From positions 1-61,028 of the forward strand of contig ONNV01000012.1 of assembly GCA_900319225.1 (NCBI GenBank): a stretch of 61,028 bases of DNA, written 5' to 3'. The stretch comes from an uncultured Prevotellaceae bacterium (lineage in GTDB: Bacteria; Bacteroidota; Bacteroidia; Bacteroidales; Bacteroidaceae). The notes under the pieces were generated by a model. That model did no database searches, was not told the DNA's origin, and was given only the letters and a program-made list of their open reading frames with translations. Of the stretch, positions 1 through 61,028 are shown one piece after another. The translations under genes and the position numbers were made by a program. How positions within the stretch are numbered: position 1 is the stretch's first letter; each line of letters starts with the position of its first letter.

Positions 1-442
1 AGGTTACGTGCTGGGCCCATGGGCGGTTCTTCCACTCGTCAAACGCCTGGTCTATGCTGCGTATCAGGAAATCAGATTTTATGACACGTATGTCACTGAT
101 AGTGCGGTCTTCAAGCCCGGGAAACATATAATCGCTCACATACAACAATGAGTCACGCTGCTCTACAGGACTGAGCCCGGATGCCAATACACCTTTTGCG
201 ATCTCATAGTATTGATGAATCTCATCGCCCTTGTATGAGCGGTGAGCAGGCATATTCTCAATGAGGAAACGTGCTGCCGCAAGCTTTTCCGGGTTACCCT
301 TGTAATGACTAAGGACAGCCTCAAGCTCAGGACGGTTATCGCCTGAGTATTTTAAGGCATTCTTAATATCACGGTTGCAACAAGCACAACAAAAAAAGGA
401 AAAAGCAAAGCACAAAAAAAAGTTACAAAATTTAACTCTCAT
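1..442 (-). CDS. Secreted lipoprotein, probable transglutaminase-like family (N-terminal part only)
   Basis: The frame opens with ATG at 442 and runs off the left edge, leaving about 147 codons and no stop. The start encodes a hydrophobic, Phe- and Cys-rich leader with several adjacent cysteines around residues 19-22, as in a lipoprotein signal peptide. The following text, including RPELEAVLSHYKGNPEK and AARFLIENMPAHRSYKG, resembles the N-terminal region of Bacteroides surface proteins that carry a transglutaminase-like domain further on. That catalytic domain would lie outside the window, so the family is an inference from recall. A perfect TAACTTTG -7 box lies about 37 bases upstream of the ATG. 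Confidence 0.6.
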   Translation of the reverse strand, partial: MRVKFCNFFLCFAFSFFCCACCNRDIKNALKYSGDNRPELEAVLSHYKGNPEKLAAARFLIENMPAHRSYKGDEIHQYYEIAKGVLASGLSPVEQRDSLLYVSDYMFPGLEDRTISDIRVIKSDFLIRSIDQAFDEWKNRPWAQHVT

Positions 443-478
443 GTCACATAATAATAAAAGGACCTGACTTTCAATTTT

Positions 479-486
479 CAAAGTTA
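479..486 (-). promoter_or_regulatory. Bacteroidetes -7 promoter box (TAACTTTG)
   Basis: Read on the minus strand this is TAACTTTG, an exact match to TAnnTTTG. It lies upstream of the lipoprotein that starts at 442. No convincing -33 box is seen at the usual distance. Confidence 0.5.
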
Positions 487-584
487 ACAAATAGTTTTAA
501 TGTACTTCGTAAAATCAAGACACTTTCTGTAAAATGAAAGGCCCGTTAAATTGGACCTTTCATTGTTATTACTAGTAGTTTTGG

Positions 585-1107
585 TTATTCTCTATTCATT
601 TGTTTGAAGGCTTCACCAAAGATGTAGTAGCTGGTGTTGCCGGCTATGGTGCCTTCATTCTGGCCCCACAGGAACGGCCAGTCATCAAAGTTCTCATAGT
701 GGTCGGGCTTGCGGAACAGCAGGCCGGGAGCCACGTTACCGGGTATGAATGAGAAATCGGCACGGTTGTTACCGTAGAAAACCTATTAGCTGAGTAGCCT
801 CGGCCTGCAGGCGTTTGGACTGTTTGAGGCAGCGGGCTGCCAGGTCATCGGGGGTACCGCTACGTTTGCCATCGGCCGATTTCACATACCTGGGCATGTA
901 GTTGTACTTGTAGTACATACCCCAGACGTCTGTTTTACCAATAAAGGCCATTTTCTCACTGCCGTCATCCTCAATCCTGTAGATGGATGCCGATGTAAGC
1001 GGTTTGTCCATCTTGTCAAGCTCTATCACGGCGACCTTGGGCTGAGAAGGTACATATCCCACCTGTGATAAACAATTGGCTCGTATGGTGAGTGTAAATA
1101 TAGACAA
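585..1107 (-). pseudogene. Remnant of a GH9-type glycoside hydrolase with an internal deletion and a frameshift
   Basis: From 1107 the frame encodes LSQVGYVPSQPKVAVIELD and about 75 residues typical of the Ig-like domain that precedes GH9 cellulase catalytic domains. It then passes, without the roughly 400 residues of catalytic core, to text from the end of such an enzyme. The original frame stops at 784-786, but one extra A in the run at 778-781 explains this: restoring the frame continues LIGFYGNNRADFSFIPGN and ends with WGQNEGTIAGNTSYYIFG at the stop at 585. The NEGTIAGN segment matches the position of the GH9 catalytic Glu. The leader also looks degraded, with no clear signal peptide. The gene is dead; the GH9 assignment rests on motif resemblance. 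Confidence 0.7.
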
Positions 1108-1172
1108 TACATTTTAAATAAACACAATTGCTGCCCCAATTCTCAATTATCAGTTATACCTTCGCGTCCGAT

Positions 1173-1832
1173 ATGGAGAAACTGGTGATATTTGATCTGG
1201 ACGGCACGCTGCTCAATACGATTGCCGATCTGGGCAACGCGGCCAACCACACGCTGGCCGACCTGGGCCTGCCGCAGCATACCCTTGATGAGTACCGCCT
1301 TATGGTGGGTAACGGAATGCGTAAACTGATAATGCGGGCCCTGCCTCAGGACAAGGCTCAGGATGATGCATATGTGGACAGCACACTTGCCCGTTTCCTG
1401 AGTTTTTACGCACAGCACATAGATCTCTACACCAAGCCATATACCGGTATACCGGAGCTACTTTCGGCCCTTTCCACCGACGGATACAGACTGGCCGTGG
1501 CATCAAACAAGATACAGGCAGGAGCCGAGACACTGGTAAGCAAGTTCTTTCCGGGCATAGAATTTACGGCAGTCATGGGTAACAGCCCGCAGTATCCTCT
1601 CAAACCCGATGCTGCAGTCGTAGAGTATATCATGGATAAAGCAGGCACTGACCGCGCCCACACCATTATGGTAGGAGATTCCGGCACAGATATCCAGACC
1701 GCCCGCAATGCAGGCATACCGGTAATAGCAGTTAGTTGGGGATTCCGTCCCAGACCGGAACTGTCAGATGCAGATATCATTGCTGATACCGCTGCCCAGG
1801 TGCTGCAGACAATCAATGACAGGTTTCATTGA
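1173..1832 (+). CDS. HAD-superfamily phosphatase, phosphoglycolate phosphatase-like
   Basis: A 219-residue cytoplasmic HAD hydrolase. Motif I is FDLDGTLLN, with the nucleophile and acid Asp at residues 8 and 10. Motif II is the VASN segment, the Lys motif is in PLKPDAAVV, and motif IV is VGDSGTDIQTARNAG, the Mg-binding acidic pair. The helical cap after motif I is of the phosphoglycolate phosphatase/beta-phosphoglucomutase type. The ATG at 1173 was chosen because the HAD fold begins directly there; the frame is open back to 1128 but those residues are unlike the family. The exact substrate cannot be read from sequence. The 3' end overlaps the convergent DUF4249 gene by 7 bases. Confidence 0.85.
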   Translation: MEKLVIFDLDGTLLNTIADLGNAANHTLADLGLPQHTLDEYRLMVGNGMRKLIMRALPQDKAQDDAYVDSTLARFLSFYAQHIDLYTKPYTGIPELLSALSTDGYRLAVASNKIQAGAETLVSKFFPGIEFTAVMGNSPQYPLKPDAAVVEYIMDKAGTDRAHTIMVGDSGTDIQTARNAGIPVIAVSWGFRPRPELSDADIIADTAAQVLQTINDRFH

Positions 1833-2719
1833 TCATCCCGGTTGCCGGGATATGTGCCCGGCTTTACCGTAAACGTATAGATAAACGGGTTATATCCGCT
1901 CCAATAACCTAATCCTCCGTTTATATTGGTAGGAAGGTTTCCTATTGTTGATGACAGCATGAAGTTGTTCAGGTCACTTTTGTTGGCATAACTTTTCCAG
2001 AAATCGTAACTCTCACTGTCAATTGTTGCCACTTTCACGCTCACCAGAGTGTCTTCATGGAAGTACCTGGTACGGTTCTCCTTATCATTATCCTTTATTG
2101 TCCTGATAATGGGCATTGACATCACGGAGTCTGCCAGCGCATCATCCACCACTCCAAGGAACGATGACAGATACTGGGCCTGACCGGTTCCCTCCATAAA
2201 TGCGGACTTGTAGTATTCACTACGTCCGGGAACATTGGTGACATAAGCCGTTATGTTGCATAATCCTTTGCCTCCCGGGACTCTGCTGCACACCAGACTG
2301 TCCACTGCTGGCGGATACAGCGGAATGGTAGTAGTTGATGTAATCTCCTTGTCCAGATACTTAACCGTAAGGGTATAACTCTTTCCGGCCTCACCCTTGA
2401 TCCTGTCAGTAGTATAAATATAACCAGGAAAATAGCGGTTATCTATTCTTCCTATCAGGACGGCGCTCTTATTACCGTCACTTACCGTTACAAACGCCCA
2501 TTGCACCACATAATCCGACAGGTCTTTGATACTGATCCTATCTGCCTTGAGCCTTACCGGGCACTCACGCGTAAGTATCACTACCGGATAGCCGCCTGCA
2601 TCGATCCAGCCCTCCACCACGATATCATTACTGACATTATTGGTAAACTCTTTGTCACATGACTGGCATACGGATACCGTGCACAGAATCATTGATACAT
2701 AAAACAGGAATCTTTTCAT
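1826..2719 (-). CDS. DUF4249 family outer-membrane lipoprotein
   Basis: A 297-residue lipoprotein. The ATG at 2719 gives the signal peptide MKRFLFYVSMILCTVSVCQS followed by Cys21; the frame is open to 2737, which would overlap the upstream gene. After the lipid anchor come NDIVVEGWIDAGGYPVVILT and beta-rich sequence characteristic of DUF4249. In Bacteroidetes this family is regularly encoded just downstream of a TonB-dependent receptor, as here (5-base gap). It probably forms a surface partner of that receptor; the ligand is unknown. It is the last gene of the minus-strand series that begins with GH51. Confidence 0.85.
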   Translation of the reverse strand: MKRFLFYVSMILCTVSVCQSCDKEFTNNVSNDIVVEGWIDAGGYPVVILTRECPVRLKADRISIKDLSDYVVQWAFVTVSDGNKSAVLIGRIDNRYFPGYIYTTDRIKGEAGKSYTLTVKYLDKEITSTTTIPLYPPAVDSLVCSRVPGGKGLCNITAYVTNVPGRSEYYKSAFMEGTGQAQYLSSFLGVVDDALADSVMSMPIIRTIKDNDKENRTRYFHEDTLVSVKVATIDSESYDFWKSYANKSDLNNFMLSSTIGNLPTNINGGLGYWSGYNPFIYTFTVKPGTYPGNRDDQ

Positions 2720-2724
2720 GGCTG

Positions 2725-4758
2725 TCAGAATGTGCAATAATAACTGATTGAAGGCAGTACCAGTGACATGAATGATACCGGATGATAGAAGAAATTGTCC
2801 TTATACACCTTAAGTCTGTAACCCAGGTCATTGGTCCTGCACAGCACGTTATAAAGACTCAGGTTCAGACCGTGTGACTTGACAAACCGGCCATCCCTTA
2901 TATTCAGGTCGTAATTGACCGATAAATCCAACCTTATATACGGGTTCATCCTGTTTGCGTTGAACTCACCGTATTTTACAAACATTTTACGGTCCAGCAT
3001 ATAGAATGACTCTGCCGCTGTAAACGGGGTTCCTCCGGCAGCAACCAGGGTCAGAGACGGATGCCAACGTTTTCCGGTATCATATAACGCCACCACGTCA
3101 AGTTCATGAACCCGCTCGTGGCTGGCAGGGTAATAGACATCGGTCTTGAAATCATCAAAACGTCTGCGGGCGCGCCCGTAGCTGTAACCTATCCATCCGG
3201 TCAGTCTGCCGCTGTTCTTGGAAAGCATCACGTCAAAACCGTAGTTGTAACCGTTACCCTTTACAATATGGTCCTGCAGATTGAACTCAGTGGTAAGGAT
3301 ATCAATGATTGAACCGTAATACTCAATCTGGTTATACAGTTTCTTGAAATAGACTGATGTATTCAGCGTGAGTTCCTCTCCAAGAGTCACCTGTCCCGAT
3401 AGGGTCACGCCACGCATATACTGGGGAGCCAGACTTGCATCGGCCGGAATCCAATACTCGGTGGGAAGTCCCAGGTCTGTATAACCGGTCAGGAAGAGGT
3501 ACTGATGACGCTGGAACAGATTCAGGGATACGCTCCAGCCAGCGGGTGTATCGTAGTAGGTAACGGCCAGAGTAGGATCCAATGAACGGAACGTATCATC
3601 GTTACTTACAAACATATTTCCCCTGACACCCAGATTCACTGACAGACACTCGGCAAAGGTATATGAGTAATCGGCCGATGCGGAATACTCCCAGGCATCC
3701 TTTAACGGGATCTCATCGTTCTGGTTGTTGAACGTGCCGGACAGTACCGGATACTGCAATGTCATGTCATGATACAGCACATCGGCACCCAGGCCCAGAT
3801 GTTTCCAGCCAACCGAGCCCTTGTAACCCAGATCTGTGATTGATGACGGCGCATGCAGCTGAACCTGCTCGTGGTCCAGATCCAGATGGTTTGAGTTTGA
3901 CGACCTGTAGAGAAGGTTCTTCATCCTGAAATCGCCCTGGCCCTTATGTATCCAGTGCAGGGACTCCGCATCATTACCCCATCTGCACCTTATGTCCGAT
4001 ACAAACCCCGGATCCTTAACCGATGCCTTGTCCTGGCCCCAGTATGCATCGGCCACAACCACATCCCTGTCACTGAGCTCGCCCCTCCATGTAACGTTTA
4101 AATCAAAGAATGAATACAAAAGGGTCATGCGGTCTGTCGTGAGCCACGATGAGTAGAGAAGGTTGATGTATGTATCCCTGAATGATGCGGTCAAAAGGGA
4201 CTTTTTACCTGTAGAAACCTTGACTGTTCCCTGGGTGAACATGAGTCCTGTCTGCAGGCTTCCGCTCAGCCGGTCATCGGTACGGCGGCTGTTGGGACGG
4301 AACATGAGCTCTCCTCCCAGACGGTTGGGTGCTCCGGCACTCTCAGGAACCTTATAGAGTGACATGGAGCTGTAATGCGTGGGTATAAAAGTGGAGAAGA
4401 ATCCCAGCATATGGTTCACGTTATACAGCGGCACATCCATGACTGATATCATGTTATGTGAGTTCTCACAACCGTTTATGTGCAGTCCTCCGTTATACTC
4501 GCCCGATGTCTGTACTCCGGGCAGCAGTTTGGAGTAGCTCACAGGGTCTGCGTTACCCATGATCTTGGGCAACAGGTCCATGATCTCAAGATTCATATCC
4601 ACGCTACCGCTTGTCATGGTCCTTACCGTGGATGTATTCAGGAAATCATTGATTGTGACAGTGTCCAGTAAAACGCTCAACTCACCTGTATCCCTTTGGG
4701 CATGTACTGGGCACAGGTGAGCGGAAAGTATAAGTAATATGACACTAAGACGTCTCAA
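2725..4758 (-). CDS. TonB-dependent outer-membrane receptor paired with DUF4249
   Basis: A 677-residue outer-membrane protein with signal peptide 1-20 (ends HAQ) and a possible TonB box LDTVTIND near residues 31-38. A plug domain follows to about residue 150 (LPGVQTSGEYNGGLHINGC, GGELMF), then a long beta-barrel ending in a C-terminal Phe, as expected for Bam-assembled proteins. It lacks the N-terminal carboxypeptidase-regulatory-like domain of SusC proteins, so it is not a SusC. The GSCFA gene ends 10 bases upstream and the DUF4249 lipoprotein begins 5 bases downstream, suggesting cotranscription. The substrate is unknown. Confidence 0.85.
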   Translation of the reverse strand: MRRLSVILLILSAHLCPVHAQRDTGELSVLLDTVTINDFLNTSTVRTMTSGSVDMNLEIMDLLPKIMGNADPVSYSKLLPGVQTSGEYNGGLHINGCENSHNMISVMDVPLYNVNHMLGFFSTFIPTHYSSMSLYKVPESAGAPNRLGGELMFRPNSRRTDDRLSGSLQTGLMFTQGTVKVSTGKKSLLTASFRDTYINLLYSSWLTTDRMTLLYSFFDLNVTWRGELSDRDVVVADAYWGQDKASVKDPGFVSDIRCRWGNDAESLHWIHKGQGDFRMKNLLYRSSNSNHLDLDHEQVQLHAPSSITDLGYKGSVGWKHLGLGADVLYHDMTLQYPVLSGTFNNQNDEIPLKDAWEYSASADYSYTFAECLSVNLGVRGNMFVSNDDTFRSLDPTLAVTYYDTPAGWSVSLNLFQRHQYLFLTGYTDLGLPTEYWIPADASLAPQYMRGVTLSGQVTLGEELTLNTSVYFKKLYNQIEYYGSIIDILTTEFNLQDHIVKGNGYNYGFDVMLSKNSGRLTGWIGYSYGRARRRFDDFKTDVYYPASHERVHELDVVALYDTGKRWHPSLTLVAAGGTPFTAAESFYMLDRKMFVKYGEFNANRMNPYIRLDLSVNYDLNIRDGRFVKSHGLNLSLYNVLCRTNDLGYRLKVYKDNFFYHPVSFMSLVLPSISYYCTF

Positions 4759-4768
4759 AACTAATCAG

Positions 4769-5713
4769 TCAACTGCGTATTTTTGTCAGGAATGACTCCA
4801 GATTATCTTTTCTCTGTTTTTCAAACTGTTCAGCCTGGGGTGTGCCGGGATTGAGGATGCGGTGTTCCATCATACCGTGTACCTTCTCTGCCTCAGCCAG
4901 CAGCGGACGGTCACTGTCAGAGAGCGCAAAATCCATGAAACGCTCAAACACATAATCCGCAGCCAGAGTTGACGGGTGCATCATGTCATCGGCATAGAAA
5001 CGGTAGTCACGGAGTTCATCCAGCATTATCTCATATGCCGGGAAATAGTGGGCATTGGGGAAACGGTCTACCAGACGCTGTACACCCATGAGCAGGGTTG
5101 CCTTGCTTAGCTGGTTAGCATGCAGGCCGTCGGCAAGATGACGCACCGGGCTTACGGTGAATATCCACTGACGGGCGGGACGTGCCGCTACATACTGGCT
5201 CAATGCCTCATAAACCTGGTCAGCATCTATCATGGTACGTTCAAACCTACTGGACGGGAGCTTGTGGCAGTTTGACACCACCATACCTGACTCCTTATCC
5301 GTATAGATGAAAGCCGTTCCCAATGTTACGACCACCCAACCCCCACGGTAGTAGAACTCAGAGCTTTTGGCAAGCTCGCGGTTGGCATTGTCCAGGAACT
5401 CCTGGGCTGTTGGCCTGCAAAAACTGCCGTGATGATGAAAAGAGACGAATCCACCGGATGTTTCAATCACATCATCTGGTATAAAACTGCACTGCTCCGC
5501 GTTGATTCCGTACCCCTCAAGCAGTCCCAGGCAGTCCGATATGGAGCAGGGATTGAACAGCACGCCGAACGGGTTGACCATTGCATCAAAGTAACGGTCA
5601 CGACAACGGCGTCCCATCTCGTCGGCAAAGCAGGAACCAATGAACAGAAGACTGTCCTTATAGGTCAGCCTCCGTTCAAGCGGCTTTATTTCAACCGGAG
5701 TTGTCAGTTTCAT
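4769..5713 (-). CDS. GSCFA domain-containing protein
   Basis: 314 residues without a signal peptide. The defining GSCFA pentapeptide is at residues 26-30 in LLFIGSCFADEMG, followed by the conserved NPFGVLFNP segment and, further on, TVSPVRHLADG and HPSTLAADYVFERF. The family is thought to be SGNH/GDSL-hydrolase-like, but no reaction is established. It starts 7 bases after galE ends and is probably in the same transcript. Cytoplasmic location is inferred from the lack of a leader. Confidence 0.9.
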   Translation of the reverse strand: MKLTTPVEIKPLERRLTYKDSLLFIGSCFADEMGRRCRDRYFDAMVNPFGVLFNPCSISDCLGLLEGYGINAEQCSFIPDDVIETSGGFVSFHHHGSFCRPTAQEFLDNANRELAKSSEFYYRGGWVVVTLGTAFIYTDKESGMVVSNCHKLPSSRFERTMIDADQVYEALSQYVAARPARQWIFTVSPVRHLADGLHANQLSKATLLMGVQRLVDRFPNAHYFPAYEIMLDELRDYRFYADDMMHPSTLAADYVFERFMDFALSDSDRPLLAEAEKVHGMMEHRILNPGTPQAEQFEKQRKDNLESFLTKIRS

Positions 5714-5720
5714 CCTCTAA

Positions 5721-6734
5721 TCAGAATCCGTTGGGGTTTTGGCGCTGCCAGTTCCAGCTGTCACGTACCATCTCGTCCAAACCGTACTGAGCCTTCCAGC
5801 CCAGTTCACGCTCTGCCTTTGAGGGATCGCTGTAGCAGGTGGCGATATCACCCGGACGGCGCGGTTTGATGCTGTACGGAACCTTCACGCCGTTCACTCT
5901 CTCAAACGCCTTGACCACGTCAAGCACTGAGTAGCCGTGACCGGTTCCCAGGTTGTAGAGTCCCAGACCGCACTTGCGCTCTATGGCCTTGAGGGCGCAC
6001 ACATGGCCGCGGGCCAGATCGACAACATGGATATAGTCACGTACACCAGTACCGTCAGGGGTATCATAGTCATTACCGAAAACGCCCAATTCATCGCGCT
6101 TTCCGACTGCCACCTGAGTCACGTAAGGCATCAGGTTATTGGGTATTCCGTTGGGGTTCTCACCTATCAGGCCGCTCTCATGGGCACCGATGGGGTTGAA
6201 GTAACGCAGCAGTACCACGTTCCACTCCTTATCGGCAAACTGCATATCGGTAAGTACCTGCTCAAGCATGCTCTTGGTCCAGCCGTAGGGGTTGGTGCAT
6301 ACGCCCTTGGGACACTCCTCGGTGATAGGGATTATCTCGGGGTTACCATAGACTGTAGCGCTTGATGAGAATATGATGTTCTTAACGCCATGGTCACGCA
6401 TAGCCTGAACCAGTACCAGCGTGCCGCTTATGTTGTTCTCATAATACTCTATGGGCTTGGATACGGATTCGCCCACAGCCTTGAGTCCTGCAAAATGAAT
6501 GCAGGCGTCAAACTTGTACTGCTCAAGAACCTTGTCCAGTCCCTTACGGTCGCGGATATCGACCTTAAAGAACGGAATCTCAGTACCGCCCAGGATCTTT
6601 GACACACGTCTCAGACTCTCCGGGTTGGAGTTGCTCAGGTTATCCACCACCACTGCGGTATGACCCGCCTTGTAAAGCTCTATAATGGTGTGCGATCCTA
6701 TAAAACCTGCACCACCTGTTACCAGAATGTTCAT
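5721..6734 (-). CDS. galE: UDP-glucose 4-epimerase
   Basis: A 337-residue extended short-chain dehydrogenase that interconverts UDP-galactose and UDP-glucose in the cytoplasm. The NAD-binding GGAGFIGSH motif is at residues 7-15, the SSSATVYG segment holds the catalytic Ser/Thr near 124-127, and the catalytic Y-x3-K pair is Tyr150/Lys154. Length and C-terminal segments (RPGDIATCYSD, ELGWKAQYGL) match GalE throughout. It begins one base after the upstream alpha/beta hydrolase stops. In this context it would connect galactose released from plant polysaccharide to glycolysis, or supply UDP-galactose for envelope glycans. Confidence 0.95.
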   Translation of the reverse strand: MNILVTGGAGFIGSHTIIELYKAGHTAVVVDNLSNSNPESLRRVSKILGGTEIPFFKVDIRDRKGLDKVLEQYKFDACIHFAGLKAVGESVSKPIEYYENNISGTLVLVQAMRDHGVKNIIFSSSATVYGNPEIIPITEECPKGVCTNPYGWTKSMLEQVLTDMQFADKEWNVVLLRYFNPIGAHESGLIGENPNGIPNNLMPYVTQVAVGKRDELGVFGNDYDTPDGTGVRDYIHVVDLARGHVCALKAIERKCGLGLYNLGTGHGYSVLDVVKAFERVNGVKVPYSIKPRRPGDIATCYSDPSKAERELGWKAQYGLDEMVRDSWNWQRQNPNGF

Positions 6735-6735
6735 A

Positions 6736-7641
6736 TCAGTCTATCTTATCATTTTTCTCTGCAGTCCAGTCCTTACGTGACTCAAGTCCGCAGGGTTTAC
6801 CGGTAAACATTGAGCCGGCCTCCTTATCTCCCTTAAGCTGCCACTGCAACCATGCTGTAGCCACTACTGAGAACTCACCTCCGTGAGGCTGTGCGTATGT
6901 GCCGCCATGACCTACGGGGAAATTTGCAGCAAATGCAGGCACGTGGTCAATCTTATGGAAATCATCCATACCGTTCTCATAAGCTATATCTGTGGGACCA
7001 CCCAGCAGATACATCACCGGAGTGTGGATGTTCTTGAGGTCCTCTTTCTTGGGCATAGGCATGTTTGGAACTGCGCCCGACGGGTCAATGAATGAACCGC
7101 TGTTACAGATCATGATGGTCTTGAGACGCTTGTCGGCAGCATTGACCAGAGTCTGCAGACCGCCGCAAGACATACCTGCTGCAGCAATGTTCTTTACATC
7201 CAGCTTTCCGTAATAGGGGCTGTTCTTATCAGCATTCTGAGCGATTGCCCAGTCAATACCCTCTATCTGCTGCTCGCTCTTGGACATGGGGCCGTTGTAG
7301 CGGGCACCCTCGGCCGGCCAATGACCAATGGCAACGATAAAGAAGCCGTGTGATGCAATCTCACTCAGGAAATTCTGATGCTCCCAAGGTGAGTTGGTGC
7401 ATGCACCGTTACCCCATACCAGAATAGGCAGCGGATTCTTCTTGTCAAACTTGCTAAGGTCTGCAGGACGGAAAATGGTGTGTGCCTCAAGGCTGGGCTC
7501 AGTCACCATAATAGCCTTGTAAGGGCCTGTACCGCCGTCCTCAACTACGCGGTTATCAGTATATGTCTCTTTTACCTGAGCATTACAGCCCAAAACCATT
7601 GCTGCACCCAGCAGCATCAAAACGCTTCTCTTCATATTCAT
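6736..7641 (-). CDS. Exported alpha/beta hydrolase (esterase-like)
   Basis: A 301-residue lipoprotein with signal peptide 1-18 and lipid-attachment Cys19 (LGCNAQ). The alpha/beta-hydrolase nucleophile elbow is GMSCGG with Ser158. An oxyanion-region segment LPILVWGNGACTNS precedes it, and the Asp and His regions follow (GGPTDIAYENG, PVGHGGTYA). The layout resembles chlorophyllase/dienelactone-hydrolase relatives. Since it sits between GH51 and galE, removal of ester groups from hemicellulose is a reasonable guess, but no esterase subfamily is identified. ATG at 7641 or 7635 is equally possible. Confidence 0.75.
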   Translation of the reverse strand: MNMKRSVLMLLGAAMVLGCNAQVKETYTDNRVVEDGGTGPYKAIMVTEPSLEAHTIFRPADLSKFDKKNPLPILVWGNGACTNSPWEHQNFLSEIASHGFFIVAIGHWPAEGARYNGPMSKSEQQIEGIDWAIAQNADKNSPYYGKLDVKNIAAAGMSCGGLQTLVNAADKRLKTIMICNSGSFIDPSGAVPNMPMPKKEDLKNIHTPVMYLLGGPTDIAYENGMDDFHKIDHVPAFAANFPVGHGGTYAQPHGGEFSVVATAWLQWQLKGDKEAGSMFTGKPCGLESRKDWTAEKNDKID

Positions 7642-7692
7642 TCCAGTTTTATAGTCCGATTGGCAAATATAAACATTATTCTCATTTTTCAG

Positions 7693-7721
7693 AGAACTTT
7701 TTGGGGTATCAGTATCAGAAA
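7693..7721. repeat. 29-bp direct repeat, copy 1
   Basis: A 29-base segment beginning AGAACTTTTTGGGG and containing two tandem TATCAG units recurs identically at 60589-60617, nearly 53 kb away. This copy lies in the gap between GH51 and the alpha/beta hydrolase. No gene or known motif explains it. Confidence 0.85.
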
Positions 7722-7732
7722 ACTCTGTCTGA

Positions 7733-10351
7733 TTAATAAGCCTTTGTGATAGTCAGAACACCGGCCGAGAGGGCGGGAACGGATAGAATTACATCGTTTC
7801 CATCGAGCTTTCCGGCTGATTTCTGCAGGGCAACAGCGTTCTTGTTCTCCATACTGTTGGCTACAGTGAGTGAGCCGGGCGCATAGTACTCAAACTCCGT
7901 CTTGCTGATGCCCTTCCAGTCACCCTTGATACGCAGGGTAGCAGGTTGATCGGTCGGGTTCACAACCTTCACAATCACATCGGCACCATTCTCCGACATG
8001 GTGGTGCTGACGCTCACATTGCCTGTCTCACCGCTATAGGCAAGGCGGTACTTGCTGAAATGGTCATACCACAACTCCGTTACCTGGCAGTTAGGAGCCT
8101 TGAACAGGTCCTTGTAGTCAAAGTTTATGAATGCGTTGTTCCAGTCGGGGGCATCGGTACGGCGTATGAACAGGGCGGCAGCACCCATTGCAACCACGTC
8201 ACGGGCCTCACACATATTCAGGAAACCGCCGGCAAAGAGGCCTGTGCGCCAGTCAATGCTGTTAAGGTTCCACTCTGAAATGAAGAGTTTGATATTGGGG
8301 TTGGGACCATCCGCAATCATCTGGGCGTATCGGTCATACTGCTGGCCCAGACGGGCGGGACCCGTAGCGTAACCACCCTGCTGCTCATAATGGTGCAGGC
8401 TCAGGTAGTCAAAATACTGGCCGCTGCGCTTAATGAACTGCTCATCCTCCTGGAATCCGCCGCAAGCAATGATCTTGATTGACGGGTCAATCTTGCGCAT
8501 GGCGGTGCTGAAATCACGAACGCACTTCTCATAGCGTTCAATACCCATCTCCCACATCTCATTGTCAATCTCCCAATACTTGACGTTATAAGGCTCCGGA
8601 TGTCCGTTGGCGGCACGCTTAGCGCCCCACTCATCGGTAGCGGGAGCATTGCAGTAACGCAGCCAGTTAACGGCATCCTCAAGGATCTGGTCATACTCAT
8701 CGGCCGGACGCTCAAACTTGACGCTGACCACGATTACGGGCTCTGAGTTCACCTCACGGCAGAACTTTATGAACTCATCGGTACCAAAGCAGTTCTGGTC
8801 ATAATCCATCCACATCCAGTGTGCCCAGCGCTCACGGTTCTCCTGCGGGCCGATACCGTTCTGCCAGTCATACTGTGCCACGTAGCCGCCGCCCGGCCAG
8901 CGCAGGCATGTGGGATGCAGTTCCTTTACGGCCTGCAGTATGTCGGGACGGAAACCACCCAGGTCCTTACCGGTCTGAGTAGACATAGTAACCATGTCAA
9001 TCTGTACGGTACCACCCTTTACTGCTATTGCAAAATCTCCGTCACCGCTTATCTGATTAGGTTCAATCCTGCCTCCGACATTAATATTGATTCTTGCTTT
9101 GACTTCACCGCTACCAAGAGATCTGGGTTCAAGGGTGAATTCATATTTCTTCCACTCCTTGCTGTTTATCTTGCCAAGTGACTGGCGGGCTACAAACTCA
9201 CCCTTCTCATTACGGAGTCCGACAATCAGTTCACCCTTGCCCTTGGCATAAATAGAGCCCACGTACTTTTCACTTAATATTATGTTCTGCGGTCCCTGTG
9301 CAATGCCGGCTTCAGCATTCTTGCCGGCCGTAATCTCCTGCGAGTAGCGCATGTTCACTGCATCGTCCTTGATAAGACGGTACTTGCCGCCGTCACCGAA
9401 CGCTGTCCACTCAGGAGCCACCTCTGGAATCTGCACATCTCCGGGAGTACCCTCAAAAAGAACCTTTCCATCGGTGGATACAAGCTTTATGTCGCGGTAA
9501 GTAGCTTCTGTGTAGTTGACCCAGAAAGTAAGGAAATTGCGGTCAGCCATTTCCAGACCGTCATAGCTTACAATCTCCTTGCCGTCCCAATATACGGTTG
9601 CCTTGCTGCCGCGGCTCTCAATGCGCAGCTTATGCCAACGCTGCTCCTCATTCACCTGATCCTTTGTGGCGGGGGTGGAAGCCAATGCGGTAAGGGTATT
9701 CATGCGTCTTCCGGGGCGGCCTCCGAATCCCTGTGATTCACGCACCTCCATAGCACATATGGAGAAATCGGCCGTGGAGCTCTGTTGCTGCAGTGCTGCA
9801 CGTGCGGCAGCCTCATTTGCGGCATCAATCTGGGATTGAGTCTGTGCCGGAGTGAATGTTCGGCCCTCATAATAGGGATCATGTATGCGTACGTAATAGG
9901 GAGTTCCGTCGGCCTTGTTGCGGAAAGCAAAACGGATATCCATCAGGCCTCCGCTCCAGCTGCGGCGGGCAAGTTTATATGAACGCCAGTTGACATCCAT
10001 CGTAAGGTCAAAGTCACATGTCTCAATGCTGTCTATCTTAAGAGGCTGCTCATAACGGGTAGGTGAATGGAGCACCATGTCATCATCCATATACCAGCCG
10101 TCAAAATAACCGTCACGGGGCGGGATTCCGGGATACTGCTCCGGCTCGAATGAACGGCCGTAGATCATCTCCTGCCATACACCGTTGTTGGCGCTGAAAT
10201 AGATGTGTTCAAAGAGCTGTCCGTACAGCATTTCATCAATGATTCCGCTGGGCTTGGTGCTCTGTACATTGATCTCGTAACTGTTCTGTGCCTGACCCGA
10301 CGATGCGGCCAAGGCCAGAGCTACTAGTAATAAGGTTCTTTTCATTTTCAT
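7733..10351 (-). CDS. GH51 alpha-L-arabinofuranosidase, exported
   Basis: An 872-residue glycosidase with signal peptide 1-22. Residues about 100-460 form an added beta-rich region resembling laminin-G and CBM4-type carbohydrate-binding folds. The GH51 (beta/alpha)8 domain begins near 465 (PTCLRWPGGGYVAQYDWQNG). The acid/base is Glu598 in YWEIDNEMW and the nucleophile Glu693 in LFISEWN. A C-terminal beta domain ends the protein. GH51 enzymes release terminal arabinofuranose from arabinoxylan and arabinan, so it would act with the GH43 enzymes of the window. It is the first gene of the minus-strand series running to 1826. Confidence 0.92.
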   Translation of the reverse strand: MKMKRTLLLVALALAASSGQAQNSYEINVQSTKPSGIIDEMLYGQLFEHIYFSANNGVWQEMIYGRSFEPEQYPGIPPRDGYFDGWYMDDDMVLHSPTRYEQPLKIDSIETCDFDLTMDVNWRSYKLARRSWSGGLMDIRFAFRNKADGTPYYVRIHDPYYEGRTFTPAQTQSQIDAANEAAARAALQQQSSTADFSICAMEVRESQGFGGRPGRRMNTLTALASTPATKDQVNEEQRWHKLRIESRGSKATVYWDGKEIVSYDGLEMADRNFLTFWVNYTEATYRDIKLVSTDGKVLFEGTPGDVQIPEVAPEWTAFGDGGKYRLIKDDAVNMRYSQEITAGKNAEAGIAQGPQNIILSEKYVGSIYAKGKGELIVGLRNEKGEFVARQSLGKINSKEWKKYEFTLEPRSLGSGEVKARININVGGRIEPNQISGDGDFAIAVKGGTVQIDMVTMSTQTGKDLGGFRPDILQAVKELHPTCLRWPGGGYVAQYDWQNGIGPQENRERWAHWMWMDYDQNCFGTDEFIKFCREVNSEPVIVVSVKFERPADEYDQILEDAVNWLRYCNAPATDEWGAKRAANGHPEPYNVKYWEIDNEMWEMGIERYEKCVRDFSTAMRKIDPSIKIIACGGFQEDEQFIKRSGQYFDYLSLHHYEQQGGYATGPARLGQQYDRYAQMIADGPNPNIKLFISEWNLNSIDWRTGLFAGGFLNMCEARDVVAMGAAALFIRRTDAPDWNNAFINFDYKDLFKAPNCQVTELWYDHFSKYRLAYSGETGNVSVSTTMSENGADVIVKVVNPTDQPATLRIKGDWKGISKTEFEYYAPGSLTVANSMENKNAVALQKSAGKLDGNDVILSVPALSAGVLTITKAY

Positions 10352-10438
10352 ATTTGTTTAGTATAACTATCTGTTCTTATTTAGTTGTTTAGTTTTTTCT
10401 TTTTCCATCCGGCGGAGACTCGCTGCTTCGCTATGCTC

Positions 10439-10679
10439 GGTTGTTTTTGACTTTCTTGGCCTAAGGCCTTGAAAGTCCAGGACAGGATCCTATCTGCGTA
10501 CTAGAAACAACCTTTTTTTAGTTTGGGGCGGCGACGCCCCAAACCCGTTCCATTCCACTTCGTTCCATTCCACTCTGCCGGCCTCCGGCCGGGTAAAACC
10601 AATCCATTTACGCTTCGCTTTAATGTATTGGTTTTACTGGGTGCAGCTGGAAACCTTGTGCGTATTATAACCACGCACA
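10439..10679. repeat. Cluster of five palindromes plus a 15-bp tandem duplication
   Basis: The 357-base gap 10352-10708 holds no gene but a row of inverted repeats. GGTTGTTT (10439-10446) pairs with AAACAACC (10505-10512) and encloses GACTTTCTTGGCC/GGCCTTGAAAGTC (10449-10477). Next are GTTTGGGGCG/CGCCCCAAAC (10521-10544), CCGGCC/GGCCGG (10578-10592), GTAAAACCAAT/ATTGGTTTTAC (10593-10637) and TGTGCGT/ACGCACA (10657-10679). Between them a 15-base unit starting CGTTCCATTCCACT is repeated in tandem (10546-10575). Some may act as terminators for the U32 gene on the minus strand; the density suggests a REP-type cluster. Confidence 0.75.
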
Positions 10680-10708
10680 GGGAAACGCAGGTGCTGTTGT
10701 ATTAATTT

Positions 10709-11962
10709 TCAATTCTCAATTTTCCGCGCTACCACCTTGAAGAGCTTGTCACCGCGGCGGACGCGCTCCGGGGTTTTGAAGGAGACGCGGACTCCTTGCG
10801 GAACGGTATCTACGGTTTTGAGGTCTACGCGGGGGTCATCAAGGTTGAATGTGATGCAGCCTGTAGTGGCTCCCGTTACCATGAGTTTGTCGCCGGCACT
10901 GATGGGTGCAGCCTCGATGCTGAACTCGGCAACCTCAATCTTTGAGAACCAGTCCGTGCACTTGCCCACATAGACCTTAGTCTCTGTTGCCTGTGATCCA
11001 TATACATCATTCCACTCACCCAGACGCTGTCCCAGATAGTATCCGTCCCAGAATCCGCGGTTAAACACCGTAGCCAGGCGCTTATCCCAGTTTTCCTTCT
11101 TTTCATCGGTGAATTCACCGTTCAAAACGGCCTCAATAGCCTCACCGTAGCACTCCGCAACGGTTCGAACGTATTCAGGTCCGCGGGCACGTCCCTCGAT
11201 CTTGAACACCCTCACTCCGGCCTCTATCATACGGTCCATGAACCGGATGGTCTTGAGGTCCTTGGGTGACATTATGTACTGGTTCTCAATAGCCAGCTCT
11301 ATATCGGTCTCGCGGTCCTTAACGATATATCCGCGGCGGCACAGCTGCATGCAGGCTCCGCGGTTGGCGCTTGCATTCATCTCATTCAGGCTCAGGTAGC
11401 ACTTGCCGCTTATGGCCATGCACAGCGCTCCGTGGCAGAACATCTCAATTCGTATAAGTTCCCCCTTGGGGCCACGTACATCCTGCTCCAGTATCTGACG
11501 GTGAATCTCGGCCACCTGATCCAGGTTAAGCTCACGTGCCAGTACCACTACATCGGCAAACTGGGCATAGAACTTGAGAGCCTCTATGTTGCTTATGTTA
11601 AGCTGGGTGGAGAGATGCACCTCCATACCTACCTGGTTGCAGTAGGTCATCACAGAGATATCACATGCAATAATGGCCGAAATCCCCGCTTTCATCGCAG
11701 CATCCACGATCTCATGAACCAACGGGATATCCTCGCCGTACATGACTGTGTTAAGCGTAAGATAGCTCTTTACGCCATGCGCATCACACTGGCTGGCAAT
11801 CTCGCGCAGGTCATCGAGCGTAAAGTGGCTGGCACTGCGTGAACGCATGTTCAGTTTCTCCACGCCAAAGTAGATCGATCCCGCTCCGGCCTGAAATGCA
11901 GCAGCCAGGCTCTCCCACGATCCCACCGGAGCCATAATTTCAAAATCAGTTCTATCCATCAT
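10709..11962 (-). CDS. U32 peptidase-family protein (YegQ/TrhP-like, tRNA hydroxylation type)
   Basis: 417 residues, cytoplasmic. It begins FEIMAPVGSWESLAAAFQAG, the typical U32 N-terminus. It carries the family signature at residues 173-191 (EMFCHGALCMAISGKCYLS), followed by the Cys cluster RGACMQLCRRGY that supplies probable Fe-S ligands. Members of this size related to TrhP are involved in prephenate-dependent 5-hydroxyuridine formation in tRNA; older annotation calls them collagenase-like peptidases. The neighbouring dihydrouridine synthase fits a tRNA-modification role. ATG at 11962 or 11959 is possible. Confidence 0.85.
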   Translation of the reverse strand: MMDRTDFEIMAPVGSWESLAAAFQAGAGSIYFGVEKLNMRSRSASHFTLDDLREIASQCDAHGVKSYLTLNTVMYGEDIPLVHEIVDAAMKAGISAIIACDISVMTYCNQVGMEVHLSTQLNISNIEALKFYAQFADVVVLARELNLDQVAEIHRQILEQDVRGPKGELIRIEMFCHGALCMAISGKCYLSLNEMNASANRGACMQLCRRGYIVKDRETDIELAIENQYIMSPKDLKTIRFMDRMIEAGVRVFKIEGRARGPEYVRTVAECYGEAIEAVLNGEFTDEKKENWDKRLATVFNRGFWDGYYLGQRLGEWNDVYGSQATETKVYVGKCTDWFSKIEVAEFSIEAAPISAGDKLMVTGATTGCITFNLDDPRVDLKTVDTVPQGVRVSFKTPERVRRGDKLFKVVARKIEN

Positions 11963-11997
11963 TTGCTCACTTTTTCCTTTTTCGCCAAAGTTCTATC

Positions 11998-12145
11998 TTT
12001 TTCGCCAAAGTGTCCCACGCTCATCCTATCGGGAATACTCTCTGAGCCCGGTTACTGTGGGACATGTGCTCATTTCAAGGGTGTGTCCCACGCTGATATG
12101 GATTCTGACGTTTCTGAGTCAGGTTGCTGTGGGACACTTTGGCGA
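11998..12145. repeat. Palindromic repeat pair overlapping the 3' end of dus
   Basis: TCGCCAAAGTGTCCCAC (12002-12018) is the exact reverse complement of 12129-12145. Inside this are two tandem copies of a unit that opens GTGTCCCACGCT and closes CTGTGGGACA (12010-12064 and 12083-12137). The element fills the space between the U32 and dus genes and extends into the dus reading frame, providing its last codons and stop. Confidence 0.85.
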
Positions 12146-13125
12146 GAACCCCACTGAGCTGAAATGTGATCCATTATCGCGAACAGATCACTCACCGTCT
12201 CGGCACGGAGCATCTCTATGCGGGTGTGGCGGAAATCCTCCAGACCCTTGAAAAGAGGGCTTGCGGCCAGATGACGGCGAATATGTACTATGCCGCGGCG
12301 CTCATCCAGACGGGCTATGCTGTCCAGAGTCTCCTGTTTGAGCACATCCATCTTCCACTGGAATCCGGGATCCTGCCACAGCTGACCTGTCTTAAGATAG
12401 TGCTTGACCTCCTCAAAGATCCAAGGCCGCCCAAAGCTGCCGCGTCCTATCATGATGGCATCCACCCCGTATCGGTCAAAACACTCCTTGGCACGCTCCG
12501 GTGTAGTGATATCGCCGTTGCCTATGATAGGGATCTTCATCCTGGGATTCTCCTTGACCTTGCCTATAAGCGTCCAGTCTGCCTGCCCGGTGTACATCTG
12601 TGCACGGGTACGGCCGTGTATGGTCAGGGCCTTGATTCCGCAATCCTGCAGTTGCTCGGCCAGTTCGACAATTATCTTGCTCTCATCATTCCAGCCCAGA
12701 CGGGTCTTGACTGTAACGGGTATCTTTACCGCATCCACCACCGCACGGGTAATCTCCAGCATCTTGGGTATGTTCTGCAGCATACCGGCGCCGCCGCCCT
12801 TGCCTGCCACTTTCTTTACCGGACAGCCAAAGTTCAGGTCCAGTACATCAGGCCCGGCAGCCTCAACCATCTTGGCGGCACCTACCATAGCCTCCGTATC
12901 CTTACCGTAAATCTGGATAGCCACAGGGCGCTCCTCATCACAGATGGTCAGTTTCTGCATGGTACGGTTCACCTCACGTATCAGGGCATCGCTCGACACA
13001 AACTCGGTATAGACCATATCGGCCCCGAACCGCTTGCAGAGCAGGCGGAAAGCGGGATCCGTAACATCCTCCATAGGGGCCAGAAACACCGGCTTCTCTC
13101 CAAAATCTATATCTCCTATCTTCAT
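12070..13125 (-). CDS. dus: tRNA-dihydrouridine synthase (DusB type)
   Basis: 351 residues from the ATG at 13125, where the family-typical MKIGDIDFGEKPVFLAPMED begins; the frame is open to 13185 but those residues are unlike Dus. It is an FMN enzyme reducing uridine in tRNA. Visible motifs are PMEDVTDPAFR, QIYGKD, LNFGCPVKKVAGKGGGAGM with catalytic Cys101, LTIHGRTRAQMYTG and the FMN-phosphate site GNGDI/IGRGSFGRPWIF. A normal Dus would end soon after AIMDHISAQWG. Here about 24 extra residues, with the stop codon, are encoded by the palindromic repeat 11998-12145, so the native end has probably been replaced. Confidence 0.92.
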   Translation of the reverse strand: MKIGDIDFGEKPVFLAPMEDVTDPAFRLLCKRFGADMVYTEFVSSDALIREVNRTMQKLTICDEERPVAIQIYGKDTEAMVGAAKMVEAAGPDVLDLNFGCPVKKVAGKGGGAGMLQNIPKMLEITRAVVDAVKIPVTVKTRLGWNDESKIIVELAEQLQDCGIKALTIHGRTRAQMYTGQADWTLIGKVKENPRMKIPIIGNGDITTPERAKECFDRYGVDAIMIGRGSFGRPWIFEEVKHYLKTGQLWQDPGFQWKMDVLKQETLDSIARLDERRGIVHIRRHLAASPLFKGLEDFRHTRIEMLRAETVSDLFAIMDHISAQWGSRQSVPQQPDSETSESISAWDTPLK

Positions 13126-13161
13126 CCGGATAAATTGGAATGCTAAATTACTAAAAGTTCC

Positions 13162-13183
13162 GCCAAAAAAGAGTACTTTTGGC
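13162..13183 (+). promoter_or_regulatory. -7 box TACTTTTG within an inverted repeat upstream of GH95
   Basis: TACTTTTG at 13174-13181 matches TAnnTTTG and lies 35 bases before the GH95 start. It overlaps the right arm of the inverted repeat GCCAAAA (13162-13168)/TTTTGGC (13177-13183), an arrangement expected of an operator covering a promoter. No -33 box is evident. Confidence 0.45.
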
Positions 13184-13216
13184 ACCTATAATTAAAAAAC
13201 ACTAGCCAACTGAATT

Positions 13217-15580
13217 ATGAAGAAAACTTTGCTGATTGCTTTGGTGACCATGATTTCATTTTCATGCTCATCACAGAACAATGACCTTAAACTATGGTAT
13301 GACACACCCGCAAGCCAATGGACCGATGCCCTGCCCCTGGGTAACGGACGTCTGGGAGCAATGGTGTTCGGTACACCCGCACAGGAGCGTATCCAAATAA
13401 ATGAAGAGACCATCTGGGGCGGTGGCCCGCACAATAACGTTAACTACGCAGCCAAGGACGGACTTGACAAGATACGCCAGGCTCTGTGGGAGGGACGCCG
13501 TTCTGATGCCCAGGCTCTTTGCGATGAGTATATATCATCCAAGAGCGCACACGGAATGCCCTACCAGACAGCCGGATCACTCATGCTTGATTTTGACGGA
13601 ATCACTGATTTCACCGACTATTACAGGGAGCTTGACATAAACCGTGCCGTGGCTCTGACACGTTTCAAAGCCAATGGAACAGAGTACACCCGTGAGTGCT
13701 TTGTATCGCTGCCTGACCAGGTAATCGTAATGCGCCTGACCGCATCGGCCAAGGGTGCCATCACATTCAAGGCCAGCTACAACCTGCCTTACCGCGATGA
13801 CCGCATCATAGCACGCTCGGCTCAAGCTGACGGCAAGCAGGCCACAATGACCATCTCCTGCAAGGGCGATGACCACGAGGGCATTGAGGGAAAGATCCGT
13901 TTTACCGATAAGACCCTGATCGTTCCCCAGGGCGGTCAGGTCAAGGCCGACGGAAACACCATAGCAGTAAGTGACGCCGATGCCGTTACCATCTACATCT
14001 CCATAGGCACGAACTTTGTAAATTACCAGAGTGTAAGCGGCAACGAGAATGAGGCTGCTGACCGCTGGATTGAGCCGCTTGACAAAGGCAAGAAGAAATA
14101 TGACAAGATGCTTGCAGACCACATAAGCGCCTATAAGAAGCAGTTCAGCACCGTAACCCTGGATTTGGGCACCAATGAGCAGTCCAACCTGCCTACAGAC
14201 AAGCGTGTGGCACAGTTTGCCACCACCTTTGACCCTCAGATGGTTGAACTCTATTTCCAATTTGGCCGATACCTGCTCATATGCTGCTCACAGCCGGGCG
14301 GACAGGCCGCCAACCTTCAGGGTATCTGGAATGAGAGCCGCCAGGCTCCCTGGGACGGTAAGTACACCACTAACATCAACGTTGAGATGAACTACTGGCC
14401 CGCATACGTATGCGGACTGTCACAGACCTTTGATCCGTTCCTGCAACTGGTAAAAGACTGCGCCGAGCACGGAAAGGAAACCGCCGCCATGTACGGCTGC
14501 CGAGGCTGGACCCTGCATCACAACACGGATATATGGCGCTCAACCGGTGCAGTGGACGGCGCCTACAACGGCATGTGGCCCACCGGTGCCGCCTGGTTCT
14601 GCTCACAGATCTGGGACGGATACCTGTTCAACCAGGATCCTAACTATCTCAAGGAGATCTATCCCATCATGAAGAGTGCCTGTGAATTCTTCATTGACTT
14701 CCTGGTTGAGGAGCCTGTATCAGGCAACAAATATCTGGTAGTTGCCCCCTCCTACTCACCCGAGAACGCGCCGCACGTACAGGACGTACTGGGCAAGGGC
14801 AACATAACCACCGTATTCGGCGCTACCATGGATAACCAGATGATGGCCGATCTGTTTGGCAACACCATAGAGGCCGCAGCTCTGATGGGTGAGAACGCAG
14901 CCTTTGTAGATACGCTCAAAAACATACAGAGCCGTCTGGCACCTATGAAGATAGGAAAGTGGGGCCAGCTCCAGGAGTGGTTTGAGGACTGGGATGATCC
15001 CAAGGACAACCACCGTCACGTATCACATCTGTGGGGTATGTATCCCGGACGTCAGATCACTGCCGATGGCACACCGGACCTTTTCAAGGCCGTACGCACC
15101 AGCCTTGAGGCACGCGGTGACGAGTCAACCGGCTGGTCAATGGGATGGAAGGTATGCCTCTGGGCCCGACTGCTGGACGGAGACCATGCCTACAAACTGA
15201 TACAGGATCAGCTTAAGCCTGCACGCAGCCGCGGATTCGGTGGCAGCGGCGGTACATACAACAACCTGTTTGATGCGCACCCGCCATTCCAGATTGACGG
15301 AAACTTTGGCTGCACCGCCGGTATAGCCGAGATGCTGGTACAGAGCCACACCGGAAAGATTGTGCTCCTACCTGCCCTGCCGTCTGTATGGAAAGACGGT
15401 ACCGTCAAGGGACTGCAGTGCCGCGGAGGATTCATCCTGGAAGAGCTCACCTGGAAGGACGGCAAGCCCGCCACAGTCAAGGTCCGCTCCAATGCCGGAG
15501 GCAAACTCAACATAACCTGGAACGGTAAAGACCAAACCCTGGACACCAAGTCTGGCAAGGTCTACACCATCAAGTTCTAA
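13217..15580 (+). CDS. GH95 glycosidase (alpha-L-fucosidase or alpha-L-galactosidase)
   Basis: A 787-residue lipoprotein with a short leader and Cys17 (ISFSCSSQ). It has the full GH95 layout: an N-terminal beta-sandwich opening LKLWYDTPASQWTDALPLGN, then an (alpha/alpha)6 barrel. Motifs match the family catalytic set: TNINVEMNYWP with Asn386/Asn388, PSYSPEN with Glu516, and FQIDGNFGC with Asp694. GH95 inverts alpha-1,2-fucosyl or alpha-L-galactosyl bonds; the latter occurs on some xylans, and the xylan genes following favour side-chain trimming. The choice between fucose and galactose cannot be made here. The promoter is at 13174. Confidence 0.9.
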   Translation: MKKTLLIALVTMISFSCSSQNNDLKLWYDTPASQWTDALPLGNGRLGAMVFGTPAQERIQINEETIWGGGPHNNVNYAAKDGLDKIRQALWEGRRSDAQALCDEYISSKSAHGMPYQTAGSLMLDFDGITDFTDYYRELDINRAVALTRFKANGTEYTRECFVSLPDQVIVMRLTASAKGAITFKASYNLPYRDDRIIARSAQADGKQATMTISCKGDDHEGIEGKIRFTDKTLIVPQGGQVKADGNTIAVSDADAVTIYISIGTNFVNYQSVSGNENEAADRWIEPLDKGKKKYDKMLADHISAYKKQFSTVTLDLGTNEQSNLPTDKRVAQFATTFDPQMVELYFQFGRYLLICCSQPGGQAANLQGIWNESRQAPWDGKYTTNINVEMNYWPAYVCGLSQTFDPFLQLVKDCAEHGKETAAMYGCRGWTLHHNTDIWRSTGAVDGAYNGMWPTGAAWFCSQIWDGYLFNQDPNYLKEIYPIMKSACEFFIDFLVEEPVSGNKYLVVAPSYSPENAPHVQDVLGKGNITTVFGATMDNQMMADLFGNTIEAAALMGENAAFVDTLKNIQSRLAPMKIGKWGQLQEWFEDWDDPKDNHRHVSHLWGMYPGRQITADGTPDLFKAVRTSLEARGDESTGWSMGWKVCLWARLLDGDHAYKLIQDQLKPARSRGFGGSGGTYNNLFDAHPPFQIDGNFGCTAGIAEMLVQSHTGKIVLLPALPSVWKDGTVKGLQCRGGFILEELTWKDGKPATVKVRSNAGGKLNITWNGKDQTLDTKSGKVYTIKF

Positions 15581-15638
15581 ATACCACCGCACCTGCGTGA
15601 CAATAAAATAAATAGGAAAACCATATAAACAATAAAGA

Positions 15639-16868
15639 ATGAAAACCAAAAACATCCTGCAGGCCCTATTAGTCAGCCTGTTCCTCCCTCTGAGCGCAAC
15701 CGCCCAGAAAAACGTTTCAATCGATTGGTACGGCTTTGTTGCCGCACAGTCATGGATAAACACACATGAAAGTGTAGCCGGAGCCGAGGGTTTCCTTTAC
15801 CTCTATCCTACTGACGAGAATACTGTAAATCCTCTTGACCCCACCGATACACATGACCGCAATGCAATTCCGCAGGGTTCATGGTTCGGCACTATGGCAC
15901 GTCTGGGTTTTGTACTTCACGGTCCCGAGATATTCGGTGCTGCCAGCCGCGCCAAGGCCGAGCTTGAGTTCTCCGGCCACTCCGCTCCCGGAAGCATTCT
16001 CTACCGTCACGCTTTCATAGCATTGGATTGGGAAAACAGCACACTGACACTCGGTCAGACCTGGCATCCCATGAACGACCTGTTCCCCAGCACCGTGGGC
16101 ATTGCCATCGGCTCACCCTTCAACGCCCTCAACCGCAGCCCGCAGCTCCGTTACGAGTATTTCCTGGGCAATGACAAGAAGATAAAACTGACTGGCGCCG
16201 CAATATTCCAGGCAGCCAACGGAACATTCGGTCCTGCTGTTGCCGGCAAGTCTTACAATTACAACCGTTGGTCAATGATGCCCATGTTCTATGCCGGCGT
16301 TGACTTTACCCTGGGAGACTTCAAGGTAGGCGGCGGCGTTGAGTACAAGCGCATAACACCCTCTATTGATTATGCCGATGACAACAAGAAATACTATCTG
16401 GACGGTATTTGCGGAATGATCCAGGCCCAGTACAACAAGGATAAACTGTCTATCAAGGCCAAGACCCTGATAGGTCAGGATATGTCACATCTGGGTATCT
16501 GTACCGGTTACGGACAGGTTGCCAATCTTAATCCCGGCGAGATTCAGTATTCTCCTCTCGCAGCCTCTTCATCATGGGCTCAGGTCCAGTATGGCGGTGC
16601 CCTCAAGTTCGGTCTGTTTGGAGGTTACATGAGCAACTGGGGCGCAGGCAAGGACCTGTCTACAGTATTTGCTGCCGAGAACGGAACAATTGACAATATG
16701 TGGCGTGTAGCACCCAACGTGCAGTACAACGTAGGTAACATGAACCTGGGTATTGAGTATGAGCTGACCACGGTAGCTTACGGCACACGCAAGCCCAACG
16801 GCACCGTTACTGACACCCACAACGTCAGCAACAACCGTCTGCTTCTGTCAGTCATGTACGCCTTCTGA
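15639..16868 (+). CDS. Outer-membrane porin (DcaP-like beta-barrel)
   Basis: A 409-residue protein with signal peptide 1-22 (SATAQ) and alternating beta-strand sequence ending LLLSVMYAF, with the terminal aromatic typical of outer-membrane barrels. The segment TLGQTWHPMNDLFPSTVG and the general layout resemble DcaP-type porins. It lacks plug, TonB box and SusC features, so uptake would be passive. Its location between GH95 and xylulokinase/GH8 genes suggests it admits xylose, xylo-oligosaccharides or another small product. A strong terminator follows at 16890. Confidence 0.75.
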   Translation: MKTKNILQALLVSLFLPLSATAQKNVSIDWYGFVAAQSWINTHESVAGAEGFLYLYPTDENTVNPLDPTDTHDRNAIPQGSWFGTMARLGFVLHGPEIFGAASRAKAELEFSGHSAPGSILYRHAFIALDWENSTLTLGQTWHPMNDLFPSTVGIAIGSPFNALNRSPQLRYEYFLGNDKKIKLTGAAIFQAANGTFGPAVAGKSYNYNRWSMMPMFYAGVDFTLGDFKVGGGVEYKRITPSIDYADDNKKYYLDGICGMIQAQYNKDKLSIKAKTLIGQDMSHLGICTGYGQVANLNPGEIQYSPLAASSSWAQVQYGGALKFGLFGGYMSNWGAGKDLSTVFAAENGTIDNMWRVAPNVQYNVGNMNLGIEYELTTVAYGTRKPNGTVTDTHNVSNNRLLLSVMYAF

Positions 16869-16889
16869 TAACTCTACTTGACAATATTG

Positions 16890-16927
16890 CGCCGCCGGCT
16901 CCCCACACAGGGCCGACGGCGTTTTTT
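16890..16927 (+). terminator. Rho-independent terminator after the porin gene
   Basis: CGCCGCCGGC (16890-16899) pairs, with one mismatch, with GCCGACGGCG (16912-16921) and is followed by TTTTTT. It ends the GH95-porin transcript. Confidence 0.85.
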
Positions 16928-16963
16928 GTTAAGGCATATAAAAGCTGTTTCAGTTCTTTTCAC

Positions 16964-16971
16964 TACCTTTG
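16964..16971 (+). promoter_or_regulatory. -7 box TACCTTTG of xylB
   Basis: An exact TAnnTTTG match located 49 bases before the chosen xylB ATG. Because it lies over the earlier in-frame ATG at 16969, it argues that translation starts at 17020. Confidence 0.6.
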
Positions 16972-17019
16972 TTTGCCCTAATGCAATTTGACGTAAATTA
17001 CAATCAATTATATAAAAGT

Positions 17020-18498
17020 ATGTATCTGTTAGGTTATGACATAGGCAGCTCTTCGGTGAAGTGCAGTCTTGTTGACGCTCAGAACGGCAGTTGCGTAGCA
17101 ACCGCGTTCGCCCCCAAAAGTGAAGCACCCATTAAGGCCGTAAACCCCGGTTGGGCCGAACAAAACCCCGAAGACTGGTGGTCATATCTCAAGGCAGCCA
17201 CTGCCGATGTACTCTCACAGTGCAAAGTTGACACCGCCGATATCAAGGCAATAGGTATCTCCTACCAGATGCACGGTCTGGTTTGCGTTGACAAGGACAA
17301 GAAAGTGCTCCGTCCCGCAATCATCTGGTGTGACTCACGTGCCGTTGGCATCGGTGAGGATGCATTCCAGGAGCTTGGCCGCTCACAGTGCCTCACCCAC
17401 CTGCTCAACACCCCGGGCAACTTCACAGCCTCCAAGCTGGCATGGGTAAAGCGTAACGAGCCCAAGATATTTGACAAGATTGACAAGATCATGCTCCCCG
17501 GTGACTACATCGCAATGCGTCTTACCGGTGAGATTGCAACCACCATATCAGGTCTCTCTGAGGGTATGTTCTGGGATTTCCAGACTGGTGAGGTAGCAGG
17601 ATTCCTGCTTGACTACTACGGAATACCCCGCTCATTCATCCCCAAGATCGTCCCCACATTCGCCGAGCAGGGCAAGCTTACCGCTGCCGCAGCTAAGGAA
17701 CTGGGTCTGACCGCAGGCACCCCCGTAACCTACCGCGCCGGTGACCAGCCCAACAACGCCCTCTCACTCAATGTATTTGAGCCGGGTGAGATTGCATCGA
17801 CCGCCGGAACATCGGGCGTAGTATACGGTGTGAACGGTGAGATAAGCTATGATCCCAAATCAAGGGTTAACACATTCGCCCACGTAAACCATAAGACCGG
17901 ATTCAACCGTCTGGGTATCCTGCTCTGCATCAACGGAACAGGTATCCTGAACGCATGGATGAAACGTAACATCGTACCTGAGGGCATTGGTTATGCCGAG
18001 ATGAATGACCTGGCCGCCCAGGCTCCCATAGGTGCAGCCGGCGTATCGGTACTGCCTTTTGGTAACGGTGCCGAGCGTGTACTTGAGAACAAGGAGCGCG
18101 GCTGCAGTTTCAACGGCGTGAACTTTAACATCCACAACCGCTCACATCTGCTGCGTGCAGCTCAGGAGGGTATCGTGTTCTCATTCAAGTACGGTATAGA
18201 GATCATGGAGGATATGGGTATGCCCGTAAACAAGATCCATGCCGGCAATGCCAACATGTTCCTCAGCCCGCTGTTCCGCGACACACTGGCCGGAGTAACC
18301 GGTGCTACCATTGAGCTCTATGATACAGACGGCTCAATAGGTGCCGCCAAGGGTGCAGGTATGGGAGCACATATCTACAATGACCACAACGAGGCCTTCG
18401 CTTCACTGCAGAAGATCCGCGTCATAGAGCCCAAGGCATCCGATATGCCTGCTTATGACGAGGCCTACCAGCGCTGGAAATCATACATTCAACAATAA
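17020..18498 (+). CDS. xylB: Xylulokinase (FGGY family)
   Basis: A 492-residue cytoplasmic sugar kinase that phosphorylates D-xylulose to xylulose 5-phosphate. The N-terminal phosphate-binding loop is LGYDIGSSSVKCSLVD; GISYQMHGLV and IIWCDSRAV are typical of xylulokinase. The second FGGY domain holds STAGTSGVVYGV and AGNANMFLSPLFRD. The start was placed at 17020 because the kinase fold begins there and the -7 box overlaps the upstream ATG. The GH8 gene begins 16 bases downstream and is likely cotranscribed, connecting xylan cleavage with xylose use. Xylose isomerase is not in the window. Confidence 0.93.
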   Translation: MYLLGYDIGSSSVKCSLVDAQNGSCVATAFAPKSEAPIKAVNPGWAEQNPEDWWSYLKAATADVLSQCKVDTADIKAIGISYQMHGLVCVDKDKKVLRPAIIWCDSRAVGIGEDAFQELGRSQCLTHLLNTPGNFTASKLAWVKRNEPKIFDKIDKIMLPGDYIAMRLTGEIATTISGLSEGMFWDFQTGEVAGFLLDYYGIPRSFIPKIVPTFAEQGKLTAAAAKELGLTAGTPVTYRAGDQPNNALSLNVFEPGEIASTAGTSGVVYGVNGEISYDPKSRVNTFAHVNHKTGFNRLGILLCINGTGILNAWMKRNIVPEGIGYAEMNDLAAQAPIGAAGVSVLPFGNGAERVLENKERGCSFNGVNFNIHNRSHLLRAAQEGIVFSFKYGIEIMEDMGMPVNKIHAGNANMFLSPLFRDTLAGVTGATIELYDTDGSIGAAKGAGMGAHIYNDHNEAFASLQKIRVIEPKASDMPAYDEAYQRWKSYIQQ

Positions 18499-18514
18499 AG
18501 CCAATTACTGACAA

Positions 18515-19810
18515 ATGAGACAGAACAAAACAACAGCAATCATTCTGGCAGCCCTTTGCTTAGTCCTGGGCCTTGCCTCATGTTCATCAACCAAGAAAGC
18601 CTCCAAGAGTCTTGAGCCCGCCAAGAAGGGATATGCCCAGACCGGCAAGTACCGCAACTACCTTAAGGAGGCTGGATTCAGCCAGGAGGAGATTGACAAC
18701 AAAATCCAGGAGATCTACTCAATCATCTTTGAGGGCGAGGAAGCTGCATATCATGACGTTGACGTAGAAGTTGACGGCAAGATGGTACCCATGGGTTACA
18801 TATCGGATGTAAAGAACAACGACGTACGTACCGAGGGCCAGTCATACGCTATGATGATAGCAGTCCAGATGGATAAACCCGAGCTGTTCAACCGCGTATG
18901 GCGCTGGTCTAAGTTCTATATGCGTCACAACGAGGAGGGTCCCTCACACGGACTGTTTGCCTGGTCATGCCGCACCAACGGCCGCCGCACATCAAACGGT
19001 TCAGCCAGTGACGGTGAGCTCTACTACGTAACAGACCTGCTGCTGGCATCACGCCGCTGGGGCAGCTATGAGGAGTTCAACTACCTTGAGGAGGCTCAGG
19101 AACTCCTTAACGACCTCTTCTCAAAGGACGGCACAGGTGGAGTAACCAACATCATCAACATGGATGTCAAGCTCATCAACTTCTGCCCTGACTCACGTTC
19201 AAACCTCTGGACCGATCCCTCATACCATCTGCCCGCATTCTATGAGATCTGGGCCGAGACCGCAAAGGACGGCCGCGAGGCAATCTACCGCGAGCTGGCC
19301 GACAGCGCACGTGCATACCTGCATCGCGCCTGCGACCCTGTTACCGGTATCAACCCCGACCAGAGCCAGTTTGACGGAACCCCCAACCGTGGCAGCGAGT
19401 TCCACTATGACTCATGGCGCGTACCTATGAATATAGCAATGGACTTTACCTGGTATCATAAGGATGCAGAGTGGCAGACTGAGTATGCCAAGAAGTTCCA
19501 GAACACCATCCTGGGCCGCTATGGCATCACCGAGTTCCCCGATCAGTTCGCTCTGAACGGTGACGTATCGGCACGTCCCATGGGCGGCGGCCGCTGGCGT
19601 CCCAACCTGCGTCACTCAATCGGTTTTGTAGGTACCATGGCTACCACCGCCCTGATGTGTGAGAGCGAGTACAACCAGGAGCTCATCAAGCACATGTTCT
19701 CATTAAAGCACGAGCCCTATGAGGACGGTTACTATGACATCTACTATGACGGTCTGATTTATCTGTTCTCTCTGCTCCACCTGAGCGGAAACTACCGCAT
19801 GAACTGGTAA
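18515..19810 (+). CDS. GH8 reducing-end xylose-releasing exo-oligoxylanase, lipoprotein
   Basis: 431 residues with lipobox LGLASC (Cys23). The GH8 (alpha/alpha)6 domain has VRTEGQSYAMMIAVQ with the catalytic acid Glu107, and SASDGELYYVTDLLLASRRWG with the conserved Asp166. FHYDSWRVPMNIAMDFTWY is in the region expected for the base. These segments and the length agree with Rex-type enzymes that remove xylose from the reducing end of xylo-oligosaccharides, not with endoglucanases. It is probably anchored in the periplasm or on the surface. It shares a transcript with xylB and is closed by a terminator at 19835. Confidence 0.9.
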   Translation: MRQNKTTAIILAALCLVLGLASCSSTKKASKSLEPAKKGYAQTGKYRNYLKEAGFSQEEIDNKIQEIYSIIFEGEEAAYHDVDVEVDGKMVPMGYISDVKNNDVRTEGQSYAMMIAVQMDKPELFNRVWRWSKFYMRHNEEGPSHGLFAWSCRTNGRRTSNGSASDGELYYVTDLLLASRRWGSYEEFNYLEEAQELLNDLFSKDGTGGVTNIINMDVKLINFCPDSRSNLWTDPSYHLPAFYEIWAETAKDGREAIYRELADSARAYLHRACDPVTGINPDQSQFDGTPNRGSEFHYDSWRVPMNIAMDFTWYHKDAEWQTEYAKKFQNTILGRYGITEFPDQFALNGDVSARPMGGGRWRPNLRHSIGFVGTMATTALMCESEYNQELIKHMFSLKHEPYEDGYYDIYYDGLIYLFSLLHLSGNYRMNW

Positions 19811-19834
19811 TAGGATATACATAGAAACACTGTG

Positions 19835-19872
19835 AGTCCGGGTCCTGAAGCAGGATCCGGACTTACTTTTTT
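19835..19872 (+). terminator. Rho-independent terminator after GH8
   Basis: AGTCCGGGTCCTG (19835-19847) and CAGGATCCGGACT (19851-19863) form a 13-bp stem with one mismatch, followed by a T tract. Confidence 0.88.
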
Positions 19873-19916
19873 AATAAAAAAAGGTATAATAACATTATCA
19901 TATCCCAAAATCTTAT

Positions 19917-19976
19917 TATCTTTACGCGCTATAACTGCGTATTACGCATAAGCGTATTGCCGCCTGCGCGTATTGC
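19917..19976 (+). promoter_or_regulatory. Candidate promoter and three-fold GCGTATT repeat in the leader of the FAS1 gene
   Basis: TATCTTTA (19917-19924) differs from TAnnTTTG only at the last base. Directly after it, GCGTATTRC occurs three times with 15-16 base spacing (19937, 19952, 19968), inside the probable untranslated leader. The regular spacing suggests a protein or RNA-level control site. Confidence 0.4.
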
Positions 19977-20022
19977 AGTATTAGCTAACAACCTGATAAC
20001 TAAATAATTAATAACCAAAAAT

Positions 20023-22278
20023 ATGAAAATCAACAAAAGATCAATCAGAAAGTCTGCGCTAGCCGCCGTCGTAACAGTTCTGATAGGTATGGCCACCGCT
20101 TGTACCGACCTTTGGAGTGAGCAGCACCCCGGTACATTCTATATCAGCGATGGCAAGACAGTAGCCACTTTCCTGGAGGAGTATGAGGGTAACATCTTCT
20201 CAGATTTTATCTACATCCTCAAAAAAAGCATCAACGGTTCAAGTTATTGGGGTGAGCTCAAGACTTACGGTGACCGTACACTGTTTGCTCCCACCAACGC
20301 AGCCATCAGAGAGTATCTTGATGAGCGTGCCAGCATGGAGAAAGATCCTTCTAAGCTCTGGTACTTTGAGAAGGTAGAGAACCTGCCTGACTCAATCATT
20401 GACTCAATCCGCAGAACCCACCTCTGCAAGGAGTCCATGTATCTTGATGACCTTAGAAGAAACAAGGATGGTAGTCTTCCTGCATCAAACATGCTGAACC
20501 GCTACCTCACATATGAGGCATTTGAGGATTACCTGGACGGTGACTCAACCAACCCCATGGTTTCATACACCATCAACCAGTTCTCAAAGATCATTGAGGC
20601 CGATGACTCTACCGTAAACGGTGTTGTTCAGGTTATCGACAAGGTTATCCGTCAGAGTACTGAGTACCTGCCCGGTTACATGAGACTCAACAACAGCAAG
20701 GCAAGAGACGGTCACAAGGCTACAATATTCCTGCAGGCTCTTGAAAAGACCAAGCTGACCAATGAGCTTGAGAAGTATAGAGACCTTTCTTATAAAGAGC
20801 CCGGATATGACTCAACATACGCTTGCCTTGAGATGACCGGTAGCGTTAAGGTTCACTACTCAACCGGTTACCAGAACTATGACAACGGTCAGTATCAGAG
20901 AGTAGTTTGGCCTAACGAGCGTCTGTTCAAGTACACAATGTTCGTAGTATCAGACTCAGTTCTTGATGAGGTATACGGAATCACAGACATTGATGAGGAA
21001 GGTGTTATCGGTAAGTACTCAGGCCAGCCCGGTAAGAGTCTTAAGAAATATGCACAGGAGATCTACAATGATCCCGCTCATCTTAATGACAATGATACCA
21101 TCAGCACAAGCCCGCTGTACAAGCTCATCTCTTATCATATCCTTCCCGAATGGTTGGAGCGTAACCTCCTTAACTTCACCGATAAGAATATCGTTGACCA
21201 CTATAAGGATGCATGCCCTGACTCAATCGACATGGAGGACTTCTATGAGACAATGCAGCGTTCAATCCTGAGAATCAGTACTCCGTATGATGAGAAATCA
21301 GGAAATAAGGGTAAAAACATCTTCATCAACCGTAAGGGTACTGTAACAGCAGGTAACCTGGAGGCTGCCGGTATCAGGATCTGGAACAGAGATGAGGTTA
21401 ACGATATTGACACAGAGGGTGCCATGAACGGTGGTTACTACTTTGTTGACAGTATTCTGGTATTTGATGCCCACACCAAGAACGCTCTGCGTACCAGACT
21501 CAGATTCATGGGTCACACCCTGTCACCTGACTTCATCAACAGTGGTGCCCGCGGCCGTATGAGACAGACTCTGGGTGACAAGCCTACCACATTCGCCGTA
21601 TATACATTCAAGGATGGTTACTGCACAAACGTAAGAGCCACCAACCAGACTCTGTATGTAGTAAGATATCAGGATAAGGATTGGGATATCATGTACCACG
21701 ATGAGATGAACATCAAGGGTGTATTTGATATCATGTTCCGTCTGCCGCCTGTTCCAGAATCAGGTACTTATGAGATCCGTATATTCGGTAACGCCCAGTC
21801 AGAGGCCAAGTACAGAAAGACCCGTGGTATAGTACAGTTCTTTACTCATGAGGGAACTCCCGGTGAGAACTCAGATTCATGGCAGTTGTGGAGTTGGGAT
21901 CCCTGCGGCATTCCTGTTAACATGTCAATCATGACAACCGATGCCAAGATCGGTAACATCCTGGATAAGGATATCAAGGGTAGCACCCCCGAGGATAAGG
22001 AGCTCAACATTCAGGCAAATGACAAGGCCATGCGTAACCGTGGTTACATGAAGGCTCCTGCCGGATTTGCAATGGGTTCAAAGGTAACAGACCGTCTGCG
22101 TAACCATGACGTTTGTTTCCGTAAGATTGTAACCACACTGACAATGGATCCTGATAAGGACTACTACCTGCGTATGCGTCAGGTTAAGGAGGATCCGGGA
22201 AGCATTGCTCCTATGAACATTCTTGAGATTGTACCTAAGTCAGTATATGCAGGTGCAATTCCTGAGGACAGATATTAA
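20023..22278 (+). CDS. Fasciclin (FAS1)-domain lipoprotein, solitary
   Basis: A 751-residue lipoprotein (Cys27, IGMATACTDLWSE). FAS1-like signatures are seen twice: DRTLFAPTNAAIREYLDE near 83-100, and a second unit (about residues 270-490) closing in GGYYFVDSILVFDAH. The remaining 250 residues form a beta-rich domain of unknown family (FAVYTFKDGYC, GTYEIRIFGNAQSE). The first half resembles the FAS1 proteins of the locus at 37326 and 44140. It stands alone between two terminators, next to xylan genes. A surface polysaccharide-binding or adhesive role is inferred, not shown. Confidence 0.8.
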   Translation: MKINKRSIRKSALAAVVTVLIGMATACTDLWSEQHPGTFYISDGKTVATFLEEYEGNIFSDFIYILKKSINGSSYWGELKTYGDRTLFAPTNAAIREYLDERASMEKDPSKLWYFEKVENLPDSIIDSIRRTHLCKESMYLDDLRRNKDGSLPASNMLNRYLTYEAFEDYLDGDSTNPMVSYTINQFSKIIEADDSTVNGVVQVIDKVIRQSTEYLPGYMRLNNSKARDGHKATIFLQALEKTKLTNELEKYRDLSYKEPGYDSTYACLEMTGSVKVHYSTGYQNYDNGQYQRVVWPNERLFKYTMFVVSDSVLDEVYGITDIDEEGVIGKYSGQPGKSLKKYAQEIYNDPAHLNDNDTISTSPLYKLISYHILPEWLERNLLNFTDKNIVDHYKDACPDSIDMEDFYETMQRSILRISTPYDEKSGNKGKNIFINRKGTVTAGNLEAAGIRIWNRDEVNDIDTEGAMNGGYYFVDSILVFDAHTKNALRTRLRFMGHTLSPDFINSGARGRMRQTLGDKPTTFAVYTFKDGYCTNVRATNQTLYVVRYQDKDWDIMYHDEMNIKGVFDIMFRLPPVPESGTYEIRIFGNAQSEAKYRKTRGIVQFFTHEGTPGENSDSWQLWSWDPCGIPVNMSIMTTDAKIGNILDKDIKGSTPEDKELNIQANDKAMRNRGYMKAPAGFAMGSKVTDRLRNHDVCFRKIVTTLTMDPDKDYYLRMRQVKEDPGSIAPMNILEIVPKSVYAGAIPEDRY

Positions 22279-22300
22279 TTGTAGCATAGCTACAATAAAC

Positions 22301-22335
22301 AAGAATCGGGGCAGAAATGCTCCGATTCTTTTTAT
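22301..22335 (+). terminator. Rho-independent terminator after the FAS1 gene
   Basis: AAGAATCGGGGCA (22301-22313) and TGCTCCGATTCTT (22318-22330) form a near-perfect stem with a GAAA loop and trailing T residues. Confidence 0.88.
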
Positions 22336-22343
22336 TTATCAAA

Positions 22344-22537
22344 GGGGCACAAAGGGGCACAAAGGGGACGGTTGACTTCGTCGAGCTAAACCTTCTATCT
22401 GTCCCTTATAATTAATTCTACTAATTTGAAGATACTCCATAAGGGCACAGATAGCGCTCGGCTCCGAAGGAGACGCTTTCACAAAGCGAAGCGACTGAAA
22501 GAACCGTCCCCTTTGCGCCCCGTCCCCTTTGTGCCCC
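22344..22537. repeat. 194-bp compound inverted-repeat element
   Basis: The left end, GGGGCACAAAGGGG with a second CACAAAGGGG and then ACGGTT (22344-22372), is mirrored at 22502-22537 by AACCGTCCCC and GTGCCCC. A second inner pair is CTATCTGTCCCTTAT (22395-22409) with ATAAGGGCACAGATAG (22439-22454), and a small hairpin CGCTTT/AAAGCG lies between. There is no coding capacity that looks real. It fills most of the gap 22279-22600. The structure is that of a REP/MITE-type non-autonomous element. Confidence 0.8.
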
Positions 22538-22545
22538 AAAAAACA

Positions 22546-22576
22546 AATCGCGTACCCCGGGAAAGGATACGCGATT
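22546..22576 (-). terminator. Rho-independent terminator of the ECF operon
   Basis: AATCGCGTA (22546-22554) and TACGCGATT (22568-22576) form a perfect 9-bp stem. On the minus strand it is followed by TGTTTTTTG. It lies 24 bases after the stop of the gene at 22601. Confidence 0.8.
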
Positions 22577-22600
22577 ATATTGTATAAATGAAAGGATTTA

Positions 22601-23404
22601 TCAGAAACCCGGATGACCAAACTGAGGGCCGTTATAAGGACGCTGCTGGTTGTAGTTCTGCTGGCCTGGCTGGTTGAACTGAGGACCGAAACCGGGACCA
22701 AACGGCTGCTGAGGACCGAACTGTTGCTGAGGTCCAAACTGCTGCTGAGGACCGAACTGTTGCTGAGGTCCAAACTGCTGACGACGCTGCTGCCAGATGC
22801 TGTCACGCTCACGATAACGGCGGCGGTTCTCCTCCATACGCTTAATCATAGCGCTGTCGGGCTCGCCCCAATTGTGCCAGTAGTTCTCCCACCACTGCTC
22901 CTGCTGCTCATTTGCCTGCTGCATCTGACGCATACGGAGCCTCTGGAAATCAAACATATGGGGCTGCATCATGAACTGCGGGTTCATCTGGTTCCACTGT
23001 CCCATCATACGGAACTGCTGCTCAGTATGCTCGCGGTTCTGCTCACTCCACTGGTTCCAAACCTTCTGACCGAGCTCCCACTGTGCCAGGCCTACTTTCT
23101 GACGTGTAGAGTCAGGAAGCGCCTTGTTCAGTTTCTGCATATAGTCATCATTGATGGATTGCCAGCGTTTCATATATTCACGTGACTCTGGCTTGAGTTC
23201 ACGGTTAAGTTTAGCCAACTGCTCATTATACTCAATGTACAGCTTGGCAAACTTGTCATACTCCTTCTTGGTGAGGTTAGCGTTCTCCTTTATAAAGCGA
23301 AGGGACGCATTGATCATCTGCTCATCCCTGTCCTGAGCCATGATGGATGGCTGAGACAGGAATAAACCTGCAAGTATCAGCAATGCTGTCCACAACTTCT
23401 TCAT
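22601..23404 (-). CDS. Secreted Gln/Pro/Gly-rich protein, CpxP/Spy-like N-terminal half
   Basis: 267 residues with signal peptide 1-23 (IMAQ). The first part is a charged helix of the LTKKEYDKFAKLYIEYNEQL kind seen in CpxP/Spy-like periplasmic proteins. A Met/Gln/Trp-rich middle follows (QFRMMGQWNQMNPQFMMQ), then four QQFGPQ-type repeats and a Gly/Gln/Asn-rich end. It begins one base after the small membrane protein ends, as third gene of an ECF sigma operon. A role in sensing or buffering envelope stress is plausible. I do not recognise a named family with certainty. Confidence 0.7.
   Translation of the reverse strand: MKKLWTALLILAGLFLSQPSIMAQDRDEQMINASLRFIKENANLTKKEYDKFAKLYIEYNEQLAKLNRELKPESREYMKRWQSINDDYMQKLNKALPDSTRQKVGLAQWELGQKVWNQWSEQNREHTEQQFRMMGQWNQMNPQFMMQPHMFDFQRLRMRQMQQANEQQEQWWENYWHNWGEPDSAMIKRMEENRRRYRERDSIWQQRRQQFGPQQQFGPQQQFGPQQQFGPQQPFGPGFGPQFNQPGQQNYNQQRPYNGPQFGHPGF
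22711..22782 (-). repeat. 36-bp tandem repeat inside the Gln-rich gene
   Basis: Two 36-base units (22711-22746 and 22747-22782) are identical over the first 34 bases; each encodes two QQFGPQ hexapeptides. The in-frame period of 18 and 36 bases makes length variation between strains likely. Confidence 0.85.
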
Positions 23405-23405
23405 A

Positions 23406-23732
23406 TCAGTTGCCGTAATAGTTGCTCATCATTGAATAGACGCCAAGCTCGTCGGCTGTCATATTCTGGAAAAGTTCATCAATGCTTGCGCACTGTGAGA
23501 TATTCTCGTAATCGGGAATATCAAGACCACCTCCAAACGGGTGGATGAACAGCAGCGCTACAGCTGCTACGCTGGCTGCGCTTGCAAACAGGGCCACGAT
23601 CTTGCGCTCACGGTTCTGCTTACGCTGCTTGCCAATCTGGGATACAACCCTCTCAGTCATATCATCCAGGAAATGCTCCGGCATCTTGTAGGGCATCTCC
23701 CTGCTAAGTCCTTCCAGATCAAAATCTTTCAT
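23406..23732 (-). CDS. Small single-pass membrane protein, probable anti-sigma factor
   Basis: 108 residues. A cytoplasmic N-terminus with YKMPEHFLDDMTERVVSQ, a motif common in short Bacteroidetes proteins encoded after ECF sigma genes, is followed by basic residues. One membrane helix comes next (IVALFASAASVAAVALLFIHPF, about residues 46-67), then a short acidic exported tail. It overlaps the sigma gene by 4 bases (ATGA), so translation is coupled. No zinc-binding HxxxCxxC motif is present, so the anti-sigma role comes from context only. Confidence 0.7.
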   Translation of the reverse strand: MKDFDLEGLSREMPYKMPEHFLDDMTERVVSQIGKQRKQNRERKIVALFASAASVAAVALLFIHPFGGGLDIPDYENISQCASIDELFQNMTADELGVYSMMSNYYGN

Positions 23733-24319
23733 AACTGATGTTCTAAAATATAATCCTTTATCTTCTGTACTGCGTAGTGATAGTTGGTTTTTAGCGTATT
23801 CACGCTATCGCCTACAATCTGGTGAATCTCCTCATAACTCTTGTCATCATAGTATCTGAGGTTGAACACCATCTTCTGCTTGGCCGGCAGCAAGGCTATC
23901 GCCTCCTGCAGGAGTACCAGAGTCTCATCGGCATTGGGACCTGCCTCCTCACGAACGCTGTCTTTAAGGGAATCTCCCAGATCATCGACCGACATCGTGA
24001 AACCGGCACGGTTCTTAAGCAGTTTGAGGCTCTCATTAGTTGCTATCTTGTAGAGCCATGATGAAAGCGGATACTCATTGGAGTATGTACTCCTGTACTT
24101 GTAAACGTTTATCATAGTCTCCTGCAAGCAGTCCTCGGCATCATCATGGGCCACCACCATTCGGCGTATGTGCCAGTATAACGGTTCTCCGTATTTCTTC
24201 ATGATGAGGCGTACGGCCTCCTCTACGTGACTGTCATCACATAGCAGACGGGCAATGGATTCGTCGCTAACTGTAAGAGATCCTTGGCTGTTCACTATGT
24301 TACTCTCCTCACGTTTCAT
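23729..24319 (-). CDS. ECF-type RNA polymerase sigma factor
   Basis: 196 residues. Region 2 is recognisable in HDDAEDCLQETMINVYKYR and PLSSWLYKIATNESLKLL. Region 4 is the helix-turn-helix ALLPAKQKMVFNLRYYDDKSYEEI with VGDSVNTLKTNYHYAVQKIK. It opens a three-gene operon with the membrane protein and the Gln-rich secreted protein, terminated at 22546. It presumably directs RNA polymerase to envelope-stress or self promoters; no target site is evident upstream. A GGTTGATTTAACC-type inverted repeat lies about 35 bases before the start. Confidence 0.92.
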   Translation of the reverse strand: MKREESNIVNSQGSLTVSDESIARLLCDDSHVEEAVRLIMKKYGEPLYWHIRRMVVAHDDAEDCLQETMINVYKYRSTYSNEYPLSSWLYKIATNESLKLLKNRAGFTMSVDDLGDSLKDSVREEAGPNADETLVLLQEAIALLPAKQKMVFNLRYYDDKSYEEIHQIVGDSVNTLKTNYHYAVQKIKDYILEHQL

Positions 24320-24378
24320 CCTTAATATAAATGTCTCAACAAAAGGTTAAATCAACCGTTATATTTTTTGATTCAAAA

Positions 24379-24412
24379 GGAAAGGCCAGCCTCTTGAACG
24401 GCTGGTCTTTCC
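24379..24412 (-). terminator. Rho-independent terminator of the GH43 end of the locus
   Basis: GGAAAGGCCAGCC (24379-24391) pairs with GGCTGGTCTTTCC (24400-24412); minus-strand transcripts continue into TTTTG. It lies just after the stop of the GH43 gene at 24420. Confidence 0.85.
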
Positions 24413-24419
24413 CTGATGA

Positions 24420-26045
24420 TCAATATGCTTCCTGATGGAAATAGTCAAAGTCTGCATATCCGCCGGCCTGCTCTGTGCAGAAACTGTAAAGACCGGTACG
24501 GTATCCTGTAAAGTAATCCAGGCTGAATGACATCTGCAGGGTTGCATCAACATCATTCCAGTTCTTTCCGTCCAGGGAGTAGCTCATGAATGCCTGGTCT
24601 GCACGCTCACCCTCTTCAACAGGAGTGAACACGTAACGGATCTTGAGCCATACCTTATCCTGTGTAAGAGGTATACGCAGAGCCTCTGTATCAGGACTGG
24701 GAGCATTGTCTGCCTGCTGAGGTCCACGACGACGTCCCATATTACGGTGTGTCATGGCAACAAGGCTCTTGGAACCGTCGGCAGCAACCTCTACGCCAAT
24801 GGTGCAGTAATTGCTTTGGAAAGCCACAATTCCTGCCCTGTCGCCGGCTTTCATGCCGCTGGCGTCCAAACATACCTCACTCCAGCAACGAGGGCCTACA
24901 GTGCGCTGTGTGAGCGTATTGCGGGCATCCATTACATTGGTTGCCATCTGGCCTGTCTTAAGGCGCAACCAACCCTTACGGTCGGTAACTGACCAGGCGC
25001 TGTTGTCAGGCTTATGGCTCCACTGCCAAACCAGGTCCAGTTCATTCTTCTTGTAGCTGAACTCATCATTTGCCCAGGTACGGTTCTTGCCGCTCTCAGG
25101 CAGATTGACGGTAAACTGCTTCACAGGCTTGGTGTCATCACCCAAGATAGGCCATCCGTCCTCCCATTTTACAGGTTGCAGGGTAGGAATACGTCCTACA
25201 CCACCGTGATCCTGGAACATGATAGAGTACCAGTCACCGTTCTGGGTCTCAATGATTGCACCCTGGGCAACACCGTCGCCACGGCCGTCAAATGCACCGC
25301 TCAGTATGACCTTACGCTCATAGGGGCCAAACAGCTCCTTGGAGCGCCATGCAGTCTCTGTACGTACACCGCCGCTTGGCCAGTCAATCTCCAGGATGTA
25401 GTAGTAATCACCTATATGGTATATATGGGCACCCTCGGCACGCAGGTTGAATCCCTGACGCGGAGAGTCAATAAGTATCTTCTCCTCGGCACCTGCCTTA
25501 ATGGCCGATCCGTCCGGCTCAAGCTCAATTATACGCAGCTCACCGTTACCCCAAACCACATAGAGATGACCATCCTCAAAGAGCATGGATGCATCATGGA
25601 ACGGACGGTTAATGACTGAACGCTCCCAGTTACTCTTGGTAATATCCTTAGTCTTGTATATATATGTCTTGTTCTGGTCATTGGCTATGAAAAGTGCATA
25701 GAATGTACCGTTCTCATAACGCAGGGATGTAGCCCACTGGCCCTTGCCATAGGCATTGCGGCCGTTACGCAGGTTGTAGACATCATCATCCTCAAGAAAG
25801 TCATATACGTAGCTGATTATCTCCCAATGAACCAAATCCTTGGAGTGCATGATAGGTGCACCCGGGCAGAAATACATGGTAGTGCTTACCATATAGTAGT
25901 CACTGCCTACACGAATCCAGTCATTATCAGGGATATCAGTATAGGTAAGGGGATTGACACATTCAGTTGTCTTGTTCTTGGCAGAACAACCTGACCATGC
26001 CAGAAGCATGGTCAAGGTTATTGTAAGTATAGTCTTTGTTTTCAT
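24420..26045 (-). CDS. GH43 (subfamily 12-like) arabinofuranosidase/xylosidase, lipoprotein
   Basis: 541 residues from ATG 26045, chosen because MKTKTILTITL starts a normal lipoprotein leader (Cys20); ATG 26054 is also in frame. A five-bladed propeller has the catalytic triad at Asp40 (IPDNDWIRVG, where most relatives read PDPD), Asp151 (PFHDASMLFEDG) and Glu204 (LRAEGAHIYHIG). A C-terminal beta-sandwich of GH43-associated type follows from about residue 325. It would release arabinofuranose or xylose from decorated xylan. It ends the locus, 14 bases after the second GH43. Confidence 0.9.
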   Translation of the reverse strand: MKTKTILTITLTMLLAWSGCSAKNKTTECVNPLTYTDIPDNDWIRVGSDYYMVSTTMYFCPGAPIMHSKDLVHWEIISYVYDFLEDDDVYNLRNGRNAYGKGQWATSLRYENGTFYALFIANDQNKTYIYKTKDITKSNWERSVINRPFHDASMLFEDGHLYVVWGNGELRIIELEPDGSAIKAGAEEKILIDSPRQGFNLRAEGAHIYHIGDYYYILEIDWPSGGVRTETAWRSKELFGPYERKVILSGAFDGRGDGVAQGAIIETQNGDWYSIMFQDHGGVGRIPTLQPVKWEDGWPILGDDTKPVKQFTVNLPESGKNRTWANDEFSYKKNELDLVWQWSHKPDNSAWSVTDRKGWLRLKTGQMATNVMDARNTLTQRTVGPRCWSEVCLDASGMKAGDRAGIVAFQSNYCTIGVEVAADGSKSLVAMTHRNMGRRRGPQQADNAPSPDTEALRIPLTQDKVWLKIRYVFTPVEEGERADQAFMSYSLDGKNWNDVDATLQMSFSLDYFTGYRTGLYSFCTEQAGGYADFDYFHQEAY

Positions 26046-26068
26046 GTCACACATAATAGTTCAGGTTA

Positions 26069-27424
26069 TCAATTAAAGGTAAGCCAGTCAACCTGGATGT
26101 TACCGTCGGTAATCATTCTTACCTTAAGATTATGAATGCCCTTGGCAGCACCCTTTACAGGAGCGTCAACGGTAACCATCTGGCGGTCAGCGGGAACATC
26201 TACAGTAGCAATTACATTGTTGCCCTGCAGGATCTCAAGCTTACCGGCCGACGGAGCTACAACCTTTACGGTAACCTTCTTGGGAGCCTTCTTAAACTCA
26301 ACTGTGTTATACTGAGCCCATGCATTCTTCTCATAGAATACGGTCTTCCAGCCTGCAAAATAGTTGCTGGGCTCCAGATAAGCAATAGAGTCACCGCTCT
26401 GGCTGAGAGCAGTGTAACGGTCCAGCTGGATCTGAGTATTTGACTGGGTTACACCGATACCGCGCAGAGTAGGCTTAACCATCTTGATTTCACCCTTCTC
26501 ATCATCAAAGAATATGCTGTCAGCGCAAACTGAACGGTTCTTGTCAAACTCAGGTGAGTAGTCATTGTGATGGTAGAACAGATAGGTCTGGCCCTTGAAC
26601 TCTATGATTGAGTGATGGTTGGTCCAGCACTTGTTGGCATGCTCCTCAAAGAATACGCCCTTGAACTCATAAGGACCAAAGATATTGTCAGCTACGCAGT
26701 AAGCCAGAACCTCCTCTACGTCACGTGCCCAGGGGAAAGTCATGTAATACTTGCCACCATGCTTGTAAAGGTACGGACCCTCAACAAGACCCTTGGTGGG
26801 AACGCCCTCTACGCGGTGACGGTCAGCAGGATCAGTTGAGACTGACTTCCAGTCATCAGCAAGTTTTGTAATGGTGATACCGGGCATAACCAGATAAGCC
26901 TGACCGTCATCATCAACAAAGATACAGGGGTCAATACCACCTACGCCCTCAATAGGAGTAGCCTCAGGGGTGTAAGGACCCTCAGGATAGTCTGATGTGC
27001 AGATACCTACACGGTTACCGCCCATACCACGACGTCCGTTTGCGCTGGGCTGGGGTTTGGCACCTGCGGGGAAGAAGAAATAATACTTACCGTTATTGGG
27101 GTTCTGCTTACAGTCAGGAGCCCACATTGAGTAACCTTTCTCATTCACCCAGGGAGCGCTCCACTGGCTTACAATCATACCATGATCTGTCCAATCAGTA
27201 AGGTTGCTTGATGAGAATACATGATAGTCTGCCATGCAGAACCAGTCCTTACGGCTATACTCTGCAGGAGCCTTGATATCATGTGAAGGGAATACGTAAA
27301 CACGGTCACCTACAACCAGAGCTGACGGATCGGCCGAGAACTGGTCACGGATGATAGGATTCTGTGCCTCAACGGCAATGCCGGCAAGCATCAAAGCTGC
27401 CAGAAAGGTGAATTTTGCTTTCAT
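26069..27424 (-). CDS. GH43 glycosidase with C-terminal CBM6-like domain
   Basis: 451 residues with signal peptide 1-20 (VEAQ). Catalytic residues by motif are Asp32 (FSADPSALVVGD), Asp165 (VGGIDPCIFVDDDG) and Glu215 (KGLVEGPYLYKHGGKYY). From about residue 350 a beta-sandwich resembling CBM6 follows, with GIHNLKVRMITDGNIQVDWLTFN at the end. It probably removes arabinose or xylose units in the periplasm. A candidate promoter with a TTTTGGACAAA site precedes it, so the two GH43 genes may be transcribed apart from the Sus genes. Confidence 0.9.
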   Translation of the reverse strand: MKAKFTFLAALMLAGIAVEAQNPIIRDQFSADPSALVVGDRVYVFPSHDIKAPAEYSRKDWFCMADYHVFSSSNLTDWTDHGMIVSQWSAPWVNEKGYSMWAPDCKQNPNNGKYYFFFPAGAKPQPSANGRRGMGGNRVGICTSDYPEGPYTPEATPIEGVGGIDPCIFVDDDGQAYLVMPGITITKLADDWKSVSTDPADRHRVEGVPTKGLVEGPYLYKHGGKYYMTFPWARDVEEVLAYCVADNIFGPYEFKGVFFEEHANKCWTNHHSIIEFKGQTYLFYHHNDYSPEFDKNRSVCADSIFFDDEKGEIKMVKPTLRGIGVTQSNTQIQLDRYTALSQSGDSIAYLEPSNYFAGWKTVFYEKNAWAQYNTVEFKKAPKKVTVKVVAPSAGKLEILQGNNVIATVDVPADRQMVTVDAPVKGAAKGIHNLKVRMITDGNIQVDWLTFN

Positions 27425-27472
27425 CTGTTGATTATAATGAGGTTAATAATATACATATTTGGTTTTAGCTCA

Positions 27473-27496
27473 TAAAGATACCCACTTTTGGACAAA
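27473..27496 (-). promoter_or_regulatory. Candidate promoter and TTTGTCCAAAA site for the two GH43 genes
   Basis: On the minus strand TATCTTTA (27473-27480) is one base from TAnnTTTG. TTTGTCCAAAA (27486-27496) lies directly upstream of it. The same near-palindrome occurs at 48496-48505 before the first gene of the locus. Confidence 0.35.
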
Positions 27497-27532
27497 CGGC
27501 ATAACAGAGGTTGCAAAAAAGTAATAAAAAGA

Positions 27533-27567
27533 GAATGGGCGGGGAGCCTAGCGCCCTCCGCCCATTC
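27533..27567 (-). terminator. Rho-independent terminator after the 1439-residue protein gene
   Basis: GAATGGGCGG pairs with CCGCCCATTC (27533-27567). Minus-strand transcripts continue into CTCTTTTTATTACTTTTTT, a good terminator tail. Confidence 0.85.
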
Positions 27568-27592
27568 ATTATAGGTCAATTGTTACCAGATA

Positions 27593-30500
27593 TTACTCAA
27601 CGAATACTGTCTTGGTAATAATCTCATCACCGATTGTGATCTTCTGGATGTAAGCCTGACCCTTCTCAAGTACAGTTACCTGGATACCACCAAGTGTGAA
27701 GTACTCGATCTTAGCATCTACAGCCTCAACATCACCAACTACGGTAATCAGAGCATTCATCTCATCAATAGCCTTCTGAGCAGCAAGAGCGTAGTTGAAT
27801 GTTGCATCCGTAGCAAGGAACTTCAGAGCGAAGTTATCAGCAGATGAAGAACCGTCTTTTGACTGCAGTTCAAGGAAGATATCCATCTTACCATCATTAA
27901 CCTTAATGCTGTCAAGAGTTGCAGACTTAGCGCCATCGGCTTCAAACTTAGCTACATATTCATCAGCAGTTGTTGTAGCCTTGAAGGTTGTAGCAGCATC
28001 AGTTGCAGCATCAAGACTACCGAACGGAACTGACAGATTGTATACACCTACGGGCAGATCATCGAGACTTGTGCTCAACTGAGCCTGTGAGTTCCAGTCA
28101 AGTGTAAGAGCACCATCGAATACGGGAATACCCTTGCTGAGGTTGCTGTAATCTTTATTATCAGGAGTTACCATGCTGTGACCACGACCTGTGATGAATG
28201 ACTTAACAGTCCAACCCGGGAATACGTTGTCATAGTCAGTACCATAGAGAAGTACCCAGATCTTCTTGCCAAGAGCATCCTGACCCCACTGGTGACCAAT
28301 CTTCATGATCTGTGAACCAGGATTGTTCTCACCCTTACACTCAGCATCATTCCTTGAGTTAGGCAGCTCCTTAGAAGAGTTGTCAACAACAGGACCTGTA
28401 ATAGTGGCATAGAGGTGATAGTTCTTGATGAACGGAGTAAGATCTACAACACCGATTGAATCGCCGTTAGCAATCTTAGAATAGAGAGCAGCCTTGATAG
28501 CAGCCTTCATTACGTTAGCAAGACCATCATCATCAGAATCAATGTTATCAATGCGACCCTGAATCTCAGCGGTAGCGTCACCGTAGCTAGCACCTACAGA
28601 CTTAGCAAGCTTGTCAAGAGCCTTGATACGGATAGATACTACATCTGCAGCCAGAAGCTTAACATCAAGTGCCAGCTTAATCTCATTAAGAGAAGCCATC
28701 TGACCCTTAAGCTCGTCATCGGTAGCAGCTACAGCGTCAAATTGCTTGGCAGCCTTGATAGCCTCGTCAAGATTAGCTGACTCGGCAGCAAACTTGCTAG
28801 CCTTAGGATCAGCCAGTGACTTCTCGGCGTCAGTAATAGCAGTTGTGAACTGGTCATTGATAGCCTGACGATCATCAACAGCCTTAATGCCGTCATTCAT
28901 TGTCTTAGTATCGGCAGCGATTACGCCAGGAGCCTTCTCTGCATATGCATAGTCAGACATAGCTGTCTTTGTCTCCTTCAGAGCGGTTACTACTGCAAGA
29001 CCCTCAAATGCCTTGAGTGAGTCAGCGTAAACTGCCAGTTTCTTCTCAACATCAGCGAATGCCTTGTCGAATGCATCAACAGTATCCATGTGGAGCTTGA
29101 GAGCGCTTACAGCAGCATCAACCTCCTTACCCTCAGTCTCATAAACGCTGGGCAGGTTAACCATAGTAGCCTTCTGGGCAGCGATGAATCCATCAGCAGT
29201 AGCCTTAACGTCAGTCAGCTTTGTGTAATCAGCACCGCGATACTTGGCAGCATCAGCAGAAGCAAGCATCTTGGCAGCAGAAGCAATAGCTGTATTGATT
29301 TTGTTAACAGGACCATCTGAGAGAGCACCAACATTGGTGATATGGATGTCACTGTACAGAGTACCGTTCCAGTTAGCAGCCTTTGGCATCTCAAACTCTA
29401 TGATATAAGTACCATCAGCAGGAATGTTGATGACATAGTTCATAGCGTCAGCGGTAGAGATTACATAGTTGGTTTTCTTACCGTCACCGTTGGGAATGTG
29501 GTTGGTCGGAGTGAATGTGCCTACGAGAGTCTTATCGTCGGTAGCAACTTCACTCGGCTTCTTATCCTCTGTAGGAGCAGGATAGAAGTAGAGGTTTGTA
29601 GCTGACTTACCATCCCAACCTAAAGCATAGAATGAGAGGTTGTATGTACCCTTATTGAGATTGATATGGTACTCTTCATCACCTACACCGATAAAGAGGT
29701 GAGCGTCAACACTGGTACCACGGGGGCAGAGATAGTATGCGCAATCCATCTGACCGGCATCGCTGTATCTGTATAGACGGCTACCTTTACCCTTGGCACC
29801 GGTACCCAGAGTATAACTGGTACTAGTACCATCGATAATTGCGGTACCCAGGCAAACAGCCTCAGTTGCGTTAGCGGGTACATTCCAGTTTGTCTCAAAG
29901 TAGGTAATAATCTCAGGATTAACTGAGAAATCACCAAAGTGATAGTTAAACTTAACGGGATCACCGTAATCCTCTGAGTTGTTCAGATCAGGATTCTTGA
30001 GGTGTGTAACCTGCTCGAATGAGAGAACATAGTCACCTGCCAGATCATCTGTGTACTCAGCAGGACGCTCAATAGTAGTCAAACCATTAATCTCACCAGC
30101 AGGATAATCCTTGATGTTCCAGTACTCCTCCTTGCCGTTACCGCGCAGGATAACCTTGGTCTTAGCTGAGAGCTTACCGATGTTATCAAATGAAAGGTTC
30201 TTAGAGAACTTGAATGTAAAGGTTCTTGTTTTAGGATCAAGACCGAAAGTTCCATCCTCATAAGGCTCCTTCTGGAGTACAGGGCAAAGCTCTGCAAGAG
30301 ACTTAACGGGCTGCTTGGTAACAGGGCTGATACCGATTGTAGGGTTAAGAGTTGCAATCTCATTGTGGAAGTCAAATACGGGCTTACCTGACTTAACCCA
30401 AACTGTATCCATACCGTTAGGATACTGGTCGCCTGTATACTTAAGCTTCAGGTCATCAGATGCAACTGAGTTGAAGAATGATACAAGAACTGAGTCAGCA

Positions 30501-31912
30501 CCGTCAAAGCTACGAGCATCGCCAGTATCCTCATAGGGCTCAGTCCACATATACATGTAACCGTCACCCTGGTACTCAGCTGAGAGGATAGGAACCTGCT
30601 CCCATTCTTTGGTACCATCTACATCCCAAAGAGCCCATACATCGAAGTAGTTACCGGGCAGCTGTACGGCAGCAATCTTGTTTAGATCCTTGGCAGCCTG
30701 TGCAAGGTCACCCAGGTTGGTCTTATAACCAAAGTCAACGCGGAGCATCTCACCGGAGTACTCAACACCGGCAATCCATGACTTGGTAAGTGAAAGATTA
30801 TCTACATCAAACTGTGTTGAGTCTGAACGGAAAGCCAGACGAACAAAGAACTTATCAGGCTGCTGAACGAACTTGAGGACTGCTGAATCACCCTCAGCAG
30901 CAACTTTACCGTCTGCGTCAACCTTAACATTCCAATCCCAGTCATTGTTCCAATAGTAGCTGAGCAGATAAGCCGAAGCTCTACCTACAGAGTCATTGTT
31001 GTAATATGACATAAGGGTAATCTTGTTCCACTTGCCAACCTCAAGGTTTGTGTAGTCAGTCTTATCGGCAAATGACTTGTAAGATACGTTACCGTCACTA
31101 CCCTTTACACCGTAGCTGTCAACCAGGAAAGGCTTCTCTGAGTGGAAGTAACCACGCATCAGGTCAAGTCCGATTCTGGCCTTTACACCCTTCTGGAGCT
31201 TGGTCTGCATGGTAGGCTTAACGAATACGGTTACACGGTAAGATGAGTTGTTCTCAATAGGAAGATTACGTACAAACAGGTTACGACGGTACTCGGGTAC
31301 GTAGTGATCCTGATCAGTAGCAGTTTCATCATGAGTAGTGCTCCAACCTGACTGCTTACCACCACCACGGTTAGCAGTACCCTTACTGGTAGCACTGGTG
31401 TAACGGAAGTACTGACTGCCACCATCCTCACCGTAACGGTCCAGACCATACTCCTTATTACCACCCTCACCATGCTGGGTTGCATCAGTGTGATCCATAA
31501 TGGCATGAGAATCCCACTGCAGAGTAGAATCATCAGGCCATGCGGCATCAGTTCTCATGACACCGTCATACATATCAATAAGAGTATCACGAACGCCGGC
31601 AATCTCCCATTCTGCATCACCGTTATAAATGTTGGTACCGCCGGAAGGGTTGTCGGATTTAGTTCTCTTATAGTAGGTTACCTGCTCGATCTTGTCAACA
31701 GGTTCAGCCTGCCATGTGTACAGAGTTGTAGGACGCTTGGGATCCGGATTAAGGCGGATAGTCTGCCAATCCTTAGAACCCTCAAAGTCCTGAATGAAAA
31801 TCTGTTTTGCATCGTCTGAATAACGGGGAGGTGTTAACGGTTCATCCTCCTGTGCAAAAGCAGACACATTAAACAGGATCAAACCTGCAAGTAATAAGTC
31901 TCTTTTCTTCAT
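27593..31912 (-). CDS. Very large secreted multidomain protein of the locus, function unknown
   Basis: 1439 residues with signal peptide 1-20 (SAFAQ). The first ~870 residues are beta-rich, Trp- and Tyr-rich and Asp-rich (FIQDFEGSKDW, SLTKSWIAGVEYSGEML), like strings of carbohydrate-binding or Ig-like modules. About 880-1190 is a long alpha-helical stretch rich in Ala, Lys and Asp (AKMLASADAAKYRG, DAEKSLADPKASKF), resembling FIVAR-like rods. Another beta module follows, then a tail KIEYFTLGGIQVTVLEKG to ITKTVFVE that resembles the short C-terminal sorting-type domains of Prevotella-like bacteria. No catalytic motif is recognised. As last gene after FAS1/SusC/SusD it likely binds the polysaccharide outside the cell. 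Confidence 0.65.
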   Translation of the reverse strand: MKKRDLLLAGLILFNVSAFAQEDEPLTPPRYSDDAKQIFIQDFEGSKDWQTIRLNPDPKRPTTLYTWQAEPVDKIEQVTYYKRTKSDNPSGGTNIYNGDAEWEIAGVRDTLIDMYDGVMRTDAAWPDDSTLQWDSHAIMDHTDATQHGEGGNKEYGLDRYGEDGGSQYFRYTSATSKGTANRGGGKQSGWSTTHDETATDQDHYVPEYRRNLFVRNLPIENNSSYRVTVFVKPTMQTKLQKGVKARIGLDLMRGYFHSEKPFLVDSYGVKGSDGNVSYKSFADKTDYTNLEVGKWNKITLMSYYNNDSVGRASAYLLSYYWNNDWDWNVKVDADGKVAAEGDSAVLKFVQQPDKFFVRLAFRSDSTQFDVDNLSLTKSWIAGVEYSGEMLRVDFGYKTNLGDLAQAAKDLNKIAAVQLPGNYFDVWALWDVDGTKEWEQVPILSAEYQGDGYMYMWTEPYEDTGDARSFDGADSVLVSFFNSVASDDLKLKYTGDQYPNGMDTVWVKSGKPVFDFHNEIATLNPTIGISPVTKQPVKSLAELCPVLQKEPYEDGTFGLDPKTRTFTFKFSKNLSFDNIGKLSAKTKVILRGNGKEEYWNIKDYPAGEINGLTTIERPAEYTDDLAGDYVLSFEQVTHLKNPDLNNSEDYGDPVKFNYHFGDFSVNPEIITYFETNWNVPANATEAVCLGTAIIDGTSTSYTLGTGAKGKGSRLYRYSDAGQMDCAYYLCPRGTSVDAHLFIGVGDEEYHINLNKGTYNLSFYALGWDGKSATNLYFYPAPTEDKKPSEVATDDKTLVGTFTPTNHIPNGDGKKTNYVISTADAMNYVINIPADGTYIIEFEMPKAANWNGTLYSDIHITNVGALSDGPVNKINTAIASAAKMLASADAAKYRGADYTKLTDVKATADGFIAAQKATMVNLPSVYETEGKEVDAAVSALKLHMDTVDAFDKAFADVEKKLAVYADSLKAFEGLAVVTALKETKTAMSDYAYAEKAPGVIAADTKTMNDGIKAVDDRQAINDQFTTAITDAEKSLADPKASKFAAESANLDEAIKAAKQFDAVAATDDELKGQMASLNEIKLALDVKLLAADVVSIRIKALDKLAKSVGASYGDATAEIQGRIDNIDSDDDGLANVMKAAIKAALYSKIANGDSIGVVDLTPFIKNYHLYATITGPVVDNSSKELPNSRNDAECKGENNPGSQIMKIGHQWGQDALGKKIWVLLYGTDYDNVFPGWTVKSFITGRGHSMVTPDNKDYSNLSKGIPVFDGALTLDWNSQAQLSTSLDDLPVGVYNLSVPFGSLDAATDAATTFKATTTADEYVAKFEADGAKSATLDSIKVNDGKMDIFLELQSKDGSSSADNFALKFLATDATFNYALAAQKAIDEMNALITVVGDVEAVDAKIEYFTLGGIQVTVLEKGQAYIQKITIGDEIITKTVFVE

Positions 31913-32007
31913 AATGAATAAGTTTAGTGAATAATTAGGTAAAAAAATCTTTTCTCTTTAAGTTAAACAGTTAAATAATAACTCTCATATATAATATGTC
32001 TGCACCA

Positions 32008-32042
32008 ATGCCCTTTCCATCCTGTATGGGTGGAAAGAGCAT
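32008..32042 (-). other. Stem-loop between SusD and the large secreted protein gene
   Basis: ATGCCCTTTCCA (32008-32019) pairs with TGGAAAGAGCAT (32031-32042), 11 of 12 bases, without a T tract. It may adjust relative mRNA levels or stability across the 161-base gap; no promoter box is evident there. Confidence 0.55.
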
Positions 32043-32073
32043 ATGGAACAGTCAGTATTATAATCAATATCCA

Positions 32074-34107
32074 TCATTCTCCTATCAAAGGCAGGAACCA
32101 GTTCTTACTGTCCTTAAGACGATTGTAAAGGGCTCCGTCCTTAACTGAATAATCCTCATCCTCCATAGTAGCGGTACTACGTGACGCTACTCTCTTGGCC
32201 AGGAACTCTGTATCATAAAGACCTGAAGTTGCGCGGTGCATTGAGATACGCATAAGGTCACCGAATCTGTAACCCTCAAAGCATGTCTCCAGACCCATCT
32301 CATCAATCAGGTACTCCTCAACAGCCAGGATAGACTTTTCAACTCTCTGTAAAGAGTCAAGTCCGGTAGTGTCAATGCCCATCTTGATAAGCTTGTTGTC
32401 AATTGTGTAACGCTTATCAAAGGCAGCATCACCGCAACCTCTTGAGTGGATACCCATGGTGTTTCCGCCATCAATATGTGAGTTTACTCTAATGATAGAG
32501 GCGCCGTCAATTGTTCTGGAAACAGACTCAAAGTCCTCACCCATAGGACTAACCCTCTCAAGGTCATAACGAACCTGCTGGAAGCCTGCGTTATTCTGGC
32601 CACGACTGTATATCAGGAAGTTGGTGGTGTTTACCGTACCGGTTGTATCCTCCATCCAACTCAGATAGTCTATGCCGAATGACTTGGCTTGCTCAAGTTC
32701 ACTGGGACAAGTAAGATAAAGAGCTATTAATTCATCATCACAAAGGCCTGATTTAAGGATAGCAAATGCCATCTGGGGGCATCCAGCCCTATTCAATGCC
32801 TCTGCAAGCCTCAAATATACGACATCATTACGGTACAAACAAATTTTTTCAGGATTAATTTTAATTAACTTTTGTTCAACCAAACTAATATTTGAGGAGG
32901 TGTACTCATCGACAGTCCTGTTCTTCTTGGTGAGGATTGTCTGGAGACGGAGGTCACCGCGACGCAGAGTATCAAGCTGGTCATACTTGTTGGTCATATA
33001 CTGACAGGAGTCAATGATGGTACCGTTGGTCTTACGGTCCTGGAGGTTAATCCAGTGATAGCAGTAATCCTGACGTGAACTCAGACTTGTCAGTCCGTTA
33101 GAGCGGGTAAGCTGATACCAGTAATCATTATCTACGGATGAATTGAAGATATTGGGCAGGTCACTTACAGTGCCGCTGTACTCATCAATCTCCATAGGAA
33201 TGTAGCAGATAGGCTTGGCATTGTCACCAAAGGTTGATGAGTAAGTGTCACCGTTGGGATCCAGATAAATCCAGTCACCGCCGAACCATGTTACACGACC
33301 TGTACCGGTTGTAACCAACTTGTCCTCATTACCTGAAAGATAGTCATGATAGTACTTGGCGGCCTTGCCATACTGCTCTGACCAAAGAGCCAGGTCACCC
33401 ATGATTATGCGGACAGGAATAAAGAACTGTGATGATGTATGGGTGGCAGACTTGTCACCGGTACCGGTAGTCTCACCGCCCAGCTCACCGTAGCTGGGGG
33501 GCAGCTCATCAATGAAACGCTCCTCAAAATCGGTAAGAAGGGTATCTGCAATCTGCTTGATGTTAAGCTTGGGCAGTTTACTCTTGTCGGCATCACTACC
33601 GCTCAGGATAGGTTTGGTAGTGAAGTATACATCACCGTAAACCTGTGCAAGCTGCAGATAGGCCCAAGCTCTGAATGAGAGGACTGCAACATACTCACGC
33701 AGGAACACGTTCTTGCGGTTACGTGTATATGCGGTATCGGCATGAGCCAGGAAATAGTTACAGTTATTGATTACTGCGTAGTAATCAGTAGGATTGTTGT
33801 AACGGTTTGTCTTGGACAGGTTCTGGAAATCATACCTGTAGAGCTCTGCCAGATCCTTATTGGCATGGCTGGATGTAGCAACAAGATCACCTCTAACCTC
33901 ACCCAGTAAGACACTGCGATCAGCTATCTTTTGCATGGTCTTGATAATACCCAGAACTGAGTAAACAGTATCTGTAGCCTGATCCAAAGTGTTCTCATAA
34001 TCATACAAGACAATCTTTGAATCAACCTTGAACATATCCTCGCAGGAGGTAGCGGCCATAACAGTCAATGCCATCAGAACCGCCGATATAGTATTCTTAA
34101 GTTTCAT
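32074..34107 (-). CDS. susD: SusD/RagB-family outer-membrane lipoprotein (second pair)
   Basis: 677 residues, longer than usual for SusD. The lipobox is AATSC (Cys22). TPR-type helices characteristic of SusD are seen in DYYAVINNCNYFLAHADTAY and EYVAVLSFRAWAYLQLAQVYGD. The C-terminal part shows the usual SusD sequence YLRLAEALNRAG and YRFGDLMRISMHR. SusD proteins cap the SusC barrel and capture oligosaccharides. It starts 15 bases after its SusC partner ends. The substrate is inferred to be arabinoxylan from the GH43 neighbours. Confidence 0.92.
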   Translation of the reverse strand: MKLKNTISAVLMALTVMAATSCEDMFKVDSKIVLYDYENTLDQATDTVYSVLGIIKTMQKIADRSVLLGEVRGDLVATSSHANKDLAELYRYDFQNLSKTNRYNNPTDYYAVINNCNYFLAHADTAYTRNRKNVFLREYVAVLSFRAWAYLQLAQVYGDVYFTTKPILSGSDADKSKLPKLNIKQIADTLLTDFEERFIDELPPSYGELGGETTGTGDKSATHTSSQFFIPVRIIMGDLALWSEQYGKAAKYYHDYLSGNEDKLVTTGTGRVTWFGGDWIYLDPNGDTYSSTFGDNAKPICYIPMEIDEYSGTVSDLPNIFNSSVDNDYWYQLTRSNGLTSLSSRQDYCYHWINLQDRKTNGTIIDSCQYMTNKYDQLDTLRRGDLRLQTILTKKNRTVDEYTSSNISLVEQKLIKINPEKICLYRNDVVYLRLAEALNRAGCPQMAFAILKSGLCDDELIALYLTCPSELEQAKSFGIDYLSWMEDTTGTVNTTNFLIYSRGQNNAGFQQVRYDLERVSPMGEDFESVSRTIDGASIIRVNSHIDGGNTMGIHSRGCGDAAFDKRYTIDNKLIKMGIDTTGLDSLQRVEKSILAVEEYLIDEMGLETCFEGYRFGDLMRISMHRATSGLYDTEFLAKRVASRSTATMEDEDYSVKDGALYNRLKDSKNWFLPLIGE

Positions 34108-34122
34108 TTTTACTAAATTCTA

Positions 34123-37100
34123 TTAGAGGTTAATCTTAAGTCCTAATGAGAAGTTGGTTGACTGAGGCAGCAAACCACGGTCTACACCACGGGTCAGTAT
34201 GTTGTTACTTGATGAGAACTCAGGATCTGAACCCAGATACTTGGTAAGAGTAAACAGGTTGTTTGCAGAACCCCAGATGGTAACTCCCTGCAGATAGGTG
34301 CTGCGGATAGGAACTGAGTAACTCAGGGTTATGTTCTTAAGACGCAGGTATGAGCCGTCCTCAATCCAACGGTCTGAGAAACGGTTGTTTCCGTGAGGAT
34401 CACCAAATGATGCACGGGGAATATCAGTCTGCTGTCCCTCGGCAGTCCAACGGTTTGTCATAGCAACAGTCTGGTTCATGAAACGTGAACCGCTCTCAAG
34501 CAACATACGCTGGTAGTTGTAGATATCACCACCTACAGAATAAGTGAATGTAGCACTGAGTGAAAGGTTCTTGTAACCGAACTTTGTAAAGATACGGCCG
34601 TAGAAATCAGGATTGGGATCACCGATGATGGTCATATCTTTCTCATCGATGACATTGCCTGCATCGCCGTCAACATTTACGAATCTAACATCACCGGCTA
34701 CGAACGGGGTGTCAACACCGGTGTCAGATACCATGTGCAGGCCTGAAGCCTTGGCATCGGCATCGGTAGAGAATACACCTGCGGTCTTATATCCGTAGAA
34801 TACGCCTACAGGCTGACCAACCTCCGTGCGGATTATACCGTCGCAGTAGTTGTACTCAACAGCGTCACCCGGCAGAGCGGTTACCTCATTCTTATAGTGT
34901 CCTATGCTGGCACCAGCCTCCCACTTGATGAGTTTGTTGTTAAGCAGCTTAACATTAAATGAAGCGTCAAATCCCTTGTTTGAGAGAGATCCACCGTTAC
35001 TCCATGTCTCAGGCAGACCGGTAAGATATGAGAGTGAGCTGATAGAGAGCAGGTTGTCAGTATTGCTGCTGAATACGTTTGCAGCTACATTGACACGGTT
35101 GTTCCACAGGTTCATCTCAATTCCGGCAGTGAGCTTGGTTGTGGTCTCCCACTCAAGAGTGGTGTTACCGATATTGGCCAGAGCAAGACCGTTCTTACCC
35201 AGGATCTTTACAGGTGAGAAATAACTCTTGGAAGCTGAATCATCAAATCCGTCATTACCGGTAATATCAAAACCTGCATTTACCTTAAGATAGTTGATGA
35301 AACCTGCATTGAACCAAGGCTCAGCTGAAACAACCCATGCACCGGCTACTGAGGGGAAGAAGCCCCATGGCACACCGAACATCTGTGTTCCGTTTGAAAC
35401 GCTTCCGCCGAAACGTGATGATGATGATACACCAAGACTGGCAGATACGTAGTACTTCTCCATATAGTTATAGTCACCCTGAGCCCACCATGTCATAGAA
35501 ATATCCTTGGTGTCTACACCGTTGGTGTTCTTGTACTGGAGTGAACTGGTCATGTTAGGAGTCTTATCGTTACCTGAGTTGTAACCGGTCATTGAAACCT
35601 GATAAGTTGAATTGTTCAGATAACGGACACCACCACGTACATCGATGTCATGAGCTCCAAGACGTCTGTTATAGGTAAGGTATGTATCACTGCTGAATCC
35701 GTCAGACTTGGCGTTCATAGCAGAAACACTGTTGTCAATACCCTTACCTACACCCTCAAGATCAAAGCTGGGAGTACCGTAAAGAGGAGTGTAGTAGTTC
35801 TCATCGGCGTTAACCAGAGTATAAGCAAAGTGCTCATAGAGGTTAAGTCTCTTACGCTTTCCAAGCTGGAATCTGGGAGTAAGAGAGAGTGTGATCAGAC
35901 GGTTTCCGAAATAGTTCTTGTTGATACCCTCGGCATTCTTAAGAATTGACAGCGGGTTGGCAAGTGAAGCCTTGTCACCCAGAACCTCCTTAAGATAATC
36001 ATCCTCCTTTGAAAGGTAGGGAGTAAGCTGACCGTCGTCATCATAAGCATAAGGTGACAGGAACGGAGACTTGATGAATGACAGGAAAGCAGGTGAGTTG
36101 ATAAGGGCGTTATCAATATGCTCAGGAGCACCGTCATCACGCAGGTCACGGGTAATATCACTGTAGTTTGCATCAAAGCGGAGAGTGATACGGTTACCCA
36201 GGATAATATCAGAGTTAAGGCGCAGGCCAAAACGTGTGAAATCATTGTCAACCAGTGTAGCATCACCCATGGCATAACCTATGGAGAGGTTGTAGTTGGC
36301 TATTTCATCACCACCCTGAACGTTCACGTTGTAGTTCTGGATAAATGCATCCTGGAACACATCCTTAGTCCAGTCAGTATCATTGTGATAAGAGTTGTAG
36401 TAGAAATAGTTGGGGTCATTCTGCAGGAACTTGAACACGTTCATGGTAGTACCTGTAGTACCCAGCAGCTCTGATGTGTAAGCTCTGTACTGGCTTGCAT
36501 CCATCATGACAGGCAGCTTAGGCATGGTCTGGAAACTACCTATAAGATTAACGTCAATCTTGGTGGCCATGCTCTTGTTACGTTTACTGTTGATAAGGAT
36601 GACACCATTGGCACCCTTGGCACCATAGATACCGTAACCGTTCTTAAGAACCTGGACAGACTCAATATCCTCAATCTGGATGTTGGCCAGAAGGTTGTTA
36701 TAGAATCCGTCATGCATGATGGTACGGTCATAACCCATATCTACAATAACACCATCCAGTACAACCAGAGGCTGTGTGTTGATGTTGAGAGAGTTGATAC
36801 CGTCAATCTGCATGGCAGCACCAACGCCTATCTGACCTGAACGGATGATTGAGAGGACACTACCCTGCAGTGACTGCTGGATCTGATTGTCAACCTCAAT
36901 GTCAGCACCCAGATTGGCTATACGTGCACCCTCAGAACTGGTGGCCACGGTCTGGTTTGAGTAGATCTCTGAGAATACGTCAGAGAACAACTTTACGTTT
37001 ACATCATCTACACGACCGTTAAGAGGGCAGACCATTGTGTTGCATCCCTCAACAGAGAATATGAGAGATGATACATAGTCAGGCAACTTTATTGAGTAGG

Positions 37101-37329
37101 AGCCGTCACCCTTGGTCATTGTAGAATGGAGGGCGTTGTTGTAGGCCTGAACCTTGACACCCGCCAGGGGAGTGCCGTCGGCTGCATCGGTCACGAAACC
37201 TGTAACTATAATCTCATTGGATTCGGCCTGGGCAGAGGCTGGAACAGACATGAACATTAACATGCCGGCCAGACTCAAACGCACAAACTTTTTTACGAAT
37301 ATATTCATATTGCTAAGCTTTTTTATCAT
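34123..37329 (-). CDS. susC: SusC/RagA-family TonB-dependent transporter (second pair)
   Basis: 1068 residues. After the signal peptide (VPASAQ, about residue 34) a carboxypeptidase-regulatory-like domain reads VTGFVTDAADGTPLAGVKV. A plug domain with VQVLKNGYGIYGAKGANGVILINS follows, then a 22-strand-type barrel ending FSLGLKINL. It imports oligosaccharides with TonB energy. The first ATG (37329) overlaps the upstream FAS1 stop by 4 bases (ATGA), favouring coupled translation; ATG 37308 is an alternative. It forms the middle of a FAS1-SusC-SusD unit. Confidence 0.93.
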   Translation of the reverse strand: MIKKLSNMNIFVKKFVRLSLAGMLMFMSVPASAQAESNEIIVTGFVTDAADGTPLAGVKVQAYNNALHSTMTKGDGSYSIKLPDYVSSLIFSVEGCNTMVCPLNGRVDDVNVKLFSDVFSEIYSNQTVATSSEGARIANLGADIEVDNQIQQSLQGSVLSIIRSGQIGVGAAMQIDGINSLNINTQPLVVLDGVIVDMGYDRTIMHDGFYNNLLANIQIEDIESVQVLKNGYGIYGAKGANGVILINSKRNKSMATKIDVNLIGSFQTMPKLPVMMDASQYRAYTSELLGTTGTTMNVFKFLQNDPNYFYYNSYHNDTDWTKDVFQDAFIQNYNVNVQGGDEIANYNLSIGYAMGDATLVDNDFTRFGLRLNSDIILGNRITLRFDANYSDITRDLRDDGAPEHIDNALINSPAFLSFIKSPFLSPYAYDDDGQLTPYLSKEDDYLKEVLGDKASLANPLSILKNAEGINKNYFGNRLITLSLTPRFQLGKRKRLNLYEHFAYTLVNADENYYTPLYGTPSFDLEGVGKGIDNSVSAMNAKSDGFSSDTYLTYNRRLGAHDIDVRGGVRYLNNSTYQVSMTGYNSGNDKTPNMTSSLQYKNTNGVDTKDISMTWWAQGDYNYMEKYYVSASLGVSSSSRFGGSVSNGTQMFGVPWGFFPSVAGAWVVSAEPWFNAGFINYLKVNAGFDITGNDGFDDSASKSYFSPVKILGKNGLALANIGNTTLEWETTTKLTAGIEMNLWNNRVNVAANVFSSNTDNLLSISSLSYLTGLPETWSNGGSLSNKGFDASFNVKLLNNKLIKWEAGASIGHYKNEVTALPGDAVEYNYCDGIIRTEVGQPVGVFYGYKTAGVFSTDADAKASGLHMVSDTGVDTPFVAGDVRFVNVDGDAGNVIDEKDMTIIGDPNPDFYGRIFTKFGYKNLSLSATFTYSVGGDIYNYQRMLLESGSRFMNQTVAMTNRWTAEGQQTDIPRASFGDPHGNNRFSDRWIEDGSYLRLKNITLSYSVPIRSTYLQGVTIWGSANNLFTLTKYLGSDPEFSSSNNILTRGVDRGLLPQSTNFSLGLKINL

Positions 37330-39038
37330 TCAAAAACCGGTTCAAGTATAATGCAGTCCAACCACATTTTCTTGGTCAGGTCATTACCCTTATTACTGTT
37401 AATTGTCAATCTCAACTTTGGAGTTCCGCTCTCATAGTTTCCGTAAGGCATCTCAAATGACTTGTCATGAACTTTTGCAGTAGTACCGATGATAATGGTA
37501 TCCGGAACATACTTTGTGGTACCTACATTGTAGGTTATAGTCTTGGATTTATCCTTACCGGTATAAAGAACCTGGGGAGGATTGGAGAGATACTCAATTC
37601 TGAATGAAGCCTTGCTGGCCATATCCTCCTCAACATTACGGAAGAATACCACCTTGATACGGTATTTACCCTTAAGTGTATTGGCGATAGCGTAGTCAGC
37701 TGACCAGGTAGTTGCAAGGTTTGAGACCTCCATGACACGGGCCCACTTGTAGGTGCTGTCCTTGGTCATATACTGAGCTGACTTGGGTCTCAACTGCCAG
37801 GCATCACCGGGAAGAATGATATTCTCAGCCTCAATCTTGATAGTACGACGGAACACTGAGTCTGAGTAAGGCCAGTTGTCACTTACGTAGATGACACCGT
37901 TACTGCAGACAATAGAGTCAATTATACCCTTCTTGGTTGCAGGATTATAGTCAGCAAAGATGCCACCGTCTTCATAAGGCTTGGCGAATACATGATAGGG
38001 ATACTTCTCAGTCATACGCTCTGACCACCTGAACTGGGTAGAGGTAGCTGAATCCTGCAGATGTTTCTGATTCCTGTTAAAGAAGGCATCAGTAATCATG
38101 GCTATATTGGTCCAGTAGTTCTTCAATGAGTCTGCACCCTTGATTGAGGTTTCATACTCATAATAAGCGCTGATAGCTTCATATACTGAATCCCAAGTCT
38201 CAGGTCTGGGCAGCAGAATAATGAAGTTACTGTCCTCAACGTCAATATAACCGTATTTCTTGAGTACTGAGTTTGACCTGATGATAACCTTGTCAATATA
38301 GGTGATCTCACCGTTCTCATCGGCATCACCCTGGATACTGCGCTCCTCATCAAGTTCCTCTCTGGTAAACTTGGCAAGCCACTTGCCTAACTCACCCTTA
38401 CGGTTGACATAGTCAAAGTCATCACCTTTGGCACTCTTGATAGTATAAGCACCGGTAATATAGTCATACAGGTTAGGTCTGTAAACAATATGTCCGCTAA
38501 GAATATGCAGGATACCGTTTGTGCAACGCTCATTCTTCTGCTGATATCCAACACCACCAATTGACTCATCAACAGAACGATAGGTCTTGTTGCTCATCAT
38601 CTTGACACGCTCATGGGTCTCAGAACCAACCGGGTGGCTGAAACGTGCTATATGGTTAAGGATGAACTCTGTTCCAATCTTTCTGTGATCCTTATTTTCA
38701 TCATCGATATCCTTTGTATACTCTGCCCACTCAGCATCAGACACTGATGAATTAAGAGGCAGCCAAACGGTAAGGAACTGATTGTCATTAAGGAAATCCC
38801 AATATGTGAGGATAGACAGACTGTCTCCGATGAACATATAGGTGGACTTAAGAGTCTCAACGAACTTGCTTGCCTCCGGGATAGCGGCAATAGTCTTGCC
38901 GAGTGAGGCAACAGACTCGTTTCCATCCGAGTGAACGCTGTAATGGTCCTTCCAGGTATCACTTTCACATGATGCCATAACCACCACAGACATTAATCCA
39001 AGAACGGACTTAGTTATCAGTTTGATATATTTATTCAT
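37326..39038 (-). CDS. FAS1-domain lipoprotein of the second Sus unit
   Basis: 570 residues, lipobox VMASC (Cys24). Two FAS1-like units are visible: the first has FLTVWLPLNSSVSDAEW and NGILHILSGHIVYRPNLYDYI; the second has FIILLPRPETWDSVYEAI and SNGVIYVSDNWPYSD. From about residue 400 a beta-sandwich follows (RIKVVFFRNVEED, KLRLTINSN, KKMWLDCIILEP) reminiscent of carbohydrate-binding modules. It takes the place normally held by a surface glycan-binding protein, but upstream of SusC. Translation of SusC is coupled to it. Confidence 0.82.
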   Translation of the reverse strand: MNKYIKLITKSVLGLMSVVVMASCESDTWKDHYSVHSDGNESVASLGKTIAAIPEASKFVETLKSTYMFIGDSLSILTYWDFLNDNQFLTVWLPLNSSVSDAEWAEYTKDIDDENKDHRKIGTEFILNHIARFSHPVGSETHERVKMMSNKTYRSVDESIGGVGYQQKNERCTNGILHILSGHIVYRPNLYDYITGAYTIKSAKGDDFDYVNRKGELGKWLAKFTREELDEERSIQGDADENGEITYIDKVIIRSNSVLKKYGYIDVEDSNFIILLPRPETWDSVYEAISAYYEYETSIKGADSLKNYWTNIAMITDAFFNRNQKHLQDSATSTQFRWSERMTEKYPYHVFAKPYEDGGIFADYNPATKKGIIDSIVCSNGVIYVSDNWPYSDSVFRRTIKIEAENIILPGDAWQLRPKSAQYMTKDSTYKWARVMEVSNLATTWSADYAIANTLKGKYRIKVVFFRNVEEDMASKASFRIEYLSNPPQVLYTGKDKSKTITYNVGTTKYVPDTIIIGTTAKVHDKSFEMPYGNYESGTPKLRLTINSNKGNDLTKKMWLDCIILEPVFE

Positions 39039-39054
39039 AATGCTATTGTTTTAG

Positions 39055-40779
39055 TTATTTGGCTTTCTGGATAACCTCATCAGTGCGCTGGTAAGCAGGA
39101 TTCTGCTTAAGCTTGTCATTGATCTTTATCTCTTCCTTATTGAGGGGCAGGAACAGACCGTAGGGGTTATTGAACTTGATCTCAATAGACCTGGTGTTAC
39201 CCTCATACTTACCCTGAACAGCGGTAAAGATATCCTTTGACTGACCGTTACGCATAGCCTGTCTAACCAGGTCAAACCAACGCTTGCCCTCAAAGAGGAA
39301 CTCACGGCGGCGCTCATCAAAGACAAGCTGCTCAAAGTCTGATACAGTCTTGTAATCCTCAATCTTAAGGCTGGGAGCAACTGTAATCTGCTCCTTACCG
39401 ATAGCACGGTCATAAACCGCACTGATCAGCTCAAAGGCATCATTAATGGCCTTAGTGGAGTCTGCGGCATTGGCAAATCCTGACTCCTTGGCCTTCATGA
39501 TCAGAGCCTCGGCCTGCATGAGCATTACCTCTGTGTAACGGTAAATGATCCAGTTGGGGCTGCCACCGTTTGACTGACGTACAGCACCCGGACGGTTGTT
39601 GTTCTGAGTACCGGTAATTGTAAGGGTACCTCCGTCAAGTTTGTAGTCCATCTTCTGGTATACATACTTTACGATACCGTAGTAAGAACCGGACTTGAGC
39701 AAATCCTCATGATAACGGGTATCATAGACAGTCTTGAATACGGATGTTCCGTCACCTATCTTACCTATCGGGGTATAAGCCTTTACCCTACCGGTTGTAG
39801 GATTGGATCCGTTGTAATAATTGGATACAAAGTTGCTGGACCTGTCAGTTCCGTAAGGCAACTCAAACAGGGACTCAAATGAGTTTCCGCTACCGAATAT
39901 CTCGTTATATGCAAGACCTGACTGATTCTCACCGTCAGTTGTCTTGATAAGAGGATACTTGTCATACATAAGAGATATGTTGAGTGATGTACCCTTCTGC
40001 TCAAGGAGAGTCTGGTAATCAACTCTCTTTACACTGTCCACATACTGGCAGCACTTGATGCAGTTGTCCCAGTCACCCTTCCACAGATACATATCGGCAA
40101 GCATCGCGTAGATGGCGGCACGTGTAAAACGTGATGAGTTGGCTGCATTGGTAAGGTCTTTCTTAAGATGCGGCCATGCCCAGTCCTTTACGCGGTCCAA
40201 GTCATAGATAAGTGAATCCAGAACCTCATCAAACGGAGTCTGACCGATAAAGAAGTCATGGGTATCATCAATTGAAGGAATGGTTACATAAGGTACATCC
40301 TTGAATGCACGCATCATGTACCAGTAGCACAGAGAACGGATGGCAATAGCCTCAGCCTGATGTGCACGTAACTGACCTCCACGATAATTAGGATCCTTCT
40401 TGTGAACCTCGGGGGCAAAGTGAAGGACCGTATTGGCGTAGTTGATGGTCTTATAGAAGCAGAGGTATGTGGTGAGCTCATTGTTCTCATTGATGTTCTC
40501 ATCAATAAACTTATTGAGGTCATCACTGCTCTGTGTGTTGTCTGTTCCGGATACGATATTATCTGAGCGGAACTCACCCCACGCTGCCATTCTGAGCTGA
40601 CAGTCTGAAGACTCAAGGGCTGCATATGCACCGCGGAGAACACTCTCTACGTCAGACTCATCTGTCCAGAAGTTTTCCAAAACCACCTCATTAAGAGGCA
40701 TCAGTGTGAGGAAATCATTGCAAGATGAAACAGTGAGTCCCATCATTGCCACAAGTATATATGATTTGATCTTTTTCAT
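39055..40779 (-). CDS. susD: SusD/RagB-family outer-membrane lipoprotein (first pair)
   Basis: 574 residues with lipobox TVSSC (Cys20). The text is classic SusD: NDFLTLMPLNEV, RGAYAALESSDCQ, AEAIAIRSLCYWYMMRAFKDVPYV, YTEVMLMQAEALI and FDERRREFLFEGKRWFDLVR. It lies 18 bases downstream of its SusC and 16 bases upstream of the next FAS1 gene, so the whole set reads as one transcript. It would bind xylan-derived oligosaccharide at the cell surface. Confidence 0.95.
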   Translation of the reverse strand: MKKIKSYILVAMMGLTVSSCNDFLTLMPLNEVVLENFWTDESDVESVLRGAYAALESSDCQLRMAAWGEFRSDNIVSGTDNTQSSDDLNKFIDENINENNELTTYLCFYKTINYANTVLHFAPEVHKKDPNYRGGQLRAHQAEAIAIRSLCYWYMMRAFKDVPYVTIPSIDDTHDFFIGQTPFDEVLDSLIYDLDRVKDWAWPHLKKDLTNAANSSRFTRAAIYAMLADMYLWKGDWDNCIKCCQYVDSVKRVDYQTLLEQKGTSLNISLMYDKYPLIKTTDGENQSGLAYNEIFGSGNSFESLFELPYGTDRSSNFVSNYYNGSNPTTGRVKAYTPIGKIGDGTSVFKTVYDTRYHEDLLKSGSYYGIVKYVYQKMDYKLDGGTLTITGTQNNNRPGAVRQSNGGSPNWIIYRYTEVMLMQAEALIMKAKESGFANAADSTKAINDAFELISAVYDRAIGKEQITVAPSLKIEDYKTVSDFEQLVFDERRREFLFEGKRWFDLVRQAMRNGQSKDIFTAVQGKYEGNTRSIEIKFNNPYGLFLPLNKEEIKINDKLKQNPAYQRTDEVIQKAK

Positions 40780-40797
40780 ATTATCCTACCTTTAAGA

Positions 40798-43700
40798 TTA
40801 GAATCGTACTGAAACATTGAATGAGACTTGTCTTGCACGAGGAGTCTGTGCGTTATCCTTGGCAACGCTACCACGGCCACCACTACCGGCACTCTCAGGA
40901 TCCAGACCTGAATACTTGGTAAAGGTGAGAACGTTGTTAAGGTTAGCTGTGAACCTGATGTTGCTTACGTGCAGCTTCTTTACAAGCTTAGGATCAAGGC
41001 TGTAACCGAGGTTAGTACTTGTCCAACGCAGGAATGAACCATCCTCTACATAACGGTCAGAACCAAGGTAGTTGTAACCGTACTGGTTAAGGGCACGAGG
41101 CATAACGGTCTCATCACCCTCAACACGCCAACGCCAGTTAACGGCAGCTGATGTATTGTCGGTGTTGTACATTGCCTCGGCATTCATACGTGAACCGTTT
41201 ACGATTCTGTTACCGTAACGGAAGCTGAAGTTGTTACTCCATGAGAGACGTCCCCAGCTGATATTGAAACGGAAACCACCGTTCAGTTTAGGAAGTGAGC
41301 TACCCAGGTAGACGATATCAAGCTCATTGATGTTACCATCATAGTTGATATCCTCATAGATGGCATCACCACCCACGAACTCATAGTTGGTACGACCTGT
41401 ACCATAGTCATACATCATAGGACGGGTGTACATTACACCGTTCTTCTCAACTGCAATGACATTACCGTCTGCATCTCTTGCAACAGGAGCGTTAGGTCCG
41501 CTTACGCCGGGATCCTCAACCGCACTCCACTTGCTGTACTGATATACACCATGGCTCTTGAAACCGTAGATAGAACCGAATGCATTCTTAAGAGCTACAT
41601 ATGAGAGGTATGAACCGTTCTTGTAGTTAAAGTCATTGGTCATCTTCTCAAGCATGGTAGGATTCATCTCCAGAATCTGGTTGGTGTTGTCGGCAAAGTT
41701 AATACCGCCGCCAAAGTTGAAGTCCTGACCAAGGAGTCTGGTTGAATAGATACGGTTTGCATCGATACCCAACTCCCAACCCTGGTTACGGATCTTACCG
41801 CCGTTAACAACTGACAGTGAGCTGAAACCTGATGATGAAGGAATAGAATAACCGGAGTTAAGCAGATTAGATGTAATACGGTCATACCACTGAACGTTTA
41901 CACTGATCTTGTCGCGGAAGAAACCTAAATTAAGACCTATATCATAAGAGTTGGTCTCCTCCCACTGCATGGTGCTAAGACGGATATTGTCAGGTTTCAT
42001 TGAGGTCTCACCCATATAGGAGTCACCGCTTGAATACTTACTGTAGAACATACCGTCACTACCGGGAGAGTTACCCTGCAAAGCCCAGCTACCGGTGATA
42101 CCCAACATACTCAGGTATCCGGCTCTTGCTATGCCCTGCATGAATTTCTCATCAATTACGTTCCAACGGGCTGAGACGCTGGGGAATGTAGCCCAACGGT
42201 TAGCATCACCGAATCTGGTGTTACCGTCAGTACGCCATCTGAAGTCAGCAGAGTACTTACTCTTATATGAGTAGTGTATAACACCGGAGATACCAATAGT
42301 ACGGCTGCGGCTTGCACTGGTAGTCATGTTGTTTACATTACCCGGAAGAGCTATAGACTCAAACTTGCTGGGGATACCTGACAGGCCACCGCTCTGGCTC
42401 TTACCGTTACTCATACGCAACTCATAGTTCAAGTTCACCATGACGCTGTGGTTGGGGTTATTCAGGTGAGGTATGAACCTGAGGCTGTGGTTTGTAGTGA
42501 TATTGGTATTCTTGCTGGAGTTAGCTGAAACGGAGTTGGCATTGCTGTCAGACCAACCGTTACGGGCCAGACTCTGAGGAGTGTAATTGTCAGTATTATC
42601 GTTTGATACGGTAAGGTTTACACTACCGTTATATGAGAGCTGAGTCTCACCGGCCTCCAGTCCAAGAAGGTTGTACTTAAGTGAGAAAGTAGAACCAATG
42701 TTGAGTGAGGTGTTTGAATTACCCTTCTCATGAGACTCTGCAACAGGGTTAGTGTTCTTAGGCAGGTTCTCATTTGCTGTAGGAAGCATGTGATAGTACT
42801 CACCTGTAGACTCATCATTCTTATCCTCGTAGTAGATGGCCAGGTTAGGCATCATCTTCATGGCGGTACCGATACCTGTAGAAACACCACTACGCTTTGA
42901 GTAGGTCATGTTGAAGCTGGTTGATACCGATATACGCTCTGATATGAAGTAGTCCAGGTTAAGACGGTTTGTGAAACGGTACATCTTCTGACCGATCACA
43001 GAAGCCTCCTGATCATCAAAACCGGCAGAGAGGTAGAAGTTAGCTTTCTCACCACCACCGTCAACTGTAACCTGATGTGAATGCTGCAGACCAACCTGCT
43101 CTACGGCACCTACCCAATCAGTATTGTTGTTGTACATGCGGTACTCTGAGAAATCCTCAACATAGTTGATCTCTTCAATACCGTCAACCAGAGTGGCATC
43201 CATCTTAGGATTAAAGAAGGCCTCCTTAAGATACATGGTGTACTGGTCACCGTTAAGGAGCTTGTAGCCGAGAGGCTGCCACTGGGCGTTCATACGATAT
43301 GAGTAGCTTACACGAGTCTTACCGCGTGTACCACGCTTGGTCTTGATCTCCAATACACCGTTTGCACCACGTGAACCGTAAAGAGCGGTTGCAGAGGCGT
43401 CACGCAGAACGTTGATGGTTGCAATATCGTCAGGATTGATGTTAAGAAGCTCTGACACCTTCTCAGTATTCTGAGACTCATTGGTGTAGTCAAAGTTGTT
43501 CTTAAGGTTGCTCTCAATTTCCCAAATGATACCATCCACTACGATCAGCGGGTTGGCATCACCTGTCATTGTTGCAACACCACGAAGGTGCATGGTCGAA
43601 CGGGCACCCAGGTCACCTGAGTTGAATACTACGTCCAGACCTGGAACACGACCCTGAAGAGCCTCATCGACCGTGGTGATGGCGTTATCCTCAAACTCAG

Positions 43701-44127
43701 ACATATCAATGGTAGTTGTAGCGATACTCATCTCACGGATAGGAATAGGCAGAGGACCCTCAGCTACCTTCTCGGCTACGATATCAACAACATCAAGAGT
43801 GGTGTTGTCCTTCATCGTAATCTCAAAGTAGGTCTTGTTGATGGGAATATCTACTGTCTCATATCCTACGAATGATACTACAAGTCTGTCCTTAGGATTC
43901 TTAAGACGGAATGAGAAGTTACCCTCCATATCTGTGGTGGCCATATTCTGGATACGACCGGTAGCATCCTTCTCTACTACGTTAACCAACATCATAGGGC
44001 CGTCGGCATCCTCAATGACACCACTGATGATATCTCCGGCATTCTGGGCAAAAAGCGAACCGGACATAAAGACCATAGCCGCTGCCAAAGCCCCCTTAAA
44101 TAATCTGTTTGTATGTTTCATCTTCAA
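40798..44127 (-). CDS. susC: SusC/RagA-family TonB-dependent transporter (first pair)
   Basis: 1109 residues with signal peptide 1-28 (GSLFAQ). A carboxypeptidase-regulatory-like domain follows (about 33-115), then a plug from about 130 to 270 with VDEALQGRVPGLDVV, LIVVDGI and SATALYGSRGANGVLEIKT, and a beta-barrel ending RQVSFNVSVRF. This is the canonical SusC build. It begins 12 bases after the four-unit FAS1 protein ends. With SusD (39055) it makes the first of two importers, probably for differently sized or decorated oligosaccharides. Confidence 0.95.
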   Translation of the reverse strand: MKMKHTNRLFKGALAAAMVFMSGSLFAQNAGDIISGVIEDADGPMMLVNVVEKDATGRIQNMATTDMEGNFSFRLKNPKDRLVVSFVGYETVDIPINKTYFEITMKDNTTLDVVDIVAEKVAEGPLPIPIREMSIATTTIDMSEFEDNAITTVDEALQGRVPGLDVVFNSGDLGARSTMHLRGVATMTGDANPLIVVDGIIWEIESNLKNNFDYTNESQNTEKVSELLNINPDDIATINVLRDASATALYGSRGANGVLEIKTKRGTRGKTRVSYSYRMNAQWQPLGYKLLNGDQYTMYLKEAFFNPKMDATLVDGIEEINYVEDFSEYRMYNNNTDWVGAVEQVGLQHSHQVTVDGGGEKANFYLSAGFDDQEASVIGQKMYRFTNRLNLDYFISERISVSTSFNMTYSKRSGVSTGIGTAMKMMPNLAIYYEDKNDESTGEYYHMLPTANENLPKNTNPVAESHEKGNSNTSLNIGSTFSLKYNLLGLEAGETQLSYNGSVNLTVSNDNTDNYTPQSLARNGWSDSNANSVSANSSKNTNITTNHSLRFIPHLNNPNHSVMVNLNYELRMSNGKSQSGGLSGIPSKFESIALPGNVNNMTTSASRSRTIGISGVIHYSYKSKYSADFRWRTDGNTRFGDANRWATFPSVSARWNVIDEKFMQGIARAGYLSMLGITGSWALQGNSPGSDGMFYSKYSSGDSYMGETSMKPDNIRLSTMQWEETNSYDIGLNLGFFRDKISVNVQWYDRITSNLLNSGYSIPSSSGFSSLSVVNGGKIRNQGWELGIDANRIYSTRLLGQDFNFGGGINFADNTNQILEMNPTMLEKMTNDFNYKNGSYLSYVALKNAFGSIYGFKSHGVYQYSKWSAVEDPGVSGPNAPVARDADGNVIAVEKNGVMYTRPMMYDYGTGRTNYEFVGGDAIYEDINYDGNINELDIVYLGSSLPKLNGGFRFNISWGRLSWSNNFSFRYGNRIVNGSRMNAEAMYNTDNTSAAVNWRWRVEGDETVMPRALNQYGYNYLGSDRYVEDGSFLRWTSTNLGYSLDPKLVKKLHVSNIRFTANLNNVLTFTKYSGLDPESAGSGGRGSVAKDNAQTPRARQVSFNVSVRF

Positions 44128-44139
44128 TTTATTTACAGA

Positions 44140-47100
44140 TTAGAAATTAACTTCGCCGTTACACAACGCACCGTCGATAAGATGGATTACAGCGTAAGAT
44201 GATGTCTCCAGCTTTGAAGTAGGAACATTGGTCAGCTCCTCTGATGAGGTGCTGCTGTAATCATTGGAATACTTCTTGAATACGTATTCACGGCTCATGA
44301 TATTCCAGTAAGGAACGAGACCGTTCTTAACCTTCTGTACCTTTCTTACGTGACCCTTGGCATCGGTTACGTAAATGTCAGAACCTACATTAACTCTAAG
44401 CTTAGCGAACTGCTTGCTCTTGTTAAGGTAAGCGGTCTCATAATCGGCAGTACCCTGGTTGAACTCAGCATTGGTGTATACTGAGTTATCCTGGATATGG
44501 TACTTTATGAAGTTTACAAGCTCATCACACTTGACATTGATGAAATCATTCTTGAACGCGGTTGAATCATAGTCATCATCATCATCATTGGCAAAGATGA
44601 GAACGGGATCACTGGGATCAACTGTCTTGTTGAGATAAGTTGTATAGAAGATATTCAATGAATCTACCCATGCAGCGCTCTTCTGGTTGTCGGCAACATC
44701 ATCATGAATATGCCACCATGCAGCCTTGCAGATGCTGTCCCAAAGGTTCAGGTCATAGGGGCTGTAGATGATACCGTCTTTGAGAAGTCTCTTGATAGAG
44801 TCATTCTGCGGTACGTAAACTGTATAGTTATAGGTGTTGAATGAAGATATGCACTTCTTTGAGCTGATATCCAGATCACCGTAACGGTCAGCAAATACGC
44901 CCTTGCCGTCACTGTTCTCAGCCTTTACCATCAATTTGAAGAACTCCTTGAACTCAGGATAGTTGGTTGAGTCTGAAAGGATGTCATAAACTGACTTTCT
45001 TGATGTCTGCAGAGGACGGTTGATAACGTATGTGATACCGTTACCGTCACTAGCTGTCATATCAAAACGCTTAACGAACTCAATCGGCTGTCCCTGCTCA
45101 ATCTGCCATCCACCGGCAACCTGCAGCATGCTGATATCCTGATCGGGATCCTTAGTGTCAACGAATGTAGACTTGTTGAAACGGATAGCACCGCCACCCT
45201 TAGTGCGGAAGTATGCGAAACCATCGGCTCCCTCAAACTCACCGCTCTCAAGAGCGTCATAGTTCTTGTTGTTGAGCAGGATAATATGGTAATCCATGAA
45301 ATCCTCAAGACGGTTACGCAGGAATGTCTCATTTGAAATAGAAGAGGTGTTGACCTTGTTTCCTATAGAATCCTTTGCAGCATCGTAGGTGTAATAGTCA
45401 GCCTTTACAGTCTTGGCAACCTCATCATAATAGAATGCCAATGCATAGAGTGCATTGTTGTCCTTGTCAACATCAGAGGGATCAAGCTTGTTGAGAGCGA
45501 ATGATGAAGGATCAATCCAGATAAGTCTTTCCTGGGTTGTCTCATTCTCATCATTGAAGTTAACCTGCGGGAGGAAAAGGCTATAACCTGACTGCATCGA
45601 GTTCAGGTAGTAGCTGAATGACATCTCCTGATCCTCAATAGCCCAGTTAAGAACCTTAAGCTTGTCATTGATAAGAGCAGGATAAGAAACTGCCTTATAA
45701 GCTGTAGGAACGAATACCATATCACTGAAGTAGATGGCACCGTTGCAGCACATAACTACAGGATTGTCCATGTAGTCAACCTTGAAGTGGTCAATGGCAG
45801 TGCTAAGATCTGAGAAGAATGCATCCTGAGCGTCATTCATAACATCACCGAACTTACTGGGAACGGTGCTTGTGAATGAAGCGAACATGTTATTGTTGAT
45901 AAGCTTAACGATAACGTTAAGGTCAATCTCGCTCATATCCTCAGCAACCTCCTGAGCGGTCCACTGATTGATATCATTGGTGAGCTTGGTCTTGTTTGTA
46001 CCGTACTTGGTCCTCATTTCCTGACCAAGAGCAGTCTGCAGCCACCATCTCATCATAGCAGAGTCAGTAGGAACGAACATTACGGCCATATCCTCCTGCA
46101 GGGCTACGTCATCCTCTGCGCTTGAAGAGATGAAGTATGAGTTCCATCCCGGATCAAACTTAAGTACTGAAGACCTCTTGAATGCACGACCCTTACCGTC
46201 AACTGCAAGTGTATCCTTGTCCTGATGGGCAGCCTGGAAACGACCTGAGAAATACATCTTGGTAAATACAGAGTCCTTACCGCCTACGCCAAGAGCGTCT
46301 GCAATGACAGAACCCTCGGGACCGTAGTAGTCATCATTGAGAAGGTCTCTAACCTTCTTGGCTGTTGCGGTACCGATATGGTCTGTATCATAAGCCTGGT
46401 TCCTGTTAGGAATGAACGGGGCTGAGAAACGCTCGATGATAGAGCTGTAGATGATTGAGTTAGAGAAACCGTTCTCATCAGTCTGTGACAGATACTCAGC
46501 CATGCTGGGGAGCAGATAAACCACATCCTCCATTACATGGATAAAGCCGTTGTAGCATTTCTTGTTCTGATACTCAATCCTTACGCCGTTTACGCTGGCA
46601 TCCTTTGACTGACGTCCGGGCTTGCCGCTCTTGCTGTAACCGCCAAGGTTGAACAGGAAGTTGTAGTCATCATCGGTAATCTTCTTGGATGAGAGGAACT
46701 CAGGAGCAAAGAAAATCATAGGCTTCCTGGTTCCGTCCTCCAGGATTACGATACCTGAAGATGCACGGTTGGGGTTGTTTCTTACATAATCCCAATACTG
46801 TGTCTTAGGCATATCCTCCTGCTTGAGTACGCGTACTGTATCATACTCACTCATGGTTGATACACGGCGCATGCAGTCTCCAAGTCTTACACCATTCTCA
46901 GTAGATGTGTTGGAGAGAGAGGCGACCTGGAACACATTGTTAAGCATTGAACCTTTAAGGATCATCTTTAACTGGGCCTTGCTCAGATCCTCAAACTTAA
47001 CCTTGGCACCACCTGCTATAGGACACTTGTCAAGGAATCTCTGGAATGCAGAGTCATCAGCCACGAAAAGAGTTCTACTACCTGTACGGGAGAGGATGCT

Positions 47101-47334
47101 CTTCTGATCAAGAGTATCGATCAACCTAACAAAGTACTTGAAGGAGTACTTCTTTCCGGTATCATCCTTGAAACCATCTTCCAGGGTCTCATAGATACTG
47201 GTACCTAGCCATTCAGGAAACTCCTTATCCAGATTATAATCAGGGAAACATGACCATAAACCGGATGATACGACCAGCGCCGAGATGATCACACCGATCA
47301 GGCCGGAGCGGTTTTTGGAATTGTTTTTTCTCAT
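44140..47334 (-). CDS. Large FAS1-domain lipoprotein of the first Sus unit
   Basis: 1064 residues, lipobox GLWSC (Cys29). I count four FAS1-like units from the repeated opening and closing motifs: SRTLFVADDSAFQRF with NGFIHVMEDVVYLLP (about 65-275), AVMFVPTDSAMMRWW with NGAIYFSDMVFVP (290-545), YSLFLPQVNF with NGITYVINRPLQ (550-775), and YTVYVPQNDSIKRLL with YAVIHLIDGAL (780-1055). It is twice as long as the other two FAS1 proteins of the window. Position before SusC suggests an extended surface protein presenting or capturing polysaccharide; binding has to be inferred. Confidence 0.82.
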   Translation of the reverse strand: MRKNNSKNRSGLIGVIISALVVSSGLWSCFPDYNLDKEFPEWLGTSIYETLEDGFKDDTGKKYSFKYFVRLIDTLDQKSILSRTGSRTLFVADDSAFQRFLDKCPIAGGAKVKFEDLSKAQLKMILKGSMLNNVFQVASLSNTSTENGVRLGDCMRRVSTMSEYDTVRVLKQEDMPKTQYWDYVRNNPNRASSGIVILEDGTRKPMIFFAPEFLSSKKITDDDYNFLFNLGGYSKSGKPGRQSKDASVNGVRIEYQNKKCYNGFIHVMEDVVYLLPSMAEYLSQTDENGFSNSIIYSSIIERFSAPFIPNRNQAYDTDHIGTATAKKVRDLLNDDYYGPEGSVIADALGVGGKDSVFTKMYFSGRFQAAHQDKDTLAVDGKGRAFKRSSVLKFDPGWNSYFISSSAEDDVALQEDMAVMFVPTDSAMMRWWLQTALGQEMRTKYGTNKTKLTNDINQWTAQEVAEDMSEIDLNVIVKLINNNMFASFTSTVPSKFGDVMNDAQDAFFSDLSTAIDHFKVDYMDNPVVMCCNGAIYFSDMVFVPTAYKAVSYPALINDKLKVLNWAIEDQEMSFSYYLNSMQSGYSLFLPQVNFNDENETTQERLIWIDPSSFALNKLDPSDVDKDNNALYALAFYYDEVAKTVKADYYTYDAAKDSIGNKVNTSSISNETFLRNRLEDFMDYHIILLNNKNYDALESGEFEGADGFAYFRTKGGGAIRFNKSTFVDTKDPDQDISMLQVAGGWQIEQGQPIEFVKRFDMTASDGNGITYVINRPLQTSRKSVYDILSDSTNYPEFKEFFKLMVKAENSDGKGVFADRYGDLDISSKKCISSFNTYNYTVYVPQNDSIKRLLKDGIIYSPYDLNLWDSICKAAWWHIHDDVADNQKSAAWVDSLNIFYTTYLNKTVDPSDPVLIFANDDDDDYDSTAFKNDFINVKCDELVNFIKYHIQDNSVYTNAEFNQGTADYETAYLNKSKQFAKLRVNVGSDIYVTDAKGHVRKVQKVKNGLVPYWNIMSREYVFKKYSNDYSSTSSEELTNVPTSKLETSSYAVIHLIDGALCNGEVNF

Positions 47335-47367
47335 TATATAACTAATTTAATTATTATTCTAAAGATA

Positions 47368-48402
47368 TTATTCCTTATCAATACCCTCGATGGTCTTGAT
47401 CTTGCCCTGGGCATCGTACTCTATCTCGCAAACCTTGAGGCTGCGCAGCCAGGACTTGCCGCCAGAAGGTACGCTGTCATGATGGAACAGATACCACTTG
47501 CCCTTGTACTCAATGATTGAGTGGTGGGTTGTCCAGCCAACAACAGGAGTAAGGATTACACCCTGATATGTGAAAGGACCGTAAGGATTGTCACCGGTAG
47601 CATAGCACAGCAGATGGCTGTCACCGGTAGAGTATGAGAAGTAATATTTTCCTTTGTATTTGTGCATCCATGAAGCCTCAAAGAAACGATGGGGATCATC
47701 GGCCTTGAGGGGGTTGCCTTTCTCATCAACAACCAGGATTGGACGCGGAGCCTCTGCAAAATTCAGACCGTCCTTGGTAAGACGTACGCAGCGGCTGGGA
47801 AGAGCATCCTCCTTGCCCTCGGGCAGGTAGGGAGTCTCAAGATGAATGTTGTCTTTGTAACGCTGAAGCTGTCCGCCCCACAGACCGCCGAAGTATACGT
47901 AAACCTCACCGTCTGCATCGTCGCGGAAAGCGCACATATCGATACTGTAACTTCCTGCTACAGGTGCAGGATTGGGGATGAACGGACCCTCAGGACGCTG
48001 AGCGATAGCCGTTCCCCAGTGGAACACATCATTACGATCCTTCATGGGGAAGTACATGATGTAACGCTTGGTCTTCTTGCTGAATCCCATACCCTGTGCC
48101 TGCTCCTCTGCGTTGGTGGGTACCTCAATCTCGTACTCCTGAACATCGCAGTCCCAAAGCTGGCGGCCGGCCCATGGAATATCTTCCAGACCAATAACCT
48201 TGCCATGGTCTACAACCTGGCCATTCATGATGTCGTCTGTGGAAAGGACATGATAATCCTTCATGACATACTGGTCACCGTTGTCGTTCTCGACATTCTC
48301 ACACTCCCAGTCATGTGAAGGATAAATGTAAACCCTGCCGTTAAACACATGTACAGAGGGATCTGCCATGTAGTCAGCGGGGAATAAATAACGTTTCTTC
48401 AT
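47368..48402 (-). CDS. GH43 glycosidase without signal peptide (probably intracellular)
   Basis: 344 residues beginning MKKRYLFPADYMADPSVHVF, so the catalytic domain starts at once and there is no leader. Triad by motif: Asp14 (ADPSV), Asp155 (YSIDMCAFRDDADG) and Glu242 (RFFEASWMHKYKGKYYF). Single-domain GH43 enzymes of this form hydrolyse short xylo- or arabino-oligosaccharides after import. It is the first gene of the locus, 33 bases before the FAS1 gene, with a TAACTTTG box 47 bases upstream. Confidence 0.9.
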   Translation of the reverse strand: MKKRYLFPADYMADPSVHVFNGRVYIYPSHDWECENVENDNGDQYVMKDYHVLSTDDIMNGQVVDHGKVIGLEDIPWAGRQLWDCDVQEYEIEVPTNAEEQAQGMGFSKKTKRYIMYFPMKDRNDVFHWGTAIAQRPEGPFIPNPAPVAGSYSIDMCAFRDDADGEVYVYFGGLWGGQLQRYKDNIHLETPYLPEGKEDALPSRCVRLTKDGLNFAEAPRPILVVDEKGNPLKADDPHRFFEASWMHKYKGKYYFSYSTGDSHLLCYATGDNPYGPFTYQGVILTPVVGWTTHHSIIEYKGKWYLFHHDSVPSGGKSWLRSLKVCEIEYDAQGKIKTIEGIDKE

Positions 48403-48448
48403 AAGTTTATTGGTTATTATTTTATTATTTTAAAATTCAGTTAGCGGC

Positions 48449-48505
48449 CAAAGTTAACGCTTTTTTCGCTTTAGAAATACATTTGACACGTTTTTTTTGT
48501 CCAAA
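48449..48505 (-). promoter_or_regulatory. Candidate main promoter and operator of the polysaccharide locus
   Basis: TAACTTTG at 48449-48456 (minus strand) matches the -7 consensus exactly. A near-palindrome TTTGTCCAAA at 48496-48505 lies 40 bases further upstream and recurs before the GH43 genes at 27486. No clear -33 box is seen. The long gene-free gap 48403-48892 otherwise holds a terminator (48578) and a small hairpin GATACGCCT/AGGTGTATC (48699-48725). Confidence 0.5.
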
Positions 48506-48577
48506 AAGCAAAAATTAAGTCCAGAGGCATCTGAATTTACATTTTATGGCCTTTGGGAAGTGTTAAAACGAAAAAAA

Positions 48578-48607
48578 GAGACCGCTCTGCAGGCGGCCTC
48601 TTTTTTT
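48578..48607. terminator. Bidirectional terminator-like hairpin
   Basis: GAGACCGC (48578-48585) and GCGGCCTC (48593-48600) form a stem flanked by AAAAAAA on the left and TTTTTTT on the right, so it can end transcripts from either side. It isolates the locus promoter from the tRNA side. Confidence 0.75.
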
Positions 48608-48860
48608 AAGTCCTTATCCACATCTTCTCAGACCGGAGTCAGGACATCACGAAAGTCAATTACTAACCAAATATGTGCATGAAAACTTACGCAGCAAAGA
48701 TACGCCTCTCTGCCGCAGGTGTATCTCCAAAACGTGCCAATGAGATTAAGATTTGTGCCAACCCCTGGAAGGAGCGCCCTGAAAAGACTAAGAATTGTTG
48801 CAAAAATGTAAATATTTGTTTCAGAAAACGGGCCTACAGACTATCCTAGGCTATATATGC

Positions 48861-48883
48861 AAAAAAGCGGGCAAAAACCCGCT
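48861..48883 (-). terminator. Terminator of tRNA-Gln
   Basis: GCGGG (48867-48871) and CCCGC (48878-48882) form a short stem directly after the tRNA on the minus strand, followed there by TTTTTT. Confidence 0.8.
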
Positions 48884-48892
48884 TCTTTTACG

Positions 48893-48963
48893 CTGTCGTA
48901 CCCGGATTCGAACCAGGACAAACAGAACCAAAACCTGTTGTGCTACCATTACACCATACGACA
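48893..48963 (-). tRNA. tRNA-Gln (anticodon TTG)
   Basis: On the minus strand TGTCGTA pairs with TACGACA as acceptor stem. GGTGTAATGGTAGCAC is the D arm. The anticodon stem is ACAGG/TCTGT with loop TTTTGGT, giving anticodon TTG, and GGTTCGAATCC is the T arm. CCA is not encoded. It lies between tyrS and the polysaccharide locus, with its own terminator and a candidate TATATTTG box upstream. Confidence 0.93.
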
Positions 48964-48994
48964 ATCGCCTTATCGCCCTCTTTGCAAGGGCTTG

Positions 48995-49002
48995 CAAATA
49001 TA
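48995..49002 (-). promoter_or_regulatory. Candidate -7 box of tRNA-Gln (TATATTTG)
   Basis: Exact TAnnTTTG match on the minus strand, 32 bases before the tRNA 5' end and just past the tyrS stop. No -33 box at 19 bases. Confidence 0.4.
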
Positions 49003-49015
49003 GAGATTATTTCCC

Positions 49016-50314
49016 TTACTCAGCTATGAGCAGGTAGTAATTCTTCTTGCCTCGCTGCAGAACAATATATCTGCCGTCAACCAGGTCAGCCTCAGTAAAG
49101 ATGCGTGAATGGTCATAGGTCTTCTCCTTGTTGACCGATACGCCTCCACCCTGCATCATCTTGCGGGCCTCGCTCTTGCTGAAGAACACGGGACATACAT
49201 CTGTCAGGAAATCCGATGCCTTGATCTCCTGCTTGAGCAGGTCGCGGCTGAAACGGAACTGGGGCACGCCCTCAAATACAGAGAGCAGCATTGACTCATC
49301 AATGCTCTTGAGTTCCTCACTGCCTGAGTTGTTACCGAAAAGTATCTCTGATGCCTCTGCAGCGGCCTTATAGTCTGCCTCGCTGTGAACCATGCAGGTT
49401 ACGTCCTTGGCCAGGCGCTTCTGCAGCAGACGCAGATGCGGAGCGGCATCATGCTCGGCGATCAGAGCCTCGCACTCGTCCTTCTCAATGTTGGTAAATA
49501 TCTTGATGTAACGCTTGGCATCCTCATCACTTACGTTCAGCCAGAACTGGTAGAACTTGTAGGGTGAAGTGTACTCGGGGTTGAGCCATACGTTGCCGCC
49601 CTCGGTCTTACCGAACTTGGTGCCGTCGGACTTGGTTATGAGCGGGCAGGTAAGCGCAAAGCACTCGGTTCCGTTGATACGGCGTATCAGTTCGGCGCCT
49701 GTGGTGATGTTACCCCACTGGTCTGCACCGCCCATCTGGAGTTTGCAGTTCTTGTGCTCGTTCAGATAGAGGAAATCATAGCCCTGGAGCAACTGGTATG
49801 TGAACTCGGTGAATGAAAGACCGTCACGGGCCTCACCGTTGAGACGTTTCTTTACGGAATCCTTGGCCATCATGTAGTTTACGGTAATGTGCTTACCGAT
49901 GTCACGTGAGAAATCCAGGAACGTAACGTTCTTGAGCCAGTCATAATTGTTTACAAGCTCGGCCTTGTTGGGGGCGTCGCTGTCAAAATCCAGGAACTTG
50001 GCAAGCTGCTTGCGGATGCACTCTACATTGTGCTTGAGGGTATCCTCATTGAGCAGGTTGCGCTCCTGAGACTTTCCGCTGGGGTCACCTATCATTCCGG
50101 TGGCGCCGCCTATCAGAGCCAGGGGTTTGTGTCCGCAACGCTGGAAATGACGGAGTATCATTATACTGCACAGATGTCCTATATGGAGAGAATCTGCGGT
50201 GGGGTCAAAACCCACGTAAGCTGTAACCTGTTCCTTGTTAAGAAGTTCATCGGTACCGGGCATCATCTGGTGAATCATGCCTCTCCAGGTAAGTTCTTCA
50301 ACAAAATTAGTCAT
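49016..50314 (-). CDS. tyrS: Tyrosyl-tRNA synthetase
   Basis: 432 residues from ATG 50314. That start gives [16 protein letters not shown] as in other TyrRS and agrees with the promoter at 50358; the frame is open to 50347. Class I motifs are HIGH at residues 44-47 (DSLHIGHL) and KFGKT in place of KMSKS. The tyrosine-binding segment reads [12 protein letters not shown], and an S4 RNA-binding domain closes the protein ([14 protein letters not shown]). It charges tRNA-Tyr in the cytoplasm. Confidence 0.96.
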
Positions 50315-50357
50315 TACACTATGATTTAGATTTTCAATTAATTCCACAAATGGTGCG

Positions 50358-50388
50358 CAAATATACTACTCTTTAGTCAAAACGCAAA
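50358..50388 (-). promoter_or_regulatory. tyrS promoter (TTTG, 19 bases, TATATTTG)
   Basis: On the minus strand TTTG (50385-50388) and TATATTTG (50358-50365) are separated by exactly 19 bases, matching both Bacteroidetes promoter elements. The tyrS ATG lies 43 bases downstream. Confidence 0.75.
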
Positions 50389-50420
50389 GTAGATGGTTTG
50401 TTTATGTTATGGAAACTCCG

Positions 50421-50610
50421 CCGTAGTATGCATTCTGGAGAGACAACGTTCCGTGGCTACTCCGGAGCTCTCCGGACCCTAAACGTCGAACTCCTCCTTA
50501 TCGCCCCTACGGGTCGAACGTTCGTCAAACATGCGCCGTTCTTAACGGGATCCTACAAACTCCTTCGCTTAACGCCACTGCACTGATGCTCTCCAGAATG
50601 CATACTACGG
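50421..50610. mobile_element. MITE-like element with 22-bp perfect terminal inverted repeats
   Basis: 50421-50442 (starting CCGTAGTATGCATTC) is the exact reverse complement of 50589-50610. The 190-base element has no plausible gene. Its block 50440-50500 recurs at 60646-60706 with a few mismatches. The right end supplies the TAG stop codon of tatD (50605-50607). A short CTCC on each side could be a target duplication but is too short to trust. Confidence 0.75.
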
Positions 50611-51237
50611 CTCCTGCAAGAGGAAAACGTTTGAGTTATTAATGATTTGATTCTCAACTGTGACAACTGACTGGTTTCTTGCAGCGGCGGCGGTTTGGAT
50701 TACATGGGTTATAGGGCAGAGGCCGTCGGTTTCTAGGAAGAGGCGGTCAGAGGGGATTTGCTGTAGGGTCTGAGGGTTGGCTTTCAGACCTAGGGATATT
50801 TGGATTCCGTGGGTGTGGAGTTGGTCGGCTTGTTGTGGACCTCCGCGGAATCCGTGGATGAGCCAGGATTGGGTGGGCTTAAGTTGTTTGCGGAGGCGGA
50901 TCACACTGTCAAAATCACGGACCACGTGCAGGATCATGGGTTTGCGGACGCGCTCGGATATTTCAACCTGGCGTATGAAAGCCTGCTCCTGCAGATCATG
51001 GGCGGGGCCTTTAAGAGTATCAAAGCCGCACTCTCCTATGGCTAGCACCTGGGGATTTTGGGCCATTTCACCGATGGATTGGAGGATTTTCTCATCATCT
51101 CCCGTCACGTCCCAGGGATGCAGCCCAACGCTGAACCAATGGCCCTGAGGTGCGGGTAACGGCCCGCTACCTATGCACACCAATGCCGTTCCGGGCTCCT
51201 GAGGCAGGAGATGAGTATGTATATCCCTGATTTCCAT
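50605..51237 (-). CDS. TatD-family metal-dependent hydrolase
   Basis: 210 residues, at the short end for TatD. Metal ligands are visible: His7 and His9 in DIHTHL, Glu69 in AIGECGFD, His104 in MILHVVRDF, His127 in WLIHGFRGG and the Asp of FLETDGLCP. Members act as DNases or quality-control hydrolases in the cytoplasm. It follows yidD by 2 bases. The stop codon lies in the terminal repeat of the MITE-like element, so the last residues may not be ancestral. Confidence 0.88.
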   Translation of the reverse strand: MEIRDIHTHLLPQEPGTALVCIGSGPLPAPQGHWFSVGLHPWDVTGDDEKILQSIGEMAQNPQVLAIGECGFDTLKGPAHDLQEQAFIRQVEISERVRKPMILHVVRDFDSVIRLRKQLKPTQSWLIHGFRGGPQQADQLHTHGIQISLGLKANPQTLQQIPSDRLFLETDGLCPITHVIQTAAAARNQSVVTVENQIINNSNVFLLQEP

Positions 51238-51239
51238 GG

Positions 51240-51482
51240 CTAAGGAACGGGGTCATATCCGGAGCCTCCCCACGGATGACAGCGCAGGACGCGTTTTATT
51301 GCCAGCCAGGTACCCTTGAACGGGCCATGCTTGGTTATGGCCTCAATGGCATACTCCGAGCAGGTGGGGGTAAAGCGGCATGAAGGAGGGGTAAGAGGTG
51401 ATATGAACCGGCGGTAGAACCTTATGGGGAGCATGATGAACCACCCTAAGGATTTGGTAAATATTTTAAACAGATTCCGCAT
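51240..51482 (-). CDS. yidD: YidD, membrane protein insertion efficiency factor
   Basis: 80 residues with the full family pattern: [20 protein letters not shown], then [12 protein letters not shown] and [17 protein letters not shown]. It assists YidC-dependent insertion at the inner membrane. It starts immediately after rnpA ends, the usual bacterial pairing, and is followed by tatD. Confidence 0.96.
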
Positions 51483-51872
51483 TCAGTAGATGTTTTCCAA
51501 CTCTTTGACAAGACGGTCCAGAGCCTGACTGAGCTTGGAATCCAGAGCACTGCTCTCCCAGATCCTGTTATCCAGGAACAGGAATGCCAGGTCAAGGCCA
51601 ACCCCTTTTGATGATGCAACAGCCTTGAGCGCGGCAGAGTTCAGGCGGTAGAACTCCCTTATCTGACGCTTTACGTGATTACGGTCTACCGCATGATGGA
51701 ACTTGCGCTTGGGGGCGCTTATGAGTACACGTATTCCGGATTCATCGGTCCTGAGCCAAACCAGCCGCACCGGAAATACCGCAATCTGGCGGTTTCCCTG
51801 CGCAAAGAGCCTGTCAACCTGCGTTCCACCGCAGAGACGCTCCTGTTTTGAGAAAGTGAATCGTGTATTCAT
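51483..51872 (-). CDS. rnpA: Ribonuclease P protein component
   Basis: 129 residues. It opens FTFSKQERLCGGTQVDRLFAQG and holds the RNA-binding signature AVDRNHVKRQIREFYR that defines RnpA. It binds RNase P RNA and helps trim tRNA 5' ends. A stem-loop at 51880 precedes it and yidD follows without a gap. Confidence 0.95.
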   Translation of the reverse strand: MNTRFTFSKQERLCGGTQVDRLFAQGNRQIAVFPVRLVWLRTDESGIRVLISAPKRKFHHAVDRNHVKRQIREFYRLNSAALKAVASSKGVGLDLAFLFLDNRIWESSALDSKLSQALDRLVKELENIY

Positions 51873-51879
51873 ATAATAA

Positions 51880-51927
51880 AGACGGGATCCTGCACAGGCA
51901 TAGCGCCGGTCCTGCAGGGTCCCGTCT
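51880..51927 (-). terminator. Stem-loop between hemD and rnpA
   Basis: AGACGGGATCCTGCA (51880-51894) pairs with TGCAGGGTCCCGTCT (51913-51927) with one mismatch. On the minus strand only a loose TTTATTATAT follows, so it could be a weak terminator or an RNA-processing site ahead of rnpA. Confidence 0.6.
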
Positions 51928-51941
51928 GTATGGATGGATTG

Positions 51942-52691
51942 TTACTTCTTCTTGTTGGCAGCGAACCAGGCATCGATAGCAGCTGACATTGAGGTGATTC
52001 CGGGAACCGGAGCCTCTATATCCAGCCTGAGACCTGCATCGCGGATAGCCTTTGCGGTGGTTCCGCCAAAGCAACCGATAATCTTGTCACCCTGAACAAA
52101 ATCAGGAGCATTCTCTTTAAGGGATTCTATTCCGGCAGGGCTGAAGAACACCAGCATATCAAAGTTGTCAAGCTCACCTGCTGCAAACTCGTTGCTTACG
52201 GTGCGATACATGACAGCCTCGGTATGAGCTATGTTATTGGCATCAAGCAGAGCCTTGAGCTCTCCGGTATGTACATTTGACATGGGAATGAAATACTTCT
52301 CAGTCTTATGCTTGAGGATGGGAGCCATCAGGCTGTCCACCTTACCGGTGTTGCCAAAGAACACCTTACGCTTACGGTACTGGACATACTTCTGAATGTA
52401 GAGAGATACTGTCTCTGTGATGCAGAAATACTTCATGTCCTCCGGGATGACAACTCTCATCTCGGCGCAAAGCTGGAAAAAATGGTCTACGGCATGACGG
52501 GATGTAAATACTACAGCTGTGTGGTCAAGGATATTGACGTGCTGCTGTCTGAACTCTTTGGCAGTGAGCGGCTCAACGCGGATAAAGGGTTTGAACACGA
52601 ACTCTACGCCGTATTTCTCAGCCAGGTCAAAATAGGGAGACTTGCCAGTTGTAGGCTGCGGCTGGGATATCAGAACCTTCTTAACTTTCAA
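51942..52691 (-). CDS. hemD: Uroporphyrinogen-III synthase (HemD-like)
   Basis: 249 residues with the two-lobed HemD layout. It begins KKVLISQPQPTTGKSPYFDLAEKYG and continues with AVVFTSRHAVDHFFQL, then YRTVSNEF, FDMLVFFSPAGIESLKEN and CFGGTTAKAIRDAGL. HemD closes hydroxymethylbilane to uroporphyrinogen III in tetrapyrrole synthesis. As in other Bacteroidales it lies between a DUF4271 membrane protein and rnpA. HemD sequences are poorly conserved, hence moderate certainty. Confidence 0.82.
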   Translation of the reverse strand: MKVKKVLISQPQPTTGKSPYFDLAEKYGVEFVFKPFIRVEPLTAKEFRQQHVNILDHTAVVFTSRHAVDHFFQLCAEMRVVIPEDMKYFCITETVSLYIQKYVQYRKRKVFFGNTGKVDSLMAPILKHKTEKYFIPMSNVHTGELKALLDANNIAHTEAVMYRTVSNEFAAGELDNFDMLVFFSPAGIESLKENAPDFVQGDKIIGCFGGTTAKAIRDAGLRLDIEAPVPGITSMSAAIDAWFAANKKK

Positions 52692-52703
52692 AGTATGTAC
52701 GGT

Positions 52704-53393
52704 TTAAATTAGACCAAGTATTGTGCTCGATATTATGAACTCCAAAACAACAGGAGCTATTTCGAACGCACAAAGGTACAAAATAAATCCTAAATTGGAG
52801 CAGCTATTTTTAAATAAGGCGGTTTTCATCTTGAAAATTCTGCCCGTAATGTTCAGAATGCGCATCAGATATGCAAAAACAAAGAGTGCAAAAAGGTGAA
52901 TATTGAGGAATATCACCAGTATTGAGAACATCAGGATAAGCAACGCGCACACAGAAAAAGTCATTACAAAAAAGCAGTTCCAGCGGGCGGGTTTAAGCGT
53001 TATGACCTGACGTTTGTACAGGATCTTGTTGACAATGGTATAACAAACCAGCTTTAGCAGGAAGAATGACACCATCATTGATGAATACCAGAGAAGGAAG
53101 TGGATTGAGGAGGTTCCCTCCTCCATCAGGTCCTGGGAGTAAACAGCTACCGCCAGAGCTATGCTGATACAAGACAACAGATAAATGAATATGTTCTCTA
53201 CAGTTGAAAGAAGCGGGAAACTGACATCGCCGTCAGGGCTCCTGAACCTGAACATAGACATGAAAGATTCGGCATACTCATATCTGTATGGACCCATTAT
53301 GATAAGCATGAGCAACAACGTGACAATCATTGCCAGCAGAAACCAGTCATTGAAACCACAAAAGTTCACCAGGTCAATAATGGGTATGCACAT
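52704..53393 (-). CDS. DUF4271 integral membrane protein
   Basis: 229 residues with about six hydrophobic helices (WFLLAMIVTLLLMLIIMG, ENIFIYLLSCISIALAVAV, FLLWYSSMMVSFFLLKLV, and three more to the end). The Bacteroidetes-specific DUF4271 family is regularly encoded directly before hemD, as here (12-base gap). Its function is unknown. It begins 4 bases after the LOG-family gene ends. Confidence 0.85.
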   Translation of the reverse strand: MCIPIIDLVNFCGFNDWFLLAMIVTLLLMLIIMGPYRYEYAESFMSMFRFRSPDGDVSFPLLSTVENIFIYLLSCISIALAVAVYSQDLMEEGTSSIHFLLWYSSMMVSFFLLKLVCYTIVNKILYKRQVITLKPARWNCFFVMTFSVCALLILMFSILVIFLNIHLFALFVFAYLMRILNITGRIFKMKTALFKNSCSNLGFILYLCAFEIAPVVLEFIISSTILGLI

Positions 53394-53397
53394 ATAT

Positions 53398-53985
53398 CTA
53401 TTTGTCTAAATTGATTTTGCTTGTAGTATCATCCCAATCGGTAAGGGTATCCACCAGCCGGATGGCTTCATCAGGAGTTTGGGCCACAGCCCAGAGCCTC
53501 CTGAACACCGGGTTCATGAAATGACGGTCCGATGTGCGCTCAAGCATCAGCAGCAGCGGATCATAGTAATTATCCGTATTGAGTATCACGATGGGCTTAA
53601 CGAATAATCCCAACATTTTCCATGTGATTATCTCAAACAGTTCCTCAAATGTTCCTGTTCCGCCGGGCAGCGCGATGACGGCATCGGCCATCTGGGACAT
53701 GCGGTTCTTGCGCTCATGCATGGTGGGAGTGACGATGGTCTCAGTCAGGCCCTCATGAAGCCAACCGTTATCAACCATAAACTGCGGTATGATACCTATT
53801 GACACTCCGCCGGCATCAAGAGCTCCGTTCTCAACAGCAGCCATAAGACCGGTACTTCCTGCACCTGACACAAGCCTCTTGCCGGCTTTTGCTATAAGCC
53901 CGCCCAGCTCATAGGCAGCATCAACAAAAACCTTCTCAGCATCCGCACTCGATGCCCCATAAACCACAATAGTCTCTCTTCTCAT
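53398..53985 (-). CDS. LOG-family protein (TIGR00730, nucleoside 5'-monophosphate phosphoribohydrolase-like)
   Basis: 195 residues, cytoplasmic. The Rossmann-like opening is VVYGASSADAE. Catalytic motifs are MHERKNRM (Arg92/Lys93) and PGGTGTFEE (107-115, Glu115), the hallmark of LOG proteins that split N6-modified AMP into base and ribose phosphate. The physiological substrate in gut bacteria is not settled. It is first of a run continuing into DUF4271 and hemD. Confidence 0.9.
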   Translation of the reverse strand: MRRETIVVYGASSADAEKVFVDAAYELGGLIAKAGKRLVSGAGSTGLMAAVENGALDAGGVSIGIIPQFMVDNGWLHEGLTETIVTPTMHERKNRMSQMADAVIALPGGTGTFEELFEIITWKMLGLFVKPIVILNTDNYYDPLLLMLERTSDRHFMNPVFRRLWAVAQTPDEAIRLVDTLTDWDDTTSKINLDK

Positions 53986-53997
53986 TCCATCTGCACA

Positions 53998-54130
53998 GGG
54001 GACTGTCCCCTTTGGTCACCTGATTATATCAGAATTAGTCGTTTCGTTTAACACGTGCCAAAGGGGACCGTCCCCTCTTTGGCTCTTCTTGAAAATGTGA
54101 AAAAGGGGACTGTCCCCAATTCCACATTTT
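53998..54130. repeat. Three GGGGACNGTCCCC palindromes between ahcY and the LOG-family gene
   Basis: The 13-base palindrome occurs at 53998-54010, 54063-54075 and 54105-54117. The first two sit in an inverted repeat that extends through CCTTTGG and CCAAAGG. The third lies in the loop of AAAATGTG (54092-54099)/CACATTTT (54123-54130), two bases beyond the ahcY stop, and may serve as its terminator. The arrangement is typical of REP elements, and its GGGGAC core resembles the ends of the element at 22344. Confidence 0.75.
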
Positions 54131-54132
54131 GT

Positions 54133-55551
54133 TCAATATCTGTAATGCTCCGCCTTATACGGACCTTCAACAGGAACCCCGATATAGTCCGCCTGAGCCT
54201 GGGTCAGCTTGGAGAGATGAACGCCGATGCGCTCCAGGTGCAGACGCGCAACCTCCTCATCCAGATGCTTGGGCAGGCGGTATACCTGAACAGGATAATC
54301 CTTGTTAAATAGCTCTATCTGAGCCAGAGTCTGGTTGGTAAAGCTGTTACTCATCACAAAGCTGGGGTGACCGGTTGCGCAACCCAGGTTTACCAGGCGG
54401 CCATCGGCCAGAAGTATGATGCTGTGTCCATCGGGGAAGAAGTAACGGTCTACCTGAGGCTTCACGTTCTGGCACTTGATACCGGGAATCTTCTTGAGCT
54501 TGTCAACCTGAATCTCGCTGTCAAAGTGGCCGATGTTGCAGACGATAGCCTGATCAGGCATCACTTTCATATGCTCTGTGGTGATGATATCAATGTTTCC
54601 GGTTGTGGTGACGAATATGTTACCCTGCGGGGCAGCCTCATCCATGGTCACAACCTCATAACCCTCCATTGCGGCCTGCAGGGCGCAGATGGGATCAATC
54701 TCTGTTACAAGAACGCGGGCTCCGTATGAGCGCATGCTCTGGGCACAGCCCTTACCTACCTCACCGTAACCGGCCACAACGCAAACCTTACCGGCAATCA
54801 TGACGTCGGTAGCACGTTTAATGCCGTCGGCCAGAGACTCACGGCAGCCGTACAGGTTGTCAAACTTGCTCTTGGTAACAGAGTCATTCACGTTGAATGC
54901 GGGGAACAGAAGCTCACCGTTCTGCTGCATACGGTACAGACGGTGTACGCCTGTGGTGGTCTCCTCACTTACACCCTTAATGTTCTTGGCAATCGTCTGC
55001 CAATAGCTGCCGCCCTTAACCTTGGCAACCTCCTTGAGAGCTTTCAAAAGCTCGACTTCATCGGCTGATTCAGCCTCATAATCCAGAGCCTTGGGGTCCT
55101 TCTCACCCTTTACGCCCAGATGAATCATAAGTGTGGCGTCACCGCCGTCATCAACAATCATGTTGGGACCTCCCTCTGGGAAATTCATGGCCTGAAGTGT
55201 GCACCACCAGTACTCCTGTGCGGTCTCACCCTTCCAGGCAAACACAGCGGCACTGCCGGCAGCGGCAATTGCAGCAGCGGCATGATCCTGTGTTGAGTAT
55301 ATGTTGCATGAGCACCAGCGGATCTGAGCGCCCAGCTCGTGAAGAGTCTCAATAAGGACTGCTGTCTGTATGGTCATGTGCAGAGAACCCATAATGCGGG
55401 CACCCTTCAGGGGTTTTGAATCACGGTACTTGTCACGGAGAGCCATCAGACCGGGCATCTCCTTCTCAGCCATCTCTATCTCCTTTCGGCCAAAATCAGC
55501 AAGATTGATGTCTGCCACCTTGTAAGGCAGATTTGTATAAAGTTCGTTCAT
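54133..55551 (-). CDS. ahcY: Adenosylhomocysteinase
   Basis: 472 residues. It converts S-adenosylhomocysteine to homocysteine and adenosine, keeping the methyl cycle running. Seen are the substrate-domain segments [16 protein letters not shown] and [21 protein letters not shown], and the NAD-binding motif [13 protein letters not shown]. The C-terminus is [10 protein letters not shown], required for completing the neighbouring active site in the tetramer. The length agrees with the bacterial type. A TAACTTTG box lies 20 bases upstream of the ATG. Confidence 0.97.
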
Positions 55552-55570
55552 ATTTAAATAATTGTGATTG

Positions 55571-55578
55571 CAAAGTTA
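55571..55578 (-). promoter_or_regulatory. -7 box TAACTTTG of ahcY
   Basis: Exact TAnnTTTG match on the minus strand, 20 bases before the ahcY start. A TTTG at 55590-55593 is too close (11 bases) to be a normal -33 box. Confidence 0.55.
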
Positions 55579-55645
55579 ACAAAAGTTCGCAAACTCGCGA
55601 CCGGAGGGCGCCTACGTTTGCGGAGCAAACTAAAAAAAGGTACCG

Positions 55646-55713
55646 TAAGGCTAAGGATGAAAAAAAGTAGGGTTGGCCACCGGTCAACCCTACTTTCTTC
55701 ATTCTTAGCCTTA
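55646..55713 (-). terminator. Terminator of rpsO with an extended stem
   Basis: AGTAGGGTTGGCC (55666-55678) and GGTCAACCCTACT (55682-55694) form the core stem, followed on the minus strand by seven T residues. An outer pair TAAGGCTAAGGATGAA/TTCATTCTTAGCCTTA (55646-55661, 55698-55713) extends it into the rpsO stop codon. Confidence 0.88.
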
Positions 55714-55980
55714 CTTACGCAGACCGAGAGCCTTAACGATGGCGCGGTAGCGCTCAATGTCTCTCTCCTTGAGGTAGTTGAGCAGTCTACGACGCTTACC
55801 TACCAACTGGGTCAGTGCCCTTTCAGTGCTATAATCCTTACGGTTCTCCTTAAGATGTTCCGTCAAATGGGAAATACGGTATGAGAACAAGGCTATCTGA
55901 GCTTCGGGTGAGCCAGTATCCGTGTTGGACTTTCCGTATTGTCCAAAGATCTCTTGTTTTTTCTCTTTGTCTAAATACAT
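55711..55980 (-). CDS. rpsO: 30S ribosomal protein S15
   Basis: 89 residues with the S15 signature ([40 protein letters not shown]) and the usual end KALGLRK. It binds 16S rRNA early in 30S assembly. It has its own promoter at 56018 and a strong terminator, so it is monocistronic, divergent from typA. Confidence 0.98.
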
Positions 55981-56017
55981 TTTCTTAAAAATAATGTGAA
56001 AACTCGTTTAGCGGGCG

Positions 56018-56047
56018 CAAAGTTATATCTTCTTTTTCAATGCACAA
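56018..56047 (-). promoter_or_regulatory. rpsO promoter (TTG, 19 bases, TAACTTTG)
   Basis: TTG at 56045-56047 and TAACTTTG at 56018-56025 on the minus strand are 19 bases apart, matching both Bacteroidetes elements, 38 bases before rpsO. Confidence 0.75.
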
Positions 56048-56070
56048 TGAATTTTCTAACATTTTTGCCG

Positions 56071-56078
56071 TAACTTTG
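56071..56078 (+). promoter_or_regulatory. -7 box TAACTTTG of typA
   Basis: Exact match to TAnnTTTG, 25 bases before the typA ATG and back-to-back with the rpsO promoter. Confidence 0.6.
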
Positions 56079-56103
56079 CACCGCGTAAATAAAAAGGTAT
56101 AAA

Positions 56104-57897
56104 ATGAACATCAGAAACATCGCAATCATTGCCCACGTTGACCACGGTAAGACGACCCTGGTTGACAAGATGATGCTGGCCGGACACCTGTTCCGCGACA
56201 ACCAGGCCAAAGGAGAACTTATGCTCGACAACAATGACCTGGAGCGTGAGCGTGGTATAACCATTCTCTCCAAGAACGTGTCCATCACTTACAAGGATAC
56301 CAAGATTAACATCATTGACACTCCGGGACACTCCGATTTTGGAGGTGAGGTTGAGCGTGTACTTAACATGGCCGACGGATGCATCCTGCTGGTTGATGCA
56401 TTTGAGGGCCCCATGCCTCAGACCCGCTTCGTACTGCAGAAAGCCCTGCAGATAGGACTTAAGCCTATAGTAGTTGTAAATAAGGTCGATAAGCCCAACT
56501 GCCGCCCCGAGGAGGTCTATGAGATGGTGTTTGACCTGATGTTCGCATTGGATGCAACTGAGGAACAGCTGGATTTCCCCGTACTCTACGGCTCTGCCAA
56601 GCAGAACTGGATGAGCACAGACTGGAAACAGCCCACAGACAACATATTGCCTCTACTGGATGCCATAGTAGAGCATATCCCCGCTCCCAAGCAGGAGGAG
56701 GGTACCCTGCAGATGCTTATCACATCACTTGACTATTCATCATACACCGGACGTATCGCCGTGGGCCGCGTAAACCGTGGCACTCTTAACGAGGGTATGA
56801 CCTGCACCCTGTCACACCGTGACGGCAGCAAGGAGAAAGTCAAGATCAAGGAACTCCACGTATTTGAGGGAATGGGACGCAAGCGCGTCCAGACCGTTGA
56901 GGCCGGTGACATCTGCGCCATCGTAGGTCTTGAAAAGTTTGAGATCGGTGATACCGTATGCGATGCCGAGAACCCCGATCCCCTGCCACCTATCGCAATT
57001 GATGAGCCTACCATGAGTATGCTCTTCTCTATAAATGACTCACCTTTCTTTGGCAAGGAGGGTAAGTACGTTACCTCACGTCACATCCAGGACCGTCTGA
57101 ATCTGGAGCTTGACAAGAACCTGGCCCTGCGCGTTCGCCGCACAGAGGAGGATGGCAAGTGGATTGTATCGGGCCGTGGTGTGCTGCACCTTTCTATATT
57201 AATAGAGACCATGCGCCGTGAGGGCTATGAGCTGCAGGTAGGCCAGCCTCAGGTTATCATGAAGGAGATTGACGGCAAGACCTGCGAGCCTATTGAGGAA
57301 CTCACCATCAGCGTACCTGAGGAGTTCTCAAGCAAGATGATTGACCTGGCCACCAAGCGTAAAGGTGAGATGACATCCATGGACACTCAGGGTGACCGCG
57401 TAATCATTGTTTTCGATATCCCGTCACGCGGTATCATAGGTCTGCGTACCAATGTGCTTACCGCATCTCAGGGTGAAGCCGTAATGGCACACCGCTTTAA
57501 GGAGTACCAGCCCTACAAGGGTGACATAGAGCGCCGCTCAAACGGATCCATGGTAGCAATGGAGACCGGAACAGTATTTGCATATGCGCTTGACAAGCTG
57601 CAGGACCGCGGTAAGTTCTTTGTGAACCCGCAGGATCAGGTATACGCAGGTCAGGTGGTAGGTGAGCACGTACATGAGAAGGATCTGGTAATCAACGTTA
57701 CCAAGAGCAAGCAGCTCACCAACATGCGTGCCAGCGGTGCCGATGAGAAAGCACATATTGCTCCTCCTGTAATATTCTCTCTTGAGGAGGCTCTGGAGTA
57801 CATCAAGAACGATGAGTACGTAGAGGTTACCCCCAAGAGCATGCGTATGCGTAAGATCATCCTGAATGAGCTGGAGCGCAAACGCGCTGCAAAATAA
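56104..57897 (+). CDS. typA: Translational GTPase TypA/BipA
   Basis: 597 residues, the usual length. GTPase motifs are G1 [10 protein letters not shown] (10-19), the GIT switch region in [13 protein letters not shown]3 [12 protein letters not shown] (72 onward) and G4 NKVDKP. Then come EF-Tu-like domain II and the BipA-specific C-terminal part ([39 protein letters not shown]). It aids ribosome assembly and stress growth. A separate promoter is at 56071, and a lipoprotein gene follows 12 bases later. Confidence 0.97.
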
Positions 57898-57909
57898 ACG
57901 TATCTGCCG

Positions 57910-58962
57910 ATGAAAAGGGGCATTTCCGCAATATTGACACTGTTTTTGCTGCTCGCGTCATCATGCGGGCGCAAAAACATGTTCATACTGCACGGAACTG
58001 TCCAGGACGATACGGATTCCATCCTGGTTACCGGATTTGACTCCAGGTTTGACCGTGTTGACACTATATTCTGTAAAGACGGCAGGTTTGATTGGAAACT
58101 CCGCCCCGACACCGCAACTACACTGCTCTTTGTCCTGCCCGACGGACGCCGGTATCCGGTATTTGCCCAGAAGGGAGTCAAATCCATGATGGAGATACCC
58201 GGTAAGCCGGACCGCATCAGCGTATCGGGCGGTGAGTACAATGATTCCTATCTGTCATTCAGCCTGGCTGCAGTTGGTGACACTGCAATGGAACAGACAT
58301 TCGTCAGGATTGACTCATTCATAACACGTGACCCGTTCTCAGAAATAACCCCATTCCTTATCTACGAGCAGATGATACAGAGGTATCATGCAGACGAGAA
58401 GGAGATTTCAAAGCTCATTAACCGTATGAGCGGTAACATGCAGGATGCTCCCTATCTGGCCGTACTCAAGACAGAATTCAAGGGAGGTATGCCAAATGAT
58501 GTATATCTGGAGTCATGGGAGGTACGGGATTCACTCAATGAGAAATTCAGGCTGCCGCCCACAAATGAAGGTTCACAGACCACCTACCTCATGATATGCG
58601 TCTGGGCTACATGGGCCGGGAATGAAAGTTTCAAGGCAAGGCTTGACATAGATTCCATCAGGACAAAGTATGCCGACAGGAACCTTAATGTGGCAGACGT
58701 ATCCATTGACGTAAACACCCGGAGATGGAAAGAGGCAATCTCCAAAGATACTCTCAACTGGTTCTCATACATAGACAACCAGGGATGGGAAAGCAGGATT
58801 GCCAAAAGCTGCAATCTTACGGAGCTGCCCGTATTCATACTACTTTCAAGCAGCAAAAGAGCCTTGTACTGCACCAGGTCACTGGCCGATATGGACAAGG
58901 AGCTTAACAGAAGATTACCAAAAAAAGAAGGACCCAAGAAAGACTCCAAAAAGAAAAAATGA
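57910..58962 (+). CDS. Thioredoxin-like lipoprotein lacking the CxxC motif (DUF4369-type N-terminus)
   Basis: 350 residues with lipobox LLASSC (Cys19). The first domain (FILHGTVQDDTDSILVTGFD) resembles DUF4369, commonly fused to thioredoxin/AhpC-like domains in Bacteroidetes. The second begins near residue 228 with LMICVWATWAGNESF, where a normal member would read WATWCxxC; both cysteines are absent. The later cis-Pro segment LTELPVFILLSS is kept. A redox role is therefore unlikely and a binding role possible. The Lys-rich end (PKKEGPKKDSKKKK) is unusual. It probably shares the typA transcript. Confidence 0.72.
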   Translation: MKRGISAILTLFLLLASSCGRKNMFILHGTVQDDTDSILVTGFDSRFDRVDTIFCKDGRFDWKLRPDTATTLLFVLPDGRRYPVFAQKGVKSMMEIPGKPDRISVSGGEYNDSYLSFSLAAVGDTAMEQTFVRIDSFITRDPFSEITPFLIYEQMIQRYHADEKEISKLINRMSGNMQDAPYLAVLKTEFKGGMPNDVYLESWEVRDSLNEKFRLPPTNEGSQTTYLMICVWATWAGNESFKARLDIDSIRTKYADRNLNVADVSIDVNTRRWKEAISKDTLNWFSYIDNQGWESRIAKSCNLTELPVFILLSSSKRALYCTRSLADMDKELNRRLPKKEGPKKDSKKKK

Positions 58963-59036
58963 TTACATTTGAAACCGATACCAAGGTTTCATCACACTTG
59001 TTTTGCATATAACCATTACCAATAACCAATCTATCC

Positions 59037-60575
59037 ATGCTTATCAAAGTATCCGGTGCGGCGGTCCAAGGGATTGACGCATACATCGTAACCATTGAGG
59101 CGAGTACATCTCGCGGTATCAGATTCTTTCTTGTGGGACTGCCCGACAGCGCAGTAAAAGAGAGCCATGAACGCATAATATCGGCGTTTCAGGTTAACGG
59201 CTACAAATTCCCCTCATGCCAGATCATCATCAACATGGCTCCTGCCGACATACGTAAGGAGGGAGCAGCTTATGACCTGCCGCTTGCCATTGTCATCATG
59301 GCATCGGGCGGAGAGGTATCAACCTCCATGCTTGATGATTACATCATTATGGGCGAGATGGGGCTTGACGGCACCCTGCAACCGGTAAAAGGAGCGCTGT
59401 CAATGGCCATCAAAGCCAGGGCTGAAGGGTACAAAGGCATAATTCTGCCTATCCAGAACGCCCCAGAGGCTGCAGTCATAGAGGGTCTGCAGGTTTATGG
59501 AGCCGGCAATCTTAGGGAGGTGGTTGACCTGTTGAATGACAGGCCCGGTCATATTGTCCCCCTTGAGAAGCCTACATTGTTCAACACCATGCAGTCAAAC
59601 GGATACAGTGCCGATTTTGCCGATGTAAAAGGCCAGAGTACGGTAAAACGTGCACTTGAGGTTGCTGCATCGGGCGGCCACAACCTGATCATGATAGGGC
59701 CTCCCGGTAGCGGCAAATCCATGATGGCCAGAGCACTGCCTTCCATCCTGCCTCCGCTCACAGAGGACGAGAGCATTGAGACCACCCGAATCCACTCTGT
59801 TGCCGGATTTACCGGTCAAGGGGGTGCTCTGATAACCGAGCGCCCGTTCCGTCATCCGCACCATACCATAACCAATGTGGCACTTACCGGTGGCGGCAGC
59901 AACGGGCAGCCCGGTGAGATATCACTGGCGCATAACGGTCTGCTTTACCTGGATGAACTCCCGGAATTTACCCGTTCTGCCCTTGAGGTGCTGCGCCAAC
60001 CGCTTGAGGACAGAACCATAGTGATTTCCAGAGCCAAATACAGGGTTGAGTACCCAGCATCATTCATGCTGGTAGCATCCATGAATCCATGTCCTTGCGG
60101 CTACTACAATCACCCCACAAAGGAGTGTCATTGCACCCCTACTGTCATAGAGCGTTACCTGGGCAGGGTGTCGGGCCCACTCATGGACCGATTTGACCTG
60201 CAGTGTGAGATACTGCCCGTGGGGTTTGATGACATGTCATCTGACCGTCAGGCCGAGACCAGTGCCGTTATACGTGAAAGGGTGATAAAGGCCAGAGCCG
60301 TACAGGCGGCCCGATTTAACGGAGAAAAGGGCATTTATTGCAACGCGCAGATGGATTCACGCCTGCTGCGAAGGTATGCCAAGGCGGAGCCTGCATCAAT
60401 CCGCATGCTGGGCGAGGCCATGAACCGCCTGAACCTGTCGGCCCGTGCCTATGACCGCATCCTCAAGGTGTCACGCACCATTGCCGATATGGACGAATCT
60501 GAAACCATCCAGCCCCATCACATAGCCGAGGCCATAGGTTACCGCAGCCTTGACCGCGCCTCATGGGGTAAATAA
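59037..60575 (+). CDS. YifB/ComM-family Mg-chelatase-like AAA+ ATPase
   Basis: 512 residues, the normal length. The N-terminal ChlI-type domain reads VGLPDSAVKESHERIISAFQVNG. The AAA+ core holds Walker A GPPGSGKS (221-228) and Walker B LLYLDELPEF, with the Cys-rich insert NPCPCGYYNHPTKECHC, and a Mg_chelatase_C helical end is present. ComM relatives drive branch migration during natural transformation. It has a start at 59037 and a hairpin at 60707 downstream. Confidence 0.94.
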   Translation: MLIKVSGAAVQGIDAYIVTIEASTSRGIRFFLVGLPDSAVKESHERIISAFQVNGYKFPSCQIIINMAPADIRKEGAAYDLPLAIVIMASGGEVSTSMLDDYIIMGEMGLDGTLQPVKGALSMAIKARAEGYKGIILPIQNAPEAAVIEGLQVYGAGNLREVVDLLNDRPGHIVPLEKPTLFNTMQSNGYSADFADVKGQSTVKRALEVAASGGHNLIMIGPPGSGKSMMARALPSILPPLTEDESIETTRIHSVAGFTGQGGALITERPFRHPHHTITNVALTGGGSNGQPGEISLAHNGLLYLDELPEFTRSALEVLRQPLEDRTIVISRAKYRVEYPASFMLVASMNPCPCGYYNHPTKECHCTPTVIERYLGRVSGPLMDRFDLQCEILPVGFDDMSSDRQAETSAVIRERVIKARAVQAARFNGEKGIYCNAQMDSRLLRRYAKAEPASIRMLGEAMNRLNLSARAYDRILKVSRTIADMDESETIQPHHIAEAIGYRSLDRASWGK

Positions 60576-60588
60576 AGCCTCATTTAGC

Positions 60589-60617
60589 AGAACTTTTTGG
60601 GGTATCAGTATCAGAAA
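60589..60617. repeat. 29-bp direct repeat, copy 2
   Basis: Identical over 29 bases to 7693-7721, starting 14 bases after the stop of the ATPase gene. Both copies lie just beyond the 3' side of a gene but in opposite gene orientation. Confidence 0.85.
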
Positions 60618-60645
60618 CTATAACACGCCGAATCTGGGGTTTGGG

Positions 60646-60706
60646 GAGACAACGTTCCGTGGCTACTCCGGACCTTTCCGGACCCTAAACGTCGAACGCC
60701 TCCTTT
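60646..60706. repeat. Second copy of the MITE core, without terminal repeats
   Basis: The 61 bases from GAGACAACGTTCCG through CGTCGAACGCCTCC match 50440-50500 with only a few differences, including the internal TCCGGA palindrome pair. The 22-base terminal repeats of the first copy are not present here, so it may be a fragment or a shared module. Confidence 0.75.
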
Positions 60707-60729
60707 TTAGTCCCCCTTTGGGGGCCTAA
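60707..60729. terminator. Hairpin after the ATPase gene
   Basis: TTAGTCCCCC and GGGGGCCTAA form a 10-bp stem with one mismatch and a TTT loop. No T tract follows, so terminator function is uncertain. Confidence 0.45.
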
Positions 60730-60805
60730 CAGTATTCTAAGACTTTTCCAAATATTTTTGGACGTTTTTTTAGAAACTGTTATCGTTGAGTTTGTTACAA
60801 TACGG

Positions 60806-60895
60806 ATATCGCGGGGGACGCCTTCTAATGGTGTCCCTCGTTTCCGATATTACCAACTGAGTAAACCCTTCTTTATAGTTTTGTTACAAGAAGGG
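60806..60895. other. Tandem stem-loops in the unassigned right-end region
   Basis: The last 300 bases hold no convincing gene. Two hairpins lie side by side: ATATCG...GGGACGCC/GGTGTCCC...CGATAT (60806-60850) and CCCTTCTT/AAGAAGGG (60866-60895). TTTGTTACAA occurs both before the first and in the loop of the second. It could be the start of a structured RNA or leader of a gene beyond the edge; I recognise no named RNA family. Confidence 0.4.
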
Positions 60896-61028
60896 ATGAT
60901 TATAGTTTCAGGCCGGTCTTTGCTATCCGGATCATATAGTTAACAGGAGTGGAGCGATACTATTACTTTGATTAGACCCGTGTCTATTACTCTAATTTGT
61001 TGCATCTCCTGCAATCTGGCACTAAAGA

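What the first reader, a model, noticed from the sequence alone, without database searches (positions are those of the whole stretch)
32074..47334. Twice-repeated FAS1-SusC-SusD unit: candidate undescribed capture system
Both transporter pairs are preceded, not followed, by a FAS1 lipoprotein (1064 residues with four units; 570 residues with two units plus a beta-sandwich), and a third FAS1 lipoprotein stands at 20023. In one unit FAS1 and SusC are translationally coupled through ATGA. FAS1 domains are known for adhesion and for binding polymers. Here they occupy the role of surface glycan-binding proteins, suggesting a FAS1-based module for holding arabinoxylan or adhering to plant cell wall.
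Basis: partly seen in the sequence, partly recalled or inferred. Interest (0 to 1): 0.72.

Follow-up and report, generated by a model that had tools for sequence, protein, structure and literature searches.

The report
Conserved seven-gene FAS1–double-SusCD import cassette
A gut bacterium carries two sugar-polymer importers whose genes alternate with adhesion-type (FAS1) surface proteins, and the same gene order recurs in distantly related bacteria, which suggests an overlooked surface machine for catching and importing plant fibre.

Summary
On the minus strand six tightly packed genes read FAS1a–SusC1–SusD1–FAS1b–SusC2–SusD2. It is neither a local duplication nor chance, but a derivative, lacking one gene, of a cassette FAS1a–SusC1–SusD1–FAS1c–FAS1b–SusC2–SusD2. 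I found that cassette complete at 80 loci (60 after thinning) in Bacteroidales, Marinilabiliales, Sphingobacteriales and Flavobacteriales. SusC1 and SusC2 form two separate old clades; the seven gene trees agree. A SusD1-profile search made without reference to FAS1 gave 34 strong hits in 18 of 149 genomes: 33 lie in regions with flanking FAS1 genes, and one contig is too short to tell. So FAS1 also follows a SusD, and the third FAS1 gene (20023) is a GH8-linked paralogue outside the cassette. FAS1a models as four FAS1 units; FAS1b as FAS1 plus a CBM6-like sandwich. Enzyme neighbours favour arabinoxylan for this branch (GH43, arabinofuranosidase, GH8 here; GH10–GH43–GH67 in Paraprevotella clara); elsewhere they differ or were not found. 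Most likely a surface capture-and-import complex in which FAS1 lipoproteins do the work of glycan-binding proteins. Glycan binding and complex formation are inferred. Ten searches of open-licence papers showed no description of it.

The parts
44140..47334 (-). FAS1a lipoprotein, 1064 aa, four FAS1 units; first gene of the cassette
   Evidence: Pfam Fasciclin E 8.9e-13; AlphaFold model pLDDT 77.9 aligning to TGFBIp/periostin over 41-1060; lipoprotein cysteine read by eye
40798..44127 (-). SusC1, TonB-dependent outer-membrane transporter
   Evidence: TIGR04056 632.7 bits; in the cassette SusC1 clade, support 0.998
39055..40779 (-). SusD1 lipoprotein
   Evidence: PF07980 E 2.3e-24, PF14322 E 2e-12
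37326..39038 (-). FAS1b lipoprotein, 570 aa: FAS1 unit(s) and a CBM6-like beta-sandwich
34123..37329 (-). SusC2, TonB-dependent transporter; start overlaps the FAS1b stop (ATGA)
   Evidence: TIGR04056 555.3 bits; cassette SusC2 clade, support 1.000
32074..34107 (-). SusD2 lipoprotein
   Evidence: PF14322 E 3.6e-9
39039..39054 (-). place between SusD1 and FAS1b where 14 of 35 loci of the genus (2 of the 35 are cut before it) and the 80 complete cassettes carry FAS1c; absent here
47368..48402 (-). GH43 enzyme just upstream, no signal peptide seen by eye; a relative stands before FAS1a in 34 of 35 loci of the genus
   Evidence: PF04616
27593..31912 (-). 1439-aa protein downstream, exported by eye, no Pfam or NCBIfam hit; relatives follow SusD2 in most loci of the genus and weakly in Paraprevotella
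26069..27424 (-). GH43 with CBM6
24420..26054 (-). GH43 with beta-xylosidase C-terminal domain (GH43_C2)
18515..19810 (+). GH8, partner of the stand-alone FAS1 gene
20023..22278 (+). stand-alone FAS1 lipoprotein, 751 aa, paralogue of cassette FAS1c; not a cassette member
   Evidence: Pfam Fasciclin 2.3e-10; tree; GH8 beside 27 of 29 relatives, no SusCD match in their 1.5-kb flanks

Best explanation
The six genes are a derivative, missing one gene, of a conserved seven-gene outer-membrane import cassette, FAS1a-SusC1-SusD1-FAS1c-FAS1b-SusC2-SusD2. It most likely makes a two-transporter capture-and-import complex. FAS1 lipoproteins on the cell surface take the place of the usual Ig-type surface glycan-binding proteins: their FAS1 units dock on the SusCD pairs or on one another, and the more variable C-terminal sandwich (CBM6-like in FAS1b) holds the polymer. 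Surface enzymes cut it, and SusC1D1 and SusC2D2 import the pieces. In this genome, as at the related Paraprevotella clara locus, the polymer is most likely (arabino)xylan. Shown: gene order, conservation, agreement of gene trees, predicted folds, enzyme neighbours. Inferred: surface location, glycan binding, physical complex, substrate.
For: 80 complete seven-gene cassettes, 60 after removing SusC1 over 75% identical, median gaps 8-23 bp. Tree distances of all 21 gene pairs correlate at 0.84-0.95; highest of 200 permutations per pair 0.23. SusC1 and SusC2 each one clade, supports 0.998 and 1.000, in a tree of 81. FAS1-blind test: 34 SusD1-profile hits at E <= 6.6e-82 in 18 of 149 genomes, 33 in regions where FAS1 genes flank the SusCD (complete, cut or variant cassettes), 1 on a 3.3-kb contig. 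Genus: SusC1 triplet in 34 of 35 and SusC2 triplet in 31 of 35 loci; misses are cut contigs (L078, L084, L092) or split genes (L077, L087). Folds: FAS1 plus CBM6-like. Xylan context: GH10, GH43, GH67 before the P. clara cassette; GH43, arabinofuranosidase, GH8, FGGY kinase here.
Against: No binding, expression or complex data. Some cassettes have a tRNA ligase, LpxD, TPR or thioredoxin-type gene next to them and no carbohydrate enzyme among the one to three neighbours scanned, so the cargo need not be glycan there. The gene trees also follow host descent, so the mirror-tree correlation is partly common ancestry. None of 4 genomes of other genera in the window's own family has a SusD1 hit at E <= 1e-80. 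Other FAS1 lipoproteins stand after a SusCD pair, or away from one. Loci of the genus without FAS1c show that not every part is needed. In the fold search Cry-toxin sandwiches score close to CBM6, so the sandwich fold does not prove sugar binding.
Confidence: 0.62

Rival explanations
1. Two independent SusCD importers for two products of the same polymer, kept in one operon for co-expression; each FAS1 protein is an accessory of its own neighbour and no joint complex forms.
For: Tandem SusCD pairs without FAS1 are known in xylan loci (xusA-xusB-xusC-xusD; PMC7848910, passages seen). Both SusCs remain full-length and distinct.
Against: The fixed order of seven genes in 60 non-redundant loci over four orders is stricter than co-expression needs, and FAS1c plus FAS1b stand together between the pairs.
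Confidence: 0.4
2. FAS1 proteins are adhesins that hold the cell on plant fibre or to other cells, with the SusCD genes merely beside them.
For: FAS1 domains are adhesive in eukaryotes (recalled), and the nearest solved relatives are periostin and TGFBIp.
Against: FAS1 stands directly before SusC in 103 of 111 and 107 of 116 cases with gaps of a few bases; 5 strong-Pfam FAS1 genes taken as a contrast were not in such triplets (0 of 5).
Confidence: 0.15
3. The cassette imports something other than glycan (peptides or glycopeptides, as RagAB is recalled to do), and enzyme neighbours are incidental.
For: Cassettes near an M60 peptidase (L231), an S9 peptidase (L278) or housekeeping genes.
Against: Others beside GH2, GH3, GH10, GH28, GH29, GH31, GH35, GH43, GH67, GH95, GH106, GH115; CBM6-like domain.
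Confidence: 0.12

Closest known systems
SusCD importers and utilisomes of gut Bacteroidetes (levan and dextran; PMC7618045, passages seen)
   Same: SusC barrel with SusD lid plus further surface lipoproteins encoded in one locus; SusCD pairs are dimers
   Different: There one SusCD kind (present twice), one SGBP with Ig-like N-terminal domains and one surface enzyme; here two SusCD kinds, up to three FAS1 lipoproteins and no enzyme inside the cassette
Xylan utilisation system xusA-xusB-xusC-xusD-xusE-xyn10C (PMC7848910, passages seen)
   Same: Two tandem SusCD pairs tied to xylan
   Different: No FAS1 protein is mentioned in the passages seen; xusE and the CBM-bearing GH10 follow directly. Here FAS1 genes precede each SusC and a 1439-aa protein without Pfam hit follows
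Segatella copri pectin PUL5/PUL6 (PMC11784079, section 9 read; other passages)
   Same: Two SusCD pairs in close succession with genes between them, beside GH95, CE8, GH28, GH43_10, upregulated on pectins (second pair weakly); might be this cassette
   Different: The text does not mention fasciclin or FAS1 (0 occurrences) and I could not check the sequence
Eukaryotic multi-FAS1 adhesion proteins (periostin, TGFBIp)
   Same: Tandem FAS1 fold
   Different: Here lipoproteins inside a SusCD operon, with a CBM6-like end on FAS1b

Membership tests
SusC/RagA family transporter | full-length match to TIGR04056 over its cut-off | tested here: met
   632.7 and 555.3 bits against 368.25
SusD family lipoprotein, partner of SusC | SusD Pfam domains, gene directly after SusC | tested here: met
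   SusD2 PF14322 over cut-off, PF07980 20 bits against 23.1; gaps 18 and 15 bp
FAS1 (fasciclin) domain family | sequence match to PF02469 | tested here: inconclusive
   FAS1a met (49 bits against 22), as all 20 members of its alignment; FAS1b itself no match, 11 of 16 members match
FAS1 (fasciclin) domain family | FAS1 fold | tested here: met
CBM6-type carbohydrate-binding module (FAS1b 397-569) | CBM6 beta-sandwich fold | tested here: met
CBM6-type carbohydrate-binding module (FAS1b 397-569) | binds a glycan | not testable with these tools
   needs binding assay
Surface glycan-binding protein (SGBP) of a PUL | lipoprotein encoded with SusCD | tested here: met
   position; lipobox-like motif (recalled pattern) in the first 60 residues of 59, 54 and 69 of 80 FAS1a, FAS1c, FAS1b (starts taken as longest open frame and some loci cut)
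Surface glycan-binding protein (SGBP) of a PUL | binds the target polymer at the surface | not testable with these tools
   none
Polysaccharide utilisation locus | SusCD with carbohydrate-active enzymes in the same neighbourhood | tested here: met
   three GH43, an arabinofuranosidase-1 domain (GH51-type, my reading), GH95 and GH8 in the window
Xus-type xylan locus | xusE and CBM-bearing GH10 directly after two adjacent SusCD pairs | tested here: not met
   FAS1b between the pairs; a protein without Pfam hit follows SusD2, then GH43
Utilisome (stable SusCD complex with lipoproteins) | co-purified complex | not testable with these tools
   none

The most novel reading that the evidence does not exclude
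A distinct class of outer-membrane import machine: two non-identical SusCD transporters that pair with each other (a mixed dimer), held and fed by three FAS1 lipoproteins, where FAS1 units act as docking scaffold and the variable sandwich ends set substrate. The module is reused with different enzyme sets across several orders of Bacteroidota.
Probability: 0.35. Interest if true: 0.85.

Novelty: new variant of a known kind. Interest (0 to 1): 0.68.

Why it matters
SusCD systems are the main known route by which gut Bacteroidota take up fibre (recalled), and their accessory surface proteins have been studied in few loci. A fixed seven-gene arrangement with FAS1 proteins and two distinct SusCD lineages, present in cultured species such as Paraprevotella clara and P. 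xylaniphila (human gut, recalled) as well as in rumen, horse and environmental genomes, gives a clear set of genes with which to test why some bacteria carry paired SusCDs and what bacterial FAS1 domains do.

Tried and rejected
Chance local arrangement: rejected. Recent local duplication of one triplet: rejected, SusC1 and SusC2 are separate clades. The 20023 gene as the cassette's FAS1c moved elsewhere (my idea in the notebook): rejected, in-cassette FAS1c of the genus groups with in-cassette FAS1c of other families, and 20023 with other stand-alone copies. Gene conversion or recent transfer as reason for the 98%-identical upstream GH43: rejected, fourfold sites differ by about 0.4-0.5, as in SusC (13 loci compared). 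tblastn of FAS1b in plasmids: no match. Solved structures by sequence: no bacterial SusCD-FAS1 relative; nearest to FAS1a/FAS1b are FAS1 proteins of eukaryotes, cyanobacteria, red algae and Rhodobacter, and for SusC/SusD other SusC/SusD. Domain conservation as a test of docking against binding: FAS1 units of FAS1b 0.25 and 0.23 mean identity, sandwich 0.19: points to docking by FAS1, but weakly. Promoter and terminator scan: 43 found against 31.5 (sd 5.9) and 17 against 13.4 (sd 3.8) in shuffles, uninformative. Rfam: only a tRNA.

Counts and what was dropped. The 80 named loci came from one FAS1b-derived pattern (82 relatives found, best 80 kept), so they cannot show how often FAS1 is absent; 52 are complete cassettes, 75 have at least one same-strand FAS1–SusC–SusD triplet, 5 none. 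Of 35 order regions picked around weak-to-moderate Pfam hits, 25 are complete, 32 have a triplet, 3 none (one cut, one at a contig edge, one lone FAS1); of 16 class/phylum picks, 3 complete, 4 with a triplet, 12 none, several of those with FAS1 after a SusCD. At least one named locus and one unnamed one look like the same record (L219 and L153), one reason for the thinned count of 60. In one search a gene without HMM hit was allowed at the FAS1b place. In one search the HMMs were enlarged with 25 cassettes defined by position. The SusD1 profile was itself made from cassette SusD1 proteins. Three of the 33 regions (L134, L138, L156) do not show the gene before SusC1. Four hits below the gap (E 1.5e-79 to 2.1e-71) are SusC–SusD pairs without FAS1 before SusC; one has a weak (15 bits) FAS1c match next to SusD. 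Phylum sample: 12 of 395 genomes, own included, at E <= 1e-80 (3 candidates scored per genome); of the 13 hits outside the own genome I had fetched the regions of 6: three complete cassettes, one shorter variant, two SusC–SusD–FAS1 (L170-L174, L179); 7 were not looked at. Downstream neighbours: 67 of 81 listed genes were scanned together (commonest: FG-GAP 6, GH2 4, GH95 3; 25 of 103 families shown), and about 50 neighbours singly. One 658-aa protein of L093 unlike FAS1 (listed) was dropped from the FAS1c sets. While checking this report I found that gene sizes beside the stand-alone copies were cut by the fetched flanks, and replaced that argument by a BLAST.

Papers: ten full-text searches of the open-licence library listed no paper on FAS1 proteins with SusCD; I judged from listings except for the papers named here. 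PMC10199937 (passages seen) names a highly transcribed FAS1 gene and two SusCD pairs in one symbiont without linking them there. PMC6032426, a FAS1 review (passages seen): its single 'SusC' match was not among them. One search was flawed (SusC matched 'susceptible'). PMC3243724 held none of the terms looked for. PMC8631079: passages seen. Subscription papers are not covered. I recall that the RG-II locus of B. thetaiotaomicron has two SusCD pairs with unknown genes between; I could not test it (paper not held).
Full report
What is there. The minus strand of the window carries GH43 (47368-48402), FAS1a (44140-47334), SusC1 (40798-44127), SusD1 (39055-40779), FAS1b (37326-39038), SusC2 (34123-37329), SusD2 (32074-34107) and a 1439-aa protein (27593-31912), then two GH43 genes. 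Gaps within the six-gene core are -4 to 18 bp; FAS1b and SusC2 share ATGA. Both SusC proteins pass TIGR04056. FAS1a matches Pfam Fasciclin; FAS1b does not, but 11 of 16 members of its alignment do.

Conservation in the genus. FAS1b relatives were found in 34 of 61 and FAS1a relatives in 35 of 61 genomes searched; all are in the window's genus (37 genomes, own included), none in the 24 genomes of other families at that sensitivity. In 35 regions from 34 other genomes, FAS1a-SusC1-SusD1 is intact in 34 and FAS1b-SusC2-SusD2 in 31; the misses are cut contigs (L078, L084, L092) or split genes (L077, L087). 14 of the 35 have a further FAS1 gene (FAS1c) between SusD1 and FAS1b.

Beyond the genus. 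A Pfam Fasciclin search hit 29 of 149 genomes of the order. Of 35 regions taken around weak to moderate hits, 25 hold the complete seven-gene cassette and 32 at least one triplet; 5 regions around strong-scoring FAS1 genes, taken as a contrast, hold none. A scan of named genomes with a FAS1b alignment returned 80 loci, 52 of them complete. Complete ones include Paraprevotella clara (L209, L250) and xylaniphila (L225, L233), Prevotella sp. P3-122 (L238), Paludibacter MAGs (L222, L224, L248, L255), Alkalitalea saponilacus (L218), Natronoflexus pectinivorans (L219), Algibacter miyuki and lectus (L257, L258), Arcticibacter eurypsychrophilus (L262) and Pedobacter (L263, L265). By NCBI taxonomy these span Bacteroidales, Marinilabiliales, Sphingobacteriales and Flavobacteriales (one species looked up for each). 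In all, 80 complete cassettes (28 unnamed, 52 named), 60 after thinning.

Not an effect of picking by FAS1. A SusD1 profile run on 149 genomes of the order gave 34 hits at E <= 6.6e-82 in 18 genomes. 33 lie in regions where FAS1 genes flank the SusCD (complete, cut or variant cassettes); the last is on a 3.3-kb contig holding only SusC1 and SusD1. The four next hits are SusC–SusD pairs without FAS1 before SusC. The profile was made from cassette SusD1 proteins, so this shows that this SusD lineage and FAS1 go together, not that all FAS1 go with SusCD. In a wider sample 12 of 395 genomes, own included, hit at E <= 1e-80, and none of 4 genomes from other genera of the own family did: the cassette is patchy, as if often lost or passed on.

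Two old transporter lineages. In a FastTree of 81 SusC proteins, cassette SusC1s form one clade (0.998) and SusC2s another (1.000), with similar inner branching; the loci L127, L136 and L173, taken as variants, are sister to each. Distances in trees of the seven genes correlate at 0.84-0.95 for all 21 pairs; 200 permutations per pair never exceeded 0.23. Common descent of the host explains part of this, though single genomes hold many copies (9 SusD1 hits in one, 6 in another).

The third FAS1 gene. Relatives of the 20023 protein, in-cassette FAS1c among them, are in 37 of 37 genomes of the genus. In a tree with the best match of 29 other genomes, 20023 stays with stand-alone copies, while in-cassette FAS1c of the genus joins in-cassette FAS1c of other families (1.000). 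A relative of the GH8 gene (67-95% identical) lies beside 27 of these 29 stand-alone copies, and no SusCD match in their 1.5-kb flanks. So the window lacks FAS1c in its cassette and keeps a GH8-linked paralogue that could stand in for it.

Substrate. The window has three GH43, an alpha-L-arabinofuranosidase-1 domain protein (GH51-type, my reading), GH95, GH8 and an FGGY kinase. The P. clara cassette L209 follows an MFS sugar transporter, GH10, GH43 and GH67: a xylan locus. Elsewhere: rhamnogalacturonate-lyase match, GH2, GH3, GH95, GH29, GH28, GH31, GH35, GH106, GH115, M60, or no such enzyme among the few neighbours scanned (L213, L226, L236, L243). I read the cassette as a reusable module whose cargo differs.

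How it may work. By analogy with levan and dextran utilisomes (PMC7618045, passages seen), surface lipoproteins sit on SusCD, hold the polymer and hand pieces to SusC. Here FAS1 lipoproteins occupy that place. In FAS1b the FAS1 units are a little better conserved than the sandwich (0.25 and 0.23 against 0.19 mean identity), which fits FAS1 for docking and the sandwich for substrate. Two distinct SusCDs in a fixed order suggest that they may pair with each other. These last steps are inference.

In this genome only three SusC proteins pass the family cut-off, two of them here (assembly 84.7% complete), so the cassette may be its chief polymer importer.

Verdict. A real, conserved and, as far as my paper searches reach, undescribed arrangement of known protein families; a new variant of SusCD import systems.

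Noticed in passing
window 47368-48402 and L061-L095: The GH43 before FAS1a is 96-99% identical in protein in 21 of the 34 genus loci that have it, although fourfold sites differ by about 0.4-0.5 in those compared, as in SusC1, whose protein is only 57-77% identical there: extreme purifying selection. The other 13 carry a 70-80% version.
   Followed up: partly
window 18515-22278: GH8 gene followed by a stand-alone FAS1 lipoprotein; a GH8 relative lies beside 27 of 29 stand-alone relatives in the genus.
   Followed up: yes
window 27593-31912: 1439-aa protein without Pfam or NCBIfam hit, relatives after SusD2 in most genus loci and weakly in Paraprevotella; its C-terminal end looks by eye like a type IX sorting tail (recalled impression).
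   Followed up: no
G000 contig C17, about 204454-210309: Second FAS1 lipoprotein (56% identical to 20023) near a 1371-aa frame with weak similarity to the FAS1b sandwich.
   Followed up: no
L174, L175, L178, L179, L181, L182: Outside the order a single FAS1 lipoprotein stands after SusC-SusD, directly or one gene on: a simpler arrangement that may be an ancestor or a parallel.
   Followed up: partly
L146: Rearranged cassette with FAS1c before FAS1a.
   Followed up: no
L213, L226, L236, L243: Cassette loci next to a tRNA ligase, LpxD, TPR or thioredoxin-type gene, with no carbohydrate enzyme among the one to three neighbours scanned.
   Followed up: partly
L239, L247: Two MAG records titled Clostridium sp. 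and Roseburia sp. carry complete cassettes; probably mislabelled or mixed bins, since SusCD is a Bacteroidota system.
   Followed up: no
window 48893-48963: tRNA gene on the minus strand just upstream of the operon.
   Followed up: no
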